A stretch of 64,000 nt of DNA from Bacteroidota bacterium (GTDB lineage: Bacteria > Bacteroidota > Bacteroidia > Chitinophagales > Saprospiraceae). Positions 1 to 64,000 of this stretch are shown piece by piece. A model generated the notes under the pieces. The model searched no databases. It was given only the letters and a program-made list of their open reading frames with translations, and was not told where the DNA came from. Where the stretch lies: the NCBI GenBank assembly GCA_963169325.1, contig CAUJEY010000307.1, positions 1-64,000 on the forward strand. The letters run 5' to 3'. A program made the position numbers and the translations under genes. How positions within the stretch are numbered: position 1 is the stretch's first letter; each line of letters begins with the position of its first letter.

Positions 1-1810
1 GGCCCAGCACAGCCGGAACCCACGGGCCGTTGCCAAACGGAGCAGATTTGTCGAGTTCAACAATATAGTCGTCATAGCAGCCGTAAGGGCCGCCTTCCAA
101 AACCTGGTCGGCGCCGATGATAGCCGTGCAATTGTCATCCAAAGATACCTGAACCAGGTCGTTGCATACCAGCGACTGGATCGGGTTCGGGTATTCCTGT
201 ACTATTACATCGAAGCAGCAGGTAGCAGTATTACCGGCAAGGTCAGTTGTAATAAAACAATTCGTCGTGGTTCCCAAGGGAAATACGGAACCAGATGGAA
301 GGCCCGCCGTTTGAATAGCGGTAGGAGTGGATACCGTTTGATAAACCACCGACCCTATAAATGCACGAGGCGTGTTGGCATTGACAAACGGGCCCTGGCC
401 GGCAAAATGGCCCTGACTGATAATTGACAGTGTGCCGTTTGTAGTAGTGAGGTTACCCGTGGCATAATAGAAAGTAGTAAGATCCGTAAGATACATGTAA
501 ATACCTTTACGTTCTCCGGGCTGCAAAACGAGGCCACCCACCGGAATATTAGTCGTGGGCGCTACACCATTGCCGGTAACGTTTGCGCTGCCCAATAAAG
601 TCCAGGCTCCGGCATTTGCTTGATTTCCAACAGCAGTAGTGGCTGTTGTCGTATAATATACATTTACGGTATGCGCTCCGGCAATAATGGGCGCCAGGAA
701 CCCTGTAATTTGGATCGGTGATGCTCCATTGTTTTGAAGATCAAAAGTGATCCCATCAAAATTGTTATTTTGAGTTTGCGATGAGGTCGCTAACGTTGTA
801 GTCGGGCCGAAGAAAGGACAGTTATCTCCGACACCCACATTGAAATTTACCACAGCGGAGCACTCCCCCGGAGCCAGATTTGCAAAAATATTGGCTGGAC
901 AAGTGATCGTTGGCGGAACGCCGTCAACAACAGTAATCATCTGCTGCGCAAAATCACAAGCAGAAAGTACATACCGCAGGATATGGTTGCCACTGCTTAA
1001 TGAAGGAACGATAAAAGACTGGCCGGGTAAAACCGATGTAAGAAAGGTGCCATCCAGAAATACAGAGATTGGGCTTGCGCATACAATTGAAGGAGCCGTA
1101 AAACTCGTATTGCTGGCGCCACAAACAGCCGGATCAGTACCGGGAACAGTCAGTGCAGGTAACGTAACGCCTGCAAGGGAGCAGGTAGGATCACCAAACG
1201 TAATGGACCAACCGATCATGGAGCCGGCTAATCCACCCAGGTCATCAAAAATACGCAATTTCCAAACACCGTTTTGGCCGGCTGCAAATGCGCCGAGGGT
1301 GGTCACATTACCCGCATAAGCGGTTAACGGACCGGTGCCATCCGGGTCGCAAGAAGCGACCAAAGTGCCTTCCGGCCGAAAAATTCCTGTATAAGGCGGT
1401 GCTCCTGCCGTTATACTTTGGGTGGCCGCGTCGCAAAATATGGTATTGGTAAAATTATCGCCGCCGCCGCCAAGGTCGGCAGACAGTTCAATACGTTGCG
1501 GCGTTAACTGTGCCAGTACGCCAGGCCCTTCCAGGAAGATGTCAATGTCTGCATTGAAGGTGTGAATCAGGTTGAGTTGTACGCTCAACAATTTGGTATT
1601 GGCCGATATACCGGCCACGTTGCACTCGAACACTGTACCGCCTACATTTTGAGGCGCTACCGTGCATCCTCCCGTACCTGCAGAAGGGATCAGTGCGTTG
1701 CCCGCCGTGTTTAAATTATTGCCGTTAAATGTCTGTGCATTAGCCCAAACAGTTGACAATATTAAAACGAAGAGTGGGAAACACTTTAAATATGTATTTC
1801 TTATTTTCAT
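1..1810 (-). CDS. Secreted protein with P-domain and HYR-type module (partial, runs off the left edge)
   Basis: I translated this from the ATG at 1808-1810. The frame stays open for 603 codons to the window edge, so the C-terminus is missing. Residues 1-26 form a signal peptide ending in ANAQ. Residues ~74-206 look like a P/Homo B (proprotein convertase) domain: a jelly-roll with IDIFLEGP, a CD-rich loop and the typical closing GVWKLRIFDD...GWSITFG. From ~300 a HYR-like module begins (TITCPANI), with a long insertion before its second half. The segment near 540 (CNDLVQVSLDDNC) resembles repeats common in large Saprospiria surface proteins. No protease catalytic domain is visible, so an extracellular or surface role is inferred only. 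It lies 55 bp downstream of the small secreted protein on the same strand and may be co-transcribed with it. A T9SS sorting domain would be expected beyond the edge but cannot be seen. Confidence 0.8.
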   Translation of the reverse strand, partial: MKIRNTYLKCFPLFVLILSTVWANAQTFNGNNLNTAGNALIPSAGTGGCTVAPQNVGGTVFECNVAGISANTKLLSVQLNLIHTFNADIDIFLEGPGVLAQLTPQRIELSADLGGGGDNFTNTIFCDAATQSITAGAPPYTGIFRPEGTLVASCDPDGTGPLTAYAGNVTTLGAFAAGQNGVWKLRIFDDLGGLAGSMIGWSITFGDPTCSLAGVTLPALTVPGTDPAVCGASNTSFTAPSIVCASPISVFLDGTFLTSVLPGQSFIVPSLSSGNHILRYVLSACDFAQQMITVVDGVPPTITCPANIFANLAPGECSAVVNFNVGVGDNCPFFGPTTTLATSSQTQNNNFDGITFDLQNNGASPIQITGFLAPIIAGAHTVNVYYTTTATTAVGNQANAGAWTLLGSANVTGNGVAPTTNIPVGGLVLQPGERKGIYMYLTDLTTFYYATGNLTTTNGTLSIISQGHFAGQGPFVNANTPRAFIGSVVYQTVSTPTAIQTAGLPSGSVFPLGTTTNCFITTDLAGNTATCCFDVIVQEYPNPIQSLVCNDLVQVSLDDNCTAIIGADQVLEGGPYGCYDDYIVELDKSAPFGNGPWVPAVLG

Positions 1811-1865
1811 GAAATTAAAATTTGAAACTTAACGGAATGGATAAAAAAATTAAAACTACAACCCA

Positions 1866-2273
1866 TCAATTGGTTAATAAAGCGACAACATCGCCCAAAA
1901 GTTGATCGAAAGTCACCGGGCTTTGCGGGTCCGAATCTGCCGTATTGATGTCAACGACACCAATATTGGTGTTGACAGCCTCCGGTACGGCAACGCCGTC
2001 TTCCAGCGAATTGTAAATCAGTTTGTAGTAAGTCAAATGATTGAATACGTTCTCGTAAGCAGGCGTCCCGGGAATCAGAGCTGCAATCTCTCCATCGAGT
2101 TGATTGATCTGACCATCGAGAATCTGCATTGCCTCGAACGCTGTCTTCCAGTTGAGGTTGTCCGCTGTTGTCGACTGTGCATTCGCCTGCACATCACCAA
2201 ACAACAAAGCCCCAAACAAGAAGAGCGCTGCCATAAGCGAGCGGAATCCTTGTTTTGTCGTTGTAAATTTCAT
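1866..2273 (-). CDS. Small secreted protein of unknown function
   Basis: 135 residues. Residues 1-33 form a clear signal peptide (basic start, a hydrophobic run LMAALFLFGALLF, cleavage after ANAQ). The mature ~100 residues are acidic and mostly helical-looking, with one stretch of alternating hydrophobic and charged residues (AMQILDGQINQLDGEIAAL). There are no cysteines or recognisable motif after the signal peptide. I do not recognise the family. It precedes the P-domain/HYR protein by 55 bp on the same strand. A hairpin at 2343-2388 lies upstream of its start. Confidence 0.6.
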   Translation of the reverse strand: MKFTTTKQGFRSLMAALFLFGALLFGDVQANAQSTTADNLNWKTAFEAMQILDGQINQLDGEIAALIPGTPAYENVFNHLTYYKLIYNSLEDGVAVPEAVNTNIGVVDINTADSDPQSPVTFDQLLGDVVALLTN

Positions 2274-2342
2274 ATTCAGAAACCTTTGTTAAAATTTAGA
2301 AAATTAATATTTAAACTACTTGTAAATCAACTTTTTAAAACA

Positions 2343-2388
2343 AAAAAGTAGTGGCCGCCGGCACAAGGCACAGCGATCACTACTTTTT
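2343..2388. terminator. Hairpin upstream of the small secreted gene
   Basis: An 11-bp perfect stem (2343-2353 pairs with 2378-2388) has A-rich and T-rich flanks, so it reads terminator-like on both strands. There is no gene ending nearby on the plus strand. On the minus strand it lies 70 bp before the start of the 135-aa gene, so it could act as an attenuator in that leader. The stem is seen; the role is inferred. Confidence 0.4.
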
Positions 2389-2622
2389 AATACTGAAACA
2401 CGAATGGGGAAAAGGTGAGGGCTCTTTTCATGAGAAAGTAACCTTTTCAAAAATTATTAAATAGATTAAAAAAAAATTAAATCGGCAGCTAAATTAGATT
2501 AAAAATGTAAAATACAAGCAAATGATGCCCTAATATTTTACCCAACGGGGATTAATGCATACTAAGCAAGTTGGTGTTCAAATAAAAACATGCTCTCAGC
2601 GCCTCTGCCGGGCACTCTAACA

Positions 2623-2658
2623 AAAAAAAGCGCTCCTTCCTTCAGGAGCGCTTTTTTT
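2623..2658. terminator. Strong bidirectional terminator-like hairpin
   Basis: A perfect 15-bp stem (2623-2637 with 2644-2658) encloses a 6-nt loop. The outer part is A7/T7, giving a U-run after the stem on either strand. It lies between the nrdA stop (2950, minus strand) and the secreted genes at 2273, and most likely ends nrdA transcription. The rest of 2274-2949 shows no gene. Confidence 0.75.
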
Positions 2659-2855
2659 GTCAGAGTAAAAATGCCGGCGGTTTAGTGTGACACAGGATGC
2701 GGTGCAGCCAATTGGGAAAAGTGTGGGAAAAGCATGAAGGGAACAAAGTGGGAATTGTTCCGGCTCGTCCGTCACCCCGGTAGCTTCAATCCGGCAGAAA
2801 CTCTTACCCGGTGCAGGGAATTGCCTGCGACCTGGATAGTGGAGGGGATTAAAAG

Positions 2856-2948
2856 AGTTATGAGTTATGAGTTATGAGTTATGAGTTATGAGTTATGAGT
2901 TATGAGTTATGCCGAGTGAGATAACTAATAACTTATAACTCATAACTC
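2856..2948. repeat. Tandem 7-mer array with inverted copy, abutting the nrdA stop
   Basis: Eight head-to-tail copies of AGTTATG occupy 2856-2911, followed by inverted copies (CATAACT words) ending at 2948. The last 14 nt (2935-2948) can pair with any register of the array. The structure ends two bases before the nrdA stop codon on the minus strand, so it forms the 3' end of that mRNA. The same word occurs four times just before sdhC (29253-29280). Confidence 0.85.
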
Positions 2949-2949
2949 C

Positions 2950-5364
2950 TTAAGCGGAGCACGCTTCGCAGGTCGGATCATCCAGGCTGCAAATTTTACC
3001 CTGATACTGTTCGGGGTCGAGGGCAGCCATTTGCGGCGCTTCCTTTTCAACCTTCACCACCGTTTCGTTAGTGACTTTATTGGCCACAAATTTTTGCTGG
3101 TGTTTTTCGCTGAGCGTGAACTTGATCGGATCGGTAGCGGCCTTGGAACGCAGGTAGTACATACCGGTTTTCAAGCCCTTTTGCCAGGCGTAGAAGTGCA
3201 TCGACGACAGCTTGGCGAAGGTGGGCGACTCCATGAACACGTTGAGCGACTGGCTCTGACAGATAAAGGCGCCGCGGTCGGCAGCCATATCGAGAATCAC
3301 TTTCTGGCTAAGCTCATAGGCAGTTTTGTACAGGTCGCGCACTTCCTGCGGGATGTCTTCTATCCCTTGCACGGAGCCGTTGGAGGCCATGATGGCTTCG
3401 CGCATTTCCTCCGTCCAAAGGCCCAAGCGTACCAGGTCGCGCATGAGGTATTTGTTTACCACAATGTGCTCGCCGGCGAGCGTGCGACGGGTGTACAGGT
3501 TGGAGGTGTACGGCTCGAAACACTCGTTATTGCCGAGAATCTGGCTGGTGCTGGCCGTGGGCATAGGCGCCACGAGCAGGGAGTTGCGCACGCCGGTTTT
3601 CATCACGCGTTGGCGCAGGCTTTCCCAGTCCCAGCGTTTGGAGGGCTGCACGCCCCACATGTCGAACTGGAACTGGCCCTGACTGACGGGCGAGCCCGGG
3701 AATGTTTCATAAGCGCCGTTTTTAGCCGCCAGTTCGCAACTTTCGGTCATAGCTGCGAAGTAGATCGTCTCAAAAATGTCCTTGTTCAGTTGTTTTGCCT
3801 CGGGCGAATCGAACGGCATGCGTAGCAGGATAAACGCATCGGCTAAGCCTTGCACTCCCAGCCCGATGGGGCGGTGGCGGAGATTGGAGCGTTCGGCCTC
3901 GGGAATAGGATAGTAATTGATGTCGATGACCTTATTGAGGTTGCGGGTCACGACACGGGTGATTTCATAGAGCCGCTGGTGATCGAATTCGCCGTCTTTT
4001 ACATATTTGGGCAGGGCAATGGAGGCTAAGTTGCAGACCGCCACCTCGTCGGGTGCGGTGTATTCTATAATCTCGGTACACAGGTTGGAAGAGCGGATGG
4101 TGCCGAGGTTTTTCTGGTTGCTCTTTTTATTGGCGGCGTCCTTGTAAAGGATATACGGTGTGCCGGTTTCGGTTTGGCTGCCCAGCACGGCATTCCACAG
4201 GTCGCGGGCCTTGACGGTTTTGCGGGCGCGGCCTTCTTTTTCGTATTTGTGGTACAGCGCTTCAAACTCGCCGCCGTACACGTCGAACAGGCCGGGCGCT
4301 TCGTTTGGACAGAACAACGACCAATCGGCGTCGTCTTTCACGCGCTCCATGAACAGGTCGGAAATCCAGAGGGCATAGAACAGGTCGCGGGCGCGCATTT
4401 CTTCTTTGCCGTGGTTTTTTTTCAGATCAAGAAACTCGAAGATGTCGGCATGCCAGGGTTCGAGGTAAACGGCGAAGGCGCCTTTCCTCTTACCCCCGCC
4501 TTGATCAACGTACCGGGCCGCGTCGTTAAACACCCGCAGCATCGGAATGATCCCGTTGGAGGTGCCGCCGGTGCCTTTAATGTACGATCCCGTAGCGCGC
4601 ACGTTGTGTATGCTCAGGCCGATACCGCCGGCGCTTTGCGATATGAGGGCGCAGCGCTGGAGGGTTTCAAAAATGCCGTTGATGGAGTCTTCGGTCATTT
4701 GGAGCAAAAAGCACGAAGACAGTTGCGGTTTCGGCGACCCGGCATTGAACAGCGTAGGCGTGGCGTGAATAAACCAGCGTTCGCTCATCAGGTTGTAGGT
4801 TTCGATGGCCGCGTCGATATCGGCGCCGTGAATACCGACCGCCACCCGCATGAAGAGGTGTTGCGGGCGTTCCACCACCTCGCCGTTCATCCGCATGAGA
4901 TACGAGCGTTCGAGGGTTTTGAAGCCGAAATAATCGAAATCGAAATCGCGGTCGTAGATGATCGCGCTGTCGAGCCGGTCTTTGTGTTTTTGTACGATTT
5001 TGTTGACTTCCTCGCCGATGAGGCCGGCGCGTTCGCCGGTTTTAGGGTCTACGTACTGGTACAGTGCCTGCACGACTTTGGCAAAGGATTTATCGGTTTG
5101 TTTGTGCAGGTTGCTTACCGCAATGCGGGCAGCCAGCAGGGCATAGTCCGGGTGGACGGTCGCCATGGTAGCGGCCGTTTCGGCGGCCAGGTTGTCGAGC
5201 TCGATGGTAGAGACCTGGTCGTACAGGCCCATAATGACCTTTTTAGTCACCTCGATGATGTTAACGTAGCTGGTGTCCAGCCCGTAGCAGAGCTTGCGCA
5301 GGCGTGCCGTGATTTTGTCGAAAGACACGTCTTCTTTGCGTCCGGAGCGTTTGATTACATGCAT
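2950..5364 (-). CDS. nrdA: Ribonucleoside-diphosphate reductase, class Ia alpha subunit
   Basis: 804 residues, close to the usual size of the large subunit. It reduces ribonucleoside diphosphates to deoxyribonucleotides together with NrdB. An ATP-cone regulatory domain occupies residues ~1-95, followed by the ten-stranded barrel. Catalytic residues are in place: Cys218 (LSSCFLL) and Cys444 (VAVCNL) as the redox pair, and Asn427, Cys429 and Glu431 in the NLCTEI motif carrying the thiyl radical. The C-terminus ends in a CxxC pair (Cys799, Cys802) that re-reduces the active site. The ATG at 5362-5364 gives the expected N-terminus of the ATP cone. nrdB is on the same strand but 3.1 kb away, so the two are not a simple operon. 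A tandem-word hairpin follows the stop directly. A perfect 10-bp palindrome lies ~70 bp upstream. Confidence 0.97.
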
Positions 5365-5432
5365 AATGTTGTAAGTATGTTTCGGTTTTTTATAATTGAT
5401 TGATGATAGTTTCGATTTTAGACCGTCACGCC

Positions 5433-5456
5433 CTGCTTGGTGTTTTCACCAAGCAG
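5433..5456. promoter_or_regulatory. Perfect 10-bp palindrome upstream of nrdA
   Basis: Arms 5433-5442 and 5447-5456 (CTGCTTGGTG and its complement) are separated by TTTT. A related half-site follows at 5471-5480. It lies ~70 bp before nrdA and ~35 bp after the end of the dinD remnant on the minus strand. It could be a terminator for the remnant or an operator for nrdA; the sequence does not decide. Confidence 0.4.
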
Positions 5457-5489
5457 TCTCGCGTGGAGCCGCTTGGTGAAAACGCCAAT

Positions 5490-5726
5490 TCAGATTTCGC
5501 TCCCATCCCCATCTCCTTTCCCCAACTTTCTCGCACCCTCCACTGCCTTTTTCTCCTCCCCCTTCACCCGGCGCTCTAATTTTCGAATATCCTCTTCGGG
5601 CGGCAGGTTTTCAGGAAATAAATCGCGGTCGGTCAGGAGTTTTCGGACATCCTTGTTGTTCTTGACGTGCTCGGTGGTTTCTGTTTTTATTGGCAGGCTT
5701 TTTCTACCCCTTTTTTTTACTGCTTT
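5490..5726 (-). pseudogene. Remnant of a DinD-family (DNA damage-inducible protein D) gene
   Basis: The minus-strand frame ending at the stop 5490-5492 encodes ~70 residues with no usable start codon; an in-frame stop precedes it at 5727-5729. It contains TEHVKNNKDVRKLLTDRD, then FPENLPPEEDIRKLERRV and KGEEKK. This matches my recollection of the C-terminal end of the DinD family (TEHI.NNK.VR..L.. / PE.LPPAED.KK.ERR). The remaining ~200 residues of a normal DinD, including the BRO-N-like domain, are absent upstream, where another reading frame and then the esterase gene are found. I read it as a decayed or deleted gene in a small accessory island between nrdA and nrdB. Confidence 0.6.
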
Positions 5727-5859
5727 TCATTCCCCGGTTCGGCCCCAGTAAAGGCGCTGATTTGGACGGTTTTAAAAAGCGGTTGCCTTGAGGGTGAGGT
5801 GTTGTAGGCGTTTTGGGCGTTACTTTTTTGTCGGGTGCTTTTGATTCTTTCTTTGCCAT
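5704..5859 (-). CDS. Possible 51-residue lysine/proline-rich small protein
   Basis: An ATG at 5857-5859 opens a 51-codon frame ending at TAG 5704-5706. The product starts MAKKESKAPDKK, is rich in Lys, Pro and Thr, and ends in a run of lysines. It overlaps the start of the dinD remnant by ~20 bp in another frame. The composition suits either a small nucleic-acid-binding protein or a chance frame. No family is recognised and the call is weak. Confidence 0.3.
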   Translation of the reverse strand: MAKKESKAPDKKVTPKTPTTPHPQGNRFLKPSKSAPLLGPNRGMKSSKKKG

Positions 5860-5901
5860 GGTATTTGTTTTTTTATATTAAAACCGATATCTACGAAAAA
5901 T

Positions 5902-7047
5902 TCAGCGTTTCGAAAACAATAGTTGTGTTGCGTTGCCCTCCTGTTCTATCACCACAAAATACACCCCGCTCTCCCAGGCGCCGGTTTCTATATTTATTTG
6001 ATCGCCGGCATCCGGTAACAGAAGTCGCAAGCGGCCGAGCATATCAAATACCCGGATTTGCCGGGCTCGCATGCCGTTAACCGAGCGGAGTGTCAGCCGG
6101 TCGCTGACCGGATTTGGGGAAATTGACCATTCTGTCGCCATCACTTCCGGCGCCGTCACATCCGTCAGGACATCCAGCCGGTACTGGCTGAAAAAACGCC
6201 AGATTTCCTGACTCGCATTAAAGTCGAGGTTGGTGACGCCGATAGGGAATAACTGTCCGGGCCAGGTATGTCCGCCGCCGATCACTTTGTAATGTTCCAC
6301 CGTGCTGCCGTTGATGCCGCCGGTGTACCGGTAATGTTCGGCCGTGCAGCCGTCGGTGGTATTGATATTTGGTACCGGGGTAAAAATGGGCGTTGGGTTG
6401 CAGCCGTTTTTTTCCACCCAGGCGTCCACGAGTGTGGGAATGGGAACAAATCCTTGGAGCGCAGCGCCATTGTAGGGCACGGTGTTATCGGCAGTGCCGT
6501 GAATTTCCATCACCGGCACCGGGCGCTGCGGGTTGCAGGCGTTCAGGTTCGCGGTGATCATGCTGCCGGTCACGGAGGCGATGGCGGCGATTTTGTTGCT
6601 CAGCTCGCAGGCCAGCGAATAGCTCATAAAGCCGCCGTTGCTCATACCGGTGCTGTAAATGCGGTTGGGGTCGATATTATACTTGGTGCGCAGGCTGTCG
6701 ATCAGGTTGGAGAGGAATTCCACGTCGTCTACCGGATATCCGGTGCCAAAGGTGTTCCAAAAGCGGTTGCCCAGTCCGTCGATCGTGCCGTTGGGGTGTA
6801 CGATCAGGAAGTTAGCCGTGTCGGCGATGGGGCGCAGGTTGCCGTAGAACTCCTGCTCCGTAGCGCTGGAGGTATAGCCATGCAGGTTCAGCACCAGGGG
6901 CACGGGGGTATTGGCGTTGTACATCGCGGGGATGTACAAGCGGTAGTCGCGGGTGAGGCCGCCGCTTTTGATCGTGCCGGTTAGGGTGGTTTGGGCGGAG
7001 GCCAAGCCGAAGGTTAACAGGCAGAGGATGGTGGTGAAGGTGCGCAT
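5902..7047 (-). CDS. Secreted PHB depolymerase/feruloyl esterase-like alpha/beta hydrolase with T9SS sorting domain
   Basis: 381 residues with a signal peptide (1-19, ending SAQ). The alpha/beta-hydrolase fold resembles the LpqC/polyhydroxybutyrate depolymerase family. It has the oxyanion motif LNLHGY at ~52-57, a nucleophile elbow GMSNG with Ser136, a likely acid Asp187 (HGTADNTVPY) and a likely base His260 (GGGHTW). Residues ~300-381 are a T9SS type A C-terminal domain (SPNPVSDRL, FDMLGR, GVYFV, ending in SKR), so the enzyme is expected to be exported through the outer membrane. The substrate is likely an ester-linked polymer or short polyester, but the sequence does not settle which. It lies alone on the minus strand between the dinD remnant and the first 205-bp palindrome. 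Confidence 0.85.
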   Translation of the reverse strand: MRTFTTILCLLTFGLASAQTTLTGTIKSGGLTRDYRLYIPAMYNANTPVPLVLNLHGYTSSATEQEFYGNLRPIADTANFLIVHPNGTIDGLGNRFWNTFGTGYPVDDVEFLSNLIDSLRTKYNIDPNRIYSTGMSNGGFMSYSLACELSNKIAAIASVTGSMITANLNACNPQRPVPVMEIHGTADNTVPYNGAALQGFVPIPTLVDAWVEKNGCNPTPIFTPVPNINTTDGCTAEHYRYTGGINGSTVEHYKVIGGGHTWPGQLFPIGVTNLDFNASQEIWRFFSQYRLDVLTDVTAPEVMATEWSISPNPVSDRLTLRSVNGMRARQIRVFDMLGRLRLLLPDAGDQINIETGAWESGVYFVVIEQEGNATQLLFSKR

Positions 7048-7106
7048 GTTTTTTAGTTTGAGGTTTTTCTGGGTGATTGGTTTTATGAAACTTCAATGTT
7101 TTCTAT

Positions 7107-7311
7107 CAGTTCCCTCGCTTCGCTCGGGATGACAACGATTCCATGTTTAACTATCCATCAGATTTCTCGCTGCGCTCGAAATTTCCCGGGAACGCTTGGC
7201 TTCACTGCGTCGGGAATGCCAGGCGTATCTGGAAAATTTCGAGCGCAGCGAGAAATCTGATGGATAGTTAATCCTGTTGACCTTGTCATCCCGAGCGAAG
7301 CGAGGGAACTG
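7107..7311. repeat. 205-bp nested palindrome, copy 1
   Basis: The outer arms begin and end with the same 28-nt word (CAGTTCCCTCGCTTCGCTCG... and its complement). Inside are second inverted arms around AACTATCCATCAGATTTC, then a less exact core. A second, same-length copy lies at 7679-7883 in the same orientation, with roughly 20 differences concentrated in the core and right spacer. The two copies bracket only the GIY-YIG gene. Confidence 0.9.
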
Positions 7312-7336
7312 AAGAATCAATCATTTTTATATTCGT

Positions 7337-7636
7337 TTAAATTTTATCATTCAAAAACTGCCATGCCGGGTTAAACTTCTTTATCAACTCCTCCTTCTTA
7401 GCCCTGTTCCAACCTTTTATTTGTTTCTCCCTTGCAATCGCCCACTCGATATTCGGAAAGTATTCATAGTAAATCAGGTTATAACAAAAATACTTTCCGG
7501 CAAAAGTGGCTTTTGCTCCATTACAATCATCTAAATGCTCCTGAAGCCGTCTTTTCAAATCGTTTGTCACCCCTGTGTACAGTACCGTTTTTTTAGGGTT
7601 TGTTGTAACGTACACGAAGTAATCATGATCCTTCAT
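7337..7636 (-). CDS. GIY-YIG nuclease superfamily protein
   Basis: 99 residues, the normal size of the UPF0213-type single-domain GIY-YIG proteins. The motif appears as YFVYVTTN (~6-13) and LYTGVTNDLKRRLQEH (~19-34), with the conserved Arg on the following helix. A later Glu (AIAREKQIKGW, ~68-78) is in the position of the metal-binding acid. A structure-specific DNA nuclease or repair role is inferred from the family. The gene sits between two 205-bp palindromes at 7107-7311 and 7679-7883. Nothing else lies in the interval, which suggests a mobile or selfish unit. Confidence 0.85.
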   Translation of the reverse strand: MKDHDYFVYVTTNPKKTVLYTGVTNDLKRRLQEHLDDCNGAKATFAGKYFCYNLIYYEYFPNIEWAIAREKQIKGWNRAKKEELIKKFNPAWQFLNDKI

Positions 7637-7678
7637 GGCCTGGTGTTATATTTATGCGATAATTTTTATTTCTTTCAT

Positions 7679-7883
7679 CAGTTCCCTCGCTTCGCTCGGG
7701 ATGACAGCGATTCCATGTTTAACTATCCATCAGATTTCTCGCTGCGCTCGAAATTTCCCGGAAACACTTGACCTCACTGCGTCAGGAATGCCAAGCGTGT
7801 CTGGAAAATTTCGAGCGCAGCGAGAAATCTGATGGATAGTTAAATATAGAATCGCTGTCATCCCGAGCGAAGCGAGGGAACTG
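7679..7883. repeat. 205-bp nested palindrome, copy 2
   Basis: Same length and orientation as copy 1, with identical outer 28-nt arms and near-identical inner arms. The core differs at scattered positions. It ends the GIY-YIG unit on the upstream side of that gene. From 7884 to 8000 I see nothing recognisable. Confidence 0.9.
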
Positions 7884-8000
7884 ATATTACTATTTCAAGA
7901 AACCGCAATCGCTCCATCCCACGCAACCGTTCTTCAATCAACTCTTGTTTGCGGGTTTGAACCGCAAAACAGGTTTGGGCGAAGGGAGTTTGATGTTTAA

Positions 8001-8059
8001 AGTTTGAAGTTCGAAGTATACAAGCGGCACTTCAAACTTCAAACTTCGAACTTCAAACT
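8001..8059. terminator. Short-word inverted repeat at the 3' end of the YegP-like gene
   Basis: A perfect 17-bp stem (8001-8017 with 8043-8059) is built from words like AGTTTGAAGTTCGAAGT. It ends three bases before the stop codon of the YegP-like gene on the minus strand. It probably folds at the mRNA 3' end. The same word family recurs at 8437-8504 and 21846-21957. Confidence 0.7.
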
Positions 8060-8062
8060 ATT

Positions 8063-8398
8063 CTAAGCTGCCGTCTCCTCCTCCACCGTCGCATCCGGCG
8101 CATTGTTTTTCACCGATTCGATGCCGTTGTCGCGGGTGGCTTCGCTCTCGTACATCTGGCTGGAGCCCACCACCTGGCCGTTGCTGGCTTTCAGGTTGAA
8201 ATAGAATTTGCCATTGGAAGCGGTGAGGCGCTCGAAGCGGCCGTCTTCTTTGGAGTTGGTTCGAACCGACTCCACACCGGCGGTGCAGGAGGTTTTAGCG
8301 GCATAGCCCTGGCTGGTAAGAATCACCTGGCCGTTGGATGCCTTCAGGTTGAATTGGTAGTCGCCGTTGGCGCGCTGGGAGATCACGAATTTGCCCAT
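8063..8398 (-). CDS. YegP-family protein with two DUF1508 repeats
   Basis: 111 residues made of two ~50-residue copies of the DUF1508 beta module. Copy one has FVISQRANGDYQFNLKASNG and GVESVR. Copy two has FERLTASNGKFYFNLKASNG and GIESVK. An acidic tail (ATVEEETAA) follows. The length and two-repeat structure match E. coli YegP. The function is unknown in the family; a small cytoplasmic protein is expected. It lies between nrdB and the palindrome-bracketed GIY-YIG gene. Short-word hairpins stand on both sides of it (8001-8059 and 8437-8504), so it is probably transcribed separately from nrdB. Confidence 0.88.
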   Translation of the reverse strand: MGKFVISQRANGDYQFNLKASNGQVILTSQGYAAKTSCTAGVESVRTNSKEDGRFERLTASNGKFYFNLKASNGQVVGSSQMYESEATRDNGIESVKNNAPDATVEEETAA

Positions 8399-8436
8399 AA
8401 TTGGTATTATTTTGTTAAAAAATGAAGTTAGTTCGA

Positions 8437-8504
8437 AGTTTGAAGTTCGAAGTTTGAAGTTCGCTCGCTCGGCCCTTCGAACTTCAAACTTCGAACTTCA
8501 AACT
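8437..8504. terminator. 27-bp perfect short-word hairpin at the nrdB stop
   Basis: Arms 8437-8463 and 8478-8504 are perfectly complementary, with a 14-nt loop. They are built from alternating AGTTTGA and AGTTCGA words. The right arm touches the nrdB stop codon (8505-8507, minus strand). It probably acts as a 3' terminator or mRNA stabiliser. Confidence 0.75.
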
Positions 8505-9491
8505 TTAAAATTCCGCATCCGTCGAAAACAGCTGCTCTTCACGTTTAGCCATGACGCCGGCTTTTTGGTAGTCGCCGACGCGTTTTTCAAAGAAGTTGGT
8601 TTTGCCCTGGATCGAAATCATATCCATCCAGGAGAAAGGGTTGGCCGTACCGTACACCTTGGGGTTGCCAAGTGACAACAGGAGGCGGTCGGCCACGTAT
8701 TCGATGTACTGTCCCATGAGTTCGGCGTTCATGCCGATGAGCGATACGGGCAGGGCATCGGTAATGAATTCTTTTTCATACATCACGGCTTCAGTGATGA
8801 TGGACTCCACTTCACTCGGATCGAGTTTTTGTTGCAGCATGGAGTAGAGCATGCAGGCGAAGTCGCAGTGCATGCCTTCGTCGCGGCTGATGAGTTCGTT
8901 GGAGAACGTAAGCCCCGGCATGAGGCCGCGTTTTTTCAGCCAGAAAATGGAGCAGAAGGAGCCCGAAAAGAAAATACCTTCCACGGCGGCAAAGGCGATA
9001 AGCCGGTGTGCAAAAGTGGGGGCGTTTTCGATCCACTTGAGCGCCCAGTTGCCTTTTTTGGACACGCAGTCGAGGTTTTGCAGGGCGTGGAACAGGAAGT
9101 CTTTTTCCTTGGGGTCTTTTATATACGTATCGATCAGCAGCGAGTACACCTCGGAATGGATATTCTCGATGGCCACTTGAAAACCGTAGAAACAACGGGC
9201 TTCGGGGATTTGCACTTCGCGCATGAAATTGATTACCAGGTTTTCATTCACAATGCCGTCGCTGGCGGCAAAAAAAGCCAGGACGTGTTTTACAAAGTGC
9301 CGCTCGTTGTCGGTAAGTTTGGTTTCCCAGTCCACCTGGTCCTGCGACAAATCAATTTCTTCCGCGGTCCAGAAAGAGGCTTCAGCTTTTTTATACCATT
9401 CCCATATTTTGGGGTATTTAATGGGCAGAAGCACAAAACGGTTGGGATTTTCCGCCAGGATCGGTTCGACAAAAGAGGCTGCTTGCATCAT
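8505..9491 (-). CDS. nrdB: Ribonucleoside-diphosphate reductase, class Ia beta subunit
   Basis: The R2 subunit provides the diiron-tyrosyl radical used by NrdA. From the ATG at 9489-9491 it is 328 residues; an in-frame ATG at 9546-9548 would add 19 residues (MHETNIFYK...) unlike the family, so I chose the later start. The sequence closely resembles eukaryotic R2: [11 protein letters not shown] (metal-ligand Asp), [15 protein letters not shown] (Glu), EARCFYGFQ (radical Tyr) followed by IENIHSE (Glu, His), [12 protein letters not shown] (Glu), and DEGMHCDFA (Glu, His). The C-terminus LFSTDAEF is the usual R1-binding tail. A TACTTTTG promoter element lies ~260 bp upstream on the same strand, overlapped by DnaA-box-like sites. 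nrdA is ~3 kb downstream beyond several unrelated genes. Confidence 0.96.
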
Positions 9492-9749
9492 CGTATTCAC
9501 AGTGTATTTCGGTTGTGTATGTTTATAAAAAATGTTTGTCTCATGCATCCAACCCCTGCTCCGGCGCTGTTACCAGGCGCGAATCCGGCACAGATGCTTA
9601 TTGCGAGGTCGGCAAGGACCAAGGCAAAGACCGGGAAGTGAAGGGACGTGGATTGTAAATTGAGCCGTTCTGGAAATCACTTTTCATGATGAAACCGGAT
9701 TTCCCGAATAACCCGAAAGCGGCATTAAGCTTCGAGGCGGAAGCGGAAA

Positions 9750-9757
9750 CAAAAGTA
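9750..9757 (-). promoter_or_regulatory. Bacteroidota -7 element (TACTTTTG), likely nrdB promoter
   Basis: On the minus strand TACTTTTG matches TAnnTTTG exactly. An upstream TTG (9782-9784) is 24 nt away, slightly longer than the usual spacing. Transcription would start near 9743, leaving a ~250-nt leader before nrdB. Confidence 0.5.
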
Positions 9758-9785
9758 TGGTTTTTTTGGCGCGCACCCCTGCAAG

Positions 9786-10006
9786 TTTTCCACACATTGT
9801 TTATAACTATTGCAATTAACTGATTTTCAGTAACTATTAAAATTGCTACATGTTACTAACAATGTGGATAACTCGTGTTGGTATTTTCACAGTCGTTTTC
9901 CTGCTGTCTTAAAAATGACGAAAGTGAAGATGCCTAACCGGTTGTTTTTGAGGGAGAAATGACGAATTGCTCGCCTGCCCTACCGGGTTGGAGGAACTGT
10001 GGAAAA
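9786..10006. promoter_or_regulatory. Cluster of three DnaA-box-like sites upstream of nrdB
   Basis: Three sites fit the relaxed DnaA box TTWTNCACA: 9786-9794 (TTTTCCACA, plus strand), 9863-9871 (TTATCCACA, read on the minus strand) and 9998-10006 (TTTTCCACA, minus strand). The first is next to the putative nrdB promoter. DnaA control of nrdAB is known in E. coli; here it is an inference. The rest of 9549-10080 has no gene. Confidence 0.5.
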
Positions 10007-10080
10007 AAAGTGACCGACATGAAAATGCCACCTGAACGTCATTTACGTATTTCCCGGTCCGTGGCTTTTGGCAAGGCCGT

Positions 10081-10088
10081 TATCTTTG
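10081..10088 (+). promoter_or_regulatory. Bacteroidota -7 element (TATCTTTG)
   Basis: An exact TAnnTTTG match 33 bp before the ATG of the dockerin-type secreted protein. No TTTG stands at the ideal -33 distance (the nearest is 10067-10070, too close), so it is only a partial promoter. Confidence 0.4.
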
Positions 10089-10120
10089 ATTGATTACTCC
10101 ACCTGCTTAATCCATTTGCC

Positions 10121-11056
10121 ATGAACCGGCTTGCTGTTTTTCTGCTCTTCTTTTTTGTAAATACCGGTCTGTATGCCCAGGCAGACACCATTCCGCCGCA
10201 CCTGAAATGCCGGAGCAATCCCATTTTTAATTTTAATTCCATTTGCCAGCTCCCACTTAATGCCGCCGACGTGTTGGACAGCCTGAGTGACAACCAGCCC
10301 CCCGGCCTGCCCCTGGAACTGGGCATCCGAAAATTATGCACAGGCGCCGGGTTTCCGGAAAATCAAGACGCCGTATTATTCCGGATTTCGGAAATAGGCG
10401 GCGGCGGCGTCGAACTCTGGGCGCGGGACGCCGCGGGCAACACCTCCACCTGCCAAACCTATGTCTTCATCTTCGATCAAGGCTTTTGTGACCCGGCAAG
10501 TACCGTGCAGGTGAAAATGCCCGATAATCGGGGTATAGCGGGGGTAGACATCGAAGCCTGGAGTGTTTATTGCACCGGCGATTCCAGTACCTGGCCACCG
10601 TTCCCCGTTGCTACCGACCAGAACGGCTACTGGTCCGCCCTGGGCCAAATAATCGGCCTCGTCGGCGCCGATAACTACGTCACGCCGTCCAAAAAAAACG
10701 CCCCCACCAACGGCGTCACCACCTTCGACCTGCTGGAAATTCAGAAACATATTCTCGGCACCAAACTGTTGGACTCGCCCTACAAAATACTTGCCGCCGA
10801 CGCCAACCTCGACGGCAAGGTGAGCCTGCAAGACATCGTGCTGCTGCAAAAATTGTTGCTGGGCTTGATTCCGGAAATGCCGCACGGGAAATCCTGGCGT
10901 TTCACACCGGCAGACTTCGTATTTCCCGATCCGGCAAATCCCTTTTCCGCGCCACAACAAGCCGTGGCGCCCCATACGGCTGATCCGATACCGGAATCTT
11001 TTAATTTTATCGGCGTGAAAATCGGCGATGTGAATTACTCGGTTGACCCAAAGTGA
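10121..11056 (+). CDS. Secreted protein with a C-terminal dockerin-like domain
   Basis: 311 residues. Residues 1-20 are a signal peptide (ending YAQ). The N-terminal part (~20-125) has four cysteines and resembles HYR/beta-sandwich modules, with ELWARDAAGNTSTCQTYVF closing it. Residues ~185-250 contain a pair of dockerin type I-like calcium loops: VTTFDLLEIQKHILG, then DANLDGKVSLQDIVLLQK. A final segment ends in FIGVKIGDVNYSVDP, which is typical of dockerin tails in Bacteroidota surface proteins. No T9SS sorting domain follows. The binding partner is unknown; a surface or extracellular role is inferred. It converges on corA, with paired palindromes between them. Confidence 0.75.
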   Translation: MNRLAVFLLFFFVNTGLYAQADTIPPHLKCRSNPIFNFNSICQLPLNAADVLDSLSDNQPPGLPLELGIRKLCTGAGFPENQDAVLFRISEIGGGGVELWARDAAGNTSTCQTYVFIFDQGFCDPASTVQVKMPDNRGIAGVDIEAWSVYCTGDSSTWPPFPVATDQNGYWSALGQIIGLVGADNYVTPSKKNAPTNGVTTFDLLEIQKHILGTKLLDSPYKILAADANLDGKVSLQDIVLLQKLLLGLIPEMPHGKSWRFTPADFVFPDPANPFSAPQQAVAPHTADPIPESFNFIGVKIGDVNYSVDPK

Positions 11057-11060
11057 TGTA

Positions 11061-11132
11061 ACGCGAATTTTTAATTCGCGTGGCATACCCAAATCAAAAA
11101 CTTGCCTACTCTACGCGAATTAAAAATTCGCG
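11061..11132. terminator. Paired palindromes between convergent genes
   Basis: Two short palindromes (11061-11081 and 11114-11132, both CGCGAATT/AATTCGCG stems with 3-nt loops) are inverted copies of one element that includes a flanking TGATGT. They lie between the stops of the dockerin-type gene (11056) and corA (11154), and probably serve as a bidirectional terminator. Confidence 0.65.
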
Positions 11133-11153
11133 CCACATCATGGAATCTTAATT

Positions 11154-12104
11154 TTACAAAATCCGCCGCCGCTTCATAAACCAGTATAAAAACACGGTCA
11201 GGCAGCCGGAGAAAAAGATGGTCAGGTAAAACGCCATGGGTTGTTCCGGTACGCCATTGGGAATGTTCATGCCAAAAAACGAGGAGATCAGGGTGGGCAC
11301 CATCAGTACCACGGTGATCACCGTCAGGCGGTGAATGACCACGTTCAGGTTGTTGGAGATGATGCTCGAATAGGCGTCCATGGTACCGTTCAAAATGTTG
11401 GTGTATACGTTGGACATGGAGAGCGCTTGCGAGTTGTCGATGATGATGTCTTCGAACAGATCGGTAAGGTCTTCGTCGCCGTTGATGTGCAGGAAATCCG
11501 TTCGTTTCACCTTCATTTTCAGCAGCTCGTTCGCGTTAAGCGAATTGACGAAGTACACCAGGCTTTTTTCGATGGATAGCAATTGTTTGAGCTCGGCATT
11601 CCGGCTGGAGTGCATCAATTCTTTTTCGATCAGGTTGCGGCGCAGGTTGAGTTTTTTGAGGCAGGAGAGGAAATAAAACACGTTTTGCTCCAGTATTTGC
11701 AGCACAAAACGTTTTTCATCGGCCGGGTCGAAGTTGCGCACCTTGCTTTCCAGAAAAGTATTCAGCACGGGGGTCTCGAAAGCGGAGACGGTCACCACAT
11801 GTTCGATGGTGAGGATGATGCCGATCGGGACGGTAATAAATACCGCTTCGTTTTCCGCTTCGGTCACTTCGTTGAGCACGGGCGTATTGATCAGGATGAA
11901 GCGGATGTCTTCATCGCGTTCGTAACGGGCGCGTTCGTCGAGATCGAGGGAGTCGGTCAGGAAAACGGGATCGAACTCGAGCCGGCGCGCCAGCTCGTCC
12001 AGTTCGTCAGGAGCGAAGGGTGGCGTCAGATTTACCCAACATCCCGGCTCCAGCTCGGGTAATTCCACGAGCCGTCTTTTTTCGCGTGCATAATAACGGA
12101 TCAC
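11154..12104 (-). CDS. corA: CorA-family magnesium/cobalt transporter
   Basis: 316 residues, the normal CorA length. The N-terminal ~250 residues are the cytoplasmic alpha/beta and long-helix domain. Two C-terminal membrane helices follow (~255-275 and ~290-310). The first ends in the pore signature as SFFGMN, the second in a basic tail KRRRIL. It forms a homopentameric inner-membrane channel for Mg2+. The start is a GTG at 12102-12104; no in-frame ATG lies close upstream. It faces the dockerin-type gene tail to tail and is divergent from the giant surface protein. Confidence 0.93.
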   Translation of the reverse strand: MIRYYAREKRRLVELPELEPGCWVNLTPPFAPDELDELARRLEFDPVFLTDSLDLDERARYERDEDIRFILINTPVLNEVTEAENEAVFITVPIGIILTIEHVVTVSAFETPVLNTFLESKVRNFDPADEKRFVLQILEQNVFYFLSCLKKLNLRRNLIEKELMHSSRNAELKQLLSIEKSLVYFVNSLNANELLKMKVKRTDFLHINGDEDLTDLFEDIIIDNSQALSMSNVYTNILNGTMDAYSSIISNNLNVVIHRLTVITVVLMVPTLISSFFGMNIPNGVPEQPMAFYLTIFFSGCLTVFLYWFMKRRRIL

Positions 12105-12490
12105 CGTCCATGGAGTATTGAGTTGCTGAAGAGATATGGCTTAAGCCGGCGCAAACTTACGGCAAGCGATGTTGGCAAGCAACCTTTTGCAGAATCACTT
12201 TTTTGTTAATCGTTGGGGGCAGATTGAAAAATTTTCTATCATTGCACGGCTTTTCGGGTGTTTTTAAAAATTATTTTCAATCCTCCCCCCTTGAGCGGCA
12301 TTTTTTGCCGGCTCAGTTTCTTTTTCTGCCTGTGGCCCGCAAGTATTCGTACCTTAGACGATCACGCCATGCAGCGTAAAAACATATTCAGGTATCTTAA
12401 TTTTTTTCCGCTAAAAAACCTGATTCGTCCTAACCGACATTTTATTATTTATTCAACCAACTTCCGCTTACACACTTAAACTCACTGCGT

Positions 12491-15400
12491 ATGTGCCTTT
12501 CTACTTCCCATTTGTGCACTTTACTGCTTTTGACTTGCGTGGTGGCTTCGCCTTCTTTTAGTCAAACCACATTAAATACCCCCGCCGACCTGATTACTGT
12601 AGACGGTCATCAAATACGACACGTCATCAGCGCCCAAACCGCCCTGCAAGTTCTGGAAATTCAGAACCTGATCCCAGGTGAAAAATATTCCCTGATCGTA
12701 CCGGTAGATCCCGCGTTGGGCGACTGCCAGCCGGGGATCAAACCGGCTGACGCTACGACAAAAGTGTTCGACTACGACGAGCCCGCCCGGCAACTGATTT
12801 TTGAGGCTTCGCAGTCGGCGATGCGCTTCCAATTGAGTTACCCCTGCAGTTGGGCCGCGGACAACCCACCCCGGCACTATGTATCCATCGTATGCGAAAC
12901 CTGTAAGAAGAAAGACCTGAAGTCTTTTATGGAGTCGATCAACGCCACCCTGGAAGTATCCGGCGGTCAAAGCGCGGAAGCGCTGGTTAAAGACGTCCTG
13001 ATCGGCGGTAACTGCTTCGATATAACCGGTGTTACCTACGAAGGCAATGGTGGCCAGATCGGCACCTTTTCCAACGGGCAGACGAATATCGGTTTTAATA
13101 CAGGCGTCATTATGGCTACCGGCGACATAAGCCTGGCGCCGGGCCCAAACGACCAGGACGGCGCCAGCGCGGGCTACGGCTCTTCGACTCCCGACGGCGA
13201 CCTGGCTACCCTGACTTCCGGGGCTTTGTTTGACAAGGCCAACATCGAATTCGATTTCACGCCTACACAATCGCCGGTCACCTTCAACTTCGTTTTTGCT
13301 TCGGAGGAATACTGCGAATACGTGGGCTCCCAATATAATGACGTATTCGGATTTTTTATTTCCGGCCCCGGTATTCCGGGTGGTCAGCAAAATATCGCGT
13401 TGATCCCGGCCACCAATATTCCCGTGGCCATCAACAATGTAAACCACACGTCCTATTCCGGCTTTTATGTCAATAACCAGCCGGCCTCCAGCGGCAACCT
13501 GTGCGGACAACAACCTTCCAACAGCCAGGTGGTCAATGAAATTCAATACGACGGTTACACCCGTAAATTTACCGCCGTTGCTAATGTTCAGACCTGCCAA
13601 ACGTACCATATCAAACTGAAAATCGCTGACGTGGGTGATGGCGTTTGGGATTCGGCCGTGTTTCTGAATTCCGGTTCTTTCGACGCCGGCGGCAATGCTT
13701 CGGTGGAATGGGTCGTCAATGATATTCCGGACGGAGAAGAAGTATTTGAAGGTTGCGGAACGGTAAAACTCGTGTTTTCGAGAGTAGGTGGAAACTTAAA
13801 TGTTCCGCTTCCGGTGCAATTTACGGTAACCGGTACGGCTACTTCGGGCGCAGATTATTCGCCTATCCCAAAGGTTATCGTCATTCCTTCCGGCCAGGAT
13901 TCCTACACCCTGACGGTCAATATCACGAATGACCTCATTATTGAAGGAGACGAAACTATTATTATCACGCTTAACAACCTGTGCTCCTGCCTGGAGCCTA
14001 CCAAAACGCTGATTATTAAAGACCTTCCGCCGCTGGCAGCCGTGCCGGATACCGTTACGATCTGCGGATCGGGCGCCGGCACCGTGAGCGTGGCAGTAAC
14101 GAGCGGTGTAGAGCCCTATACCTACAACTGGCAAAACGGATCGCAGGAATCAACGGCTACCGTATTTGTCGGCGCTTCCAGCAATATCAGAGTGACAGTT
14201 ACGGATGGCTGCGGCAAAACAACCGTGGTCACTGCGCGTATTATCGTGAACCCCCTTCCAAGGGCACAACTGGTACCCCCGGCGCCTCAAATATGTCCGG
14301 GGCAGGAAGCTGTAATCAAAGTACAATTTACCGGAGTAGGGCCATTCACGCTCGTTTACATGAAGAACGGCGACCCGCAACCGCCAATTACGGATATTGT
14401 CGACAACCCCTATCTGCTTACGATAAACGAGCCGGGACTGTACCAGATATTAAGTGTCACCGATGCAGCCGGGTGTGAAGGGCCCGGACAGGGAGCGCTG
14501 CTGGTCATAGAGTCTACCCTGAATCTGACCGGCATACCTACCAATGTGCAATGTGCCAGCCAATCCAACGGATCGATCAACACCACCGTTACGGGCGGTC
14601 AGGGGCCGTACACTTATACCTGGCAGGGCCCTGTCAATATACCGAATATCCCGGATCCTATCAGTTTGCCGGCAGGCAGTTACAATGTGACCGTGACGGA
14701 CGGCTTCGGCTGCACCGACGTACAACAGTTTACCATCATTGCGCCCAACGCACTCACGCCAACGGTTGCCAGTGTGCAAGGAACCAATTGTTACAACCCC
14801 AACGCCGGTAGTATTGACCTGAGCGTAACCGGTGGTTTCCCAACCTATACCTATAAGTGGAATAACACCGTAGTGGTGCAGGACCCGCAAAACCTGACCG
14901 CCGGCACTTATACCGTGACGGTGACGGACCAGTCGGGTTGCACCCGAACCACCACGGCAACCGTACCGGGCGACTTTGTCGCGCCCACGGCCGCTGCTAC
15001 CGTGAACCAACCGCTTACCTGTACCGTCACCAGTGTTGCCCTCGATGGCAGCGCCTCTTCTGTAGGCCCGAACTTCAAATACAAATGGTCGGCCGCCCCC
15101 GGCAATATTGTAAGCGGGGACACCACCTTAAATCCGACGGTAAATCTGGCGGGCAATTATACCCTGGTTGTCACCAATACCACCAACGGCTGCACCTCCA
15201 CCGCCCAGGTGCAGGTAATTGCCGATACTGCCCCGCCGGCAGCCGAAGCGGGTCCGCCACAAAGTATCACTTGTGCCGTGACCAATGTGACCCTGGATGG
15301 CGCCGGCTCCTCCTCCGGACCGAATTTTGTGTATAAATGGACAGCATCACCCGGTGGCGTTATTGTCAGCGGCGATAACACGCTGAATCCGGTTGTTTCC

Positions 15401-18400
15401 GCCGCGGGCACCTACACCCTCCTGGTTACGAATAACCAAACCGGATGCACCAAAACCGATAACGTCACGATTTCGCTCAACATAGCCGCCCCAACAGCAG
15501 CCATCGGCCCGCCCGGAACCCTCACCTGTACCGTTTCACAGGTCACGCTCAATGGAAGCGCCACACCGGCCGGCGGCACTTTCGCCTACCAGTGGACGAC
15601 CCTGAACGGCAATATTCAGTCGGGCCAGGCCGCCGCCAATGCGGTCGTCACGGAGGCCGGCGACTATACCCTGATTGTGACCAATACACAAAACGGCTGT
15701 ACGGATGACGCTTCGGTCAACGTAAAATTGGACTTCACCGACCCGACAGCCGTCGTGGTGGCAAATGATCAGATTACGTGCACCAACAAAACGGTAACAA
15801 TCAATGCAAACGGCTCCTCCTTTGGGCCGGGCTACAGTTTGCTCTGGAATACTTCCGGCGGCGGTAACATCGTGAGCGGCCAGAACACCCTCACGCCGGT
15901 GGTCAATTCGCCGGGCTTTTACGCCCTCTTTGTGACAAACTTAGCCAACAACTGTACCGCATCCGCTTCTGTGCAGGTGACCCAAAATACAATTCCACCC
16001 ATTGTTAATCCGGGCCAGCCCGGCACACTGACTTGCAATACCACCCAAATTGAATTGGGCGATCCCTTGACGGTCGTTTTGCCTTTTATTACTTATCAAT
16101 GGACCGCGTCGCCAGGCGGCAATATTGTGAGCGGCGCCAATACCCCCAGCATTATCCTCAATGAACCGGGGAATTACACCTTGCTGGTGACGAATACCCA
16201 AAATGGCTGCACCTCCACCGGCGCTACGCTTATTTCAGAAAATGTGACACCACCGACGGCCGTCGTGGCGCCTACGGGACAAATCAACTGCGTCACGCCA
16301 ACGCTACAGCTAAACGCGGCAGGATCAAGCACCGGGGCTAATTTCACGTACCAATGGACGACCACCAACGGCACCATCGCCAGCGGCCCCAATACGCTGC
16401 AACCCACGGTAACTACTGCCGGCACCTACAACTTTGTAGTGACGAACGGAGCCAATGGCTGTACGTCGTCGGCCTCTGCAACCGTTACAGCCAACCTGAC
16501 GCCACCCACCGTAGCCATTGCCCAACCCGGCATCATCACTTGCAACCAGTTGCAAATACCACTCGATGGCGCCGGCACCAGTACCGGCAATGAGTTTAAG
16601 TACCAATGGGGTACGCTAAACGGTCAAATCGTATCCGGCAGCGCCACCCTGCAACCTACCGTCAGCAAAGCGGGCACCTATACGTTAGTCGTGACCAATA
16701 CGACCAATAATTGCACCTCCAGCGCCAGCATATCTGTGACTGCCGACGTGACGCCTCCGGTGGCTAATGCAGGTCAACCGGAAACATTAAATTGCGTGTT
16801 GACGTCCCTGACACTGGACGGCAGCGGCTCCAGCCAGGGCGCCAATTTTACCTACCAATGGACTGCTCTTGTAGATGGCAATATTATACCGCCCAGCAAT
16901 ACTCTGAATCCGGTGGTAGACGAACCGGGTATTTACCAACTCATCGTCACGAACGGGCAAAACGGCTGCACAACCGCTGCTACGGTCGAAATCTCGCAGG
17001 ATGCTGCCAGCCCTGTCGTACAAATTGCGGCGCCTGGTATACTGAATTGCTACAACAGCAGCCTTTCCCTCAATGGCGCCGGCTCCAGTGTCGGCGGCAA
17101 CTTTGCCTATTCCTGGAGCGGCCCCGGCATCGTCTCCGGTGGCTCTACGCTCAACCCAAGCATCGATGAGCCGGGTACTTACACCCTGCTGATTACCAAT
17201 AGCAACAATAACTGCACCACCGTAAAAACGGTGACTGTGGCGGAAAATATTCAACCGCCTGCCGCGGACGCCGGCGCCGACAATATCATCAACTGCTTTC
17301 AACCGCAATTGCAAATCGGCGGAACAGGCAGTTCCGCCGGCCCCGATTTTATCTATTCCTGGACCGGAATCGGCATTGTTTCCGGCGGCAACTCGGCGAA
17401 CCCGATCGTGGACCAACCCGGCGCTTACACCCTGCTGATTACCAACACGGTGAATGGGTGTACTGCTACCGACAACGTAATGCTCGACTTTAACCAAACG
17501 GCCCCGCAGGCCGCTGCCGGTCCGGGATTCCAGCTTACCTGTACGGAAACCAGTTACATCCTCTCACCCACGGCAAGCCAGGGAGCAGAGTTTACCTATA
17601 ACTGGTCTACCAATAACGGTAACTTCCTGACAGCGAACAATATCCTGACGCCGACGATCAACGGCGCCGGATTCTACTACCTCACCGTTACCAATACGAT
17701 CAACGGCTGCACGGCAACCGACCAGGTACAAATTACCCGTTCGGACGACTATCCTGAGGCGGATGCCAGCACGAACGGTATCCTGACCTGCGCTACCTTG
17801 TCACTCACGCTGAATGGCAGCAATTCGAGCACAGGACCGGCTTTTTCCTATCTTTGGACTACCTCCAACGGCGGAAATATTGTAAACGGCGAAAACACGC
17901 TTAGCCCCGTCATCGACCAACCGGGCACGTATCAGTTAGCCGTTACAGACAATACCAACTCCTGCGTATCCTTCTCGAGTGTGGAGGTTGCCCAGGATAT
18001 CGCCCCGCCCGCTGTTGATGCCGGAAATGCGCAAACACTGACCTGCTCGTTATCGTCTCTTACCCTGCAAGGCAAGGTGACGTCGAACGGCAATTTCGTT
18101 TACGACTGGCAGGCGCAAAACGGCGGCAATATCCTCAGCGGCGCCAACACGCTCAGCCCGGTGATCAGTGCCGTGGGCACCTACCTGTTCAACGTAACCA
18201 ATACCATCAACGGTTGCAGCGCTTTGGATTCAGTGAATATCCTGGCCGACCAAAATGCGCCGGTGATTGCAATTGCCCAACCGGAGGTACTGACCTGCGC
18301 CGTTGAAACGATTTCCCTGGATGCAAACGGCTCCACGACGGGGAATGTCCAATACGACTGGTCGACTGTCAACGGTAATTTCACAAACCTGAGCGACCCG

Positions 18401-19558
18401 CTGAAACCCGTTGTAAACAAGCCGGGTACGTATAAATTCACGATTTTAAATCTCGACAACGGATGCTCCACGTCGTTTAATGTGGATGTGGAACAAGACA
18501 TCGTGACGCCGGTAGCCGAAGCCGGGCTCAACCAAACCCTCACCTGCGCCCTTACCACCATCTTGCTGAACGGCAACGGATCGAGCCAAAGCGGCCCGTA
18601 TTTCTACACCTGGACTACGCCAAATGGCCAGATCATTGCCGGCGCCAACTCCCTGACACCCACTATCGGCGCCCCGGGCGGGTACGCACTTTCGGTACTG
18701 AACACTGAAAACGGCTGCTCTTCCACCGACCAGGTACAGGTACTCCAGGATGTGCAGCCGCCCACGGTGGCGATTGCCAACGCGCCCGTTATCACCTGCG
18801 CATCGCCCCAGGTGACGCTCAACGGCGCCGGCTCTTCTATCGGCCCGAATTTCGGCTACGCCTGGAAAACCATCAATGGCAATATCGTGAGCGGACAAGG
18901 CAATCTGCAGGCGCAAGCCAACGCCCCCGGCACCTACACCCTGACGGTACTGAACAACGTCAACGGATGTTCAAACGAACTGGATGTACAGGTTACCGAA
19001 AATACGGTGTTGCCCAACGCGGAAGCCGGCCCGCCCTTCACGCTCACCTGCTCGATAGACAAAGTGACCCTGCAGGCATTCGCTTCTTCCGGTTCGCAGT
19101 TCTCCTATTCCTGGAGCACCGCCGGCGGACAAATTAATTCGGGCGGCAATACCCTCAACCCGCAGGTGATTCAGCCCGGCATTTATACGCTGCTGGTGAC
19201 CAACAATAATACCGGTTGCAAAAAATCGGACGATGTGGAGGTTTATAAAGAAACCAATATACCGACCGATTTTGTCTTCGAACTGGAACGCCCGTCCTGC
19301 AAAGACAATGACGGAATGATCATGTTCCGGGAAGTTGACGGCGGGGTCGGTCCATACCTCTATTCCATCAACGACGGGCAGAGCTTCGTATCACAGATCG
19401 AGTTCCAGAACATATCACCCCCGGCACCTACAATCTGTGGATTCAGGACGCGAACGGCTGTGAATTCCACAAAAAACTGGTGGTGCCCGCAGCGCCCGAT
19501 CCGGCTATTGCCATTGATCCGGAGTTCAATATCCAACTCGGCGACTCCCTGCAACTGA
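12491..19558 (+). CDS. Giant repetitive surface protein (choice-of-anchor L, Calx-beta-like, SprB-like and 17 Ig-like repeats), frameshifted before its sorting domain
   Basis: 2355 residues as it stands. Residues 1-25 are a signal peptide (ending FSQ). Residues ~175-390 match a choice-of-anchor L domain (NFVFASEEYCEYVG, DVFGFFISGPG). Residues ~400-500 look Calx-beta-like (ATSGADYSPIP, IIEGDETIIITL). Residues ~520-825 hold Ig/SprB-like modules (GGQGPYTYTW, LPAGSYNVTVTDGFGC). Residues 831-2255 are 17 tandem modules of ~84 residues, each with LTC near the start and NGC near the end, suggesting one disulfide per module. After residue ~2308 the frame turns into unrelated residues; the expected continuation is in the next frame after a C5 run at 19418-19422. 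A gliding or adhesion role on the cell surface is inferred from SprB-like proteins. Its 3' neighbour fragment carries the T9SS signal. Confidence 0.85.
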   Translation: MCLSTSHLCTLLLLTCVVASPSFSQTTLNTPADLITVDGHQIRHVISAQTALQVLEIQNLIPGEKYSLIVPVDPALGDCQPGIKPADATTKVFDYDEPARQLIFEASQSAMRFQLSYPCSWAADNPPRHYVSIVCETCKKKDLKSFMESINATLEVSGGQSAEALVKDVLIGGNCFDITGVTYEGNGGQIGTFSNGQTNIGFNTGVIMATGDISLAPGPNDQDGASAGYGSSTPDGDLATLTSGALFDKANIEFDFTPTQSPVTFNFVFASEEYCEYVGSQYNDVFGFFISGPGIPGGQQNIALIPATNIPVAINNVNHTSYSGFYVNNQPASSGNLCGQQPSNSQVVNEIQYDGYTRKFTAVANVQTCQTYHIKLKIADVGDGVWDSAVFLNSGSFDAGGNASVEWVVNDIPDGEEVFEGCGTVKLVFSRVGGNLNVPLPVQFTVTGTATSGADYSPIPKVIVIPSGQDSYTLTVNITNDLIIEGDETIIITLNNLCSCLEPTKTLIIKDLPPLAAVPDTVTICGSGAGTVSVAVTSGVEPYTYNWQNGSQESTATVFVGASSNIRVTVTDGCGKTTVVTARIIVNPLPRAQLVPPAPQICPGQEAVIKVQFTGVGPFTLVYMKNGDPQPPITDIVDNPYLLTINEPGLYQILSVTDAAGCEGPGQGALLVIESTLNLTGIPTNVQCASQSNGSINTTVTGGQGPYTYTWQGPVNIPNIPDPISLPAGSYNVTVTDGFGCTDVQQFTIIAPNALTPTVASVQGTNCYNPNAGSIDLSVTGGFPTYTYKWNNTVVVQDPQNLTAGTYTVTVTDQSGCTRTTTATVPGDFVAPTAAATVNQPLTCTVTSVALDGSASSVGPNFKYKWSAAPGNIVSGDTTLNPTVNLAGNYTLVVTNTTNGCTSTAQVQVIADTAPPAAEAGPPQSITCAVTNVTLDGAGSSSGPNFVYKWTASPGGVIVSGDNTLNPVVSAAGTYTLLVTNNQTGCTKTDNVTISLNIAAPTAAIGPPGTLTCTVSQVTLNGSATPAGGTFAYQWTTLNGNIQSGQAAANAVVTEAGDYTLIVTNTQNGCTDDASVNVKLDFTDPTAVVVANDQITCTNKTVTINANGSSFGPGYSLLWNTSGGGNIVSGQNTLTPVVNSPGFYALFVTNLANNCTASASVQVTQNTIPPIVNPGQPGTLTCNTTQIELGDPLTVVLPFITYQWTASPGGNIVSGANTPSIILNEPGNYTLLVTNTQNGCTSTGATLISENVTPPTAVVAPTGQINCVTPTLQLNAAGSSTGANFTYQWTTTNGTIASGPNTLQPTVTTAGTYNFVVTNGANGCTSSASATVTANLTPPTVAIAQPGIITCNQLQIPLDGAGTSTGNEFKYQWGTLNGQIVSGSATLQPTVSKAGTYTLVVTNTTNNCTSSASISVTADVTPPVANAGQPETLNCVLTSLTLDGSGSSQGANFTYQWTALVDGNIIPPSNTLNPVVDEPGIYQLIVTNGQNGCTTAATVEISQDAASPVVQIAAPGILNCYNSSLSLNGAGSSVGGNFAYSWSGPGIVSGGSTLNPSIDEPGTYTLLITNSNNNCTTVKTVTVAENIQPPAADAGADNIINCFQPQLQIGGTGSSAGPDFIYSWTGIGIVSGGNSANPIVDQPGAYTLLITNTVNGCTATDNVMLDFNQTAPQAAAGPGFQLTCTETSYILSPTASQGAEFTYNWSTNNGNFLTANNILTPTINGAGFYYLTVTNTINGCTATDQVQITRSDDYPEADASTNGILTCATLSLTLNGSNSSTGPAFSYLWTTSNGGNIVNGENTLSPVIDQPGTYQLAVTDNTNSCVSFSSVEVAQDIAPPAVDAGNAQTLTCSLSSLTLQGKVTSNGNFVYDWQAQNGGNILSGANTLSPVISAVGTYLFNVTNTINGCSALDSVNILADQNAPVIAIAQPEVLTCAVETISLDANGSTTGNVQYDWSTVNGNFTNLSDPLKPVVNKPGTYKFTILNLDNGCSTSFNVDVEQDIVTPVAEAGLNQTLTCALTTILLNGNGSSQSGPYFYTWTTPNGQIIAGANSLTPTIGAPGGYALSVLNTENGCSSTDQVQVLQDVQPPTVAIANAPVITCASPQVTLNGAGSSIGPNFGYAWKTINGNIVSGQGNLQAQANAPGTYTLTVLNNVNGCSNELDVQVTENTVLPNAEAGPPFTLTCSIDKVTLQAFASSGSQFSYSWSTAGGQINSGGNTLNPQVIQPGIYTLLVTNNNTGCKKSDDVEVYKETNIPTDFVFELERPSCKDNDGMIMFREVDGGVGPYLYSINDGQSFVSQIEFQNISPPAPTICGFRTRTAVNSTKNWWCPQRPIRLLPLIRSSISNSATPCN
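14981..19255 (+). repeat. 17 tandem ~252-bp coding repeats
   Basis: The stretch divides into 17 units of 82-85 codons inside the giant surface protein. Conserved points are [LI][TN]C near position 15, a Tyr-x-Trp near 40, NI[VL]SG near 48, GTYTL near 64 and N[GN]C near 73. Units have diverged strongly in DNA sequence, so the array is old rather than freshly expanded. Confidence 0.9.
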
Positions 19559-20067
19559 AAGCTGTGCTGGCGCCGGGTTATCCCCTTGCTCTGATCGACA
19601 GTGTGGTGTGGACCCCGCTCGACGGCCTGACTTTCACCGGTACCGATATTTTCAGCCTGCTGAAACCCATCGCCAAACCGTTCAAACCGACCGAATACAC
19701 CGTAACCGTATACAGCCTCGACGGCTGCCAGGCCAGCGACCGGGTATTGATCCGTGTGGACAATGAGCCGCACATCTATATCCCGAATGCCTTCTCGCCC
19801 TGGCACGAAGACGGTAAAAACGATGTCGTGTATATTTCCGCCGATCCCGATCAGATCGTTCAAATTACCTCCTTCCAGATTTTCGATCGCTGGGGCAGTA
19901 TGGTCTTCCGGGACTTTAACTTCCAGCCCAACGATCCGAAACACGGTTGGGACGGGTTCCGCGACGGAAAAATTATGGACCCTGCAGTTTTTGTGTACTA
20001 CGCTGAAATTGAACTGATTGACGGCAGAAAACTGCTGTATAAAGGGGATGTGACGTTGGTGTGGTAA
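19423..20067 (+). pseudogene. Out-of-frame 3' end of the giant protein with type B T9SS sorting domain
   Basis: The frame one step back from the upstream gene continues it naturally: GTYNLWIQDANGC completes the SprB-like module interrupted at 19418-19422. A linker and a gliding-motility-associated (type B, CHU_C-like) C-terminal domain follow: IYIPNAFSPWHEDGKND, IFDRWGSMVF, WDGFRDGK, PAVFVYYAEI, KGDVTLVW. With one extra C in the run, the two parts would form one ~2525-residue protein. An internal GTG at 19480 could start a separate product, but that would lack a signal peptide. So this is either a sequencing indel, a phase-variable switch or a real mutation. Confidence 0.85.
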
Positions 20068-20070
20068 AGA

Positions 20071-20173
20071 AGGTTTGGAGGTTTGGAGGTTTGGAGGTTT
20101 GGAGGTTTGGAGGTTTGGAGGTTTGGAGGTTTGATCTCCCCATAAACCTCCAACCCCCCAAACCTCCAAACCT
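20071..20173. terminator. AGGTTTGG tandem array with inverted copy after the giant gene
   Basis: About eight AGGTTTGG words (20071-20133) begin three bases after the giant protein's stop. They are followed by inverted words (AACCTCCAAACC type) up to 20173, 23 bp before mazG. It is large enough to form a long hairpin in the transcript. Confidence 0.8.
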
Positions 20174-20196
20174 TTTTATTTCCTTTTCTTTGCCCC

Positions 20197-20970
20197 ATGA
20201 ATACATATCAGGAAAAATTAGACGCCTTCGGTCGCCTGCTCACCATTATGGACGACCTGCGGGAAAAATGTCCCTGGGACCGCAAACAAACCCTGGAGTC
20301 CCTGCGCAACCTCACCATAGAAGAAACTTATGAGCTGGCAGACGCCATCCTCGACGACGACCTTAAAGGCGTCAAGGAAGAGATTGGCGACCTGATGCTG
20401 CACATGGTGTTTTACGCCAAAATCGGCGATGAAAGGGGCGCTTTCGATATCGCCGACGCCCTTCATGCTATTTGCGACAAACTCATTTCCCGCCACCCGC
20501 ATATCTACGGCGACGTTCAGGTAGCCGACGATGAAGAAGTAAAACGCAACTGGGAACAACTCAAACTGAAAGAAGGCAAAAAATCGTTGCTCGAAGGTGT
20601 TCCCAACAGCCTGCCCGCCATGGTAAAAGCATACCGTATGCAGGAAAAAACCAAACAAGTCGGTTTCGAGTGGGAAAACACGGAACAGGTATGGGCCAAA
20701 GTGGAAGAAGAACTCGGCGAACTACAGGAAAACGTTCGGAACGGCGCCCCACGGGAAATGGTGGAAGACGAATTCGGCGATGTGCTCTTCTCCCTGGTGA
20801 ACTACGCCCGCTTCGTCGGCGTGGACCCCGAAACAGCCCTCGAACGGGTAAACCGGAAATTTAAACGGCGTTTCGAATACATCGAAGCCAACGCGCCGCG
20901 GCCCTTGAAAGATATGACGCTGGGGGAAATGGATACGTTGTGGAATGAAGCCAAAGGAAAGGAGGTTTAA
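20197..20970 (+). CDS. mazG: Nucleoside triphosphate pyrophosphohydrolase MazG
   Basis: 257 residues, the full two-domain MazG length. It hydrolyses (d)NTPs to monophosphate and pyrophosphate, a house-cleaning role. Domain one (~10-120) shows CPWDRKQTLESL and the metal-binding EEIGDLMLHMVFYAK. Domain two (~140-250) shows EVEEELGEL-type (VEEELGELQE) and DEFGDVLFSLVNYAR, ending with FKRRFEYIE. Both halves keep their ExxD-type acids. It starts 130 bp after the giant gene and precedes rpsO, whose own promoter begins ~65 bp downstream. Confidence 0.95.
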   Translation: MNTYQEKLDAFGRLLTIMDDLREKCPWDRKQTLESLRNLTIEETYELADAILDDDLKGVKEEIGDLMLHMVFYAKIGDERGAFDIADALHAICDKLISRHPHIYGDVQVADDEEVKRNWEQLKLKEGKKSLLEGVPNSLPAMVKAYRMQEKTKQVGFEWENTEQVWAKVEEELGELQENVRNGAPREMVEDEFGDVLFSLVNYARFVGVDPETALERVNRKFKRRFEYIEANAPRPLKDMTLGEMDTLWNEAKGKEV

Positions 20971-21036
20971 GAGCATGTTGGGGATTTTCCCGCTGGGCCC
21001 AAAACAACATGCTCTAAAACTTTTGAACGTCAACCC

Positions 21037-21067
21037 TTTGCATCTTCAAACCTTCGCCGTACTTTTG
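21037..21067 (+). promoter_or_regulatory. Consensus Bacteroidota promoter for rpsO
   Basis: TTTG (21037-21040), exactly 19 nt, then TACTTTTG (21060-21067) fit the TTTG-N19-TAnnTTTG consensus. Transcription would start near 21074, giving a ~160-nt leader for rpsO with a 24-bp stem inside it. Confidence 0.75.
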
Positions 21068-21146
21068 CCCCCGCTAAAACCGGACGGATAGGCAAAAACT
21101 GCCGTTTGACCCGCTGAAATTCGGATTTGGCGTTTTCTTAATGATG

Positions 21147-21225
21147 AATGATAAATGATGAATGATGAATTTTTCTCATCAGCAGTCATTTTTGATTCAT
21201 CATTCATCATTCATCATTTATCATT
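21147..21225 (+). repeat. 24-bp perfect inverted repeat in the rpsO leader
   Basis: Arms 21147-21170 and 21202-21225 are perfectly complementary and built from ATGATGA/TCATCAT words. The right arm ends 10 bp before the rpsO ATG, so the hairpin would sit against the ribosome-binding region of the transcript. Confidence 0.8.
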
Positions 21226-21235
21226 CAAAAAGAAA

Positions 21236-21511
21236 ATGGCAGTTTACTATTCTAAAGAAAAAGTCGCCGAGATCACGAAGACCTACGGCAAAGACGAAAA
21301 AGACACCGGTCACGTAGAAGTGCAGGTAGCCCTGCTGACCTACCAGATCGAAAGCTTGTCGGCTCACTTGCGCATCAACAAAAAAGACCACTCTACCCGC
21401 CGCTCGCTGCTGCACAAGGTAGGCCAACGTAAGAGTCTGTTGTCGTACTACGCAAAGAAAGACATTTTCAAATATCGCGCACTGATCGAAAAACTCGGCT
21501 TGCGTAAGTAA
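21236..21511 (+). CDS. rpsO: 30S ribosomal protein S15
   Basis: 91 residues from the ATG at 21236, the normal S15 length. A longer frame from 21155 would run through the repeat and is not used. Typical S15 signatures are present: DTGHVEVQVALLT, LTYQIESLSAHL, KKDHSTRRSLLHKVGQRKSLLSYY and a basic C-terminus. It binds 16S rRNA in the central domain of the small subunit. The order rpsO-pnp is conserved across bacteria. It has its own promoter at 21037-21067 and a probable terminator at 21520-21600. The leader hairpin could serve translational control, as S15 autoregulates in other bacteria; that is an inference. Confidence 0.97.
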   Translation: MAVYYSKEKVAEITKTYGKDEKDTGHVEVQVALLTYQIESLSAHLRINKKDHSTRRSLLHKVGQRKSLLSYYAKKDIFKYRALIEKLGLRK

Positions 21512-21519
21512 TACCTCGG

Positions 21520-21600
21520 GCGGGTTTGGAAGTTTACAAAGGCTGGACGTACCGGATCAGTTATCCGGAAAAACGATCCACCTTTCGCTTCCAAACCCGC
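21520..21600 (+). terminator. Nested stem after rpsO
   Basis: An outer 13-bp perfect stem (21520-21532 with 21588-21600) encloses an inner 6-bp hairpin (21552-21557 with 21563-21568). The outer stem is followed by TAACTTTT. It starts 8 bp after the rpsO stop. The rest of 21601-21845 shows nothing recognisable. Confidence 0.6.
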
Positions 21601-21845
21601 TAACTTTTACCCCAAAAGCCCCCCCTTACTGCCAAATACGTCCTGCCTGAATATGCCGTTTCGCCCTGCGAAACCCTATCATATAACCGTGTTTTTCCGG
21701 GGTATTTAACCCTTATCTGACACGGTACTACTATTTCAAACGTTCTTTTATTTCTTAACCGCACCAATACGTGGTCAATACGGTATAATGGTTGAGCCGC
21801 AACGCATACCAAGACGGCCGTTCAGAAACGGGGAGCATTTTCCCC

Positions 21846-21957
21846 CACACAAAGACACAAGCGAAAAGAGTTCAAAGTTTGAAGTTCGAAGTTCGAACTC
21901 GGTACTTCAAACTTTGAACTTCAAACTTTGAACTCTTTTCGCTTGTATCTTTGTGTG
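21846..21957. repeat. ~54-bp-arm palindrome carrying the pnp promoter element
   Basis: Left arm 21846-21899 and right arm 21903-21957 are nearly complementary. They combine AGTTTGAAGTTC words with an outer segment CGAAAAGAG / CTCTTTTCG. The right arm contains TATCTTTG at 21946-21953, an exact TAnnTTTG on the plus strand. The left arm holds TGTCTTTG on the other strand, so only one orientation has a consensus -7 element. Confidence 0.75.
21946..21953 (+). promoter_or_regulatory. Likely pnp -7 element (TATCTTTG)
   Basis: Exact TAnnTTTG match inside the right arm of the palindrome, 133 bp before the pnp ATG. The nearest TTTG (21927-21930) is 15 nt upstream, shorter than usual. Confidence 0.45.
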
Positions 21958-22086
21958 ATTTTTTCGGTTTCTGACTTACCGTTTTTTTTGCGTGACAGGA
22001 CCTGAGTCGTTCATTTTCAGCGTCTTTCATTTTAAGCGCGCTCCTGCTCACCGTGTTGCCTGTATGGTGCAACAATTTGATTCTCC

Positions 22087-24369
22087 ATGGGAAAACAAAT
22101 CCCGCTCCGTACCTCGTTCTCCCTGCCTGATGGCCGGGAAGTGTCGCTGGAAACGGGCAAACTCGCCACGCAGGCCGATGGCAGCGTGCTCGTACGCATG
22201 GGCAACACCATGTTGCTGGCCACCGTGGTCAGCGCCCGCAAAGCCAAAGAAGGCCAGCCTTTTTTTCCGCTTTCGGTAGATTACCAGGAAAAATTTGCCG
22301 CCGCCGGTCGTATTCCGGGCAATTTCTTCCGCCGGGAAGCACGCCTGACCGACAGTGAAATCCTCATCAGCCGCTTAGTCGACCGCGCCCTGCGCCCGCT
22401 CTTCCCCGACGGCTACATGAACGAAACCCAGGTCATTATCAACCTGATCTCCGCTGACAAAGACGTTGCACCCGATGCACTGGCCGGATTGGCCTGCTCC
22501 GCCGCCGTGGCTGTGAGCGACATCCCGGTGGAGGCCCTGTTCTCCGAAGTACGTATCGCCCGCATCGACGGCAAATTCGTCATCAACCCCGGCACTACCG
22601 ACCTGGAACGCGCCGATATGGACTTTCTGGTGGCAGCCACCAAACGTGACATCACCATGGTGGAGGGCGAAGCCGATGAGTGCCAGGAACACGACCTGAT
22701 CGAGGCCCTCAAAATCGCGCACGATGCCATCCGCGTGCAGATCGACGCGCAGGAGCGCTTAGCCGAATTAGTCGGCGAACCGGCACTGAAAAAACGCGAA
22801 TTGCCGGTAGTGATTGAAAACGATGACCTGAAAACCCTCGTGGAAAAACACTGCAAAGACGACATTTATACCATGGCCCGCAGCGCCAGCGACAAGCATA
22901 CCCGCCGCGACACCATGGATAAATTGAAAGAACGCCTCACCAGTAACCTTACCGAAGAGTTTGGCGAAGATTTTATGAAAGAATGGGGTTCGTTGGCAGA
23001 CCGTTATTTTGAAAAACTGAAAAAACACGTCATCCGCGATGTGGCATTGTCCGAAGGCAAACGCCTCGACGGCCGCAGAACCGACGAAGTACGCCCGATC
23101 TGGTGCGAGGTGGATTTCCTGCCTTCCACACACGGCTCGGCGATCTTCAACCGCGGTGAAACCCAGTCGCTGACCTCGCTCACCCTGGGCACCAAACAAG
23201 ACCAGGCCCTGATCGATAACGCGCTGGACTCCTACGACGACAATTTTATCCTGCATTACAACTTCCCCCCCTACTCTACGGGCGAAGTGAAACCCATGCG
23301 CGGCCCGGGCCGCCGCGAAGTCGGCCACGCCAACCTCGCCGGCCGTTCCATCCGCAAGTTGATGCCGGAAAGTTTTGCCTACACGGTGCGGATCGTGTCG
23401 GACATCCTGGAATCCAACGGTTCTTCCTCCATGGCTACCGTTTGCGCCGGCTCGCTGGCACTCATGGACGGCGGGGTGCCCATCAAGGCGCCGATTGCCG
23501 GTATCGCAATGGGCGCTATTGCCGACGAAACCGGTCGCGTATCCATCCTTTCCGACATCCTCGGCGACGAAGATGCTTTGGGTGATATGGACTTCAAAGT
23601 GACCGGTACCGCCAAAGGCATTTGCGGCACACAAATGGACATCAAGATCGACGGCATGCCGTACGAATTGCTGGAAAAAGCCCTGTTGCAAGCCAAAGCC
23701 GGGCGGCTGCACATCCTCGGCGAAATGGCCAAAACCCTTGCCGAGCCACGCGAAGACCTCAAACCGCACGCCCCGCGTATGGTTGAATTCCGGGTAGACC
23801 GCGAATACATCGGCGCCGTTATCGGACCAGGTGGAAAGGTTATTCAGGAAATGCAGCGTCAAACCGGCACGACCATCAGCATCGACGAAGACGAAAAAGG
23901 CGGCATCGTGGCGATCTTCGGCCCCGACAAAACCGCTTTGGACGCCGCTTACAACCGGATACAGGACATCGTATTCGTGCCCACAGCCGGCGATATTTTT
24001 GAAGGCGAGATCGAACGGGTGGAAGATTACGGCGCTTTTGTCAAGTTCAAAGGCAAGAGCGGCCTGTTGCACGTGTCGGAGATCAGTTACCAGCGCGTGG
24101 AAAATGTATCCGATTTGTACAAAGTCGGCGATAAACTCCAGGTGAAACTGCTGGAAAACGACCCGAAAACGGGCAAACTGCGTCTTTCCGTAAAGGCATT
24201 AATGCCCAAACCTGAAGGCTACGTCGAACGCGAACGTCCGGAACGTCGCGAAGGCGGCGACCGGGGTGACCGGGGCGGTCGCGGCGGCGGCGGTGATCGT
24301 CGCGGCGGCGGCGGTGGCGGTGATCGTCGCGGTGGCGGCGGTGGCGGCGGCAATCGCGGCGGCCGGTAA
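22087..24369 (+). CDS. pnp: Polyribonucleotide nucleotidyltransferase (PNPase) with RGG-rich tail
   Basis: 760 residues; it degrades RNA 3'-to-5' phosphorolytically. In order: RNase PH domain 1 (~10-140, FFRREARLTDSEILISR), an all-helical linker, RNase PH domain 2 (~315-540, SDILESNGSSSMATVCAGSL, GDMDFKVTGT), KH (~555-615, IGAVIGPGGKVIQEMQ) and S1 (~625-695, GDIFEGEIERVEDYGAFVKF). The first ~705 residues are the full normal PNPase. The remaining ~55 are an unusual Arg/Gly tail with RGG and RRGGGG repeats, likely an extra RNA-binding arm. It follows rpsO as in most bacteria but has its own promoter-like element. A GC-rich terminator lies at 24471-24505. Confidence 0.97.
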   Translation: MGKQIPLRTSFSLPDGREVSLETGKLATQADGSVLVRMGNTMLLATVVSARKAKEGQPFFPLSVDYQEKFAAAGRIPGNFFRREARLTDSEILISRLVDRALRPLFPDGYMNETQVIINLISADKDVAPDALAGLACSAAVAVSDIPVEALFSEVRIARIDGKFVINPGTTDLERADMDFLVAATKRDITMVEGEADECQEHDLIEALKIAHDAIRVQIDAQERLAELVGEPALKKRELPVVIENDDLKTLVEKHCKDDIYTMARSASDKHTRRDTMDKLKERLTSNLTEEFGEDFMKEWGSLADRYFEKLKKHVIRDVALSEGKRLDGRRTDEVRPIWCEVDFLPSTHGSAIFNRGETQSLTSLTLGTKQDQALIDNALDSYDDNFILHYNFPPYSTGEVKPMRGPGRREVGHANLAGRSIRKLMPESFAYTVRIVSDILESNGSSSMATVCAGSLALMDGGVPIKAPIAGIAMGAIADETGRVSILSDILGDEDALGDMDFKVTGTAKGICGTQMDIKIDGMPYELLEKALLQAKAGRLHILGEMAKTLAEPREDLKPHAPRMVEFRVDREYIGAVIGPGGKVIQEMQRQTGTTISIDEDEKGGIVAIFGPDKTALDAAYNRIQDIVFVPTAGDIFEGEIERVEDYGAFVKFKGKSGLLHVSEISYQRVENVSDLYKVGDKLQVKLLENDPKTGKLRLSVKALMPKPEGYVERERPERREGGDRGDRGGRGGGGDRRGGGGGGDRRGGGGGGGNRGGR

Positions 24370-24470
24370 TACGGCGATACCGTATTATGGTAGAGGCCAT
24401 TTATGGCCGTCCAACCGACAATTACAAGCGAAAATCGGGCATAACGCCTCTTCGCAAAGTTTTATGATAA

Positions 24471-24505
24471 AAACCCCGGCGTGGCTTGCAGCTGCGCCGG
24501 GGTTT
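24471..24505 (+). terminator. Rho-independent terminator after pnp
   Basis: An 11-bp perfect GC-rich stem AAACCCCGGCG (24471-24481) pairs with 24495-24505 around a 13-nt loop, followed by ATTTCTTA. It lies ~100 bp after the pnp stop. Confidence 0.75.
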
Positions 24506-24519
24506 ATTTCTTAGTAACT

Positions 24520-25140
24520 ATCCGCATATTGTACCCCGCCGCGTGAAACCCCACCCCCGACCCCTCCCCTAAAAGGGAGGGGAGACGCGGCAAACTCGTA
24601 GAGTACACTGCGGTGTCCTCTACGTCTCCCCTCCCTTTTAGGGGAGGGGGCGGGGGCATAGCCATCAACTTAAGGCCTCGGAGAGGCCCAACGTTTGTAG
24701 AATTGATCGTATACCATATTTGCCGGGCCTCGGTACCGCCGAGCGTTGGCTTTGCATATTACCGCCCGCGATTCAACCCCTCCCCCATCCCCTCCCCCGA
24801 AGGGGAGGGGGGCTTGCACCTAAGTCGCTTATTGATTCCTGGGCACGAAAACCCAAAAAAAACACGAAATCAAGCCCCCCTCCCCTTCGGGGGAGGGGAT
24901 GGGGGAGGGGTTGAATCGCGGGCAATAATATGCGTAGCCGATACGCGGCGGTAGAGAGGCCTAACGTTTGTGGTTTTACGTAATTGTCAATGAATAATTT
25001 TAGAATCTGTTAGGCCTCTCCGAGGCCCATGCGTATGCCTAATCATCAATTCTACAAACGTTGCGCCTCTCCGAGGCCTTAAGTTGATGGCTATGGGGGG
25101 CGGGGGTGGGGTTTCACTCAGCGGGGTACAATATGCGGAT
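24520..25140. mobile_element. Nested fold-back repeat element, no gene
   Basis: Three sets of inverted arms nest around one centre. Outer arms 24520-24559 and 25101-25140 (40 bp, two mismatches). Middle arms 24657-24707 and 25045-25095 (51 bp, one mismatch). Inner arms 24754-24815 and 24872-24933 (62 bp, few mismatches). A local GC-rich palindrome (CCCTCCC/GGGAGGG type) lies between outer and middle left arms. No frame here is credible as coding because the DNA is palindromic. GGCCTCGGAGAGGCC-like words recur at 45908-45922, so parts of it are dispersed elsewhere. The flanking ~160 bp to 25304 hold nothing recognisable. Confidence 0.7.
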
Positions 25141-25304
25141 ATTCATTTATTTCTTTATGACTGTTATTCCAATACCAACCGGCTTTTTTCAGGTCGGCAC
25201 CGCCGGTTTTGGCAGCCTGGTGTTTTTTCCCGGTAATAATAGCCATAACAGGCAATAAGCCTATTTTTGCGCACCACTAATCGATTTCACCACAAGCCCT
25301 TCGG

Positions 25305-25955
25305 ATGCGAACCCTGTTTGTTTTACTCTTTTTTGTATTCCTGCTTCCTACCCTAAAAGCCCAGCTAACGCTGGTGCGCGAGGCCCCAAATGATAGTTTC
25401 AACCTCGCCTGTACCGATTGCCGGCTCACAGTAGCCGGTGTAGCCGTCACCAAAGGGCAGCATGCCGTGCCGATGAACCTGAAAAAGCCAGTGGCCGTCA
25501 ACTTGCTGATGTGGCGGTACTACGACGACATTCTGAAACGAGAAGTATTGATGGCGCACGAGCCGTACTGGACCAAGAGCGTCCTGTTGTTGGACGAGAC
25601 TCCGGAGGATGAAATGTTGTCACTTCATCTAAACCTGCAATGGAGCGATTCTACCGGGCAAACCCACGCCTTATATCTCGTCCTGGCAGGCTTTACCAAA
25701 GACAACCTGGCGGCACTGCCGCTCAGCACCGTTTATGATACTGATACCTACTCCCTCCTGCGTTTTTCGGCGATTGCGCAAATTATGCTCGGGGAAGACG
25801 ACTTGTGGGAAACGTACGATGCCATCGAAGGCAGTGCCACCATCGACAGCCTGAATACCAAAACGGGCGCGGTGAGCGGTAGTTTTGAATTTACGGGAAG
25901 ATGTATCGGGATGGAAAAACTGGGCTTTTTTGTGAACGGGGTGTTTCGACGGTAA
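25305..25955 (+). CDS. Secreted protein of unknown function
   Basis: 216 residues with a signal peptide (1-19, ending KAQ). The mature protein looks beta-rich: VTKGQHAVPMNLKKPVAVNLLMW, then a segment on marine-type acidic loops (DETPEDEMLSLHLNLQWSD) and a Cys pair near 36-39 (CTDC). No family is recognised. No T9SS sorting domain or lipobox is present. It lies alone between the fold-back element and the convergent Rpn-like gene. Confidence 0.65.
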   Translation: MRTLFVLLFFVFLLPTLKAQLTLVREAPNDSFNLACTDCRLTVAGVAVTKGQHAVPMNLKKPVAVNLLMWRYYDDILKREVLMAHEPYWTKSVLLLDETPEDEMLSLHLNLQWSDSTGQTHALYLVLAGFTKDNLAALPLSTVYDTDTYSLLRFSAIAQIMLGEDDLWETYDAIEGSATIDSLNTKTGAVSGSFEFTGRCIGMEKLGFFVNGVFRR

Positions 25956-25985
25956 CGCTGACTGGCAGTCGGCGTGAAAACGGAA

Positions 25986-26834
25986 TTATTGCAGCAGGTT
26001 CAGTTCCATCCACACTTTATGGACATACTCCTCTGTCACACCGGCTAATTCGGCAATTTCTTCATCCGAAAAACGCCCGGCTTTTAGCATGCGGACAACG
26101 GTATCATGTTGGTGTTGTTCGATCCCTTGTTCCTGACCTTTCTCAATACCTTTCTCAATACCTTTTTCCAGACCCGCAAGGTACAATTCGTCCGTTTCAA
26201 TATCGTAGTGTATAGGCATGGCTTTAATTTCTTTAAGTGAAATCGGGTGCAATTTACGGAGTCTCGACAGAACATGCAACTGGCGCTGGTACTTCTGCAG
26301 ACGCGGCACACGCCCCAAAATTTTCATCAGATTGTGCAAAATTATACGAATAACTTGCTCCGGGCGGTCGGCGCCGAAATCGCACAGAATGGCTAACATC
26401 ACCTCCTCCGGCACATTGGAGTTCAGAAAAACCTCTTTGGGTATTTCCCTAAGATGAATCACCTCAAACTCCAGACGCAGGCCTCTCAACTCCAGAATAT
26501 TTTGCTTGATGAGCCTTGGCTTGTCATTCCCGAGAAAAACGACGATTTGCCGGAGCGGTAATTTGTATTTTTGGAAAAACAACCCATAATACAGCAGGTT
26601 CCGGCCGCGCATATCTTCGTCGTTGCTCTGAAACTCCCAATGCAAGCCATAATCGAGCGTTGGGTCATCATGCAGCACTTTTTTGAAGTAGTCTCCTTCC
26701 CGTTCAAGCGTAACCTGGATTTTATCTTTCAGCGTTTCTGTACGCGACAGATCAAGCCCCAGCAATTTGCGGGCAATGAAAGGCAGCAGCGCATCCAGAT
26801 TTTCCCGGAGAATTTTGTCGTAATCGTTGGGCAC
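25986..26834 (-). CDS. Rpn/YhgA-like putative nuclease (PD-(D/E)XK transposase-related family)
   Basis: 282 residues. The N-terminal half carries the PD-(D/E)XK core: Asp61 near DYGLHWEFQ, with Glu67 and Gln69 forming the ExQ motif, preceded by EGDYFKKVLHDD. The C-terminal part has the family's typical coiled repeat (LEKGIEKGIEKGQEQGIEQ, ~222-240) and then a small helical domain with FSDEEIAELAGVTEEYV, which looks like a short HTH. Rpn proteins promote RecA-independent recombination in E. coli; here that is inferred. The start is a GTG at 26832-26834. The gene converges on the secreted protein at 25305. It has no inverted repeats of its own, so it is not an intact transposon. Confidence 0.8.
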   Translation of the reverse strand: MPNDYDKILRENLDALLPFIARKLLGLDLSRTETLKDKIQVTLEREGDYFKKVLHDDPTLDYGLHWEFQSNDEDMRGRNLLYYGLFFQKYKLPLRQIVVFLGNDKPRLIKQNILELRGLRLEFEVIHLREIPKEVFLNSNVPEEVMLAILCDFGADRPEQVIRIILHNLMKILGRVPRLQKYQRQLHVLSRLRKLHPISLKEIKAMPIHYDIETDELYLAGLEKGIEKGIEKGQEQGIEQHQHDTVVRMLKAGRFSDEEIAELAGVTEEYVHKVWMELNLLQ

Positions 26835-26913
26835 GGGGAATTTGTTTTAAAGAGACAATTTTAAAACAAATAAATTAAAACAAAAAGTTTTTCAGTAAAA
26901 ATCCGCCAACTTT

Positions 26914-26932
26914 TTTGGGGCTGCGCCCCAAA
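26914..26932. terminator. GC-rich hairpin between the FGE-like and Rpn-like genes
   Basis: An 8-bp stem TTTGGGGC / GCCCCAAA encloses a 3-nt loop, with T-rich sequence on the plus-strand left side. It lies 120 bp beyond the FGE-like stop (27053). The surrounding 26835-27052 shows no gene. On the minus strand the U-run does not follow the stem, so termination is uncertain. Confidence 0.35.
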
Positions 26933-27052
26933 CCCCCTCCAACCTCTACCGGCCGTGCTGCGCCGGCGGTTCCCGACTTCATCGGGACAGGCTGTCCCTC
27001 ATTGCCTTGCTTGCACTGCCTGTCCCTTCCCTTTGCTCACAGGAAAGCCGGA

Positions 27053-27817
27053 TTATCTGCCAGCTGACTGAAGGGCCAAAACCAGGCGGAAGCCGAGGTT
27101 GATGAGGCGGTAGTCCGGCCAGCTGTTGCCGCGGTACGCGACGCGGCAGCTCCGCGGATCGTCAGACCAGCCGCCGCCGCGCAGGACGCGGTCAGAGCCC
27201 TCCTCCCGATCCGTCCAGGCGGAGCCGTTGGCCGGCGCTCCTTCGTAATTACCATGCCAATGATCTTCGACCCACTCCCACACATTTCCGCTCATATCGT
27301 ACATATCCAGCTCATTCGCATCTTTCAACCCCACCGGCTTCGTCTCGCGGTGGCTGTTTTCGTAGTACCAGCCTACTTCTTTCAAATCGTCGCTGCCGGC
27401 ATACAGATATACATGGCTCGCCTGCCCGCCCCGCGCCGCATATTCCCATTCCGCCTCCGTGGGCAAGCGGTACACCAAACCGGGCGCGGCGCGGCCGGTT
27501 TTTTCGTTCAATTTATCAATAAATATTTTTGCATCATCCCAGGAAACTGTTTCCACCGGCCGGCGGTCGCCGGAAAAAAAGGAAGGATTGTTATCCTGCC
27601 CCATCACGGCTTTCCACAACGCTTGCGTCACGGGGTATTTTCCGATGGAGAAATCGCCGAGCGTGACTTGATGCACGGGTTTTTCATCGTCTTGTGCCTC
27701 CTCATCCTGACCGCCCATAAGAAAGGCGCCGCCTGCCACGAATACCATGTCGTGATCGGGCAAGGCGCGTTCGATATCGTTGGGAAAATCGGCAAGCAGA
27801 TTCGGTTTTGGCGGCAT
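27053..27817 (-). CDS. Formylglycine-generating-enzyme-like (SUMF1 family) protein
   Basis: 254 residues from the ATG at 27815-27817; a TTG start at 27847 would add ten unlikely residues. The fold signatures are clear: MVFVAGGAFLMGG at the start, KPVHQVTLGDFSIGKYPVT, PVETVSWDDA, YRLPTEAEWEYAARGG, MYDMSGNVWEWVEDHW, RVLRGGGWSDDPRSCRVAYR and LINLGFRLV at the end. True FGEs use two active-site cysteines; here only one Cys is evident near the end (RSCRVAYR), so the protein may be a non-canonical member acting as a ligand or effector module. There is no signal peptide. It is divergent from cdd. Confidence 0.82.
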   Translation of the reverse strand: MPPKPNLLADFPNDIERALPDHDMVFVAGGAFLMGGQDEEAQDDEKPVHQVTLGDFSIGKYPVTQALWKAVMGQDNNPSFFSGDRRPVETVSWDDAKIFIDKLNEKTGRAAPGLVYRLPTEAEWEYAARGGQASHVYLYAGSDDLKEVGWYYENSHRETKPVGLKDANELDMYDMSGNVWEWVEDHWHGNYEGAPANGSAWTDREEGSDRVLRGGGWSDDPRSCRVAYRGNSWPDYRLINLGFRLVLALQSAGR

Positions 27818-27938
27818 GGCGCTTTTTTCCGGTAAAAATAGCAACAATCGTTGAGGACAGGTTTTTTTGTGAAGGGGATGTTTCTGGGGTGCATTTTACC
27901 AATATCCCCTACCTTCATCCTCCATTTTTTATACAGCT

Positions 27939-28421
27939 ATGAAAGAACATACCCTATCCACCGTCTTCCACATCTTCGAATCGCCCGAAGAACTCCCGGC
28001 GCCTGATCGCGATTTGCTGGCATTGGCCCGGCAATCCCGAGCGCATTCCTATTCACCTTATTCCAACTTCAAAGTCGGCGCGGCCGTGCGGCTGAGCAAC
28101 GGTGAAATGCTGGGCGGTAGCAACTACGAAAACGCTTCGTATCCGATGTGTATCTGTGCGGAGCAATCGGTACTGGCGGCCGCGGCGAGCCGTTTCCCCG
28201 GAGAAAAGATAACGGCCATCGCCGTGACGGTGCAGAACCCCAAACGTGTCATCGAACAACCCGCCGCGCCCTGTGGCGCCTGCCGGCAGGTGATTTGCGA
28301 AACGGAACGAAAAAACGGGCAGACCATGCAGGTGATCATACGAGGGGAGACGGGACCGGTGTATGTGTTTGAAAAGGGCGGGGATCTGTTGCCGCTGGGG
28401 TTTGATGGCGGGTATTTGTAA
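27939..28421 (+). CDS. cdd: Cytidine deaminase
   Basis: 160 residues, the normal homotetrameric CDA length. It deaminates (deoxy)cytidine to uridine for pyrimidine salvage. The substrate loop is YSPYSNFKVGAAV (~38-50). The zinc site is Cys73 with catalytic Glu75 (CICAEQ) plus Cys112 and Cys115 (PCGACRQ). The N-terminal ~25 residues are a short extension. It starts ~120 bp from the divergent FGE-like gene and is followed by the CbrC-family gene after 24 bp, so they may be co-transcribed. Confidence 0.95.
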   Translation: MKEHTLSTVFHIFESPEELPAPDRDLLALARQSRAHSYSPYSNFKVGAAVRLSNGEMLGGSNYENASYPMCICAEQSVLAAAASRFPGEKITAIAVTVQNPKRVIEQPAAPCGACRQVICETERKNGQTMQVIIRGETGPVYVFEKGGDLLPLGFDGGYL

Positions 28422-28445
28422 GCGGCAATAATCAATGGTTTATCA

Positions 28446-29060
28446 ATGACAAACTTCAAATATTTCGAGCGACCTGATCAATTGACCGGGTTTATCGACG
28501 AGGAAACTACTTGTGATATTTGCCAAAAAATTAAACCTTGCTTCGACGCCGAGACTTTTTACGGTGCAGACAGCATAAGTGCAATATGTCCGGAATGCCT
28601 GGCTAGTGGAGCATTATATAGCAAGGATATTTTCACCTGTGAAGGCGATAGCAAAGCGCTTGGGAAACAGATCAAATCATTAAATCCCGCTATGCCGGAC
28701 GAGACGGTTGAGCAATTACTCCTGCAAAAAACAGCAGAATTGGAAAAGACGACGCCACATCTGGTCACCTGGCAGGATTGGCGCTGGCCCTGTGCCGACG
28801 GCGATTATTGTACTTTTATCGGGTTTGGTTCCAAGCCGTTGTACAACAGGCTGGCTAAAAATCTGGATGGCTTGGAATACTTTAAAAATTCGATTTACTA
28901 CACCATGAAAGACGGCGCCGACCCAGATCAACTGTGGGCAGAGGCTATTCCAGACAAAGAAATTCCAGATTATGCTGCCAGCAGCGTGTTTTTAACATTG
29001 TTTTATGTTTTTAAAAGCCTGCATAGCGACGATATCATCACTATTTGGGATTGCGCCTGA
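28446..29060 (+). CDS. CbrC family (UPF0167) protein
   Basis: 204 residues, the usual CbrC size. Zinc-ribbon-like cysteines occur as CDICQKIKPC (~24-33) and CPEC (~49-52). The C-terminal half has the family pattern LVTWQDWRWPCADGDYC and GFGSKPLYNRL. E. coli CbrC affects colicin E2 tolerance; the biochemical role is unknown. It follows cdd by 24 bp on the same strand. Confidence 0.85.
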   Translation: MTNFKYFERPDQLTGFIDEETTCDICQKIKPCFDAETFYGADSISAICPECLASGALYSKDIFTCEGDSKALGKQIKSLNPAMPDETVEQLLLQKTAELEKTTPHLVTWQDWRWPCADGDYCTFIGFGSKPLYNRLAKNLDGLEYFKNSIYYTMKDGADPDQLWAEAIPDKEIPDYAASSVFLTLFYVFKSLHSDDIITIWDCA

Positions 29061-29165
29061 TGCCGCAGGGCTCCCACGGCATCGCTTTCAATTTTGACCT
29101 CTTCTAAATAAGCTGCAAACAAATCCTTTTTTCAAACGAAAATTCGGCGCTCCTGTTCCCCTCCG

Positions 29166-29173
29166 TAGTTTTG
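29166..29173 (+). promoter_or_regulatory. Bacteroidota -7 element (TAGTTTTG) before sdhC
   Basis: Exact TAnnTTTG match 113 bp before the sdhC ATG. No good -33 TTTG is seen at the right distance. The leader that follows contains the CATAACT word array. Confidence 0.4.
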
Positions 29174-29252
29174 TACCGACAAAACCGGCCATACAGGCCG
29201 CGCGGCAAATCTTTTTTGTTTTCTTTGCGCAGCCTACCGGCAAAACAAAACG

Positions 29253-29280
29253 CATAACTCATCACTCATAACTCATAACT
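29253..29280 (+). repeat. Four CATAACT words before sdhC
   Basis: Four head-to-tail 7-mers (one reads CATCACT) end 6 bp before the sdhC ATG. It is the complement of the AGTTATG word behind nrdA. Only one arm is present here, with no inverted partner. Confidence 0.7.
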
Positions 29281-29286
29281 ATCCAA

Positions 29287-29976
29287 ATGGGTTGGTTTTC
29301 CAAATTTCTTACCTCGTCGATCGGCCAAAAGACGGTCATGGCGCTGACGGGGATATTTTTGATCCTTTTTTTAGTGGTGCATTTAATCGGCAACCTGCAA
29401 CTGCTCAAAGACGACGGCGGCGAGGCGTTCAACCTGTACGCTTATTTTATGACGCATAACCCGCTGATTAAAACGGTTTCATACCTGTTGTACGCCTCTA
29501 TCCTGCTGCACGCCGTTCAGGGCATTATGCTCTGGCGCAACAACCAGTCGGCCCGCGGCGCCCAGGGTTATGCCGTGAACCACGTGCGTCCCAGGGAGCG
29601 CGCCTCGCGCAATATGGCCTGGGTCGGGATCATCATTTTTGTTTTTATCCTCCTGCACCTGTACCAGTTCTGGTTCCAGATGCACTGGGGCAATCTGGTG
29701 TATGTGGAATATGAAGGTACGATACACCCGGTGAAAGATTTGTACACACTGGTGGCAGAATCGTATCAAAACAGCGGATTCGTGCTGTTCTACGTTATAT
29801 CAATGGCTGTTGTCGGCTACCACCTGTGGCACGGCTTCTGGTCGGCATTCCAGACGTTGGGCCTCAACCACCGGAAATATACCCCGGTAATTCGAGGGTT
29901 GGGTATGGCGTACGCTGTTATCGTTCCGGCTTTATTTGCGGTTATACCGGTTTGGATGTACGTCATGGGAACATGA
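29287..29976 (+). CDS. sdhC: Succinate dehydrogenase/fumarate reductase cytochrome b subunit
   Basis: 229 residues with five hydrophobic membrane segments (~15-35, ~60-85, ~110-130, ~160-185, ~205-225). It matches the single-subunit, dihaem Bacteroides/Wolinella-type membrane anchor. Likely haem-ligand histidines are in VVHLIGN, LLHAVQG, LLHLYQFW and YHLWHGFW. It passes electrons between the FAD/Fe-S subunits and menaquinone in the inner membrane. It leads the operon sdhC - lipoprotein - sdhA - sdhB. Confidence 0.95.
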   Translation: MGWFSKFLTSSIGQKTVMALTGIFLILFLVVHLIGNLQLLKDDGGEAFNLYAYFMTHNPLIKTVSYLLYASILLHAVQGIMLWRNNQSARGAQGYAVNHVRPRERASRNMAWVGIIIFVFILLHLYQFWFQMHWGNLVYVEYEGTIHPVKDLYTLVAESYQNSGFVLFYVISMAVVGYHLWHGFWSAFQTLGLNHRKYTPVIRGLGMAYAVIVPALFAVIPVWMYVMGT

Positions 29977-30004
29977 TTTGTTCACATCTTAAATATGTTA
30001 CCTT

Positions 30005-30412
30005 ATGAAATCTTCACTTCCGTTTATTGCCGTTGTAACCCTGCTTTTTGTGGTTGCATGTGAAAAACAAAATACACCACCGGTGACTCCCCCAACCCCT
30101 CGTTCCAACCCGCTTGTCGGCAAGTATACGGGTGAAGAAAAAGTTGGCGTGTTGTCCCATGTTTTGCCGCCCATTGAAGCCGTATACCCTAAAACCATTG
30201 AGGTGTATGAAGAGAACGGCCAAATATTAGCAAAAGACGATTCAATAACCGTGGTTTTAGATAATAAAGGCTATTATAATCATAAACCCACGCATGATAC
30301 GCCGGGAGACGGTTATACTTATATCATTGAAATCCGAAACGATAGTTTATTCAAACACTACAATAAGTTTACCGGAAGAATGTGGCTTTTTTCCGGTATT
30401 AAACAACAGTAA
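30005..30412 (+). CDS. Small lipoprotein inside the sdh operon
   Basis: 135 residues. A lipoprotein signal ends in a lipobox (LLFVVAC, Cys19). A Pro/Thr-rich linker follows (TPPVTPPTP), then a compact ~100-residue domain with a Gly/Tyr-rich beta pattern (LVGKYTGEEK, NKGYYNHKPTHD). No family is recognised. It stands 28 bp after sdhC and 38 bp before sdhA on the same strand, in a place where most Bacteroidota have sdhA directly. It is therefore an insertion into a conserved operon. Confidence 0.7.
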   Translation: MKSSLPFIAVVTLLFVVACEKQNTPPVTPPTPRSNPLVGKYTGEEKVGVLSHVLPPIEAVYPKTIEVYEENGQILAKDDSITVVLDNKGYYNHKPTHDTPGDGYTYIIEIRNDSLFKHYNKFTGRMWLFSGIKQQ

Positions 30413-30450
30413 AGCGCCTATTTTAATTTGAACATTCCACTTATTCAAAT

Positions 30451-32376
30451 ATGTCCGTTCAACTCGATTCGAAAACGCCAACCGGCGAGGTATCCGAAAA
30501 ATGGGAGTCCTACAAAGGACACGTCCCGCTCGTATCGCCCAACAATAAACGCCGCATCGACGTGATCATCGTCGGCTCCGGCCTGGCCGGCGCTTCGGCT
30601 GCCGCGTCGCTGGGTGAACTGGGTTACAACGTCAAGGTATTTACCTTTCACGACAGTCCGCGCCGGGCGCACTCCATCGCAGCCCAGGGCGGCATCAACG
30701 CCGCAAAGAATTACCAAAACGACGGCGACTCGGTGTACCGGCTGTTCTACGATACCATCAAAGGCGGCGACTATCGCGCCCGCGAAGGGAACGTACATCG
30801 CCTGGCGGAGGTTTCCACTGCGATCATCGACCAGTGCGTGGCGCAAGGCGTACCCTTTGCCCGCGAATACGGCGGCCTGCTCGACAACCGCTCGTTCGGC
30901 GGCACGCAGGTATCGCGCACCTTCTACGCCCGTGGCCAAACCGGCCAACAGTTGCTTATCGGCGCTTACCAGGCCCTCAGCCGGCAGGTCGCGCTGGGCA
31001 ACGTCAAATTATACAACCGCCACGAAATGCTCGATGTGGTGCTGATCGACGGCAAATGCCGCGGTATCATTGCCCGCAACCTGCTTACCGGCGAACTGGA
31101 ACGCCATGGCGCCCACGCCGTGGTACTGGGGACCGGCGGCTACGGCAACGTGTTCTACCTGAGCACCAACGCCATGATGAGCAATACGACCGCCGCCTGG
31201 CGGGCCCACCGGCGCGGGGCTTATTTTGCCAATCCCTGCTACACGCAGATACACCCGACCTGCATCCCGGTTTCGGGCGAATACCAGTCGAAACTCACGC
31301 TCATGTCGGAGTCGCTGCGCAACGACGGTCGGTGCTGGGTACCCAAAAGCACGGCCGATGTCAAAAAACATCCGTCGCAAATACCGGAAGCCGACCGCGA
31401 CTACTACCTCGAACGCCGCTACCCGGCCTTCGGCAACCTGGTACCCCGCGACATCGCCAGCCGCGCCGCCAAAACCGAGTGCGACGCCGGCAAAGGTGTG
31501 GGCGCCACGGGGCTGGCCGTGTACCTAGATTTTGCCGACGCTATCAAACGCTTGGGACAAAAAGCGGTGTCGGAGAAATACGGCAACCTGTTCGAGATGT
31601 ACGAAAAGATCACCGGCGACAATCCTTACGAGGTGCCGATGCGTATCTACCCGGCCGTACACTATACCATGGGCGGCTTGTGGGTCGACTATGAACTCAT
31701 GACCACCATCCCCGGCCTGTACGCGACCGGCGAAGCCAATTTTAGCGAGCACGGCGCCAACCGCCTCGGCGCCTCGGCCCTCATGCAGGGATTGGCCGAC
31801 GGCTATTTCGTGCTGCCGTACACCATCGGCTCATACCTCAGCAATGAAATCCGCACCGGCACGGTACAGACCAACACGCCCGAGTTTGACAAAGCCGAAA
31901 AAGACGTGCTCGACCGCATCCATCAGCTCATGGGTGTGCAAGGCAAACAAACCGTAGAGAGTTTTCACCGCCGCCTCGGCAAAATCATGTGGAACAAATG
32001 CGGCATGGCCCGCAACGCCCGCGGCCTGACGGAGGCGATCAGCGAAATCCGCGAACTGCGCCACGAATTCTGGCGCGACGTGTTCGTGCCCGGCCGCCGC
32101 GACGAGTACAATCCCGAACTGGAAAAAGCCTGGCGCGTGGCCGACTTCCTTGAACTCGGCGAACTCATGTGCGAAGACGCCCTGCACCGCAACGAAAGCT
32201 GCGGCGGCCACTTCCGCGAAGAATACCAAACCGGCGACGGCGAAGCCCTGCGCGACGACGAAAACTATATGTACGTAGCCGCCTGGGAATGGCGCGGCGA
32301 AGATGCCAAACCGGAGTTGCATAAAGAGGTGCTGGATTATGAGGAGATACAGGTGACGCAGCGGAGTTATAAGTAA
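30451..32376 (+). CDS. sdhA: Succinate dehydrogenase/fumarate reductase flavoprotein subunit
   Basis: 641 residues. It oxidises succinate (or reduces fumarate) using covalently bound FAD. A Rossmann motif [10 protein letters not shown] lies at 41-50. The FAD-attaching His is His74 ([11 protein letters not shown]). A C-terminal helical domain with basic catalytic residues follows ([34 protein letters not shown]). The long form, ~640 residues, is the Bacteroides/Wolinella type that pairs with a single cytochrome b subunit. sdhB starts 54 bp downstream. Confidence 0.97.
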
Positions 32377-32392
32377 AACCTTAATGCCCCCA

Positions 32393-32424
32393 AATCACTC
32401 AATCACTTAATCACTCAATCACTC
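32393..32424 (+). repeat. Four AATCACTC words before sdhB
   Basis: Four 8-mers (one ending in T) end 6 bp before the sdhB ATG, as with the CATAACT array before sdhC. No inverted partner is present. It fills most of the sdhA-sdhB gap. Confidence 0.65.
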
Positions 32425-32430
32425 AATGAC

Positions 32431-33180
<750 letters not shown>

Positions 33181-33216
33181 CACGCAGTTAGCCATTGCAA
33201 CAACTACCTCAACCAC

Positions 33217-34566
33217 ATGTGCAAACAATTCCTGCTTTGGAGTTTACTGCTCATCGCGCTGAAGGGATGGTGTCAGGAGCCGGTCATCCGCCTTGCAAAT
33301 CCTTCTTTTGAGGGCGAGAAGCCGGCGATTAGAGCGCCAGACAGATCGTTGGATGACAGTTATGTGAGTTACAGTCCGCCGGCGACTAAAGTGCCGGATG
33401 GCTGGTTTAATGCCGGTTTTGAGGGTGAAACCCCACCGGATATTCAGCCGGGTACTTTTGGATGCGTCCAAAAACCCATAGACGGCGAAAGTTATTTAGG
33501 AATGGTCACCCGCGACAATGGCACCTGGGAGCGGGTCGGCCAAAAATTGCCGGCGCCGATGTTGAAAGACAGTTTGTACGATTTTTCCGTCTGCCTGTCC
33601 GTTTCTCCCGAATACAAATCAAACTCGAGGGCTTCCGGGCGCTTAGTTAACTACAACAGCCCTACGATTCTGCGGATTTGGGGCGTCAATGCGAAAGCCC
33701 AATCAGCGGAACTGTTAGCCGAATCCCCGTCGATTACCAACAACCAATGGGTGCGATATATCTTCAGGTTGCTACCCGTCCGGATCGATGCTGAAATTAT
33801 TTTGCTGGAAGTGTATTTCTTCAGCGAGGAAAAAGCCACCAATGGCCATATACTTTTGGACAACTGCTCGAACCTGTTGTTGGCCACAAACAGCCCGGCC
33901 GCAGACTCACTCCGACAGTTCAGAACAAACGCCAGGGCTTTTCTTCCGAAAGAAGCAGGTTTGTTTAATTCCTCTTTTGAGTGGGGGCCGAATAACGTTC
34001 TCCCTACCGGGTGGGTACATACCACCGACGGTTTTGAAACCCTCGTAAGAACCCATCCGGCCGTATCGGAAGATGTTTTTTACCTGGAGTCCGCAGGCGC
34101 TATACATTATGCCTCTACAAACTTCAAGCCTGTTCGTTTGAAAGCACAGGCAGGCAACCGGTACCTGAGCCTGCTCTCCTCCGAAACCGGCAAAACGCAA
34201 CAAGTTTCGCAGGAACTGGATGTTCCGTTGAAAAAAGATTCCAACTACATTTTTAGCGTGTACCTGGCCCGGAGCAAACATTTTTATGAATACCGGTTAA
34301 CGGACAAGAAGCGGACGGATTTCAAAAATCCGCTCAAACTGCGGGTTTGGGGCGGTACACTGCGGCAGCCTAAAATGGAACTGTTAGCCGAATCGGGCAG
34401 TGTGATCGGTTCCGAATGGAAAAAATTCGGGTTGCAACTGAAACCCGGACGGCAGGATTATTTTTGTTTAACCCTGGAAGCCTGGTACGTTTCGGATGTC
34501 GGGAAACCGTATAACGGGAATTTGTTGTTGGACAATTGTTCGTTAACCGCTACAACGAATCAGTAA
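33217..34566 (+). CDS. Secreted protein with two tandem carbohydrate-binding-like modules
   Basis: 449 residues with a signal peptide (1-19, ending WCQ). Two ~200-residue copies share the pattern NPSFE/NSSFE at the start, GW(F/V) then YL(G/S)L near the middle, KDS.Y.FSV, LR(I/V)WG, ELLAES and LLLDNCS at the end. This pattern resembles CBM4/9-like jelly-roll modules common in Bacteroidota surface proteins. No catalytic domain or T9SS sorting domain is visible, so it is probably periplasmic or anchored by a partner. It follows sdhB by 36 bp, so read-through from the sdh promoter is possible, though the functions do not relate. Confidence 0.65.
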   Translation: MCKQFLLWSLLLIALKGWCQEPVIRLANPSFEGEKPAIRAPDRSLDDSYVSYSPPATKVPDGWFNAGFEGETPPDIQPGTFGCVQKPIDGESYLGMVTRDNGTWERVGQKLPAPMLKDSLYDFSVCLSVSPEYKSNSRASGRLVNYNSPTILRIWGVNAKAQSAELLAESPSITNNQWVRYIFRLLPVRIDAEIILLEVYFFSEEKATNGHILLDNCSNLLLATNSPAADSLRQFRTNARAFLPKEAGLFNSSFEWGPNNVLPTGWVHTTDGFETLVRTHPAVSEDVFYLESAGAIHYASTNFKPVRLKAQAGNRYLSLLSSETGKTQQVSQELDVPLKKDSNYIFSVYLARSKHFYEYRLTDKKRTDFKNPLKLRVWGGTLRQPKMELLAESGSVIGSEWKKFGLQLKPGRQDYFCLTLEAWYVSDVGKPYNGNLLLDNCSLTATTNQ

Positions 34567-34628
34567 GGTACCGCCTGAGTAGGCCTCCGCTAATTATTGC
34601 AATCGCTTTTCAACCGAGCAATGGTCTA

Positions 34629-36731
34629 TCAGTTCCCGGACGATACCATCCAATTCAAAGCATACCGGTTGTTTTGCCCCTGGAGTATAACGTGATAATA
34701 TCCGGAGGGCAATTCTGATAGTAAGAGCCGGGAGGTCCCTTGCGGTACTTCCTGTTCAAATTTCACACGTCCAAGAACGTCCCAAATCCGGATCATCCCC
34801 GGTTCGGGTGCAACAATATGTATGGCACTTCCATTGCCTGGGTTGGGGTATATGACCAGCTGCTCTTTTTGCCGGTGGAATTCGTCAGTGGCTACCATTG
34901 TTTTTAGTTCTGCCAAAGGTCGTTTCCAGATTCCATAATCCAGCAACCCGGCCCATAAATACGCCCCATACACCTCAAGCGTGTTAACCATACGGCTGTC
35001 CAATCCATCAGACCAATCGCTCCATGTCAATCCCCCGTCATTTGATACATAGATACCATTATTGGTGGACAACACCAAGGAGCCGTCGTGTTCCAACATA
35101 TTCCACAGGCGCGTTTTTCCCCAGGGTTTTCCCTCCGCTGCCAGGTCAGAATAATACCAGGTGACGCCAAAATCGGGAGAAAAGAGTATGTTGCGAACGG
35201 TGGGTGTGTTATCCTTGATTAGTACTGCATTTTGCCTTATCCAGGCAAGCGGCGATGGACTCGGGTTTGGAAAATAATCCTTAACCGGCACGGTTGTAAC
35301 ATGCTCCCACAGCCCTCCGCCGTCACTGGAGCGGAATATTTTATATTGAGGGTCAAATAAGTACAAATTACCATCATCAATCCAGGTATTGTTAGCCGAA
35401 AGGTATTGTTGGTTGTAGAAGGGATTTATTCTATTGAATGTTAAACCTTTGTCTATTGATAAATAAAGCGAGTGGCTTTCCCAGTCACCATAACTTTTTG
35501 CAACGATGCCTCCATTTACATACTCCAGACTTGCAAAAGAGGAGGAGTGTTCCGGCTTGATAATCGACATCTGCCAATTTCCACCGAGCGGGTGTACCCA
35601 AATCTGGTTGCCGTAGATGATGATCCGATGCCCGTCCTGTTCAATATAATCGTGTGGGCCGATATATTTTGTTATAGGCGTAGGTAAATCAATAGGTTCG
35701 CGGCGCCAGTTCAAACCATCTTCATCCAATTTCCATAAACCTGTTGCATAGGCAGCATATAACACGCTGTCGGAGGAGAAGAATGCATCCGGACAAGCAT
35801 TGCTGATACCTTTATTCGCCGCTTGCCAGGGTTTGCCCGGCTCGTTCTGACGCTGGATGCCGGTAAATATCGTTCCCAACAAAATAGTATCGCCTCCCCC
35901 GGATATGCCCGCGGTGAACGCATTTTCCGTTATGCCCGGATAAGTCACCTGCCAATTGAGGCCTAAGTTGGATGATCGGTACATTTTCGAAAAATCAATG
36001 CCGATGAGAGCGCCATTATGCCAGAAAAATTTATACACAGAAGCGAGACTACTATTTGAAGAATAGTTCCACGTCGTGCCATTATCCTTGGTGATCCATA
36101 TTCCAGGTGTTTGCCAACTCATAAACATCAGGGTGGTATCCCCTTGTTGAACCAATGAACTGACGTTCCCGGTGAGGGGTTGAAATAAGGTATCCCATTC
36201 AAAACCGCCGTCTACGGACTGGATTAAACTATTAGAACTTACCGCAGTAATCCTTTCGCGTTCAACATTACATTTGTTAATGGGGGATTTTGTTAAATAA
36301 GTCCATGACGCGCCATTATTATCAGTTCGATATATGCCCCGATTATCAGTGCCATATATTTTACCCCGCAGCTTAAAAAAATGATATAAACGCATGGAAT
36401 CTGCCAACGCGACAGAGGACCAGGTGGCGCCAAAATCGGCGCTCCGCCATAAATATGGTTTCGACAGACTATGGTCGGAGCATTTCAACAACAGTTCACC
36501 CTCGAAGTAACGAATTTCGCTTGCAAAATCGCCCGGAGTGGAAGCCATAGCAGTCCAGTTTTCTCCCCGGTCCACCGAATAATAAAGTTGGCCCACCAAG
36601 GCTACAATAGTATCACCCACGATAGTAAAATTACTCACGCCTCCTGATTCCAGACCGTTGGTGCGGGTCCATTGTGCGGCGGCGAATGCCGGGGTAAGCG
36701 CCAGGTAAAGCATTATTATCCGATGTTTCAT
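34629..36731 (-). CDS. T9SS-secreted BNR/sortilin-like beta-propeller protein
   Basis: 700 residues with a signal peptide (1-19, ending AAQ). Residues ~20-610 are many BNR-type blades recognised by SxDxGxxW/T words (SVDRGENWTA, RSADFGATWSS, RTDNNGASWTY, SIDKGLTFN, SPDFGVTWYY, SNDGGLTWSD). Residues ~625-700 form a T9SS type A domain (IYPNPGNGS, WDVLGR, SGYYHVIL, ending in VSSGN). It is a surface or secreted propeller; the ligand is unknown. It is third in a minus-strand run after the helical protein (38597) and the small membrane protein (37179). Confidence 0.85.
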   Translation of the reverse strand: MKHRIIMLYLALTPAFAAAQWTRTNGLESGGVSNFTIVGDTIVALVGQLYYSVDRGENWTAMASTPGDFASEIRYFEGELLLKCSDHSLSKPYLWRSADFGATWSSVALADSMRLYHFFKLRGKIYGTDNRGIYRTDNNGASWTYLTKSPINKCNVERERITAVSSNSLIQSVDGGFEWDTLFQPLTGNVSSLVQQGDTTLMFMSWQTPGIWITKDNGTTWNYSSNSSLASVYKFFWHNGALIGIDFSKMYRSSNLGLNWQVTYPGITENAFTAGISGGGDTILLGTIFTGIQRQNEPGKPWQAANKGISNACPDAFFSSDSVLYAAYATGLWKLDEDGLNWRREPIDLPTPITKYIGPHDYIEQDGHRIIIYGNQIWVHPLGGNWQMSIIKPEHSSSFASLEYVNGGIVAKSYGDWESHSLYLSIDKGLTFNRINPFYNQQYLSANNTWIDDGNLYLFDPQYKIFRSSDGGGLWEHVTTVPVKDYFPNPSPSPLAWIRQNAVLIKDNTPTVRNILFSPDFGVTWYYSDLAAEGKPWGKTRLWNMLEHDGSLVLSTNNGIYVSNDGGLTWSDWSDGLDSRMVNTLEVYGAYLWAGLLDYGIWKRPLAELKTMVATDEFHRQKEQLVIYPNPGNGSAIHIVAPEPGMIRIWDVLGRVKFEQEVPQGTSRLLLSELPSGYYHVILQGQNNRYALNWMVSSGN

Positions 36732-36858
36732 ACTTCGAAGGTTTCGACTTGCCTTTTTCGACTATAAATCTCCATCCTGGTCAGCCATTTATTCCGATCA
36801 TTTACTGCTTGAGTCCGATTTCTGTGCAGAGCTGCCGTTTCATTGAGTAAAAATTTAC

Positions 36859-37179
36859 TCACTCTTCCCCTGTCTCCTTCATCCGCTCCTCCAACTCGTC
36901 GATCCGCGCCTCTGATTTCTTCATTTTACGCTCCAGAAACCAGTTGTACCCGACAATGGAAAGCAGGCTCGCCACAGCCAGCGGCGCCACGAGCCACAGC
37001 GACTTGGGCACCCACGGATGCGCGTCCCAGAAGAAAAAATACAGCAAGGCCGTCAGCATTTGCCGGATGGCCCAGCGGATGAGCTTTCGCCGGCGGTCGG
37101 TGGGCGACATGAGGTATTGGGATTTGAGCTGCGTCATTTCATCGCGCAGGGTGTCGGGCAGGGTGTTGTTGTCAGGCAT
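36859..37179 (-). CDS. Small membrane protein with C-terminal coiled coil
   Basis: 106 residues from the ATG at 37177-37179; a longer frame from 37230 would overlap the upstream gene. Basic N-terminal part (DRRRKLIRWAIRQML), one or two membrane segments (~45-60 and ~70-90), then a charged coiled coil (ERKMKKSEARIDELEERM). No family is recognised. It starts 12 bp after the helical protein stop on the same strand, so the two are probably co-transcribed. Confidence 0.6.
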   Translation of the reverse strand: MPDNNTLPDTLRDEMTQLKSQYLMSPTDRRRKLIRWAIRQMLTALLYFFFWDAHPWVPKSLWLVAPLAVASLLSIVGYNWFLERKMKKSEARIDELEERMKETGEE

Positions 37180-37190
37180 AGTGGTGTAGA

Positions 37191-38597
37191 TTAATTGGCT
37201 AAAAATAGCCCATTTTTTTGCAAAAACCATCCCCTTTCACTCAACACTTTGCAGTTTTCCAATTCCTGGCGCAGGGCTTCCCGCGCAGCGCTATTGCCCG
37301 GCGGCAGTGCGAGCAAACGTTGCATGAACCGCACGATATTACTGAAGTTTTCCTTGTGGTAACCCAACACTTTTTTCCGGCGGAGGTATATCGCCACGCT
37401 ATCGAGCAGGCTGTCGAGCGACTGCCAGGCTGCGGTGTCGTAGTAGATTTTCATTTGCAGGGTTTTAGCGCTCAGGTTTTGGAGGATGTCGTCGTAGTCG
37501 ATCCGGGTGAGGCATTCCAGTGCGTCGGCATGGTCGCCTTTTTCATACCGGCAGCGGGCGAGGTTGAAAAAATAACCGGTGTCGCGGAATGCCGGCTCGA
37601 GCCACCGGCGGTAATCTTCCAGAAACTGAAGTGCCCAGTCCGCCTCGCCCATTTTCAGGGCGGTATTCACGATGTTGTTGTACGACCAACGCGACATCAC
37701 ACCGTTGTCGAGAAAAATCCCCTGTGACAACCCTTCCCGGTACAAGTCGAACAGGTCTTTGGAAAATGCCGGATCACCCGAATTGATCCGCCGGATACAA
37801 AAATTGATCGCCAGCAGAAACAGGTCGTGCCGTTCATCGTCGGGCAGCAGCGTGCCGTGCCGGAAAATCAGGATTTTCAATTGTTCAAAGTTTCCGGTGG
37901 CGGCGGCATCCGTCTGGATAAAATAGCCGTGGTACCAGGCCGCAATGGCAGGTTCTTCGAGCCAGGGATGGTCGCGTAAAAACTCCAGCAACACGGGCAA
38001 AAAACCGGCGCCGTATTCCCGCGACGCTACCGTCTGGCGGCTTTGCAGCATACACCCGAGTTTCAGTTTTTCATACACAAATGCCTTTTCATGCGCCTCG
38101 GTAAACGAGTCAAAATCAATGTCGCGCCCGCGGCCTTGTTGCAGATGCCCCCGAAATTGCTCAAAATCTATTAAATACCGTTGCCGGAAATAAGCGGCAT
38201 CGCGCCTCGGCTGTTTTTCCAGGCGTTTTTCCACTGTGCGGGCAGCCCGTTCGGAAAGGCGCGAAAGACGGCGTTTGCGCAAACTGCGCAACAGGCAAAG
38301 CCCCTGTGCGTCTTCATCGGCTTCCCATTCGCGCTGGGCCAGAAAATCTTCCGCCAACTTGCTCAGATACGACACCGTATAATTCAACTGCCGGGCCTCG
38401 AAGGGCTTTTCCTGAAAAACGGCGCCGTAGACCGCGCTTCTTTGCACGGGCGTAGCCGGTTGGGCGCAGAGGTGGTCGAACAAAGCCAGCACATCGGTGC
38501 GAACATTGTGGTAAGGCGAACAGAGATATTTCCGAAAGGCAGTCCGCTCCGGCAGGGTTAGCGATTGCAAAAGTTCAGGCAGATATCCTTTTTCCAT
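37191..38597 (-). CDS. Helical protein of unknown function, family member 1 (third module copy)
   Basis: 468 residues, almost entirely helical, without signal peptide or membrane segments, so cytoplasmic. It is a paralogue of the genes at 52464 and 57678, sharing the N-terminal pattern L..RxxFRKYLCSPYHN...LFDHL and a C-terminal region with TPR-like helices (YFFNLARCRYEKGDHADALECL). A late segment reads YLRRKKVLGYHKENFSN, matching YLRRQKNLGYHRQSNEK in the paralogues. No enzyme motif is visible. It is divergent from the T9SS protein at 38777; the 179-bp gap contains the shared promoter-like sequence. A regulatory or chaperone-like role for the divergent secreted protein is only a guess. Confidence 0.75.
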   Translation of the reverse strand: MEKGYLPELLQSLTLPERTAFRKYLCSPYHNVRTDVLALFDHLCAQPATPVQRSAVYGAVFQEKPFEARQLNYTVSYLSKLAEDFLAQREWEADEDAQGLCLLRSLRKRRLSRLSERAARTVEKRLEKQPRRDAAYFRQRYLIDFEQFRGHLQQGRGRDIDFDSFTEAHEKAFVYEKLKLGCMLQSRQTVASREYGAGFLPVLLEFLRDHPWLEEPAIAAWYHGYFIQTDAAATGNFEQLKILIFRHGTLLPDDERHDLFLLAINFCIRRINSGDPAFSKDLFDLYREGLSQGIFLDNGVMSRWSYNNIVNTALKMGEADWALQFLEDYRRWLEPAFRDTGYFFNLARCRYEKGDHADALECLTRIDYDDILQNLSAKTLQMKIYYDTAAWQSLDSLLDSVAIYLRRKKVLGYHKENFSNIVRFMQRLLALPPGNSAAREALRQELENCKVLSERGWFLQKNGLFLAN

Positions 38598-38615
38598 TTT
38601 CGATTTGGATAAACT

Positions 38616-38644
38616 ATAAATTATATTAAAAAACTAATAATCAA
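38616..38644 (-). promoter_or_regulatory. Promoter-like element of helical gene 1
   Basis: On the minus strand TTGA (38641-38644), 17 nt, then TAATTTAT (38616-38623) precede the ATG by 18 bp. The spacer (TTATTAGTTTTTTAAT) is very like that of the 52464 copy. The -7 part lacks the final G of TAnnTTTG. Confidence 0.5.
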
Positions 38645-38776
38645 TTGTTTACAAAAAATAAACATTACTTCTTATTTCGATTCTGCAAAGATAATGTCTT
38701 TTAATAAGCGAGAGCAGGCCCTGACTTTTGTCGTACCAACTAACACAACTTTTCACCAAACAAAAAAGTAACGACA

Positions 38777-41533
38777 ATGAAACCTTCCATTTGTGCCCTG
38801 CTTTTCTTCGCCTTTTTGGCAACAAATTCGGCCCTGGCCCAGGGCTGGGAACGCCTTTACGCGCCGGGCAACGCGGCCGATTTTACCCAAACGCCCGACG
38901 GCGGTTTCCTGCTCGCAGGAGAATACGACCAATGGGATGTTGCCGACAAGGCATGGTTGCTAAAAACCGATGCCGATGGCAACGTGGAATGGACGCGCCG
39001 CTATGCCATTGGAGATACCCTGGAAGCCTACACGGCCGTGCAACTCCTGGGCAACCAAAATATCATCGCAGCCGGCGATTTTCTGGATTACTGGACGCCG
39101 ACCGAGCCGGAGCACATGGCCGCTTTTATCCACAAACTGGACGCGAACGGCAACCTGCTGACCGAAATTCAAATCAACCCCACCCCAAACCAAAACACCG
39201 GTTACCGCAGCACCGACCTCGCCATTACCCCGGCAGGCAATATTTTACATACGGTGGTTTCAGGCGGCCAGACGTCCCTGTACGCCTATAATGCCGATTT
39301 ACAACAACTCTGGCTGGTTTCTATCGCTGCGCTCATCCAGCAGATCGAGGTGTTGCCCGACGGCGCCCTGCTGCTTTGCGGCGCTAAAAACAACACGATG
39401 TATCTCTGCAAAACCGACGCTTCGGGCGCATTAATTTGGGAGAAAACGTATGAGCCCGGCGTGGCATACATGACCACGACGCAGGACGGCAATATCGTTT
39501 TGGCCAAACAGGGCCGTTTACTGAAAGTGGATGCCAACGGTAATTTGCTGTGGAGCAAAACCGGCATGAACGGGATCAGCGCATCCTGGGTGACGGAAGA
39601 TGGCGGGGGCAACCTGCTCGCGATCGGCTATTACAATGCCAATTTCACGTACGTTTTCACGTTGGGAAAATTCGATGCCGATGGAAACGAAATTTGGAAA
39701 AAAACGCCGCACCAGTCACTTTCCGGCGCCAACTCCACCGTCAAACCATTGGTCACCAGCGACGGCGGCTATGCCCTGGCCGGGCAACGCAACGGCAAAT
39801 CCATGCTCCTTCGCGCCGGCGCCGATTTCGACCTGTATCGCTCCTGGATTGCCGGGAGTATGTTCCACGATGTCGACGACGACTGCGAAAAAGACCCCGG
39901 CGAAAAGGCCTTGAAACGATTTTATGCCTCGGCCACGGATGCCAACGGCACGGTGTGGTCGGAAAGCCTGGAAAACGGAAAATTTGCCATGCAGGTCCCC
40001 GCCGGCACCTACGAAGTGAATATCAGCAAACGATCGTTTGATCCCGAAAACTGGCTACCCTGTATCGGCCAAACCGTGACGGTAACGGCAGCTACCGACA
40101 CCGCACACGTTCCGGCCATCGGGGTGCAATCGCTGGTCGATTGTCCGCGCCCTTATATCCAGGCGGCCATTCCAAAAGTGCGCAGCTGCCACGAGGGTAA
40201 GTACAGCCTGAGTTTTTTCAACCTCGGCACGCAATTGGCCACCGATGTGCAGATTGAAGTGGACTTGGCGGAAAACCTGACTTACACGGGCAGCAACCTG
40301 CCCTTACTGTCGCAAAACGGCCAGAAACTGCGCTTCCATGCAGGCGATCTCGACATCGACGAGGAAGGTACAGCCACCATCGACGTTTTCTGTTCCTGCG
40401 ATGCCGCTATCGGCGACCTCTCGTGTAGTAGTTTTCGAATTATGCCGGATTCCTGTTATCCCGTTTTACCGGATTGGGACCACTCTATTGTCAAAATAGA
40501 CGCCTCTTTCGACCCCGCTCAATTGAATTTCACCCTCGAAAACGTGGGCGCCGGAGATATGACGCAACCGCGCTGGTACCGCCTGCGCAACACCTGCCTT
40601 AACGTGGTCGGAGCAGGAACTTTTCAACTCGATGCCGGGGAATCGTTGAACCTGAACTACCCGAACCAGGCCGTGGTGTACTATTTCGAAGTCGAACCCG
40701 CGCCCAACCAGCCATATCTACCCGGCAACGCCTGGTTGCTTTCGCGGTGCCAGCCCGGACAACCGAAAGAGCAGTGGATGAACAACAACACGGGATCCCC
40801 TTTTTATGACCTGGATTGCACGGCCGTTTCCAATTCATTCGATCCCAACGACATCCGTGTGACGCCGCGCGGCGACGGCGACGAGGGCGCAATTCTCGCC
40901 ACAGAGTCCGAATTGCGCTACATGATCCGCTTCCAGAATACCGGCAACGACACGGCATTCACCGTCAGCATCCGCGACACGTTGCCTGCCGAACTGGATG
41001 TGTTGTCCGTGATTCCCGGGCCGTCGAGCCATCCATACACCTTTGATCTCCAAAACAATGTCATAAAGTTTCATTTTTCCGGCATCAACCTCCCCGACAG
41101 CACCGCCAACCTGGAAGGTTCGCAAGGGTTTGTCGTATTTACCGTCAGAATGTTTCCCAACCTGCCCGCCGGTACGCGCATTGAAAACCACGCGTCCATC
41201 TTTTTCGATTTTAATGCCCCGGTGATTACCAACACGGCATTCAACACCATCCGGAATCCCCTTTTGGTTTCGCTGGACGAACTGCCCGACAACAGCACGC
41301 CAACCGTGCGCGTCGCCCCCAACCCGGCGATAGATTTTGCCGTGTTTCATTTTGAAAAAATGTCGGAAGGAAACTTTCTGTTGTTCGATGCCGGTGGCCG
41401 GGCATTACGCCAGGAAGCCTTTTCTGGCGAAACGTTTGAATTGAATTGCCAAAATTTGCCCCCGGGTGTTTATTTCTTCCAAATTTTAATGGTGGGAGAA
41501 AAGCCGGCACAGGGGAAATTAGTAAAAAAGTAG
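38777..41533 (+). CDS. T9SS-secreted protein with propeller and DUF11-like C-terminal region (module copy 1)
   Basis: 918 residues with a signal peptide (1-21, ending LAQ). Residues ~22-350 are a propeller of WLLKTDADGNVEW-type blades. A SpaA-like linker with DVDDDCEKDPGEKAL begins near 360. Residues ~450-840 hold DUF11-like beta modules, including FQNTGNDTAFTVSIRDTLP and SIFFDFNAPVITN, the same domain as in the 1203-residue proteins. Residues ~845-918 are a T9SS type A domain (VAPNPAIDF, LPPGVYFFQ). It is divergent from helical protein 1 and 27 bp upstream of a shorter relative. A stalk-like surface protein is inferred. Confidence 0.85.
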   Translation: MKPSICALLFFAFLATNSALAQGWERLYAPGNAADFTQTPDGGFLLAGEYDQWDVADKAWLLKTDADGNVEWTRRYAIGDTLEAYTAVQLLGNQNIIAAGDFLDYWTPTEPEHMAAFIHKLDANGNLLTEIQINPTPNQNTGYRSTDLAITPAGNILHTVVSGGQTSLYAYNADLQQLWLVSIAALIQQIEVLPDGALLLCGAKNNTMYLCKTDASGALIWEKTYEPGVAYMTTTQDGNIVLAKQGRLLKVDANGNLLWSKTGMNGISASWVTEDGGGNLLAIGYYNANFTYVFTLGKFDADGNEIWKKTPHQSLSGANSTVKPLVTSDGGYALAGQRNGKSMLLRAGADFDLYRSWIAGSMFHDVDDDCEKDPGEKALKRFYASATDANGTVWSESLENGKFAMQVPAGTYEVNISKRSFDPENWLPCIGQTVTVTAATDTAHVPAIGVQSLVDCPRPYIQAAIPKVRSCHEGKYSLSFFNLGTQLATDVQIEVDLAENLTYTGSNLPLLSQNGQKLRFHAGDLDIDEEGTATIDVFCSCDAAIGDLSCSSFRIMPDSCYPVLPDWDHSIVKIDASFDPAQLNFTLENVGAGDMTQPRWYRLRNTCLNVVGAGTFQLDAGESLNLNYPNQAVVYYFEVEPAPNQPYLPGNAWLLSRCQPGQPKEQWMNNNTGSPFYDLDCTAVSNSFDPNDIRVTPRGDGDEGAILATESELRYMIRFQNTGNDTAFTVSIRDTLPAELDVLSVIPGPSSHPYTFDLQNNVIKFHFSGINLPDSTANLEGSQGFVVFTVRMFPNLPAGTRIENHASIFFDFNAPVITNTAFNTIRNPLLVSLDELPDNSTPTVRVAPNPAIDFAVFHFEKMSEGNFLLFDAGGRALRQEAFSGETFELNCQNLPPGVYFFQILMVGEKPAQGKLVKK

Positions 41534-41560
41534 TCTTAAAACGTATTTAATCATACCCGT

Positions 41561-43066
41561 ATGCTGTTCTTTCATTTTATCAGACGCTCCTTCTTTTCTA
41601 TCGCTTTCCTGTTCTTTTTGGGCTCCCTAACTGCCCAGCAGGACTGCCCCTTCATGCGGGTGAGCATTGCTACCGACGGATGGGTAGCCTGCGACAATGC
41701 GGTTTGTCACATCCGGCTCTGTAATGAAGGCAGCCAGACGGCAACCAATGCGCGGGTGGAAGTAGAGCTGCCACCCGCGCTTGGGTTCATTTCTTCCAGT
41801 ATTCCATCGTTCATCGTCAACAACCGGGTGGTTTTTAATCTGGGCACTTTTGCCGCGGGTAATTGCCTGGATTTTTCGCTGACGGTGGCGGTAGACTGCG
41901 ACCTGGTACCGGGAGAAGCCGTATGCCTGATCGCAAATGCGACGCCCCGGACATGTCCGGTATCAGCGCCGGGTTGGGACGGTTCCGATCTCCGGGTACG
42001 CGGCACTTGTTATGGCGCTGACAGCTTGTTGTTCACCGTTCGGAACCAGGGTGCCAGCGCCATGTCTGTGGCCACAAATTATATCATCACGGAAGACCAT
42101 TTGATGAGAGGCCAGGGCATCGTACCGGTCATTGACCCCGCCGTCGTGGATACCCTGGTTTTCCCGGTGTACGTCCCGGCAGGTAAAACGTACACTTTCC
42201 AGACCACACAAACACCCGGCCACCCGTTTCCGGAGCCCATTTCGGTTAGCGTGGAAGGCTGCGGCGGCAACCCCGGCAGTACGGGTTACCTCCTTCAATA
42301 TCCGCAGCACAACGGCGATGTACACAGTGATACCTATTGCGATGTGGTCAGTGCGGGCATTGCCGGCGCCGAAAAAACCGGGTTTCCATTGGGTTACGGC
42401 ACGGAACATTGGATAAACCGGGCCACCGAGATCAATTATCGCCTCCGTTTTCAAAACACCGGCGCCACCACGGTACAAACCGTGACGCTGGTGGATACGT
42501 TATCCGATTGGCTGGATTTGAGCACGTTCCGGGCGGGCGCGGCCTCACATTTGTACACCGTTTCGATTCAAAATCACGTCCTGACCGTAGTGTTTCCTTC
42601 GGCGCAGTTACCGCCGGCTTCCGTCAACGAACCGGCATCACGTGGATTTTTCAGCTTCCATATCGGCGTTTTGCCCGACGCACCAACCGGTACGGTTATC
42701 GAAAACACGGCACAGGTACAACTGGGCAATCAACCGAAGGTACAAACCAACGTTACGCTGCATCGCCTGGGGGAAAACTTCATTACCCTGCACGTTATCG
42801 ACGTTCCGAACAGCGACAACCTTGCCGTACAAATCAGGCCCAACCCGATGGGAGAATCGGCGCAATTCGTTTTTTCCGGAACGGATGCCAACGGGCCGGT
42901 GCTGCTGCAACTGTTTGACCCGGCCGGGAAACTGGTCCGGACCCTGGAAACACGGGAAGGTCAGTTGGTTTTGGAGCGGGATGATTTGGCAGCCGGTTTT
43001 TATTTTTTCCGGTGCCAAAGCCGAAGTGGGGGATGGGTTGGAGGGAAGTTGGTGGTAACGAGATAG
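41561..43066 (+). CDS. Shorter T9SS-secreted DUF11-like protein
   Basis: 501 residues with a signal peptide (1-25, ending TAQ). It lacks the propeller and starts directly with the DUF11-like region (CHIRLCNEGSQTATNARVEVELP, then SVEGCGGNPGSTGYLLQYPQ). This continues as FQNTGATTVQTVTLVDTLSDWLD, like the end of the neighbouring proteins. A T9SS type A domain closes it (IRPNPMGES, LFDPAGKL, AAGFYFFRC). It lies 27 bp after the 918-residue relative and is probably in the same operon. Confidence 0.85.
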   Translation: MLFFHFIRRSFFSIAFLFFLGSLTAQQDCPFMRVSIATDGWVACDNAVCHIRLCNEGSQTATNARVEVELPPALGFISSSIPSFIVNNRVVFNLGTFAAGNCLDFSLTVAVDCDLVPGEAVCLIANATPRTCPVSAPGWDGSDLRVRGTCYGADSLLFTVRNQGASAMSVATNYIITEDHLMRGQGIVPVIDPAVVDTLVFPVYVPAGKTYTFQTTQTPGHPFPEPISVSVEGCGGNPGSTGYLLQYPQHNGDVHSDTYCDVVSAGIAGAEKTGFPLGYGTEHWINRATEINYRLRFQNTGATTVQTVTLVDTLSDWLDLSTFRAGAASHLYTVSIQNHVLTVVFPSAQLPPASVNEPASRGFFSFHIGVLPDAPTGTVIENTAQVQLGNQPKVQTNVTLHRLGENFITLHVIDVPNSDNLAVQIRPNPMGESAQFVFSGTDANGPVLLQLFDPAGKLVRTLETREGQLVLERDDLAAGFYFFRCQSRSGGWVGGKLVVTR

Positions 43067-43088
43067 AAAAACTATACCCATCTTTTAC

Positions 43089-44384
43089 TCAAACAAATTC
43101 CTCTTCCATCAACACCGGAATTTCCGCCGGCACAGGCACTTTTTCCAGCGCCTGTTCCAAATCCCACCAAAGATCCTCCGCGTTTTCCACGCCCACGGAG
43201 AGCCGCACCAGCGCACCGGTGATGCCGAAAGCGATTTTTTCTTCGGGGTCCACGCCGGCGTGGGTCATGGTGGCGGGGTGTTGGGCCAGCGATTCGGTGC
43301 TGCCGAGGCTGACGGCTAATTTCACTAATTTCAGGTGATTGAGAAAAGAGAAGGCTTCGGGTTCACCGCCCACCAGTTCGAACGATACCATGGCGCCCGG
43401 CGAACTGCACTGGCGTTGGTATATGTCGTAGGCTTCGCCGTCGGCGGGTGTGAGCAGGCCCAGATAGTGGACGCGGGCCACTTTGGGGTGATTGGCTAAG
43501 CGGCGGGCGACGACCTGAGCGTTTTCCGCTTGTTTTTCCATACGCAACTTGAGCGTTTCGAGGCTTCGGAGCAGCAGCCAGCCCGTGTTCGGCGAAATCA
43601 TGTTGCCGAGGAAGGTGCGCAGGGTTTTCACCCGCGTGATCAGTTCCAAAGAACCCAGGCAGGCGCCTGCGATTACGTCGCTGTGGCCGCCGATGTACTT
43701 GGTGGCGGAGTACAGCACGAGGTCGGCGCCGTGACGGAGCGGGTGTTGCCAGAGCGGCCCCATGTAGGTGTTGTCCACTGCTACTAGTGCCCGCCGGTCG
43801 GGCGTACTGAACTGGTCGGCCACCGAGCGGCACATGGCGATATCCACCAGGTCGTTGGTGGGGTTGGCCGGCGTTTCGAGGAAGATCATGCCGAGGCGGT
43901 CTTTTTTGCCGGATTGTTCGATGATCCGTACCAGTTCTTCGCGACTCGCGCCGGGGCGGAAACCGCGGACTTCAACGCCCCATTTGGTCAGGACGGTGTG
44001 TACGAAGTGTGTGGTGCCCCCGTACAGGGGGTTGCTGTACAGCAGTAAATCGCCCGGCTGCAGGAACTCGAACAACGCGGTGGAAATGGCCGACATGCCG
44101 CTCTCAAACGCCGCGCAGGCTTCGGCGCCGTCCCAAAGGCTCAGGCGTTCTTCCAGGATTTGCATATCCGGATTGTTCAGGCGGCTGTAGATCAGACCGG
44201 TTTTTTCGCGGTTGCCCCGCTCGCGCAGGCCGTAGGCGACTTCGAAAAACGCCTTGCCTTCTTCAGCAGTGCGGAACGCAAACGTGGAAGTTTGGAAAAT
44301 CGGGCATTTCACAGCGCCTTCCGACCATTCGGGCCGGTAGCCGTGCGACATCATCAGGGTTTCGGGTTGCAGGTTCCGTTTCAT
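43089..44384 (-). CDS. Cys/Met metabolism PLP-dependent enzyme (methionine gamma-lyase or cystathionine gamma-synthase-like)
   Basis: 431 residues, slightly longer than usual. PLP is bound at the Lys in YSATKYIGGHSDVIAG; LVAVDNTYMGP and LYSNPLYGGTTHF are the other family motifs. In Pseudomonas methionine gamma-lyase a Cys stands where this protein has the second Gly of LYGGT, so the exact reaction cannot be read from sequence alone. The divergent Lrp/AsnC gene at 44521 fits an enzyme induced by an amino acid, as with other methionine gamma-lyase loci. The intergenic region is 136 bp and AT-rich. Confidence 0.88.
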   Translation of the reverse strand: MKRNLQPETLMMSHGYRPEWSEGAVKCPIFQTSTFAFRTAEEGKAFFEVAYGLRERGNREKTGLIYSRLNNPDMQILEERLSLWDGAEACAAFESGMSAISTALFEFLQPGDLLLYSNPLYGGTTHFVHTVLTKWGVEVRGFRPGASREELVRIIEQSGKKDRLGMIFLETPANPTNDLVDIAMCRSVADQFSTPDRRALVAVDNTYMGPLWQHPLRHGADLVLYSATKYIGGHSDVIAGACLGSLELITRVKTLRTFLGNMISPNTGWLLLRSLETLKLRMEKQAENAQVVARRLANHPKVARVHYLGLLTPADGEAYDIYQRQCSSPGAMVSFELVGGEPEAFSFLNHLKLVKLAVSLGSTESLAQHPATMTHAGVDPEEKIAFGITGALVRLSVGVENAEDLWWDLEQALEKVPVPAEIPVLMEEEFV

Positions 44385-44520
44385 AATTCGCGTATTTTTC
44401 CTACAATATTCAGTTTTACAGATTATTTAACCAATATAAATTTTTTAATTAGAAAATAAATCTATAATATTTAAACTTACAAGAAAAATGATCTAAAATT
44501 GTCTTTCAAAATACGGTTTT

Positions 44521-45003
44521 ATGGAAAAAAAATCCGACGGTTTGGACGCTGCCGATCGCGCCATTTTGCAACTACTTCAAGCGGATGCGTTTATGACCAC
44601 GAAAGAGATTGCCGCCCAACTCGGCATGACGACCACGCCCGTGTTCGAGCGGGTGAAACGGCTGGAACGGGAAGGCTACATCGCCGGATACACGGCCTTG
44701 CTCGACCGTCGGAAAATCGGGCTGCCGATGCTCGTGTTGTGCGAGGTGTGGCTGAAAGAACACAACCGCGACTTTCTACTGCGCTTTGAAGAAACGGTGG
44801 TCAAACTACCCGAGATACTGGAATGCCTGCACGTGACCGGGGAGTACGATTATTTGCTGAAAGTGGCCGTGCGCGACATGGACGAATACCAGCATTTTAT
44901 CAAAGAAAAATTAGCCACTCTCGAAAACATCGGACGGGTGCAAAGCCATTTTGTGATGACGGAGGTGAAACATTCGACGGTGCTGCCGGTGGCGGGAGAT
45001 TGA
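44521..45003 (+). CDS. Lrp/AsnC family transcriptional regulator
   Basis: 160 residues, the usual Lrp length. The N-terminal winged HTH is AADRAILQLLQADAFMTTKEIAAQLG with the recognition helix TTTPVFERVKRLEREGYI (~35-55). The C-terminal RAM effector domain has LECLHVTGEYDYLLKVAVRDMDEY (~95-118). It probably senses an amino acid and controls the divergent PLP enzyme. The start at 44521 gives the complete HTH. Confidence 0.93.
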   Translation: MEKKSDGLDAADRAILQLLQADAFMTTKEIAAQLGMTTTPVFERVKRLEREGYIAGYTALLDRRKIGLPMLVLCEVWLKEHNRDFLLRFEETVVKLPEILECLHVTGEYDYLLKVAVRDMDEYQHFIKEKLATLENIGRVQSHFVMTEVKHSTVLPVAGD

Positions 45004-45021
45004 GGGGATGTTATTGGTTTT

Positions 45022-45312
45022 TCAATAATCCCAATGTCCCGGGTTCAACTGTGCGAGTTTGTAACATCGGAATTCCGTTTTGGAAATATCGAAAATGACA
45101 CTGGAAAAAGCCAGCGAATATTTATCTAAATACCGGGCAGTAAGCACTGTTTCTTTTACAGTTTCCCAACCATAATATTGCAAAACCAGGTCGAACTCTT
45201 CCTTGGTGCCGCGCATGAGCGTACGCTCGATGACTGATTTTTTATGCTTTTCCAGGTCAACCGTCTTGACGTCGGTATCCCAGAATAAGGATGGGCGTAG
45301 TTGCAGTTGCAT
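45022..45312 (-). CDS. DUF6922-like small protein
   Basis: 96 residues from the ATG at 45310-45312; a longer frame up to 45435 runs into the end of the broken gene upstream and is not used. The pattern LFWDTDVKTVDLEKHKKSV, then RGTKEEFDLVLQYYG and FRCYKLAQLNP, is the one I associate with DUF6922. Members often sit next to toxin-like genes; no such partner is visible here. The function is unknown. Confidence 0.6.
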   Translation of the reverse strand: MQLQLRPSLFWDTDVKTVDLEKHKKSVIERTLMRGTKEEFDLVLQYYGWETVKETVLTARYLDKYSLAFSSVIFDISKTEFRCYKLAQLNPGHWDY

Positions 45313-45379
45313 GTCTTTTTTGTGCGAATTTAGCGGTTTTTGGGAGTTTAAAACCAACATATAGTTTGTCAAGGGGCCA

Positions 45380-45759
45380 TCATTTATTCCTGCGATAAAA
45401 AAGCGGCCAATGCCACTCAGGATAATACCGTTCAACCAAAGGCGCGAAACGTTCGAGCCGGATAATCAGACGCTGCTGACGGTCGTCCCAATACCAATTT
45501 TGCACCAGGCACAATTGCGAAGCGTCATCAGCATCTCACCGCCTTCATATTGAATGGGATTTTTCGAATCGTAACTTTTCCAATAGACTATGTCATTTTC
45601 CCAAAGCGAGCCGGTAGCCGGCGGAGGCTTCAGTGAATAGGTAATATCAATTTCAGCAGCCCAGATAATGTCCGGGTTGTTTAACAATTGTCCATACTGG
45701 GCCGGAGCAACGATTGGCAACCCGATAAAAAGCAGCAACCCGCATATTCGATACATCAT
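45380..45759 (-). pseudogene. Frameshifted small secreted protein gene
   Basis: The first frame (45466-45759) gives a signal peptide (ending PAQ) and IIWAAEIDITYSL, then ends oddly in CKIGIGTTVSSV. Another frame continues as DDASQLCLVQNWYWDDRQQ, then RLIIRLERFAPLVERYYPEW and a natural end LFYRRNK at TGA 45380-45382. The shift lies around 45540-45550. The two parts would make a ~127-residue protein. The pattern (IIWA.EI..., NWYWDD...LIIRLERFAPL) faintly recalls the PorN/GldN family of the T9SS core, but it is too short for a full member. It could be a sequencing indel or true decay. Confidence 0.55.
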
Positions 45760-45949
45760 AATCTAATCTGTGGTTTTAATGACACCAAATATCGCAATTC
45801 TTGCGATTTAAGTACCGGGACTTAGTGTCATTTTCCCCAGTATAGACGTGCTAATAAAAAGTATCCGCATATACTTAATACTACTTTGCCACTTTAAAAA
45901 AGTGTGGGGCCTCTCCGAGGCATAACCGTCACAACATTCGAATAAAAAC

Positions 45950-45957
45950 TACTTTTG
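45950..45957 (+). promoter_or_regulatory. Bacteroidota -7 element (TACTTTTG) before the M1 peptidase
   Basis: Exact TAnnTTTG match 19 bp before the chosen ATG, so the leader would be very short. Just upstream (45908-45922) is a GGCCTCTCCGAGGC palindrome like those in the fold-back element. No clear -33 TTTG. Confidence 0.45.
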
Positions 45958-45975
45958 CCGCCAAACCACCTCCGT

Positions 45976-47844
45976 ATGTTCCGTCTTTTCGTTACCCTCC
46001 TGTTTTTGGGCGCAGCCCTGACCATACCCGCCCAATCCGGCCGCTTTTTTCCCCGCAACCTCCAACGCGCCTACGACAAAGCCACCCGCAGCGCCGACGG
46101 CAAACCCGGGCCCAACTACTGGCAAAACCGGGCTTCCTACCTCATTAAAGCCGGTATTGAGCCCAAAAAACGCCGCCTGAGCGGAGAAGCCGTCATCACC
46201 TACGTCAACAACAGCCCCGACAGCCTGAAAATCATCCGACTCAAACTGGCCCACGACCTGTATAAAAAAGGCGGCCAGCGCGCCAGCGAGGTGGAACCCT
46301 CCGATGTGGACGATGGGGTGCAAATTGAAATCCTAACCTACAACGGCTTGCCAGTTGAAGAAAAACAACGGCGGCGGCGCAATACCTTCCTGGACATCCA
46401 ACTGGGCAGCAACCCCTTACCCTCGAAAACATCGGCCACCATCACCGTCAAATGGTCGTACACCCTGCCGGCCGACAAAGGAGCCGCCCGCGAATGCGTG
46501 TGCGATGCCAGCACTTTTTTCGTGCCCTACTGGTACCCGCAAGTGGCGGTGTACGACGATGTCCGCGGCTGGGCCGACGCCCCGTACAACGGCCTCCAGG
46601 AGTTTTACAACGACTTTGCCGACTACGACGTAACCATCACCATGCCCAAAGGGTATATGCTGTGGGCCACCGGCGAATGGCAAAACCCCGGCGATATATT
46701 GAATAAAACATACCTCGACCGGTTCAATCTGGCACATACGTCTATCGAGGTCATTAAAATATTTACGGAAGCCGAACTGAAAGCAGGCGGCGTTTTTAAA
46801 AAAGCCAAACAACACGTTTTCCGCTACAAAGCCACCGACGTGCCCGATTTTGCTTTTGCTTCGAGCGACCACTACAACTGGGACGCAGCCTCCGTGGTGG
46901 TGGACGACCGCAGCGGACGCCGCACGTTCGTCAGTGCCGCTTACGACAGCAAATCGAACGATTTTTACCGGGTGGCCCGCATCGCCGCCGACGGCATCCG
47001 TCTGATGAGCACCTGGCTGCCCGGGTATCCGTTTCCCTACCCCTGCATGACCGTGTTCAACGGCAACGACGGCATGGAATACCCCATGATGGTGAACGAC
47101 GCCAGCGTGGGTGAAAGTGGCGTCACTTCGCTGACCGTACATGAGGTGTCGCATACCTATTTCCCCTTTATGATGGGCGTCAACGAGCAGGATTACGCCT
47201 GGATGGACGAAGGTTGGGCGTCCTTTTTCGATTTTTTATTGGCCGATTCGCTTACCGGCAATAAATCGAATCTGCGTGGGTATTCATTCATCGCCGGCAC
47301 CGATTCCGACGTACCACCTATGGCCCGCTCCAGGTTTCTCAGCGGCGGCGCTTACGGCAACGCGGCTTATGGCCGCCCTCAAAACGCCTACCTGACCCTG
47401 CTCGATTTGCTGGGTTACGACATGTTTCACCGCTGCATGACGGAATATATGGACCGCTGGAAAGGAAAACATCCCATTCCAAACGATTTTTTTAACACCT
47501 GGAACGAGGTGTCCGGCCAAAATCTCGACTGGTTCTGGAAACCCTGGTTTTACGAGTGGGGCGCCCCGGATTTGGGCATTCAACAGGTGGAACGAGACGA
47601 AAAAGCCGGTTATGACGTTATATTCGTGAAAAAAAACGGCGCTATTCCCGTGCCGGTACACCTCGAAATCAGTTACGCCGACGGCTCTAAAGAGACCATC
47701 CGGCAAAAAGCAGATGTTTGGCGCGAAGGACAGGAATTTGTACGGGTGGCCTGCGCCGCCGGCAAAACAGTGAAACAGGTTGACCTGGGCTACCGGACGA
47801 TACCCGATACCGAACGAAAAAACAATACATGGAAAAAAGATTGA
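45976..47844 (+). CDS. M1 family metallopeptidase, secreted
   Basis: 622 residues from the ATG at 45976; seven residues upstream (MPPNHLR) would spoil the signal peptide MFRLFVTLLFLGAALTIPAQ. The N-terminal beta domain (~40-220) precedes the thermolysin-like catalytic domain. The zinc site is HEVSH (His389, Glu390, His393) with Glu412 18 residues later (MDEGWAS), the M1 spacing. A substrate-binding motif appears as GMEYPMMVND, in place of GAMEN. A short C-terminal domain follows. No T9SS sorting domain, so it is probably periplasmic. It likely acts as an aminopeptidase on imported peptides. Confidence 0.92.
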   Translation: MFRLFVTLLFLGAALTIPAQSGRFFPRNLQRAYDKATRSADGKPGPNYWQNRASYLIKAGIEPKKRRLSGEAVITYVNNSPDSLKIIRLKLAHDLYKKGGQRASEVEPSDVDDGVQIEILTYNGLPVEEKQRRRRNTFLDIQLGSNPLPSKTSATITVKWSYTLPADKGAARECVCDASTFFVPYWYPQVAVYDDVRGWADAPYNGLQEFYNDFADYDVTITMPKGYMLWATGEWQNPGDILNKTYLDRFNLAHTSIEVIKIFTEAELKAGGVFKKAKQHVFRYKATDVPDFAFASSDHYNWDAASVVVDDRSGRRTFVSAAYDSKSNDFYRVARIAADGIRLMSTWLPGYPFPYPCMTVFNGNDGMEYPMMVNDASVGESGVTSLTVHEVSHTYFPFMMGVNEQDYAWMDEGWASFFDFLLADSLTGNKSNLRGYSFIAGTDSDVPPMARSRFLSGGAYGNAAYGRPQNAYLTLLDLLGYDMFHRCMTEYMDRWKGKHPIPNDFFNTWNEVSGQNLDWFWKPWFYEWGAPDLGIQQVERDEKAGYDVIFVKKNGAIPVPVHLEISYADGSKETIRQKADVWREGQEFVRVACAAGKTVKQVDLGYRTIPDTERKNNTWKKD

Positions 47845-47964
47845 TTCCTGTTTACATTTGGGACTTTAATCTTCACTTTCAAACTTATTGACCGGGTGAC
47901 TTGGAGTCAGCCGGTCAATAGAGCAAAACACCACCTTTAACGTTCTGTAAAACATTTCCGCCGT

Positions 47965-48597
47965 ATGAAGACGAACACTATGCTCACCTATTTGCTATAC
48001 GCCCTGCTGACCGGCCTCATTGTTGTAGCCGGCTATAAAGCCTGCCAAATGAAAAACGAAGAGGCCCGCCTGGCACAGGAAAGCAAGGAAGAGGCGTTTC
48101 AAAAACAATTGCGCGATATGGGCTACCTGGAGGAAGATACCACCGGCAGCCAATACGCCGGGGATGAAAACACCGACCAACCTGTAACCACGCCGGCCGC
48201 CGACGATAATACGTCCGTAACCTCAGACGGAATCGAGGATGAAGCGCCCGCTTCCACCACAACAACATCTAAAACACAACCGGTAACTTCGCCCCCGGCA
48301 CAAACCACGGCCAAGGGCAGCGATCCCAAACCGGCAGAGCGTGTGGACAACAGCGTGGCCAAACCCCGCTATTACATCTCCGCAGGTTCTTTTACCAAAC
48401 TCGCGTCTGCCCGCCGGCAAATGGAAAAAATGATTCAAATGGGTTATGAAAATGCGGAAATAGGCTATACCAACGGCGGAAAATTCGCCGTGGTGGTGGT
48501 CAAACGCACCAATAGCCTGTCCGAAGCCAATAAAATTGTGGACCGGCTGGAAGCGAAGGGAATTGATGCAAATGTGGTGGACAAGGACCGGAAGTGA
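47965..48597 (+). CDS. SPOR-domain membrane protein
   Basis: 210 residues. A short basic N-terminus and one membrane helix (MLTYLLYALLTGLIVVAGY, ~6-24) anchor it in the inner membrane. A low-complexity Thr/Ala/Pro linker (~60-130) leads to a SPOR domain (~135-208: YYISAGSFTKLASARRQM, YTNGGKFAVVVVKR, NKIVDRLEAKGIDANVV). SPOR domains bind glycan strands lacking stem peptides at division sites. It follows the M1 peptidase by 120 bp and converges on a T9SS protein. Confidence 0.85.
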   Translation: MKTNTMLTYLLYALLTGLIVVAGYKACQMKNEEARLAQESKEEAFQKQLRDMGYLEEDTTGSQYAGDENTDQPVTTPAADDNTSVTSDGIEDEAPASTTTTSKTQPVTSPPAQTTAKGSDPKPAERVDNSVAKPRYYISAGSFTKLASARRQMEKMIQMGYENAEIGYTNGGKFAVVVVKRTNSLSEANKIVDRLEAKGIDANVVDKDRK

Positions 48598-48600
48598 AAA

Positions 48601-48703
48601 AGTAAAAATGTAAAATGTAAAAGTCAAAATGTAAAAGAAGCGTAGCGTACACGTTACGCATGCCCTTTTACATTTTGACTTTTAAATTTTACATTTTGAC
48701 TTT
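48601..48703. terminator. TGTAAAA-word hairpin between convergent genes
   Basis: A 19-bp perfect stem (48619-48637 with 48665-48683) is embedded in longer AAAATGTAAAAG / CTTTTACATTTT tracts. The loop holds a short GCGTA/TACGC pair. It separates the stops of the SPOR gene (48597) and the T9SS gene (48716) and probably terminates both. Confidence 0.75.
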
Positions 48704-48715
48704 AAGTTCCCGCTC

Positions 48716-51700
48716 CTACCCTTTCACCACAAACTTCCCGCTCCCAACTCCCCGCCCGGCGGCATCTTCCACCCGGAAAAAATACACGCCACCGGGCAAT
48801 CCGTTTCGCTGAAACAAATACTGCGTTCCATTGGCGCGAACTTGCCGGACCAATTGCCCCCGTGCATCCGTAATGGTGATTAAATGTTGTTCAAACGCGC
48901 CGTTTACCAGGCGCAAAACGGCCTCTTCCTGCAGGGGATTAGGCGAAACCAGCACCAGCTCGTTGCCTCCGGGCAAAAATGGCACATTGGTATTGACGAG
49001 GTAATCATTCCCGATAGTATGAAGCGTGCTATTGGTAATCACCGGCTCATTAAAATCAAAATAGATTGCCGCTTCATTGTAAATCTCGGCGCTGAGGGGC
49101 ACATCCGGTTTTTGCGCGATGCGAAAACTGACAAAACCGTGCGAAGCCGCTTCGTTCACATTACTATCCGGCAAATGGATATTGTTGAACGTAAACGTGA
49201 GCGCTCCCTCCCCGCTGAATGTCCATTGATACGGATGCGAGGATGCGCCGGGCCGTACCGAGGCCGGATCAAGCCAGGGCGACAGGGTGTCGCGAAGGAC
49301 GACGGTAAAAGCCGTATCGGTACCCGTATTTTGAAAACGGATGAGGTATTCCAGTTCCTGCCCGGGGCGAATGCGGTGTTCGGCGCCGAAGCCGAGCGGG
49401 AAACCCTGTTTGTCGTTGGGATCGAAGGAGCCGGTGTTTTCCCGGCAGGCTATATCCCGCGAAGGCTGGTACCCGTTCACCGGAAACTGATTGATATAAC
49501 CCAAGCTGTTATAGCCGCCGCAGCCTTCGGCAAAGGCCAATGCCAGACTGGAAAAGGGGTGCCCCGGTTCCTGCTCCGACTCGATGCGCCAGGTATGACC
49601 GGTAGCCGGCTGGGTAATGGCGAGTGTTTCGCCCGGAGCGTATTGCCGGTTGCCGTTCATCAGTACCACATCGTCGATGATAATGATATAGTCGAGCATT
49701 TGGGAAGGCGCATCGCCCGCGTTTTGGAGTTCCAGCTGAACAACCGTGTCCTGGCAACTGATCGTTGCCTGTATTTCGGCGCCCGACCAGTTATTTACCG
49801 GCGTACAGAGCGTGTCGGGGTAGGCATGCGCGTTAAAACAATGGGTCTGACCCAGTACCGTGGAGTTGCATTCCACATTCACCAACAGGCTGAACCGCCC
49901 GCCTGCCCCGAAAGGCAAATCGCCAACGGGAAACCGGTAGGTGTCGTTGCCCAGGACTGTATACGGCAAGCTGGCACTGACCAGGTTCGTAAATGGATCG
50001 ATCTGTACATCCACCCAGGCGCTGTCGGCGGTTTCGGTACCTTCGTTGCGGTAATACACATAAATATTGTTGTCAAAACACCGCCGCAGCCCGGGCACGC
50101 TGATATCGACGGTCACCAGGGGGCAATCCGATAATGCCGCCGCCGAAAAATCGAGTGTATCGAGGCCGAACAGGCTATCTGCCAGGATGGTTTGCACGGC
50201 TTCGCAGCTCGTCCACCAAACGGCATTGGGCACCTGCAATTGTACTGCATAGGTTCCCGTATCTACAAACATCAGATAATGGCCGCTCGAATCGGAGGTA
50301 CCGTAAACCGTATTCAGGCCCTCCGCCTCTACCTTCCAGCCGGTCAACGGCAATTGCGCATCCGGCGTACTGCAATCGGCATCGGCATCTCGCCGGATAT
50401 ATCCGCCGATATAGGCGCCCTGGGTAGTCGGGGTCGGGGTACGGTATAATCTGCCAATTGAAATAAACAGATATTGATCGGGCGACACGGGATCCAAAAT
50501 ATTGGTTCCGTAAGAATACGGCAAGGCATTCCAGGTAACGCCCTGATCGACTGACCGTTGCACACTCGGCGCTTTCAGGAACAACAAGTGTCCGGCAGCA
50601 TTTCCGGCCATGGGGCCATAGGAAAAGGTACCATACGTATCCACCGGATGGCGCAGCCAACTTTGGCCGTTATCTGTCGACCGGTACATCGGATATCTAT
50701 CGGCCCCTTGTTTTCCAATAGCATAAATAACACCGGCCGGATCGATATGTATGTCTTTAAACAGGATATCGGCAGGTACCCCGGTTACCGGAATCCAATT
50801 TTCACCCAGATCGTCGGAATACCAGATGCCGGGCAGGGTGTCGTTCCCAACCACATTCATCGCGGCAAAGAGGCGCCCGGAAGGGTGTACTTCCATTTGA
50901 TTCATAATAAGCGACGGACCGGAAATTGCCTGCCAGCTCTGACCATGATCCCCGGAGCGCAACAATTGAAACTGGGAAAGTCCGTTGGCATTAACAAACA
51001 TGGCCGAACCGTCCGGCGTCATTTCGACACTACCGGGGTAATGATTAGGCGGGATAATTTGCGTGAAATGATCGCCGTAATCATCGGACCAGTACAAGCT
51101 GTCGCCGATATAGGTTACCAGCTGCCCGGCGTCTCCGGACACAAAATTCCGCAGATAGACCAGATTAAAGTCCTGACTGAATTTGAAGTCGGTTATTTTC
51201 GTCCACGCCTGGCCGTTGTTGAAGGTGCGCCACAAGCCGTTTGGCGTATGGGCATAAAACGTATCTGCCGACACAAAAGCCATTTGTTCCACGGGCGCCA
51301 TAGGTATTCCATAAGAAGCGAACTGCCAGGTTTGGCCATTGTCTGCGGAGCGGTAAATCGCCTGATTGCAGTGCCCGAACAAGGCGCCGTCCGGCATCCT
51401 GAAGGGCATAATAGACGGCCATATCTCGTGGTTCCCGGGTTGGGGCAACCAGGTTTGCCCATCGTCGTTCGAATAGGATAGACCTGGCCGTCGCCCGTCC
51501 TTATACGAGGTCACTGCCAGTAACATTCCGGAAGCCAGTTCAACAAGCGTGTGTAATCTAAAATCCGGCGTCGGGATCGTCTGCCAGTTCAATCCGTTGT
51601 CGGTCGACCGATAAAAATTAGCGGTACTGAGTATCAGCAGGGTACCGGATTGGGTGTTGTATAAAGACCAGGGCGTTTGCTGCGCGGTTTGCGCGATCAT

Positions 51701-52327
51701 TTGCCAGCTTTGCCCGTCATCCCGCGACAAGTATGTTTCTTTCGCTGCATTGGTATAGGCCAGGGCGCCGCTCTGGAGTACTTGCAACGGTGGCATAATC
51801 TCTTCATTGGCACTAAAAACCTGCGCCCAGGTAATCCCGCCGTCGCCGGATCGCCATATTTCCTCACCATTGGCCGACCGGGCCAGCAACGAACCGCCGG
51901 GCGTTTCAGAAACGTCGGCATAAGTCACACTATCCTTCACCAAGGTCCAGGTCAGGCCTTCATCAAAAGAGCGAAACAAGCCGGCATTGGAAAAACTGCT
52001 GTCTGTCATCAGCGCATTAAACGTCCCGCTGTATCCGATATCAACATTGCCAGCAAGATACCCATTGAACACAGGGGCTATTTTCGTCCATTGCTGGCCA
52101 TTATCGTGGGTGCGATACAGGTCGGTAACGAACGGCGATAGCTTTAAAAATCCATATAACTTTCCGCTGGAGGTGGGCGCCATGCGGTCAAAAGTTCCAC
52201 CGGAGGGCCCCGGAAACGGTTTCCAAAAAGTAGTGTCCTGCGCCGACAAACTAAGCGTCAGGCTCAACAAGGCCGGCAACAAACGGATTATTTTTTTCAT
52301 AGACAAACGAGTATTTCGTGATTTCAT
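48716..52327 (-). CDS. T9SS-secreted BNR-propeller and DUF11-like protein (module copy 2)
   Basis: 1203 residues. The signal peptide is KKIIRLLPALLSLTLSLSAQ, so the internal ATG at 52298-52300 may be the real start. Residues ~30-650 are BNR blades (RTHDNGQQWTK, RSFDEGLTWTL, RSADNGQTWQF and others). A linker with RRDADADCSTPDAQLPL (~665) leads to DUF11-like modules (~760-1120), including FQNTGTDTAFTVVLRDTLSP and AAIYFDFNEPVITN. A T9SS type A domain ends it (VSPNPLQEE, ITDARGQL, GGVYFFRV). The C-terminal ~200 residues are almost identical to the protein at 53875. It is divergent from helical protein 2. Confidence 0.9.
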   Translation of the reverse strand: MKSRNTRLSMKKIIRLLPALLSLTLSLSAQDTTFWKPFPGPSGGTFDRMAPTSSGKLYGFLKLSPFVTDLYRTHDNGQQWTKIAPVFNGYLAGNVDIGYSGTFNALMTDSSFSNAGLFRSFDEGLTWTLVKDSVTYADVSETPGGSLLARSANGEEIWRSGDGGITWAQVFSANEEIMPPLQVLQSGALAYTNAAKETYLSRDDGQSWQMIAQTAQQTPWSLYNTQSGTLLILSTANFYRSTDNGLNWQTIPTPDFRLHTLVELASGMLLAVTSYKDGRRPGLSYSNDDGQTWLPQPGNHEIWPSIMPFRMPDGALFGHCNQAIYRSADNGQTWQFASYGIPMAPVEQMAFVSADTFYAHTPNGLWRTFNNGQAWTKITDFKFSQDFNLVYLRNFVSGDAGQLVTYIGDSLYWSDDYGDHFTQIIPPNHYPGSVEMTPDGSAMFVNANGLSQFQLLRSGDHGQSWQAISGPSLIMNQMEVHPSGRLFAAMNVVGNDTLPGIWYSDDLGENWIPVTGVPADILFKDIHIDPAGVIYAIGKQGADRYPMYRSTDNGQSWLRHPVDTYGTFSYGPMAGNAAGHLLFLKAPSVQRSVDQGVTWNALPYSYGTNILDPVSPDQYLFISIGRLYRTPTPTTQGAYIGGYIRRDADADCSTPDAQLPLTGWKVEAEGLNTVYGTSDSSGHYLMFVDTGTYAVQLQVPNAVWWTSCEAVQTILADSLFGLDTLDFSAAALSDCPLVTVDISVPGLRRCFDNNIYVYYRNEGTETADSAWVDVQIDPFTNLVSASLPYTVLGNDTYRFPVGDLPFGAGGRFSLLVNVECNSTVLGQTHCFNAHAYPDTLCTPVNNWSGAEIQATISCQDTVVQLELQNAGDAPSQMLDYIIIIDDVVLMNGNRQYAPGETLAITQPATGHTWRIESEQEPGHPFSSLALAFAEGCGGYNSLGYINQFPVNGYQPSRDIACRENTGSFDPNDKQGFPLGFGAEHRIRPGQELEYLIRFQNTGTDTAFTVVLRDTLSPWLDPASVRPGASSHPYQWTFSGEGALTFTFNNIHLPDSNVNEAASHGFVSFRIAQKPDVPLSAEIYNEAAIYFDFNEPVITNSTLHTIGNDYLVNTNVPFLPGGNELVLVSPNPLQEEAVLRLVNGAFEQHLITITDARGQLVRQVRANGTQYLFQRNGLPGGVYFFRVEDAAGRGVGSGKFVVKG

Positions 52328-52406
52328 GGGTCAAAGATGATACCCGCTAATGGCTTTTAGAAATACAAAATATTCAATTTGCCAGAAAATAATTTTTATT
52401 AAGTAA

Positions 52407-52436
52407 TTGATAATCAGTTTTTAAAAAATAAATTTG
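52407..52436 (+). promoter_or_regulatory. Promoter-like element of helical gene 2
   Basis: TTGA (52407-52410), 18 nt, then TAAATTTG (52429-52436), an exact TAnnTTTG, precede the ATG by 27 bp. Spacer and geometry match those of the other two helical genes. Confidence 0.65.
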
Positions 52437-52463
52437 CCACAATAAACGGTCAATCACTTTTGT

Positions 52464-53861
52464 ATGGATGCACTCTTGCTCCGCGTTTTTCGACAACTCT
52501 CCGCACCGGAACGCCGCCAGGTGGGCGAACTGGCCCGATGCCCTTATTTTAACCGTCGGGAAGAGGTGGTCCGCTTGTGCGATTATTTGACGGAACACGC
52601 CGGCCGGTCTTCACGCGCGACCATGCAGCAGGAGCAGATTTTCGCGGCGGCCTGCCCTGGCGAACCGTACGATTACCGCCGCTTGCGTTATCTCCAATCC
52701 TACCTGCTGGATATCGTACGGCAGCACCTTATCCTGCAGGAAGGACGGCAGGAGCCGGCCGAACAAACACCCCTGCTCCTGCGCGCATTGCGGCGGCGGG
52801 GTATCGACGATTTATTTAAAAAAACCTGGGCCACGCAAATAACAGAAACCGGGCGCGCTACCCTGCGCGATGCCCGGTATCATTTTCAACGTTACCAATT
52901 GCACCAGGAACAACTGGAGCAAACCTCCCAACGCGAACGTTCGGCAGGCCTGAACCTTCAGCCCCTGCCCGACGAACTCACCGTATATTATGTATCGGAA
53001 ATGTTGCGCCACGCCTGCCTGGCGTCCATGCACGAGGCAGTGGCCGGACAAGCCTACCGGCTCGGATTGCTGGAAGCTATTCTGGAAGCCGTGGAACGGG
53101 AGAAGATGTTGCGTATACCGGCCATAGCGGTGTACTACTATGCCTATCAGATGTTGCACCATCCGGGAGAAAACGAGCCGATGGAGCATTTGCGGGCCAG
53201 CCTGGCCGAACATAGCCACCGGTTTGCCATCGACGAGCAACGCGGCCTTTTTCTGTTGGCCATCAACGGCTGCATCCGGCGGATGAATGCGGGGCAACGC
53301 CATTACATTCAGGAAGCGCTTGATCTGTATCGCACCGCCCTGGAGCGGAATCTGTTGTTGGAAAACGGCATTTTTTCGGGATTTAATTACAAAAACATTA
53401 TCCGGCTGGCAGCGGCCCTGAACGAACATGAGTGGGCAGAACAGTTTCTGGAACAATATCGCCCAACGCTGCATCCCCGCGAACGCGACACCCTTCACCG
53501 ATACAACCTCGCCTACCTATATTTCCAGCGGCAGGATTACGCCCGCGCCATGCCCTTGCTTCAACAAGTTGAACTCGAAGACCCGCTCAATAACCTCGAC
53601 GCCCGGCGTATGCTCTTGCGCAGCTATTTTGAACTGGGCGAATGGCAGGCACTTGAATCGCTGTTACAGAGTTTTTCCGCTTATTTGCGCCGCCAGAAAA
53701 ACCTGGGATATCACCGGCAAAGCAATGAAAAACTCCTGTTCTTTGTCAAAAAACTGATCGCCACCGGAAAAAGAGACCTGAAAACCCGGGCAGCTATCCG
53801 GGCCGAACTGGAGTCGACACCGGAAGTAGCAGAACGGGCGTGGCTGTTACAGCAATTATAG
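52464..53861 (+). CDS. Helical protein of unknown function, family member 2
   Basis: 465 residues, helical throughout, with no signal peptide or membrane segment. The N-terminus LLRVFRQLSAPERRQVGEL leads to CPYFNRREEVVRLCDYLTEH, the conserved opening of the family. A central TPR-like part follows (YYAYQMLHHPGENEPMEHL, then GLFLLAINGCIRRMNAGQR). The C-terminal ~110 residues (QDYARAMPLLQQVELEDPLN to the end) are nearly identical to family member 3 at 57678, while the first 350 are only about half identical. It is divergent from the 1203-residue T9SS protein at 48716 and ends 14 bp before the stop of the next T9SS protein. Confidence 0.8.
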   Translation: MDALLLRVFRQLSAPERRQVGELARCPYFNRREEVVRLCDYLTEHAGRSSRATMQQEQIFAAACPGEPYDYRRLRYLQSYLLDIVRQHLILQEGRQEPAEQTPLLLRALRRRGIDDLFKKTWATQITETGRATLRDARYHFQRYQLHQEQLEQTSQRERSAGLNLQPLPDELTVYYVSEMLRHACLASMHEAVAGQAYRLGLLEAILEAVEREKMLRIPAIAVYYYAYQMLHHPGENEPMEHLRASLAEHSHRFAIDEQRGLFLLAINGCIRRMNAGQRHYIQEALDLYRTALERNLLLENGIFSGFNYKNIIRLAAALNEHEWAEQFLEQYRPTLHPRERDTLHRYNLAYLYFQRQDYARAMPLLQQVELEDPLNNLDARRMLLRSYFELGEWQALESLLQSFSAYLRRQKNLGYHRQSNEKLLFFVKKLIATGKRDLKTRAAIRAELESTPEVAERAWLLQQL

Positions 53862-53874
53862 CCTGCCGGCTATC

Positions 53875-56800
53875 TCACGGTTGCAACACCAACCGCCCGG
53901 TGCCGGTCAATTGTCCATTTGCTGTTTCCAGTCGGAAAAAATACAAGCCCGCCGGCAGTTGCAGCCGCTCGAACCGGTACGTCCCTTCATTCAGCACCGC
54001 CTGCCGTACGACGTGCCCCAGCGCATCGGTCAGGAAGAAACGTTCATTGCGGAAAGGCCGACCATTGGCATGCCGGATAAGGGTAAAATCGTGAACGGGT
54101 TGGGGTGAAACGTGTATTTCTGAGCGTGCTAAAGACGTCGGCGCCGGTTTCAGGCCCACCATTATCCGGCCGACGGTATGCAAGGTCCGGTTGGTAATCA
54201 CCGGCTCGTTAAAATCAAAATAAATCGCCGCTTCGTTGTAAATCTCCGCACCCAGCGGCACATCCGGTTTTTGCGCGATGCGGAAACTGACAAAACCCTG
54301 CGAAGCCGCTTCGTTCACATTACTGTCCGGCAAGTGGATATTGTTGAACGTAAACGTGAGCGCTCCCTCCCCACTCAAGGCCCATTCGTACGGGTGCGAG
54401 GATGCACCGGGCCGTACAGAGGCCGGATCGAGCCAGGGCGATAAGGTGTCGCGAAGGACGACGGTAAAAGCTGTATCGGTGCCCGTATTTTGAAAACGGA
54501 TGAGGTATTCCAGTTCCTGCCCGGGGCGTATGTGGTGTTCGGCGCCGAAGCCGAGCGGGAAGCCCTGTTTGTCGTTGGGATCGAAGGAACCGGTGTTTTC
54601 CACGCAGTTTTGATCCCAGGAAGGCATGAAAGGATCAACCGGAAACTGATTGATATAGCCGAGGCTGTTGTAGCCGCCGCAACCTTCTTTAAACGCCAAT
54701 GCCAGTGTTGAAAAAGGATGCCCCGGCTCTTGTTCCGATTCGATACGCCAGGTTAGGCCGTTGGCAGGAAAATCGAATTTCAGGGTATCATTGGGCGGAT
54801 AGGTGTGATTTCCCTGAAACAGCACGACATCGTCCTCAATGACAATAAAATCGAGCGCCTGAGAGGACGCCAGACCGGTGTTGTATAGTGCGAAATGCAC
54901 AGATGTATCCTGGCAGATCACCGAAGCTTGCACTTCGGCGCCCGACCATGCCGGCACCGGCACACAAAGCGAATCCGGCTGAATATGCGCGATAATGCAA
55001 TGTGTTTGGCCGAGCACGGTCGAATCGCAGTCCACCAGAACCTGGAGCATAAACTGCCCGCAACCGCCGGGGGCCACGGCGCCGGTATTAAACCGGTAAA
55101 GGTGGTTGCCCAAACTGTCATAAGGCCAATCGGACGAAGTGATACTCAGGTATGGGTCCAGACTCAGGTCCAGCCAGGTACTGTCGGCGGTTTCCGTCCC
55201 CTGGTTACAAAATTGAACATACACGGGATTTTCAAAACAACGGCGCAGCTTTGGAATGGCTACCTGTACACTCATCAGGGCACAATCACCGATCGCCTGT
55301 ACATTCAGGTCCTGCACGGTTGTATCCTGAATAACAGGTAGTTGCACTTGCAGGGCGGAGTCGCATACCGACCAAAGCAAAGCAAAAGGCGGGGAGGTAT
55401 GGAGTGTATAGGAACCGGTATCCAGAAAAAACAGGTACCGGCCTGCCGAATCCGTGCTGGTCAGCCAGGTATCGCCGTTGCCGGCTTCTACCGTCCAGTT
55501 GGGCAAAAACGTTTCGGGGTCCTGTGTACTGCAATCGCCATCGGCGTCTTTTTCTACCACTCCGGTGATCCAGGCGCCGGCGGAGGTGGCCTGGGCCGAA
55601 CGCAAGAGCAAACCCGTACTACCGAACCCGCCGTATTTCCAGGCCGTCAGGTACAAATGTTGCGTTGGGTCGAAAGCCAGTGTTCGAACATTACCGGTGC
55701 CATTTAACCCTTGAAGTGTATCCGGCACCGGAAGTGATTGCCAGTGCCTGCCGCCATCTGCCGACAGATACACCGGCGTGTTCGAATTGCTAAATACAAA
55801 CAATTGATCTGCGTTGTTCGACAGGATAAAATCACCGTCAATACCCGGAACCGGAATCCAATGCGATCCGGTATCCGGAGAAAATTGAAGCGATGTGTTG
55901 CCTAAGGCATAAATCCCGCCGTTGCCGGTAATGGTAAAATCCCGCACTTCCTCATCGGTTGTTTTCAGCCACGAATTGCCGTTGTCTTCCGAACGAAACA
56001 ACTTGGGAGACACCCGGTATGTATTCGGCAACCAGTAAATGCTGTCCATCATGGCGAATAATGACCCGGAAGGGTGTCGCACCACCTTCCGGATAAAAAA
56101 ACTATCGGAGATCATTTGCCAATTATTCCCGTTATCGTCGGAACGGGCTGCCCCCAACATGGTATTGGAAAAAACCGTGTGCGAAATGCTATCTACACAA
56201 ACCCTTTGCATCCAAAAGGTGGGTAGCCCTCCGCTTGGGGTGACATTCACCGGATTTGGTGAGCCGGAGTCGAAACGAAAAACCGAATCCTGCCACAGTA
56301 AATAATGCCTGTCGCCGGCATCAAAAGCGACTTGTGTGTTACTTTTTCGCGAATTGGCTTTTGTTAAACTCCAGTTTTGCCCGGCATCGGCGCTTTGCCA
56401 TAGCCCGCTCTCCGAAACGGCCCAACAGTCGTGCAGGTTTCGCGGATAGAGGTATTCTACTATGGCGCGATTCATTCCAAATGCAGAAAAAGACCAGGTA
56501 TGTCCCTCGTCTGCCGAACGGTAGATGCCACCCAGACCATTGGCCAGTAGGGCGCCATCCTGTAATGGGCTGCGCAAGGGGAAATAATTTACTTTGAACG
56601 GCGTGGTAATCCGCTCCCAATGCAGCCCGTCGTCGGTTGACTTGTATATACCCACTGAATTGGTCAGGTAAAGCGTACTATCGGGTGACAAAATGATACT
56701 GGTTGCAGACTTATATTCAATCGGATATAAGCTGTCAATATCAATATATGCTGCCGGGCCGGTATCATCTGTTCTCCGGGCCAGACCATTAAAGTCATCC

Positions 56801-57486
56801 CAATTCAAAGTAGCGCCCGAAGCGGTAATGGTTAACCCGAAATACAGGTCGTCGAAATAGCGCTTGTGCCAATTGGCCCCTTTATCCAGGGAAAAGTACA
56901 CGTACCCCTGATATTCGGGTTGCAGGATGACCCGACCGTATGCATCCGTTCCTACGGTTTTGAAATAGTCCACACACTCCGGAAAAACGCTCCAGGTGAT
57001 GCCGTTGTCGTCGGAACGTATCACACGCTGACAATACCCTCCAAACTGATATCCGGAATCCCGAAGTGCATACAACGTCCCGTCCGGCGCTTCGGCGATA
57101 CCATGAATATTCAACGAATCGGTGAAAATCTGCCAGCTTTGGCCATGATCAATGGAACGATACGTATCGAAGTAATGGGGCGGGGACTGATTCACTGTTA
57201 AGCTCCGTTCCGCAAACAACGTCCCGGCCCTTCCGACAGAAATTTTTTCAACCGGGAGATTTGGATCGGTAAACGGCTGAAAAACCAACTGCCAGTGCAC
57301 ACCATTGTCGGTCGAAGTATATACCACATGGTCATAAAATTCCGCATAAACGCGCCCTTCGGCCGTCTGCACGATATGAACCGGTTCGCCGCCCGGTGGC
57401 GCATTCAATTGCTCCCAATACGACTGTGCATAAATAAAAGGCGTGCCCAGGCAGGTGACGAGTATCAAGTAGACGTATTTCAGCAT
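53875..57486 (-). CDS. T9SS-secreted BNR-propeller and DUF11-like protein (module copy 3)
   Basis: 1203 residues with a signal peptide (1-20, ending YAQ). BNR blades fill ~30-650 (TSTDNGVHWQL, RSIDHGQSWQI, RSDDNGITWSV, RSADEGHTWSF and others). A linker with EKDADGDCSTQDPE leads to DUF11-like modules and GFGAEHHIRPGQELEYL, FQNTGTDTAFTVVLRDTLSP, AAIYFDFNEPVITN. A T9SS type A domain ends it (VSPQPVHDF, LTDALGHV, AGLYFFRL). The propeller half has diverged from that of the copy at 48716 while the C-terminal half is nearly identical. It is divergent from helical protein 3. Confidence 0.9.
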   Translation of the reverse strand: MLKYVYLILVTCLGTPFIYAQSYWEQLNAPPGGEPVHIVQTAEGRVYAEFYDHVVYTSTDNGVHWQLVFQPFTDPNLPVEKISVGRAGTLFAERSLTVNQSPPHYFDTYRSIDHGQSWQIFTDSLNIHGIAEAPDGTLYALRDSGYQFGGYCQRVIRSDDNGITWSVFPECVDYFKTVGTDAYGRVILQPEYQGYVYFSLDKGANWHKRYFDDLYFGLTITASGATLNWDDFNGLARRTDDTGPAAYIDIDSLYPIEYKSATSIILSPDSTLYLTNSVGIYKSTDDGLHWERITTPFKVNYFPLRSPLQDGALLANGLGGIYRSADEGHTWSFSAFGMNRAIVEYLYPRNLHDCWAVSESGLWQSADAGQNWSLTKANSRKSNTQVAFDAGDRHYLLWQDSVFRFDSGSPNPVNVTPSGGLPTFWMQRVCVDSISHTVFSNTMLGAARSDDNGNNWQMISDSFFIRKVVRHPSGSLFAMMDSIYWLPNTYRVSPKLFRSEDNGNSWLKTTDEEVRDFTITGNGGIYALGNTSLQFSPDTGSHWIPVPGIDGDFILSNNADQLFVFSNSNTPVYLSADGGRHWQSLPVPDTLQGLNGTGNVRTLAFDPTQHLYLTAWKYGGFGSTGLLLRSAQATSAGAWITGVVEKDADGDCSTQDPETFLPNWTVEAGNGDTWLTSTDSAGRYLFFLDTGSYTLHTSPPFALLWSVCDSALQVQLPVIQDTTVQDLNVQAIGDCALMSVQVAIPKLRRCFENPVYVQFCNQGTETADSTWLDLSLDPYLSITSSDWPYDSLGNHLYRFNTGAVAPGGCGQFMLQVLVDCDSTVLGQTHCIIAHIQPDSLCVPVPAWSGAEVQASVICQDTSVHFALYNTGLASSQALDFIVIEDDVVLFQGNHTYPPNDTLKFDFPANGLTWRIESEQEPGHPFSTLALAFKEGCGGYNSLGYINQFPVDPFMPSWDQNCVENTGSFDPNDKQGFPLGFGAEHHIRPGQELEYLIRFQNTGTDTAFTVVLRDTLSPWLDPASVRPGASSHPYEWALSGEGALTFTFNNIHLPDSNVNEAASQGFVSFRIAQKPDVPLGAEIYNEAAIYFDFNEPVITNRTLHTVGRIMVGLKPAPTSLARSEIHVSPQPVHDFTLIRHANGRPFRNERFFLTDALGHVVRQAVLNEGTYRFERLQLPAGLYFFRLETANGQLTGTGRLVLQP

Positions 57487-57600
57487 AAGTTAAATTTTCC
57501 GGTTCATAAAAATCCTTTATCCGGCTCAAAAGTCACTGCTTCTTGCTTTACTCTAAAATACAAAAAAGCGAATTTGTCGGATTCATTTTAATTTATTATA

Positions 57601-57630
57601 TTGACAATCAATTTAATAAATTTATTTTTG
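57601..57630 (+). promoter_or_regulatory. Promoter-like element of helical gene 3
   Basis: TTGA (57601-57604), 18 nt, then TATTTTTG (57623-57630), an exact TAnnTTTG, precede the ATG by 47 bp. The 18-nt spacing is the same as in the 52464 copy. Confidence 0.65.
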
Positions 57631-57677
57631 TCGAAAATTGTGATAATAAATTTCTGTTCGAATCCCATTGTTGAATA

Positions 57678-59078
57678 ATGGCCGACAGTTTATTGATCCA
57701 AACGCTCAAACAACTCCCCTCCAAAGACCTGCGCCTGCTGCGCGACTTCGCACAAAGCCCTTGTTTCAACCGGCGCCCCGAAGTCATGCGGCTTTGCGAT
57801 TATTTAGTGGAACACGTTGGTAAAGCCGATCGAAAGGCATTTGAATCGGAGCGGATGTTTGCCGCGGCTTTACCCAACCAGCCTTACGACAATCGTGTCT
57901 TGCGCCATATCATGTCTTACCTGCTCGATCTGGTGCGGCAATATTTGGCATGGGCCGAATGGCAGTCCGAGGAAGGGGAGCAACAGCGTTATTTAGTTCG
58001 CGCCCTGCACCGCCGGAACTTGGATCATCTGTTTGAAAAGGAGTGGCAACGCGCCAATGCAGCAGCGGAAGCGGCAGAAACCCGCGATGCGCGCCACCAT
58101 TTCCGGCAGTATCAGTTGCACCAGGAGTATCTGGAACGGACTGCCCGACACGAGCGCTCGGCCCGGATCAACCTGCAACCTTTGCCCGACGAACTCACGG
58201 TGTTTTATGTCGCCGAAATGCTGCGGCACGCCTGTTCGGCCTTGTCGCATCAGGCCATCGCCGGACAGGAGTATCGTTTCAGTTTATTGGAAAACATACT
58301 CGAGGCTGCGGAACGGGAGCAATTGTTAAACATACCGGCTATTGCGGTTTATTATCATGCGTACAAAATGTTGCAATCCAACGGGGCGCCGGAACATTTC
58401 GAGCGGTTGAAAGCACTGTTGGCAGAACAGGAAAATGCCTTTTCCAGCGAGGAAATGCGTGGTTTGTACCTGCTGGCCATCAACGGTTGTATCCGGCGTA
58501 TGAATACCGGCCAGCGTGAATATATCCGCGAAGCTTTTGAACTATACCGCGCGGCGCTGGAACGCGATTTTTTGAAAGAAAACGGCGTTATGTCGGGGTT
58601 TACCTATAAAAATATAATTCGTATCGGGGCAGCGCTCGGCGAGCATACCTGGGCGGAGGAGTTTCTGGAACAATACAAAACACAGCTTCACCCCCGCGAA
58701 CGTGACAACCTCTACCGGTACAATCTCGCCTACCTGTACTTTCAGCAGCAGGATTACGCCCGCGCCATGCCCTTGCTTCAACAAGTTGAACTCGAAGACC
58801 CGCTCAATAACCTCGACGCCCGGCGTATGCTCTTACGCAGCTATTTCGAACTGGACGAATGGCAGGCCCTGGAATCGCTGTTACAGAGTTTTTCGGCTTA
58901 TTTGCGCCGCCAGAAAAACCTGGGCTATCACCGGCAAAGCAATGAAAAACTCCTGTTTTTTGTCAAAAAACTGATCGCCACCGGAAAAAGAGACCTAAAA
59001 AAACGGGCAACTATCCGCGCCGAACTGGAGTCGACACCGGAAGTGGCAGAACGGGCGTGGCTGTTGCAGCAGTTTTGA
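57678..59078 (+). CDS. Helical protein of unknown function, family member 3
   Basis: 466 residues, helical and soluble. The family opening is LLIQTLKQLPSKDLRLLRDF followed by CFNRRPEVMRLCDYLVEH. The central region (YYHAYKMLQSNGAPEHFERL, GLYLLAINGCIRRMNTGQR) aligns with family member 2, and the last ~110 residues are nearly the same in both. It is divergent from the T9SS protein at 53875. With that gene it forms the second unit of a ~5.2-kb tandem duplication. Confidence 0.8.
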   Translation: MADSLLIQTLKQLPSKDLRLLRDFAQSPCFNRRPEVMRLCDYLVEHVGKADRKAFESERMFAAALPNQPYDNRVLRHIMSYLLDLVRQYLAWAEWQSEEGEQQRYLVRALHRRNLDHLFEKEWQRANAAAEAAETRDARHHFRQYQLHQEYLERTARHERSARINLQPLPDELTVFYVAEMLRHACSALSHQAIAGQEYRFSLLENILEAAEREQLLNIPAIAVYYHAYKMLQSNGAPEHFERLKALLAEQENAFSSEEMRGLYLLAINGCIRRMNTGQREYIREAFELYRAALERDFLKENGVMSGFTYKNIIRIGAALGEHTWAEEFLEQYKTQLHPRERDNLYRYNLAYLYFQQQDYARAMPLLQQVELEDPLNNLDARRMLLRSYFELDEWQALESLLQSFSAYLRRQKNLGYHRQSNEKLLFFVKKLIATGKRDLKKRATIRAELESTPEVAERAWLLQQF

Positions 59079-59080
59079 TT

Positions 59081-59140
59081 TAACGTCATTGGGCGTCATT
59101 GGGCGTCATTGAACGTCATTTATCGTCATTGAAAGTCATT
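59081..59140 (+). repeat. 10-bp word array after helical gene 3
   Basis: Six 10-mers, each ending in GTCATT, with the first four bases varying, directly follow the stop. Only one arm is present. Beyond it, 59141-59427 holds two short palindromes: ACCGCTCC/GGAGCGGT (59252-59270) followed by TATCTTTG, and GCGGTCC/GGACCGC (59303-59319). No gene is seen in this gap. Confidence 0.65.
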
Positions 59141-59427
59141 AGGGTCATCGAGCGGACAGGCGGGGCATTGCAGACGCATCGCGGGTTTAACTCATTTAAA
59201 CACTCCTAAAGCATCCATTTCGCTTAAAATTTTTACCTACTTTGAGTAAAAACCGCTCCATAGGAGCGGTATCTTTGTAGAAATCACCGAGGTGTCGCGA
59301 GGGCGGTCCAGCGGACCGCAATCTTAATCCGGACCTCATAAGATACCGGTCCGCTACTGCCGAGCGTTGGCCCAACCATATCTCCCCCGTCCAACATCTC
59401 AAACGCGAAAACCCAGGCGAGCCGGCG

Positions 59428-60549
59428 TTATTGTGCTGCTTTCCGGGCAATAGCCTCCCGGTAAGCCAGAAAATCTGTCGACACAGCTTTTTCCGGGCAT
59501 TGGTTCAGCCAGTCCATGGCTTGGGTCAGATGGGCTTTCTTTTTAACAAATTCCGCATACTGCCACGCAATACTTTCTAAAATACGGGTGTGTTGCTGCA
59601 GGCGGACACTATCTTCTTCGGTTTTAAGTAATGGTAATAACTGGTCGGGGATGTAACCGGCCGCCACGGCGTGGAACCGCTCCGGTCGATCCGTATCTAA
59701 ATAAAACTGCATTTTCAACGTAGCCTGACGATGCACAACATACTCCGGGTCGGGCGCGGTATTGGCTACCGCGTCCAATACCCTGGCCAGGTGTTTTTCA
59801 CTTTTTTCCGCCACGGCATTTTTAAACTGCGTATCGATTATACGTTTGATTGCAACGGCACAACGCGGATCGTTTTTTCGCAAGATTAGGTATTCCCAGG
59901 TTTTTCCGTCCAGGGTGGCGGCATACCGGGTAAAAACCTTCTTTACACCCGGATTATCTAAAGAATCCGCAGGCAATTCCTGTAAATATTCTTCCAACAA
60001 GGCTTCATTTTGCATTTGATACCGGGATCTCAGACCGAGATAAGCTTCTGCTATTTCAGCGCTGCGCAGGTCGCTGTACCAGGCTTTTTCATACGATAAA
60101 AAAATCTCGCCGACATTCGTGGAGTTAAGAATACTGTTAAGGAGAACAAGAAAACCCGTTTTATTGGAAGGAGCTCCGGAAACCTTTCTGATCATGGAGC
60201 CGTCGGATGTCAAAAACACCATAGTGGGATAGCCGGGCGTTTCGAATTGACGCGCTGTGATACTTCCATTTCCTTCTGCATTTGCTTTGAGGTTAACAAA
60301 AAATGCGTTCATGCGCCCGGCAATTTCCGGATCGGAAAAGAACTCCCGGTCCATCATTTTGCAAGGGCCACACCAGTCTGTGTAAATATCCACGAAGAGC
60401 ATTTTTCCGGTTTCCTTCGCTTTGGCTTTAGCCTCAACAAGGTTGCCGCTGCGAATAAAATCGACAGTTTGCGCCTGTAGGGCAGGAACAAAAAGGGAGA
60501 AACAAAGCAGCATTTTCCACTGCGCATAAAAAGAGGAATTGGGCATCAT
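59428..60549 (-). CDS. Secreted thioredoxin-fold protein
   Basis: 373 residues with a signal peptide (1-27, ending QAQ). Residues ~30-150 are a thioredoxin fold with an active site WCGPC (Cys60, Cys63) in VDIYTDWCGPCKMMDREF and the cis-Pro loop in TPGYPTMVFL. The C-terminal ~220 residues are helical with TPR-like spacing. It probably acts as a periplasmic thiol reductase or folding factor for secreted proteins; substrates are unknown. It is alone on the minus strand, between the duplicated module and the small membrane gene. Confidence 0.85.
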   Translation of the reverse strand: MMPNSSFYAQWKMLLCFSLFVPALQAQTVDFIRSGNLVEAKAKAKETGKMLFVDIYTDWCGPCKMMDREFFSDPEIAGRMNAFFVNLKANAEGNGSITARQFETPGYPTMVFLTSDGSMIRKVSGAPSNKTGFLVLLNSILNSTNVGEIFLSYEKAWYSDLRSAEIAEAYLGLRSRYQMQNEALLEEYLQELPADSLDNPGVKKVFTRYAATLDGKTWEYLILRKNDPRCAVAIKRIIDTQFKNAVAEKSEKHLARVLDAVANTAPDPEYVVHRQATLKMQFYLDTDRPERFHAVAAGYIPDQLLPLLKTEEDSVRLQQHTRILESIAWQYAEFVKKKAHLTQAMDWLNQCPEKAVSTDFLAYREAIARKAAQ

Positions 60550-60657
60550 AATTCGAGGGTTTTAGTTATTCATTGGCTACAAAAATAACGGGACATGGAT
60601 TGTTATAACAGGACAATTCTCCGTGTTTCAATCCGTGCAATTTCAAACAACTACCGG

Positions 60658-61203
60658 TCAAACCGGTTGCCGAATCAACGCTTCCGCCATACTTCCCGCC
60701 AGCCGGTCCAACTGTTTGATCGTTTCAATATCCAGATCGAGCAACCAGGGGAATTGTGCGTATGCAGCGTCTAACATCATTTTTTTCAGTGCGCGGCTGT
60801 GCGGATCATCCGCCGGCGCGGTTTCCGGCGCTTCGGGCTGCAGGCCGGTTTTCATTTTATCGATTGTGTCGAAAAGTTGGGAAACCTGCCCGCGTGCAGC
60901 CGTGGCGAAGGCCCTGATCTGTTCATCGCTGCGCTCGTGAAACCCGGGGAAGTGCTCGAAGGCGTAGTTGCGCATATCCAGCACCGCGTCGCCGATCCGA
61001 CTCTGACGACTCAGGCTATGCCGCTCGGCTTCGCGAATCGCGTCTAAGGAGCCGTAAGTGCCGCGTTCGCCGGAGCGTTTATCGATCCAGTGGCCGCTTT
61101 CTTCGTGGCGTTCTTCTTTGAGCCAGGATTTGTTTTGCCTGCGGCGATTGTAAAACGCCACAAAAAAGATGACGAGGATGAAGAGGCCGAATAAGATTCC
61201 CAT
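60658..61203 (-). CDS. Membrane-anchored protein of unknown function
   Basis: 181 residues. One N-terminal membrane helix (ILFGLFILVIFFVAFYN) is followed by a basic stretch (RRRQNKSWLKEERHEE) and a soluble helical domain. That domain contains WIDKRSGERGTYGSLDAIREAE, FEHFPGFHERSDEQIRAFA and AQFPWLLDLDIETIKQLDRL. No family is recognised. It is ~70 bp from the T9SS gene upstream on the same strand. Confidence 0.65.
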   Translation of the reverse strand: MGILFGLFILVIFFVAFYNRRRQNKSWLKEERHEESGHWIDKRSGERGTYGSLDAIREAERHSLSRQSRIGDAVLDMRNYAFEHFPGFHERSDEQIRAFATAARGQVSQLFDTIDKMKTGLQPEAPETAPADDPHSRALKKMMLDAAYAQFPWLLDLDIETIKQLDRLAGSMAEALIRQPV

Positions 61204-61275
61204 GAATGTGATTGCGTTATTTTTTGTTGCAGGCTGGGTGTTGGCAGGAGCAGCTTCAAAAATAGCGCATAAAAA

Positions 61276-62676
61276 TTACTCCCCCTTCACCCACCGCTTC
61301 GCCCCCACAATTTTTCCTTGCGCATCCTGCACCAGCGCGGTGTAAGCCCCCGGCGCCAAACGGCTGACATCTATTTCCGTATAAGCGCCCGTTTGCTCGC
61401 GCCACATCAGCCGCCCTTGCGCATCGAAGATAAAAGCCGTCATGCCCGGCATGGGCGCATCTTCCGGGAGGCGCAGGGTCAGTTGGTCGGAAGCGGGGTT
61501 GGGCATCACTTGAAGCAGGGTATTATTAGCCGTTGTTTCTGAAGTGCCTGAAACGATACCGTTCCAGCGGAAAAAATGTGCAGCGCCGGGCGTGAAGTCG
61601 CCGCCGATGCCGCCCCAGCCCGCTGTGGGCGAGACGAATTCGAGCGATTGCAGGCGGAATGTGGCTGGATTTTCACCGACGAGTGTCCAGTTGAGCCCGT
61701 TGTCGTTCGATTGATAAATGAAATCTTTACTGGTAGATGTACCGGTGTCGAAATAGCCGGCTACCATCAGATACGTGCCGGGCAATCCGGGCACCGCGCC
61801 GATGGCGGAAATACCGATATCGTCGGCAGGCAGGGGCAAGTTGAATGACGGTATTTCCTGCCAGGTAAGGCCGCCGTCGGCCGTGTTGAAAAGTCGGGGA
61901 TAGGGCAGCGCGGGGTAAAAACCGTCCGGGCCGAGCGTTGAGGAGAACGCAGCCACGGCTAAACCCTGCCGCCCGTCGCTGAAATCGAGCATATTGGCCG
62001 ATACGCCGGAGAACTGCATGTACGTGGAAAAGGTTTGCCAGGTTTTACCCTTGTCCGTACTTTTTGATATTCTACCCTCCGCAGTGGGTACCCAGATGGT
62101 ATCCTGGTAAACATCGAACAATTCGGTCGGGATTAAAAAAACGCCGTTGTTGACAGCCGGAAAAGAATCCAGCGCCGACCACGTGGCGCCACTATCCGAG
62201 CTATGACGATATTTATTGCCGCGCACCATTACGCCGTTTTGCCCATCAAAAAAATGGGTAAAAAACCCGGCGCCAGGACCTTCAAATTGCAATTGCCAGG
62301 TGTCGCCGCCGTCTTGCGTACGGTAAATCCGGCTTTTCGTTCGATCAGCCCGGTAGTTCATGGATACCCAGGCCCGGTCGGCGTCGAGCGCCGAAATACC
62401 CCAAACTACGTATCCTTCGGCGCCGGGTATCTGGGTGTATTTCCAGGTGGCGCCCCCGTCGGCGGTACGCGTGACCCAGCCGCTTAGGGTGGGGGCTGAA
62501 CTCCAGGGAAAGACATTGACGCCAGCCCAATTTACCTGGGCGTCGACGGCCCGGTGCGCATCAACCGAAAATAATGCGCCGAAAATTTTATCGGCCTGTG
62601 GCGTCCATTGTGCTTGCAACGTTTGGTTTGCGAAAAGGCAAAAAGGGAGTAGGAGGAGATATATATTGTTTTTCAT
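61276..62676 (-). CDS. T9SS-secreted BNR-propeller protein
   Basis: 466 residues with a signal peptide (1-22, ending QAQ). BNR blades occupy ~25-385 (RTADGGATWKY, RTQDGGDTWQL, HSSDSGATWSA, KSTDKGKTWQT, NTADGGLTWQE, QSNDNGLNWTL). A T9SS type A domain follows (VMPNPASDQLTL, FDAQGRLMW, APGAYTAL, ending in WVKGE). It is a tandem paralogue of the gene at 62707, which lacks the sorting domain. The ligand is unknown. Confidence 0.88.
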   Translation of the reverse strand: MKNNIYLLLLPFCLFANQTLQAQWTPQADKIFGALFSVDAHRAVDAQVNWAGVNVFPWSSAPTLSGWVTRTADGGATWKYTQIPGAEGYVVWGISALDADRAWVSMNYRADRTKSRIYRTQDGGDTWQLQFEGPGAGFFTHFFDGQNGVMVRGNKYRHSSDSGATWSALDSFPAVNNGVFLIPTELFDVYQDTIWVPTAEGRISKSTDKGKTWQTFSTYMQFSGVSANMLDFSDGRQGLAVAAFSSTLGPDGFYPALPYPRLFNTADGGLTWQEIPSFNLPLPADDIGISAIGAVPGLPGTYLMVAGYFDTGTSTSKDFIYQSNDNGLNWTLVGENPATFRLQSLEFVSPTAGWGGIGGDFTPGAAHFFRWNGIVSGTSETTANNTLLQVMPNPASDQLTLRLPEDAPMPGMTAFIFDAQGRLMWREQTGAYTEIDVSRLAPGAYTALVQDAQGKIVGAKRWVKGE

Positions 62677-62706
62677 CAGAAAAATGGTTGTTTAAAGTGA
62701 ATATTT

Positions 62707-63948
62707 TCAGTGGCCGGTGTTGGTGGCCTGTCCACCATGGTTTATTTTGGTCGATAGGGACCATCGGTGGGATGGCGGCACGGGTTTGCCGGTTTCCGGC
62801 CGGCCAATATCTGCGCGGTGGTTAGCGTTCGGCGGGCTTTCCCCTTTCAAACCGATGGGCGTATTCCAATGGTAAATGCAGGCATCCTCTGCGCCGAAAC
62901 CACCCAAGCCGACCCAGCCGTGCCGCTCCGACACAAAATCGACGGCAAAACCGCCATAATTAAGGGCAGGTTCCTCGCCTTTCAGGCTCCAGGTGTCGCC
63001 GGAATCTTTGGTTAGCCAGGTTTGTGCGATATTCAGGTTAAAATCGGAGCACTGTACTACATACCAGCCCGGCTTGCCGGGTATTGCTTCAACAGCTTCC
63101 ACGGTGGCTACTTCACCGGCTACGGGCGGTGGCGGGGTGATTTGTGTCCAGGTAAGTCCGCCGTCAGCCGTGGTGAAAAACCGGGGTGCATAAAAATAGT
63201 AAGGGCTTGCCGCCATCCCGTTTTGCCCGTCGGTGAAGCTGATCATGGAAATGATGTCGTCATTGCCCAAAAACGGCAGGTCAATCAGTTCCCAGGTATG
63301 GCCCTTGTCTGTACTTCGGGCCAGTTTTTGATAAACGGTGGTGGCCCAAATCGTGTCGCCCAATGCGTCATAGGAGCCCGCAAGGGGTAGATAAAGTGTG
63401 GAATCGGAAAGGGCAAAAGAACCTTCTCCCGACCAGCTTGTACCGCCGTCGGTAGTGTAACGGTAATAATTCCGGTTGACGGCCACGCCGTTCAGCGGAT
63501 CGAAAAAATGTACGATGCTTCCGGCGCTCCGGTCTTCGAGTTGCAGTTGCCAACTTTGGCCGCCGTCGTTTGTACGGTACAGCCGATGTCGGTTTGGGTC
63601 GTCGAACCAAATCAACGACGCCCAGCAGGTATTTGCATCCAATGCGGCAATGGAGCCGGTCAGGTAACCCGCCGTGTTGGGTATCGTGTCGTATTGCCAA
63701 TTGGCGCCGCCGTCGGTGGTTCGGATGATCCAGGGGCGCAAGGTGGGCACCGTGGAATAGAAAGACGTGCTTGCGCCGGCCCATACCGTATTAGAGTCGG
63801 TGGCCTGCAAGGTTTGTACGGCAAAATAAGGGCCGAAGATACTGTCGGCTTGCGGAGCCCATTGGGCTCGAACGCCGGTGGAAAAGCCGCAACAGAGCAG
63901 GCAAAACAAGAGCAGGGCGCCGGGGCGCCGGGTGGGTGAGGGAAGCAT
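62707..63948 (-). CDS. BNR-propeller protein lacking a T9SS sorting domain
   Basis: 413 residues with a signal peptide (1-28, ending RAQ). BNR blades match those of the downstream paralogue (RTTDGGANWQY, RTNDGGQSWQL, YTTDGGTSWSG, RSTDKGHTWEL, TTADGGLTWTQ, TKDSGDTWSL). After IYHWNTPIG, where the paralogue enters its sorting domain, the sequence becomes ~45 low-complexity polar residues ending in TNTGH. I find no sorting domain in any frame before the next gene. It is either a truncated T9SS cargo or a periplasmic form. It lies 30 bp upstream of its paralogue on the same strand. Confidence 0.8.
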   Translation of the reverse strand: MLPSPTRRPGALLLFCLLCCGFSTGVRAQWAPQADSIFGPYFAVQTLQATDSNTVWAGASTSFYSTVPTLRPWIIRTTDGGANWQYDTIPNTAGYLTGSIAALDANTCWASLIWFDDPNRHRLYRTNDGGQSWQLQLEDRSAGSIVHFFDPLNGVAVNRNYYRYTTDGGTSWSGEGSFALSDSTLYLPLAGSYDALGDTIWATTVYQKLARSTDKGHTWELIDLPFLGNDDIISMISFTDGQNGMAASPYYFYAPRFFTTADGGLTWTQITPPPPVAGEVATVEAVEAIPGKPGWYVVQCSDFNLNIAQTWLTKDSGDTWSLKGEEPALNYGGFAVDFVSERHGWVGLGGFGAEDACIYHWNTPIGLKGESPPNANHRADIGRPETGKPVPPSHRWSLSTKINHGGQATNTGH

Positions 63949-64000
63949 GGTTGTTTTGTTTTTAAGTGATTGTATTGGCGCTCTTTATCACACGTAAAGC

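Follow-up and report, generated by a model that had tools for sequence, protein, structure and literature searches.

Why should genes for one helical protein stand, again and again, back to back with genes for large secreted proteins? The question is raised by a stretch of 64,000 nucleotides from a Saprospiraceae genome (hereafter the window), in which open reading frames lie exactly where the initial annotation had placed two tandem units and a third pair, and in which the helical and cargo genes are divergent in three of three pairs (Table 1), across gaps of 136, 191 and 179 bp in modules 1, 2 and 3. A fourth member of the helical family starts at contig position 64451, just past the window's right edge. 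In some genomes dozens of genes for this undescribed cytosolic helical-repeat protein have a large secreted surface protein encoded back to back with them; this suggests a dedicated, so far unnamed way to control or handle each secreted protein.

Gene pairs of the window

Table 1. Positions and properties of the divergent modules and neighbouring features in the window.
Feature	Position	Strand	Remarks
Module 3 helical protein	37191..38597	-	468 aa
Module 3 cargo	38777..41533	+	918 aa; PQQ/BamB-like propeller, DUF7619, C-terminal sorting domain; TIGR04183 26.8 bits (cut-off 23), Pfam Por_Secre_tail 22.4 (below 27), PF24595 155.5
Second, shorter DUF7619 gene of module 3	41561..43066	+	on cargo strand, downstream; TIGR04183 20.7 bits (below cut-off 23)
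Module 1 cargo	48716..52327	-	1203 aa; Sortilin/BNR-type propeller, DUF7619, sorting domain; TIGR04183 27.8 bits (cut-off 23), Pfam 23.4 (below 27)
DUF7619 tract, cargo 1	49004..49603	-	highly similar to cargo 2, 54163-54762
Module 1 divergent intergenic region	52328..52463	.	weak promoter-element match, score 12.1
Module 1 helical protein	52464..53861	+	465 aa
3' tract, module 1 helical gene	53541..53858	+	near-identical to 58758-59075; apparently recent homogenisation
Module 2 cargo	53875..57486	-	1203 aa; Sortilin/BNR-type propeller, DUF7619, sorting domain; TIGR04183 20.2 bits (below cut-off 23), Pfam 12.0 (below 27)
Module 2 divergent intergenic region	57487..57677	.	weak match to promoter-element model, 57527-57593 (E 0.03; motif score 5.2)
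Module 2 helical protein	57678..59078	+	466 aa; structure predicted
413-aa protein	62707..63948	-	signal-like start, no sorting domain detected; divergent from fourth helical gene

The helical protein encoded at 57678 is 69% identical to that at 52464 and 32% identical to that at 37191. As judged from the sequence, the tandem duplication behind modules 1 and 2 is old, because third positions agree in only 0.37-0.58 of same-residue codons over helical codons 1-359. Two tracts look recently homogenised: one runs from about helical codon 360 to the end (nucleotide agreement 0.90-0.97, third positions 0.83-0.90) and the other covers about codons 909-1108 of the cargo gene, in the DUF7619 region (nucleotide agreement 0.80-0.94).

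The helical family and its T9SS partners

The helical protein had been described as soluble, helical and of unknown family, and this description was borne out. With start codons taken from a simple caller, none of 82 helical proteins has a signal-peptide-like hydrophobic start, whereas 58 of their 82 partners do. The predicted structure of the module 2 protein is all-helical and TPR-like (24 helices, pLDDT 93.2), and the three helical proteins of the window have no match above cut-off in Pfam or NCBIfam; Pfam TPR families all score below cut-off (best ANAPC3, 25.6 bits vs 27.2). Foldseek matched the model to TPR proteins, with TM-scores by query length of at most 0.37 among the 50 matches listed. 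The best of these are generic helical-repeat proteins, IFIT5 (TM-scores about 0.27) and APC/C, at low TM-scores, and the matches to the TPR regulators NprR and RapF are weak. A model of the N-terminal 102 residues matched nothing in the PDB (best E 2.7). The predicted fold, for which the initial annotation had asked, thus points to no enzyme, and comparison with Pfam, NCBIfam and, through Foldseek, the PDB found neither a known enzyme nor a known family. Assignment to a defence system was rejected, as four PADLOC families gave one weak match each among 52 members.

The same 52 members, which have a median pI of 8.6 at a length of about 466 aa, share the invariant residues N269, N276, N312, R411, Y417 and H418, all in the conserved TPR-like C-terminal half, where the stretch from residue 341 to 425 (341-425) is both conserved and basic, with a median pI of 9.5. 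This large family is associated with a secretion system that is characteristic of Bacteroidota, and the members tried have no Pfam or NCBIfam name. It has 38 matches in the 8.07-Mb genome to which the window belongs, the window's three pairs included, and 51 and 39 in two distant low-GC genomes, the 51 being in a genome of 3.7 Mb.

The initial annotation had called the pairing and orientation constant, and in the sets of loci tested both hold. The helical gene is divergent from its upstream gene in 94 of 98 cases with a complete upstream gene; these counts leave out L056, L111, L129 and L130, where no helical gene was called. A divergent upstream neighbour with a T9SS C-terminal domain, as detected by a home-made profile grown from six window proteins, accompanies 82 of the 98 helical genes and 10 of 515 other genes of the same loci (Fisher p 1.9e-73; L008 lies outside this comparison), by which chance pairing is rejected. 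The codon model used for gene calling, whose training set was the genes of the window, overlooks genes in low-GC loci, so a length-based caller was used there.

Other genera and families have the divergent arrangement too, and the two distant genomes have it in a looser form. Homologues of the helical protein are thus found mostly beside T9SS cargo genes rather than away from them, less strictly so in the distant pair. There the helical gene is divergent in 38 of 41 cases, and T9SS cargo lies within one, two or three genes in 15, 26 and 28 of the 41; the first divergent gene often encodes a small protein, with the T9SS cargo second or third. Many of these first partners are small or not secreted-looking and the divergence is kept, so that it is stricter than the nature of the partner. 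The module is also present in records of Flavilitoribacter nigricans DSM 23189 and Lewinella cohaerens DSM 23179, and its presence in two DSM-numbered strain records makes the control of very large surface-protein repertoires a testable question.

Could the pairing be passive, the two genes sharing one bidirectional promoter region and being copied as a block with no functional interaction? Block duplication accounts for the paralogous modules within a genome, and the two recent homogenisation tracts are in keeping with such copying. However, the arrangement is kept in different genera and families and even in a distant clade, while the N-terminal cargo domains vary freely among partners, and we regard a purely passive pairing as very unlikely.

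The secreted partners are mostly about 350-1800 aa long, with a few of 160-200 aa, and belong with T9SS cargo that carries a type A sorting domain and a DUF7619 stalk domain. Por_Secre_tail is found at E 0.01 in 25 of 28 own-genome partners. DUF7619 was rejected as a constant partner feature: it is present in 20 of these 28, and a comparison made by hand put about 22 of its 43 own-genome places outside the neighbourhood of helical genes. Among the 82 partners, a simple pattern located the DUF7619 core in 31, of which 28 retain its Lys and Asn; the domain is counted among intramolecular isopeptide domains (PMC12617251).

A large, secreted, multidomain partner could also be a polymorphic toxin with the helical protein as its immunity factor, and a partner on a Pontibacter plasmid carries the annotation of an RHS-repeat protein. 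As a rule, immunity genes come after the toxin gene on its own strand, next to a C-terminal toxin domain. The partner genes here are divergent and their products end in the sorting domain instead, so a toxin-immunity pair is highly improbable.

Possible roles: local regulator or export chaperone

The initial annotation had put forward a regulator, a chaperone or an assembly factor as possible roles. The helical and cargo genes are linked, and the likeliest role of the helical protein, to which we give slightly less than an even chance, is to regulate the divergent cargo gene locally from the cytosol. Each pair would then be a dedicated two-gene module, consisting of a large surface protein that bears a T9SS sorting domain and a cytosolic, all-helical, TPR-like protein transcribed in the opposite direction. 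The helical protein would work at the intergenic region that both genes share, on its own or via RNA polymerase or some other factor, and so determine how strongly the divergent cargo gene or operon is expressed. Ligand binding probably falls to the conserved TPR-like C-terminal half, and the effector function to the N-terminal domain, for which the PDB has no fold match. The strict divergence, kept even where the first partner is small and non-secreted-looking, leans towards a regulator. The same role is favoured by the missing signal-peptide-like starts of the helical proteins, by the weak fold matches to NprR and RapF, and by the promoter-like element that is enriched in the divergent gaps (see below). 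Where the cargo is second or third behind a small gene, as in the distant genomes, control of an operon fits better than the binding of one cargo.

The main rival, which we consider rather unlikely, casts the helical protein as the cargo's own export chaperone or targeting factor in the cytosol, which keeps the long precursor unfolded for Sec or passes it on. TPR-like folds commonly bind peptides, and the partners are large multidomain cargo. Moreover, distances among helical proteins track those among the C-terminal halves of the cargo (r 0.46-0.79 in 28 own pairs, 0.32-0.66 in the 22 long ones) and hardly those of the N-terminal part (r -0.15 to -0.04 and 0.20 to 0.29, respectively). Duplication of linked genes would produce such a correlation too, and since linkage alone can yield it, we do not accept co-evolution as proof of contact between the helical protein and its cargo. 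Against a chaperone, the helical gene is hardly ever on the cargo strand, many first partners in the distant genomes are small or non-secreted-looking, and more than 100 other T9SS-tail proteins of the own genome, which has at least 150 places with a T9SS tail as against its 38 helical genes, do without a helical gene. Dedicated chaperones of the T3SS are small, acidic and encoded in the cargo operon; the helical protein differs in its size, its basic pI and its position on the opposite strand.

Among the known systems closest to the module are the RRNPP-type TPR regulators (NprR, Rap), which likewise are cytosolic, all-helical and TPR-like, and whose genes lie beside that of a secreted product. 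However, RRNPP proteins have an N-terminal HTH or Rap-type helical domain, whereas Pfam and NCBIfam recognised no HTH family and no other DNA-binding domain in the window helical proteins, and no DNA-binding Pfam match was repeated among the 52 members. These negative results, like the missing PDB match of the N-terminal domain and the generic nature of the best Foldseek matches, count against a regulator. The neighbouring RRNPP product is a short secreted pro-peptide, whereas the partners of the helical protein, called here at a minimum of 60 aa, are usually giant surface proteins. Bacteroidota polysaccharide loci likewise have one local regulator gene per surface-protein locus, the divergent regulators being HTCS, SusR or sigma/anti-sigma proteins; the window helical proteins match none of these domains in Pfam or NCBIfam. 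In the control of T9SS and PorA by PorXY-SigP, a two-component system and an ECF sigma factor are involved and a CTD protein serves as signal, so that a CTD protein is linked to gene control there, as is proposed here; the available part of the source (PMC7712824) mentions no TPR-like partner per cargo. Among the papers listed by literature searches, no dedicated cytosolic partner of T9SS cargo was found.

A more specific version of local regulation, which we think unlikely, has each helical protein sensing, in the cytosol, what state its own surface protein is in and tuning the divergent promoter, with one regulator per T9SS cargo. The unexported precursor or its tail might be held in the TPR-like groove. 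If so, a bacterium could run dozens of surface fibres as separately controlled, copyable units that swap their N-terminal business ends but retain the stalk, the sorting tail and the controller.

A promoter-like element in the divergent gaps

Many cargo promoters share a 71-bp element of fixed spacing, which sits at the cargo side of the gap and is common to paralogous modules. At a score of at least 16 it is present in 53 of 117 helical gaps (most of which were used for training, a few being the same DNA twice), as against 0 of 89 other divergent gaps and 3 of 440 other gaps. In a held-out test it was found in 13 of 33 gaps (15 of 35 before two L175 sites, the same DNA as training locus L086, were dropped). 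The element is weak at the window's three modules (score 1.5 in module 3; Table 1) and reaches a score of 16 in 0 of 31 gaps of the distant genomes. As 6 of 20 own-genome sites have no helical gene and the element also stands before other transcription units, it was not upheld as a private operator of the helical protein. Being common to paralogs, placed at the cargo side, present at helical-free sites, weak in the window and absent at this score in the distant genomes, it gives no evidence that the helical protein binds there.

One of the other units preceded by the element is an unlisted small-RNA-like gene. This sharing of a promoter class would fit regulation at the RNA level, with the basic TPR-like half binding the cargo leader RNA or a small RNA. 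IFIT5, the top Foldseek match, binds RNA, and residues 341-425 are conserved and basic. However, the IFIT5 TM-scores are generic, and the small-RNA-like genes are mostly in loci with no helical gene, the exceptions being L146 (a bare core match) and L027 (a divergent variant); we hold this reading to be improbable.

Bacteroidota sigma-A promoters have a TTTG at -33, about 19 bp upstream of the -7 box. Read towards the cargo, the element is TTTG-N19-nACtTTTG, in which the T of the -7 box TAnnTTTG (PMC9723704) is not matched. A simple Bacteroidota promoter pattern occurs in 10 and 7 gaps, only slightly above the 6.3 and 5.2 in shuffles. The small-RNA-like genes start just after this sequence of the element (TTTG-N19-nACtTTTG).

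Distribution and divergent pairing

With the 466-residue helical protein as query, 38 matches at E ≤ 0.001 were found in its own genome (8,072,576 bases in 349 contigs, 96.7% complete), and a profile search of the fetched loci likewise gave 38 family members (41 entries less three double fetches), one of them a 94-residue fragment at a contig end. The family is present in 19 of 20 genomes searched, this one included, and absent from the remaining one. Twelve congeneric genomes have 5 to 29 matches each, a genome from a different family has 37, and five further genomes have 1 to 4. In a phylum-wide draw, at least 13 of 395 genomes, including this one, have a match at E ≤ 1e-10, a lower bound, as scoring was limited to four candidates in each genome. 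Matches number 51 and 39, some few of them fragments, in two genomes from a distant low-GC family, whose sorting tails may resemble those of Ignavibacteria. A scan of named genomes yielded 57 loci, chiefly from MAGs labelled Saprospiraceae or other Bacteroidota (Thermoanaerobaculia in two cases). Flavilitoribacter nigricans and Lewinella cohaerens, both DSM strains, also carry such loci. A plasmid of Pontibacter sp. G13 (L204, NZ_CP134698.1) carries a distant family member with the annotation 'hypothetical protein'; its gene runs divergently from that of a 1291-residue protein annotated as RHS repeat (RHS_repeat 20.7 bits, under the cut-off of 22).

The initial annotation described a helical gene transcribed away from a T9SS-secreted cargo; its open reading frames were found in place, and all three window pairs are divergent, with gaps of 136, 191 and 179 bp. 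We counted pairings only for helical genes with a complete upstream gene, and several of the cut partners thereby left out seem to start like secreted proteins. In the window's own genome 33 of 34 helical genes are divergent and 28 are divergent from a gene with a T9SS tail, compared with 19 and 16 of 21 in the first relatives and 42 and 38 of 43 in the named loci. In sum, 94 of 98 are divergent and 82 also have the tail, versus 154 and 10 of 515 control genes (all others of at least 100 residues in the same loci). Exceptions include same-strand neighbours (L049, L059, L060, L081), long gaps in which no gene was called (L060, L123), a neighbour with a sigma-70 region 4 domain (L073) and a lipoprotein-like gene between cargo and helical gene (L098); others exist. 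A passive pair seems to us quite improbable.

In other genera and families, a divergent neighbour with a T9SS tail was found at 11 of 16 helical genes versus 0 of 60 other genes; a low-GC part of this set, analysed with the other gene caller, has it at 5 of 9 versus 1 of 87. The two distant genomes contributed 25 loci, in which 38 of 41 helical genes are transcribed divergently (a same-strand pair of helical genes being scored by the neighbour they share). A T9SS-tail gene opens the divergent run in 15 of 41, falls within its first two genes in 26 and within its first three in 28, versus 2, 3 and 4 of 171 control genes. The first gene there often encodes a small protein that appears to be fibronectin-type without a signal-like start, lipoprotein-like, or short and ribbon-helix-helix-like.

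In these distant low-GC genomes a fibronectin-like protein of 89–111 residues, apparently without a signal-like start, repeatedly adjoins the helical gene, and in L151, L163 and L166 a T9SS-tail gene follows. Short proteins that appear ribbon-helix-helix-like adjoin the helical gene in L162. Some helical genes of the distant genomes form same-strand pairs, adjacent or overlapping.

Coordinates of features in the window and in loci (L) fetched around matches
Feature	Sequence	Position (strand)	Remark
Apparently homogenised tract, helical genes	window	53541-53858 / 58758-59075	sequence comparison of tandem duplicates
Apparently homogenised tract, cargo genes	window	49004-49603 / 54163-54762	sequence comparison of tandem duplicates
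466-residue protein	window	61276-62676	
413-residue protein	window	62707-63948	
Crp/Fnr-type gene with element	L193	5981-6718 (-)	
Crp/Fnr-type gene with element	L196	5825-6658 (-)	
Small-RNA-like gene	L190	6445-6583 (-), 7516-7654 (-)	own contig C100
Small-RNA-like gene	L191	6802-6940	own contig C135
Small-RNA-like gene	L194, L195, L197, L201, L203		
Helical gene, fibronectin-like neighbour	L132	7334-8773	
Helical gene, fibronectin-like neighbour	L134	7057-8496	
Helical gene, fibronectin-like neighbour	L151	5966-7426	
Helical gene, fibronectin-like neighbour	L163	5564-7012	
Helical gene, fibronectin-like neighbour	L166	3432-4865	
Same-strand helical pair	L131	9165-10601	
Same-strand helical pair	L133	7053-8489	
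Same-strand helical pair	L154	6762-8189, 12065-13498	
Same-strand helical pair	L163	9330-10814	

A shared, putative promoter element

A motif search of 85 divergent gaps of 60–700 bp gave two prominent motifs, spaced by exactly 25 bp in 22 of the 38 gaps with both. For the composite, a score of 16 or more is reached in 53 of 117 helical gaps; most of these 117 had also served for training, and some few are one stretch of DNA fetched twice. None of 89 other divergent gaps reaches that score, and of 440 other gaps 3 do, one of them being the cargo promoter of L098, behind the inserted gene. Outside the training loci it was found in 15 of 35 (13 of 33 once two duplicates of training DNA are removed), and in the distant genomes, at score 16, in 0 of 31. 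The window's own modules score weakly (12.1, 5.2 and 1.5). Because the element stays at the cargo side in long gaps (L025, L178, L098), we read it as a putative cargo promoter, made up of TTTG, 19 bp and nACtTTTGTAYCGT, with an upstream TACAAA-type site.

A sequence-only model places the element at 20 positions in the own genome (E < 1e-3), 14 of them at helical modules by hand comparison with the helical match lists; in four genus mates, compared likewise, the share is at least 9 of 13 (G005), 8 of 13 (G008), 3 of 7 (G009) and 8 of 15 (G012). Elsewhere it precedes a gene for a Crp/Fnr-type regulator, a candidate for the common regulator of the element, and small-RNA-like genes. The Crp/Fnr-type gene of L196 is divergent from a 1101-residue protein with a T9SS tail.

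The small-RNA-like gene (~125 nt) contains the conserved core ACTTTTCATGAGATTATATACGGGAAACCG. In its terminator hairpin, 5 of the 9 pairs are changed on both sides. It starts directly after the element and occurs in two or three copies in L190, L194 and L195, each with its own element; these three loci gave no Rfam 15 match at gathering. The own genome has three exact copies of its 16-base core.

Predicted structure and proposed role of the helical protein

The three window helical proteins match no Pfam or NCBIfam family at cut-off, and 52 members searched against Pfam gave weak, scattered matches only, to TPR in the majority. A structure model built from the three paralogues and 49 members from named genomes (pLDDT 93.2, pTM 0.85) has 24 helices, and the PDB entries that resemble it are helical-repeat proteins of a generic kind: IFIT5 (E 2.3e-4), NprR, RapF, LGN and KLC1, with TM by query length of at most 0.37 among the 50 matches listed. 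The N-terminal 102 residues, modelled alone (pLDDT 88.6), found no PDB match (best E 2.7). Invariant in the 52-member alignment are N269, N276, Y290, Y310, N312, A351, L367, L398, R411, Y417, H418 and E458; by analogy, the asparagines might form a peptide-holding ladder.

The best-supported role is that of a local regulator, since divergence is strict even where the first partner seems not to be secreted, and the body is predicted to be cytosolic and TPR-like. We hold this tentatively, because no DNA- or RNA-binding part was recognised in the protein; regulation at the RNA level appears improbable. A chaperone acting on the cargo is a possible, rather doubtful, alternative to the local regulator. 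A hydrophobic start is found in 0 of 82 helical proteins versus 58 of 82 partners. The pair's mode of action may partly resemble that of divergent local regulators, or of RRNPP receptors and their secreted peptides; with no recognised effector domain and a giant partner, however, the helical protein does not qualify as an RRNPP member. PorXY–SigP with PorA is another route from a CTD protein to gene control (PMC7712824). We found no description of helical-gene/T9SS-cargo pairs in the open-licence literature searched.

Secreted partners and their duplication

Among 28 own-genome partners, Por_Secre_tail was found in 25, DUF7619 in 20 and DUF11 in 15 (E ≤ 0.01), accompanied by variable domains (BNR/Sortilin, PQQ, SprB, PKD, fibronectin, Kazal, dockerin, AhpC-TSA and others); a toxin–immunity pair is very improbable in our estimate. 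DUF7619 is a listed intramolecular isopeptide domain, and such domains occur in elongated surface proteins, according to PMC12617251. A simple pattern located the core of DUF7619 in 31 of the 82 partners, and 28 of these 31 retain its Lys and Asn. Many partners thus resemble stapled stalks whose heads can be exchanged. Distances between helical proteins track those of the cargo's C-terminal half but scarcely those of its head, a correlation that co-duplication alone could cause.

Codon comparison shows that the tandem duplication is old, with third positions agreeing in 0.37–0.58 of same-residue codons over helical codons 1–359. Agreement is 0.83–0.90 over the final ~105 helical codons. These codons and the DUF7619 region of the cargo appear to have been homogenised recently, as two separate tracts between otherwise old copies. 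At the window edge, a 413-residue protein with a signal-like start, in which no sorting domain was detected, is the partner of a fourth helical gene; the adjoining 466-residue protein has a similar start and a sorting domain.
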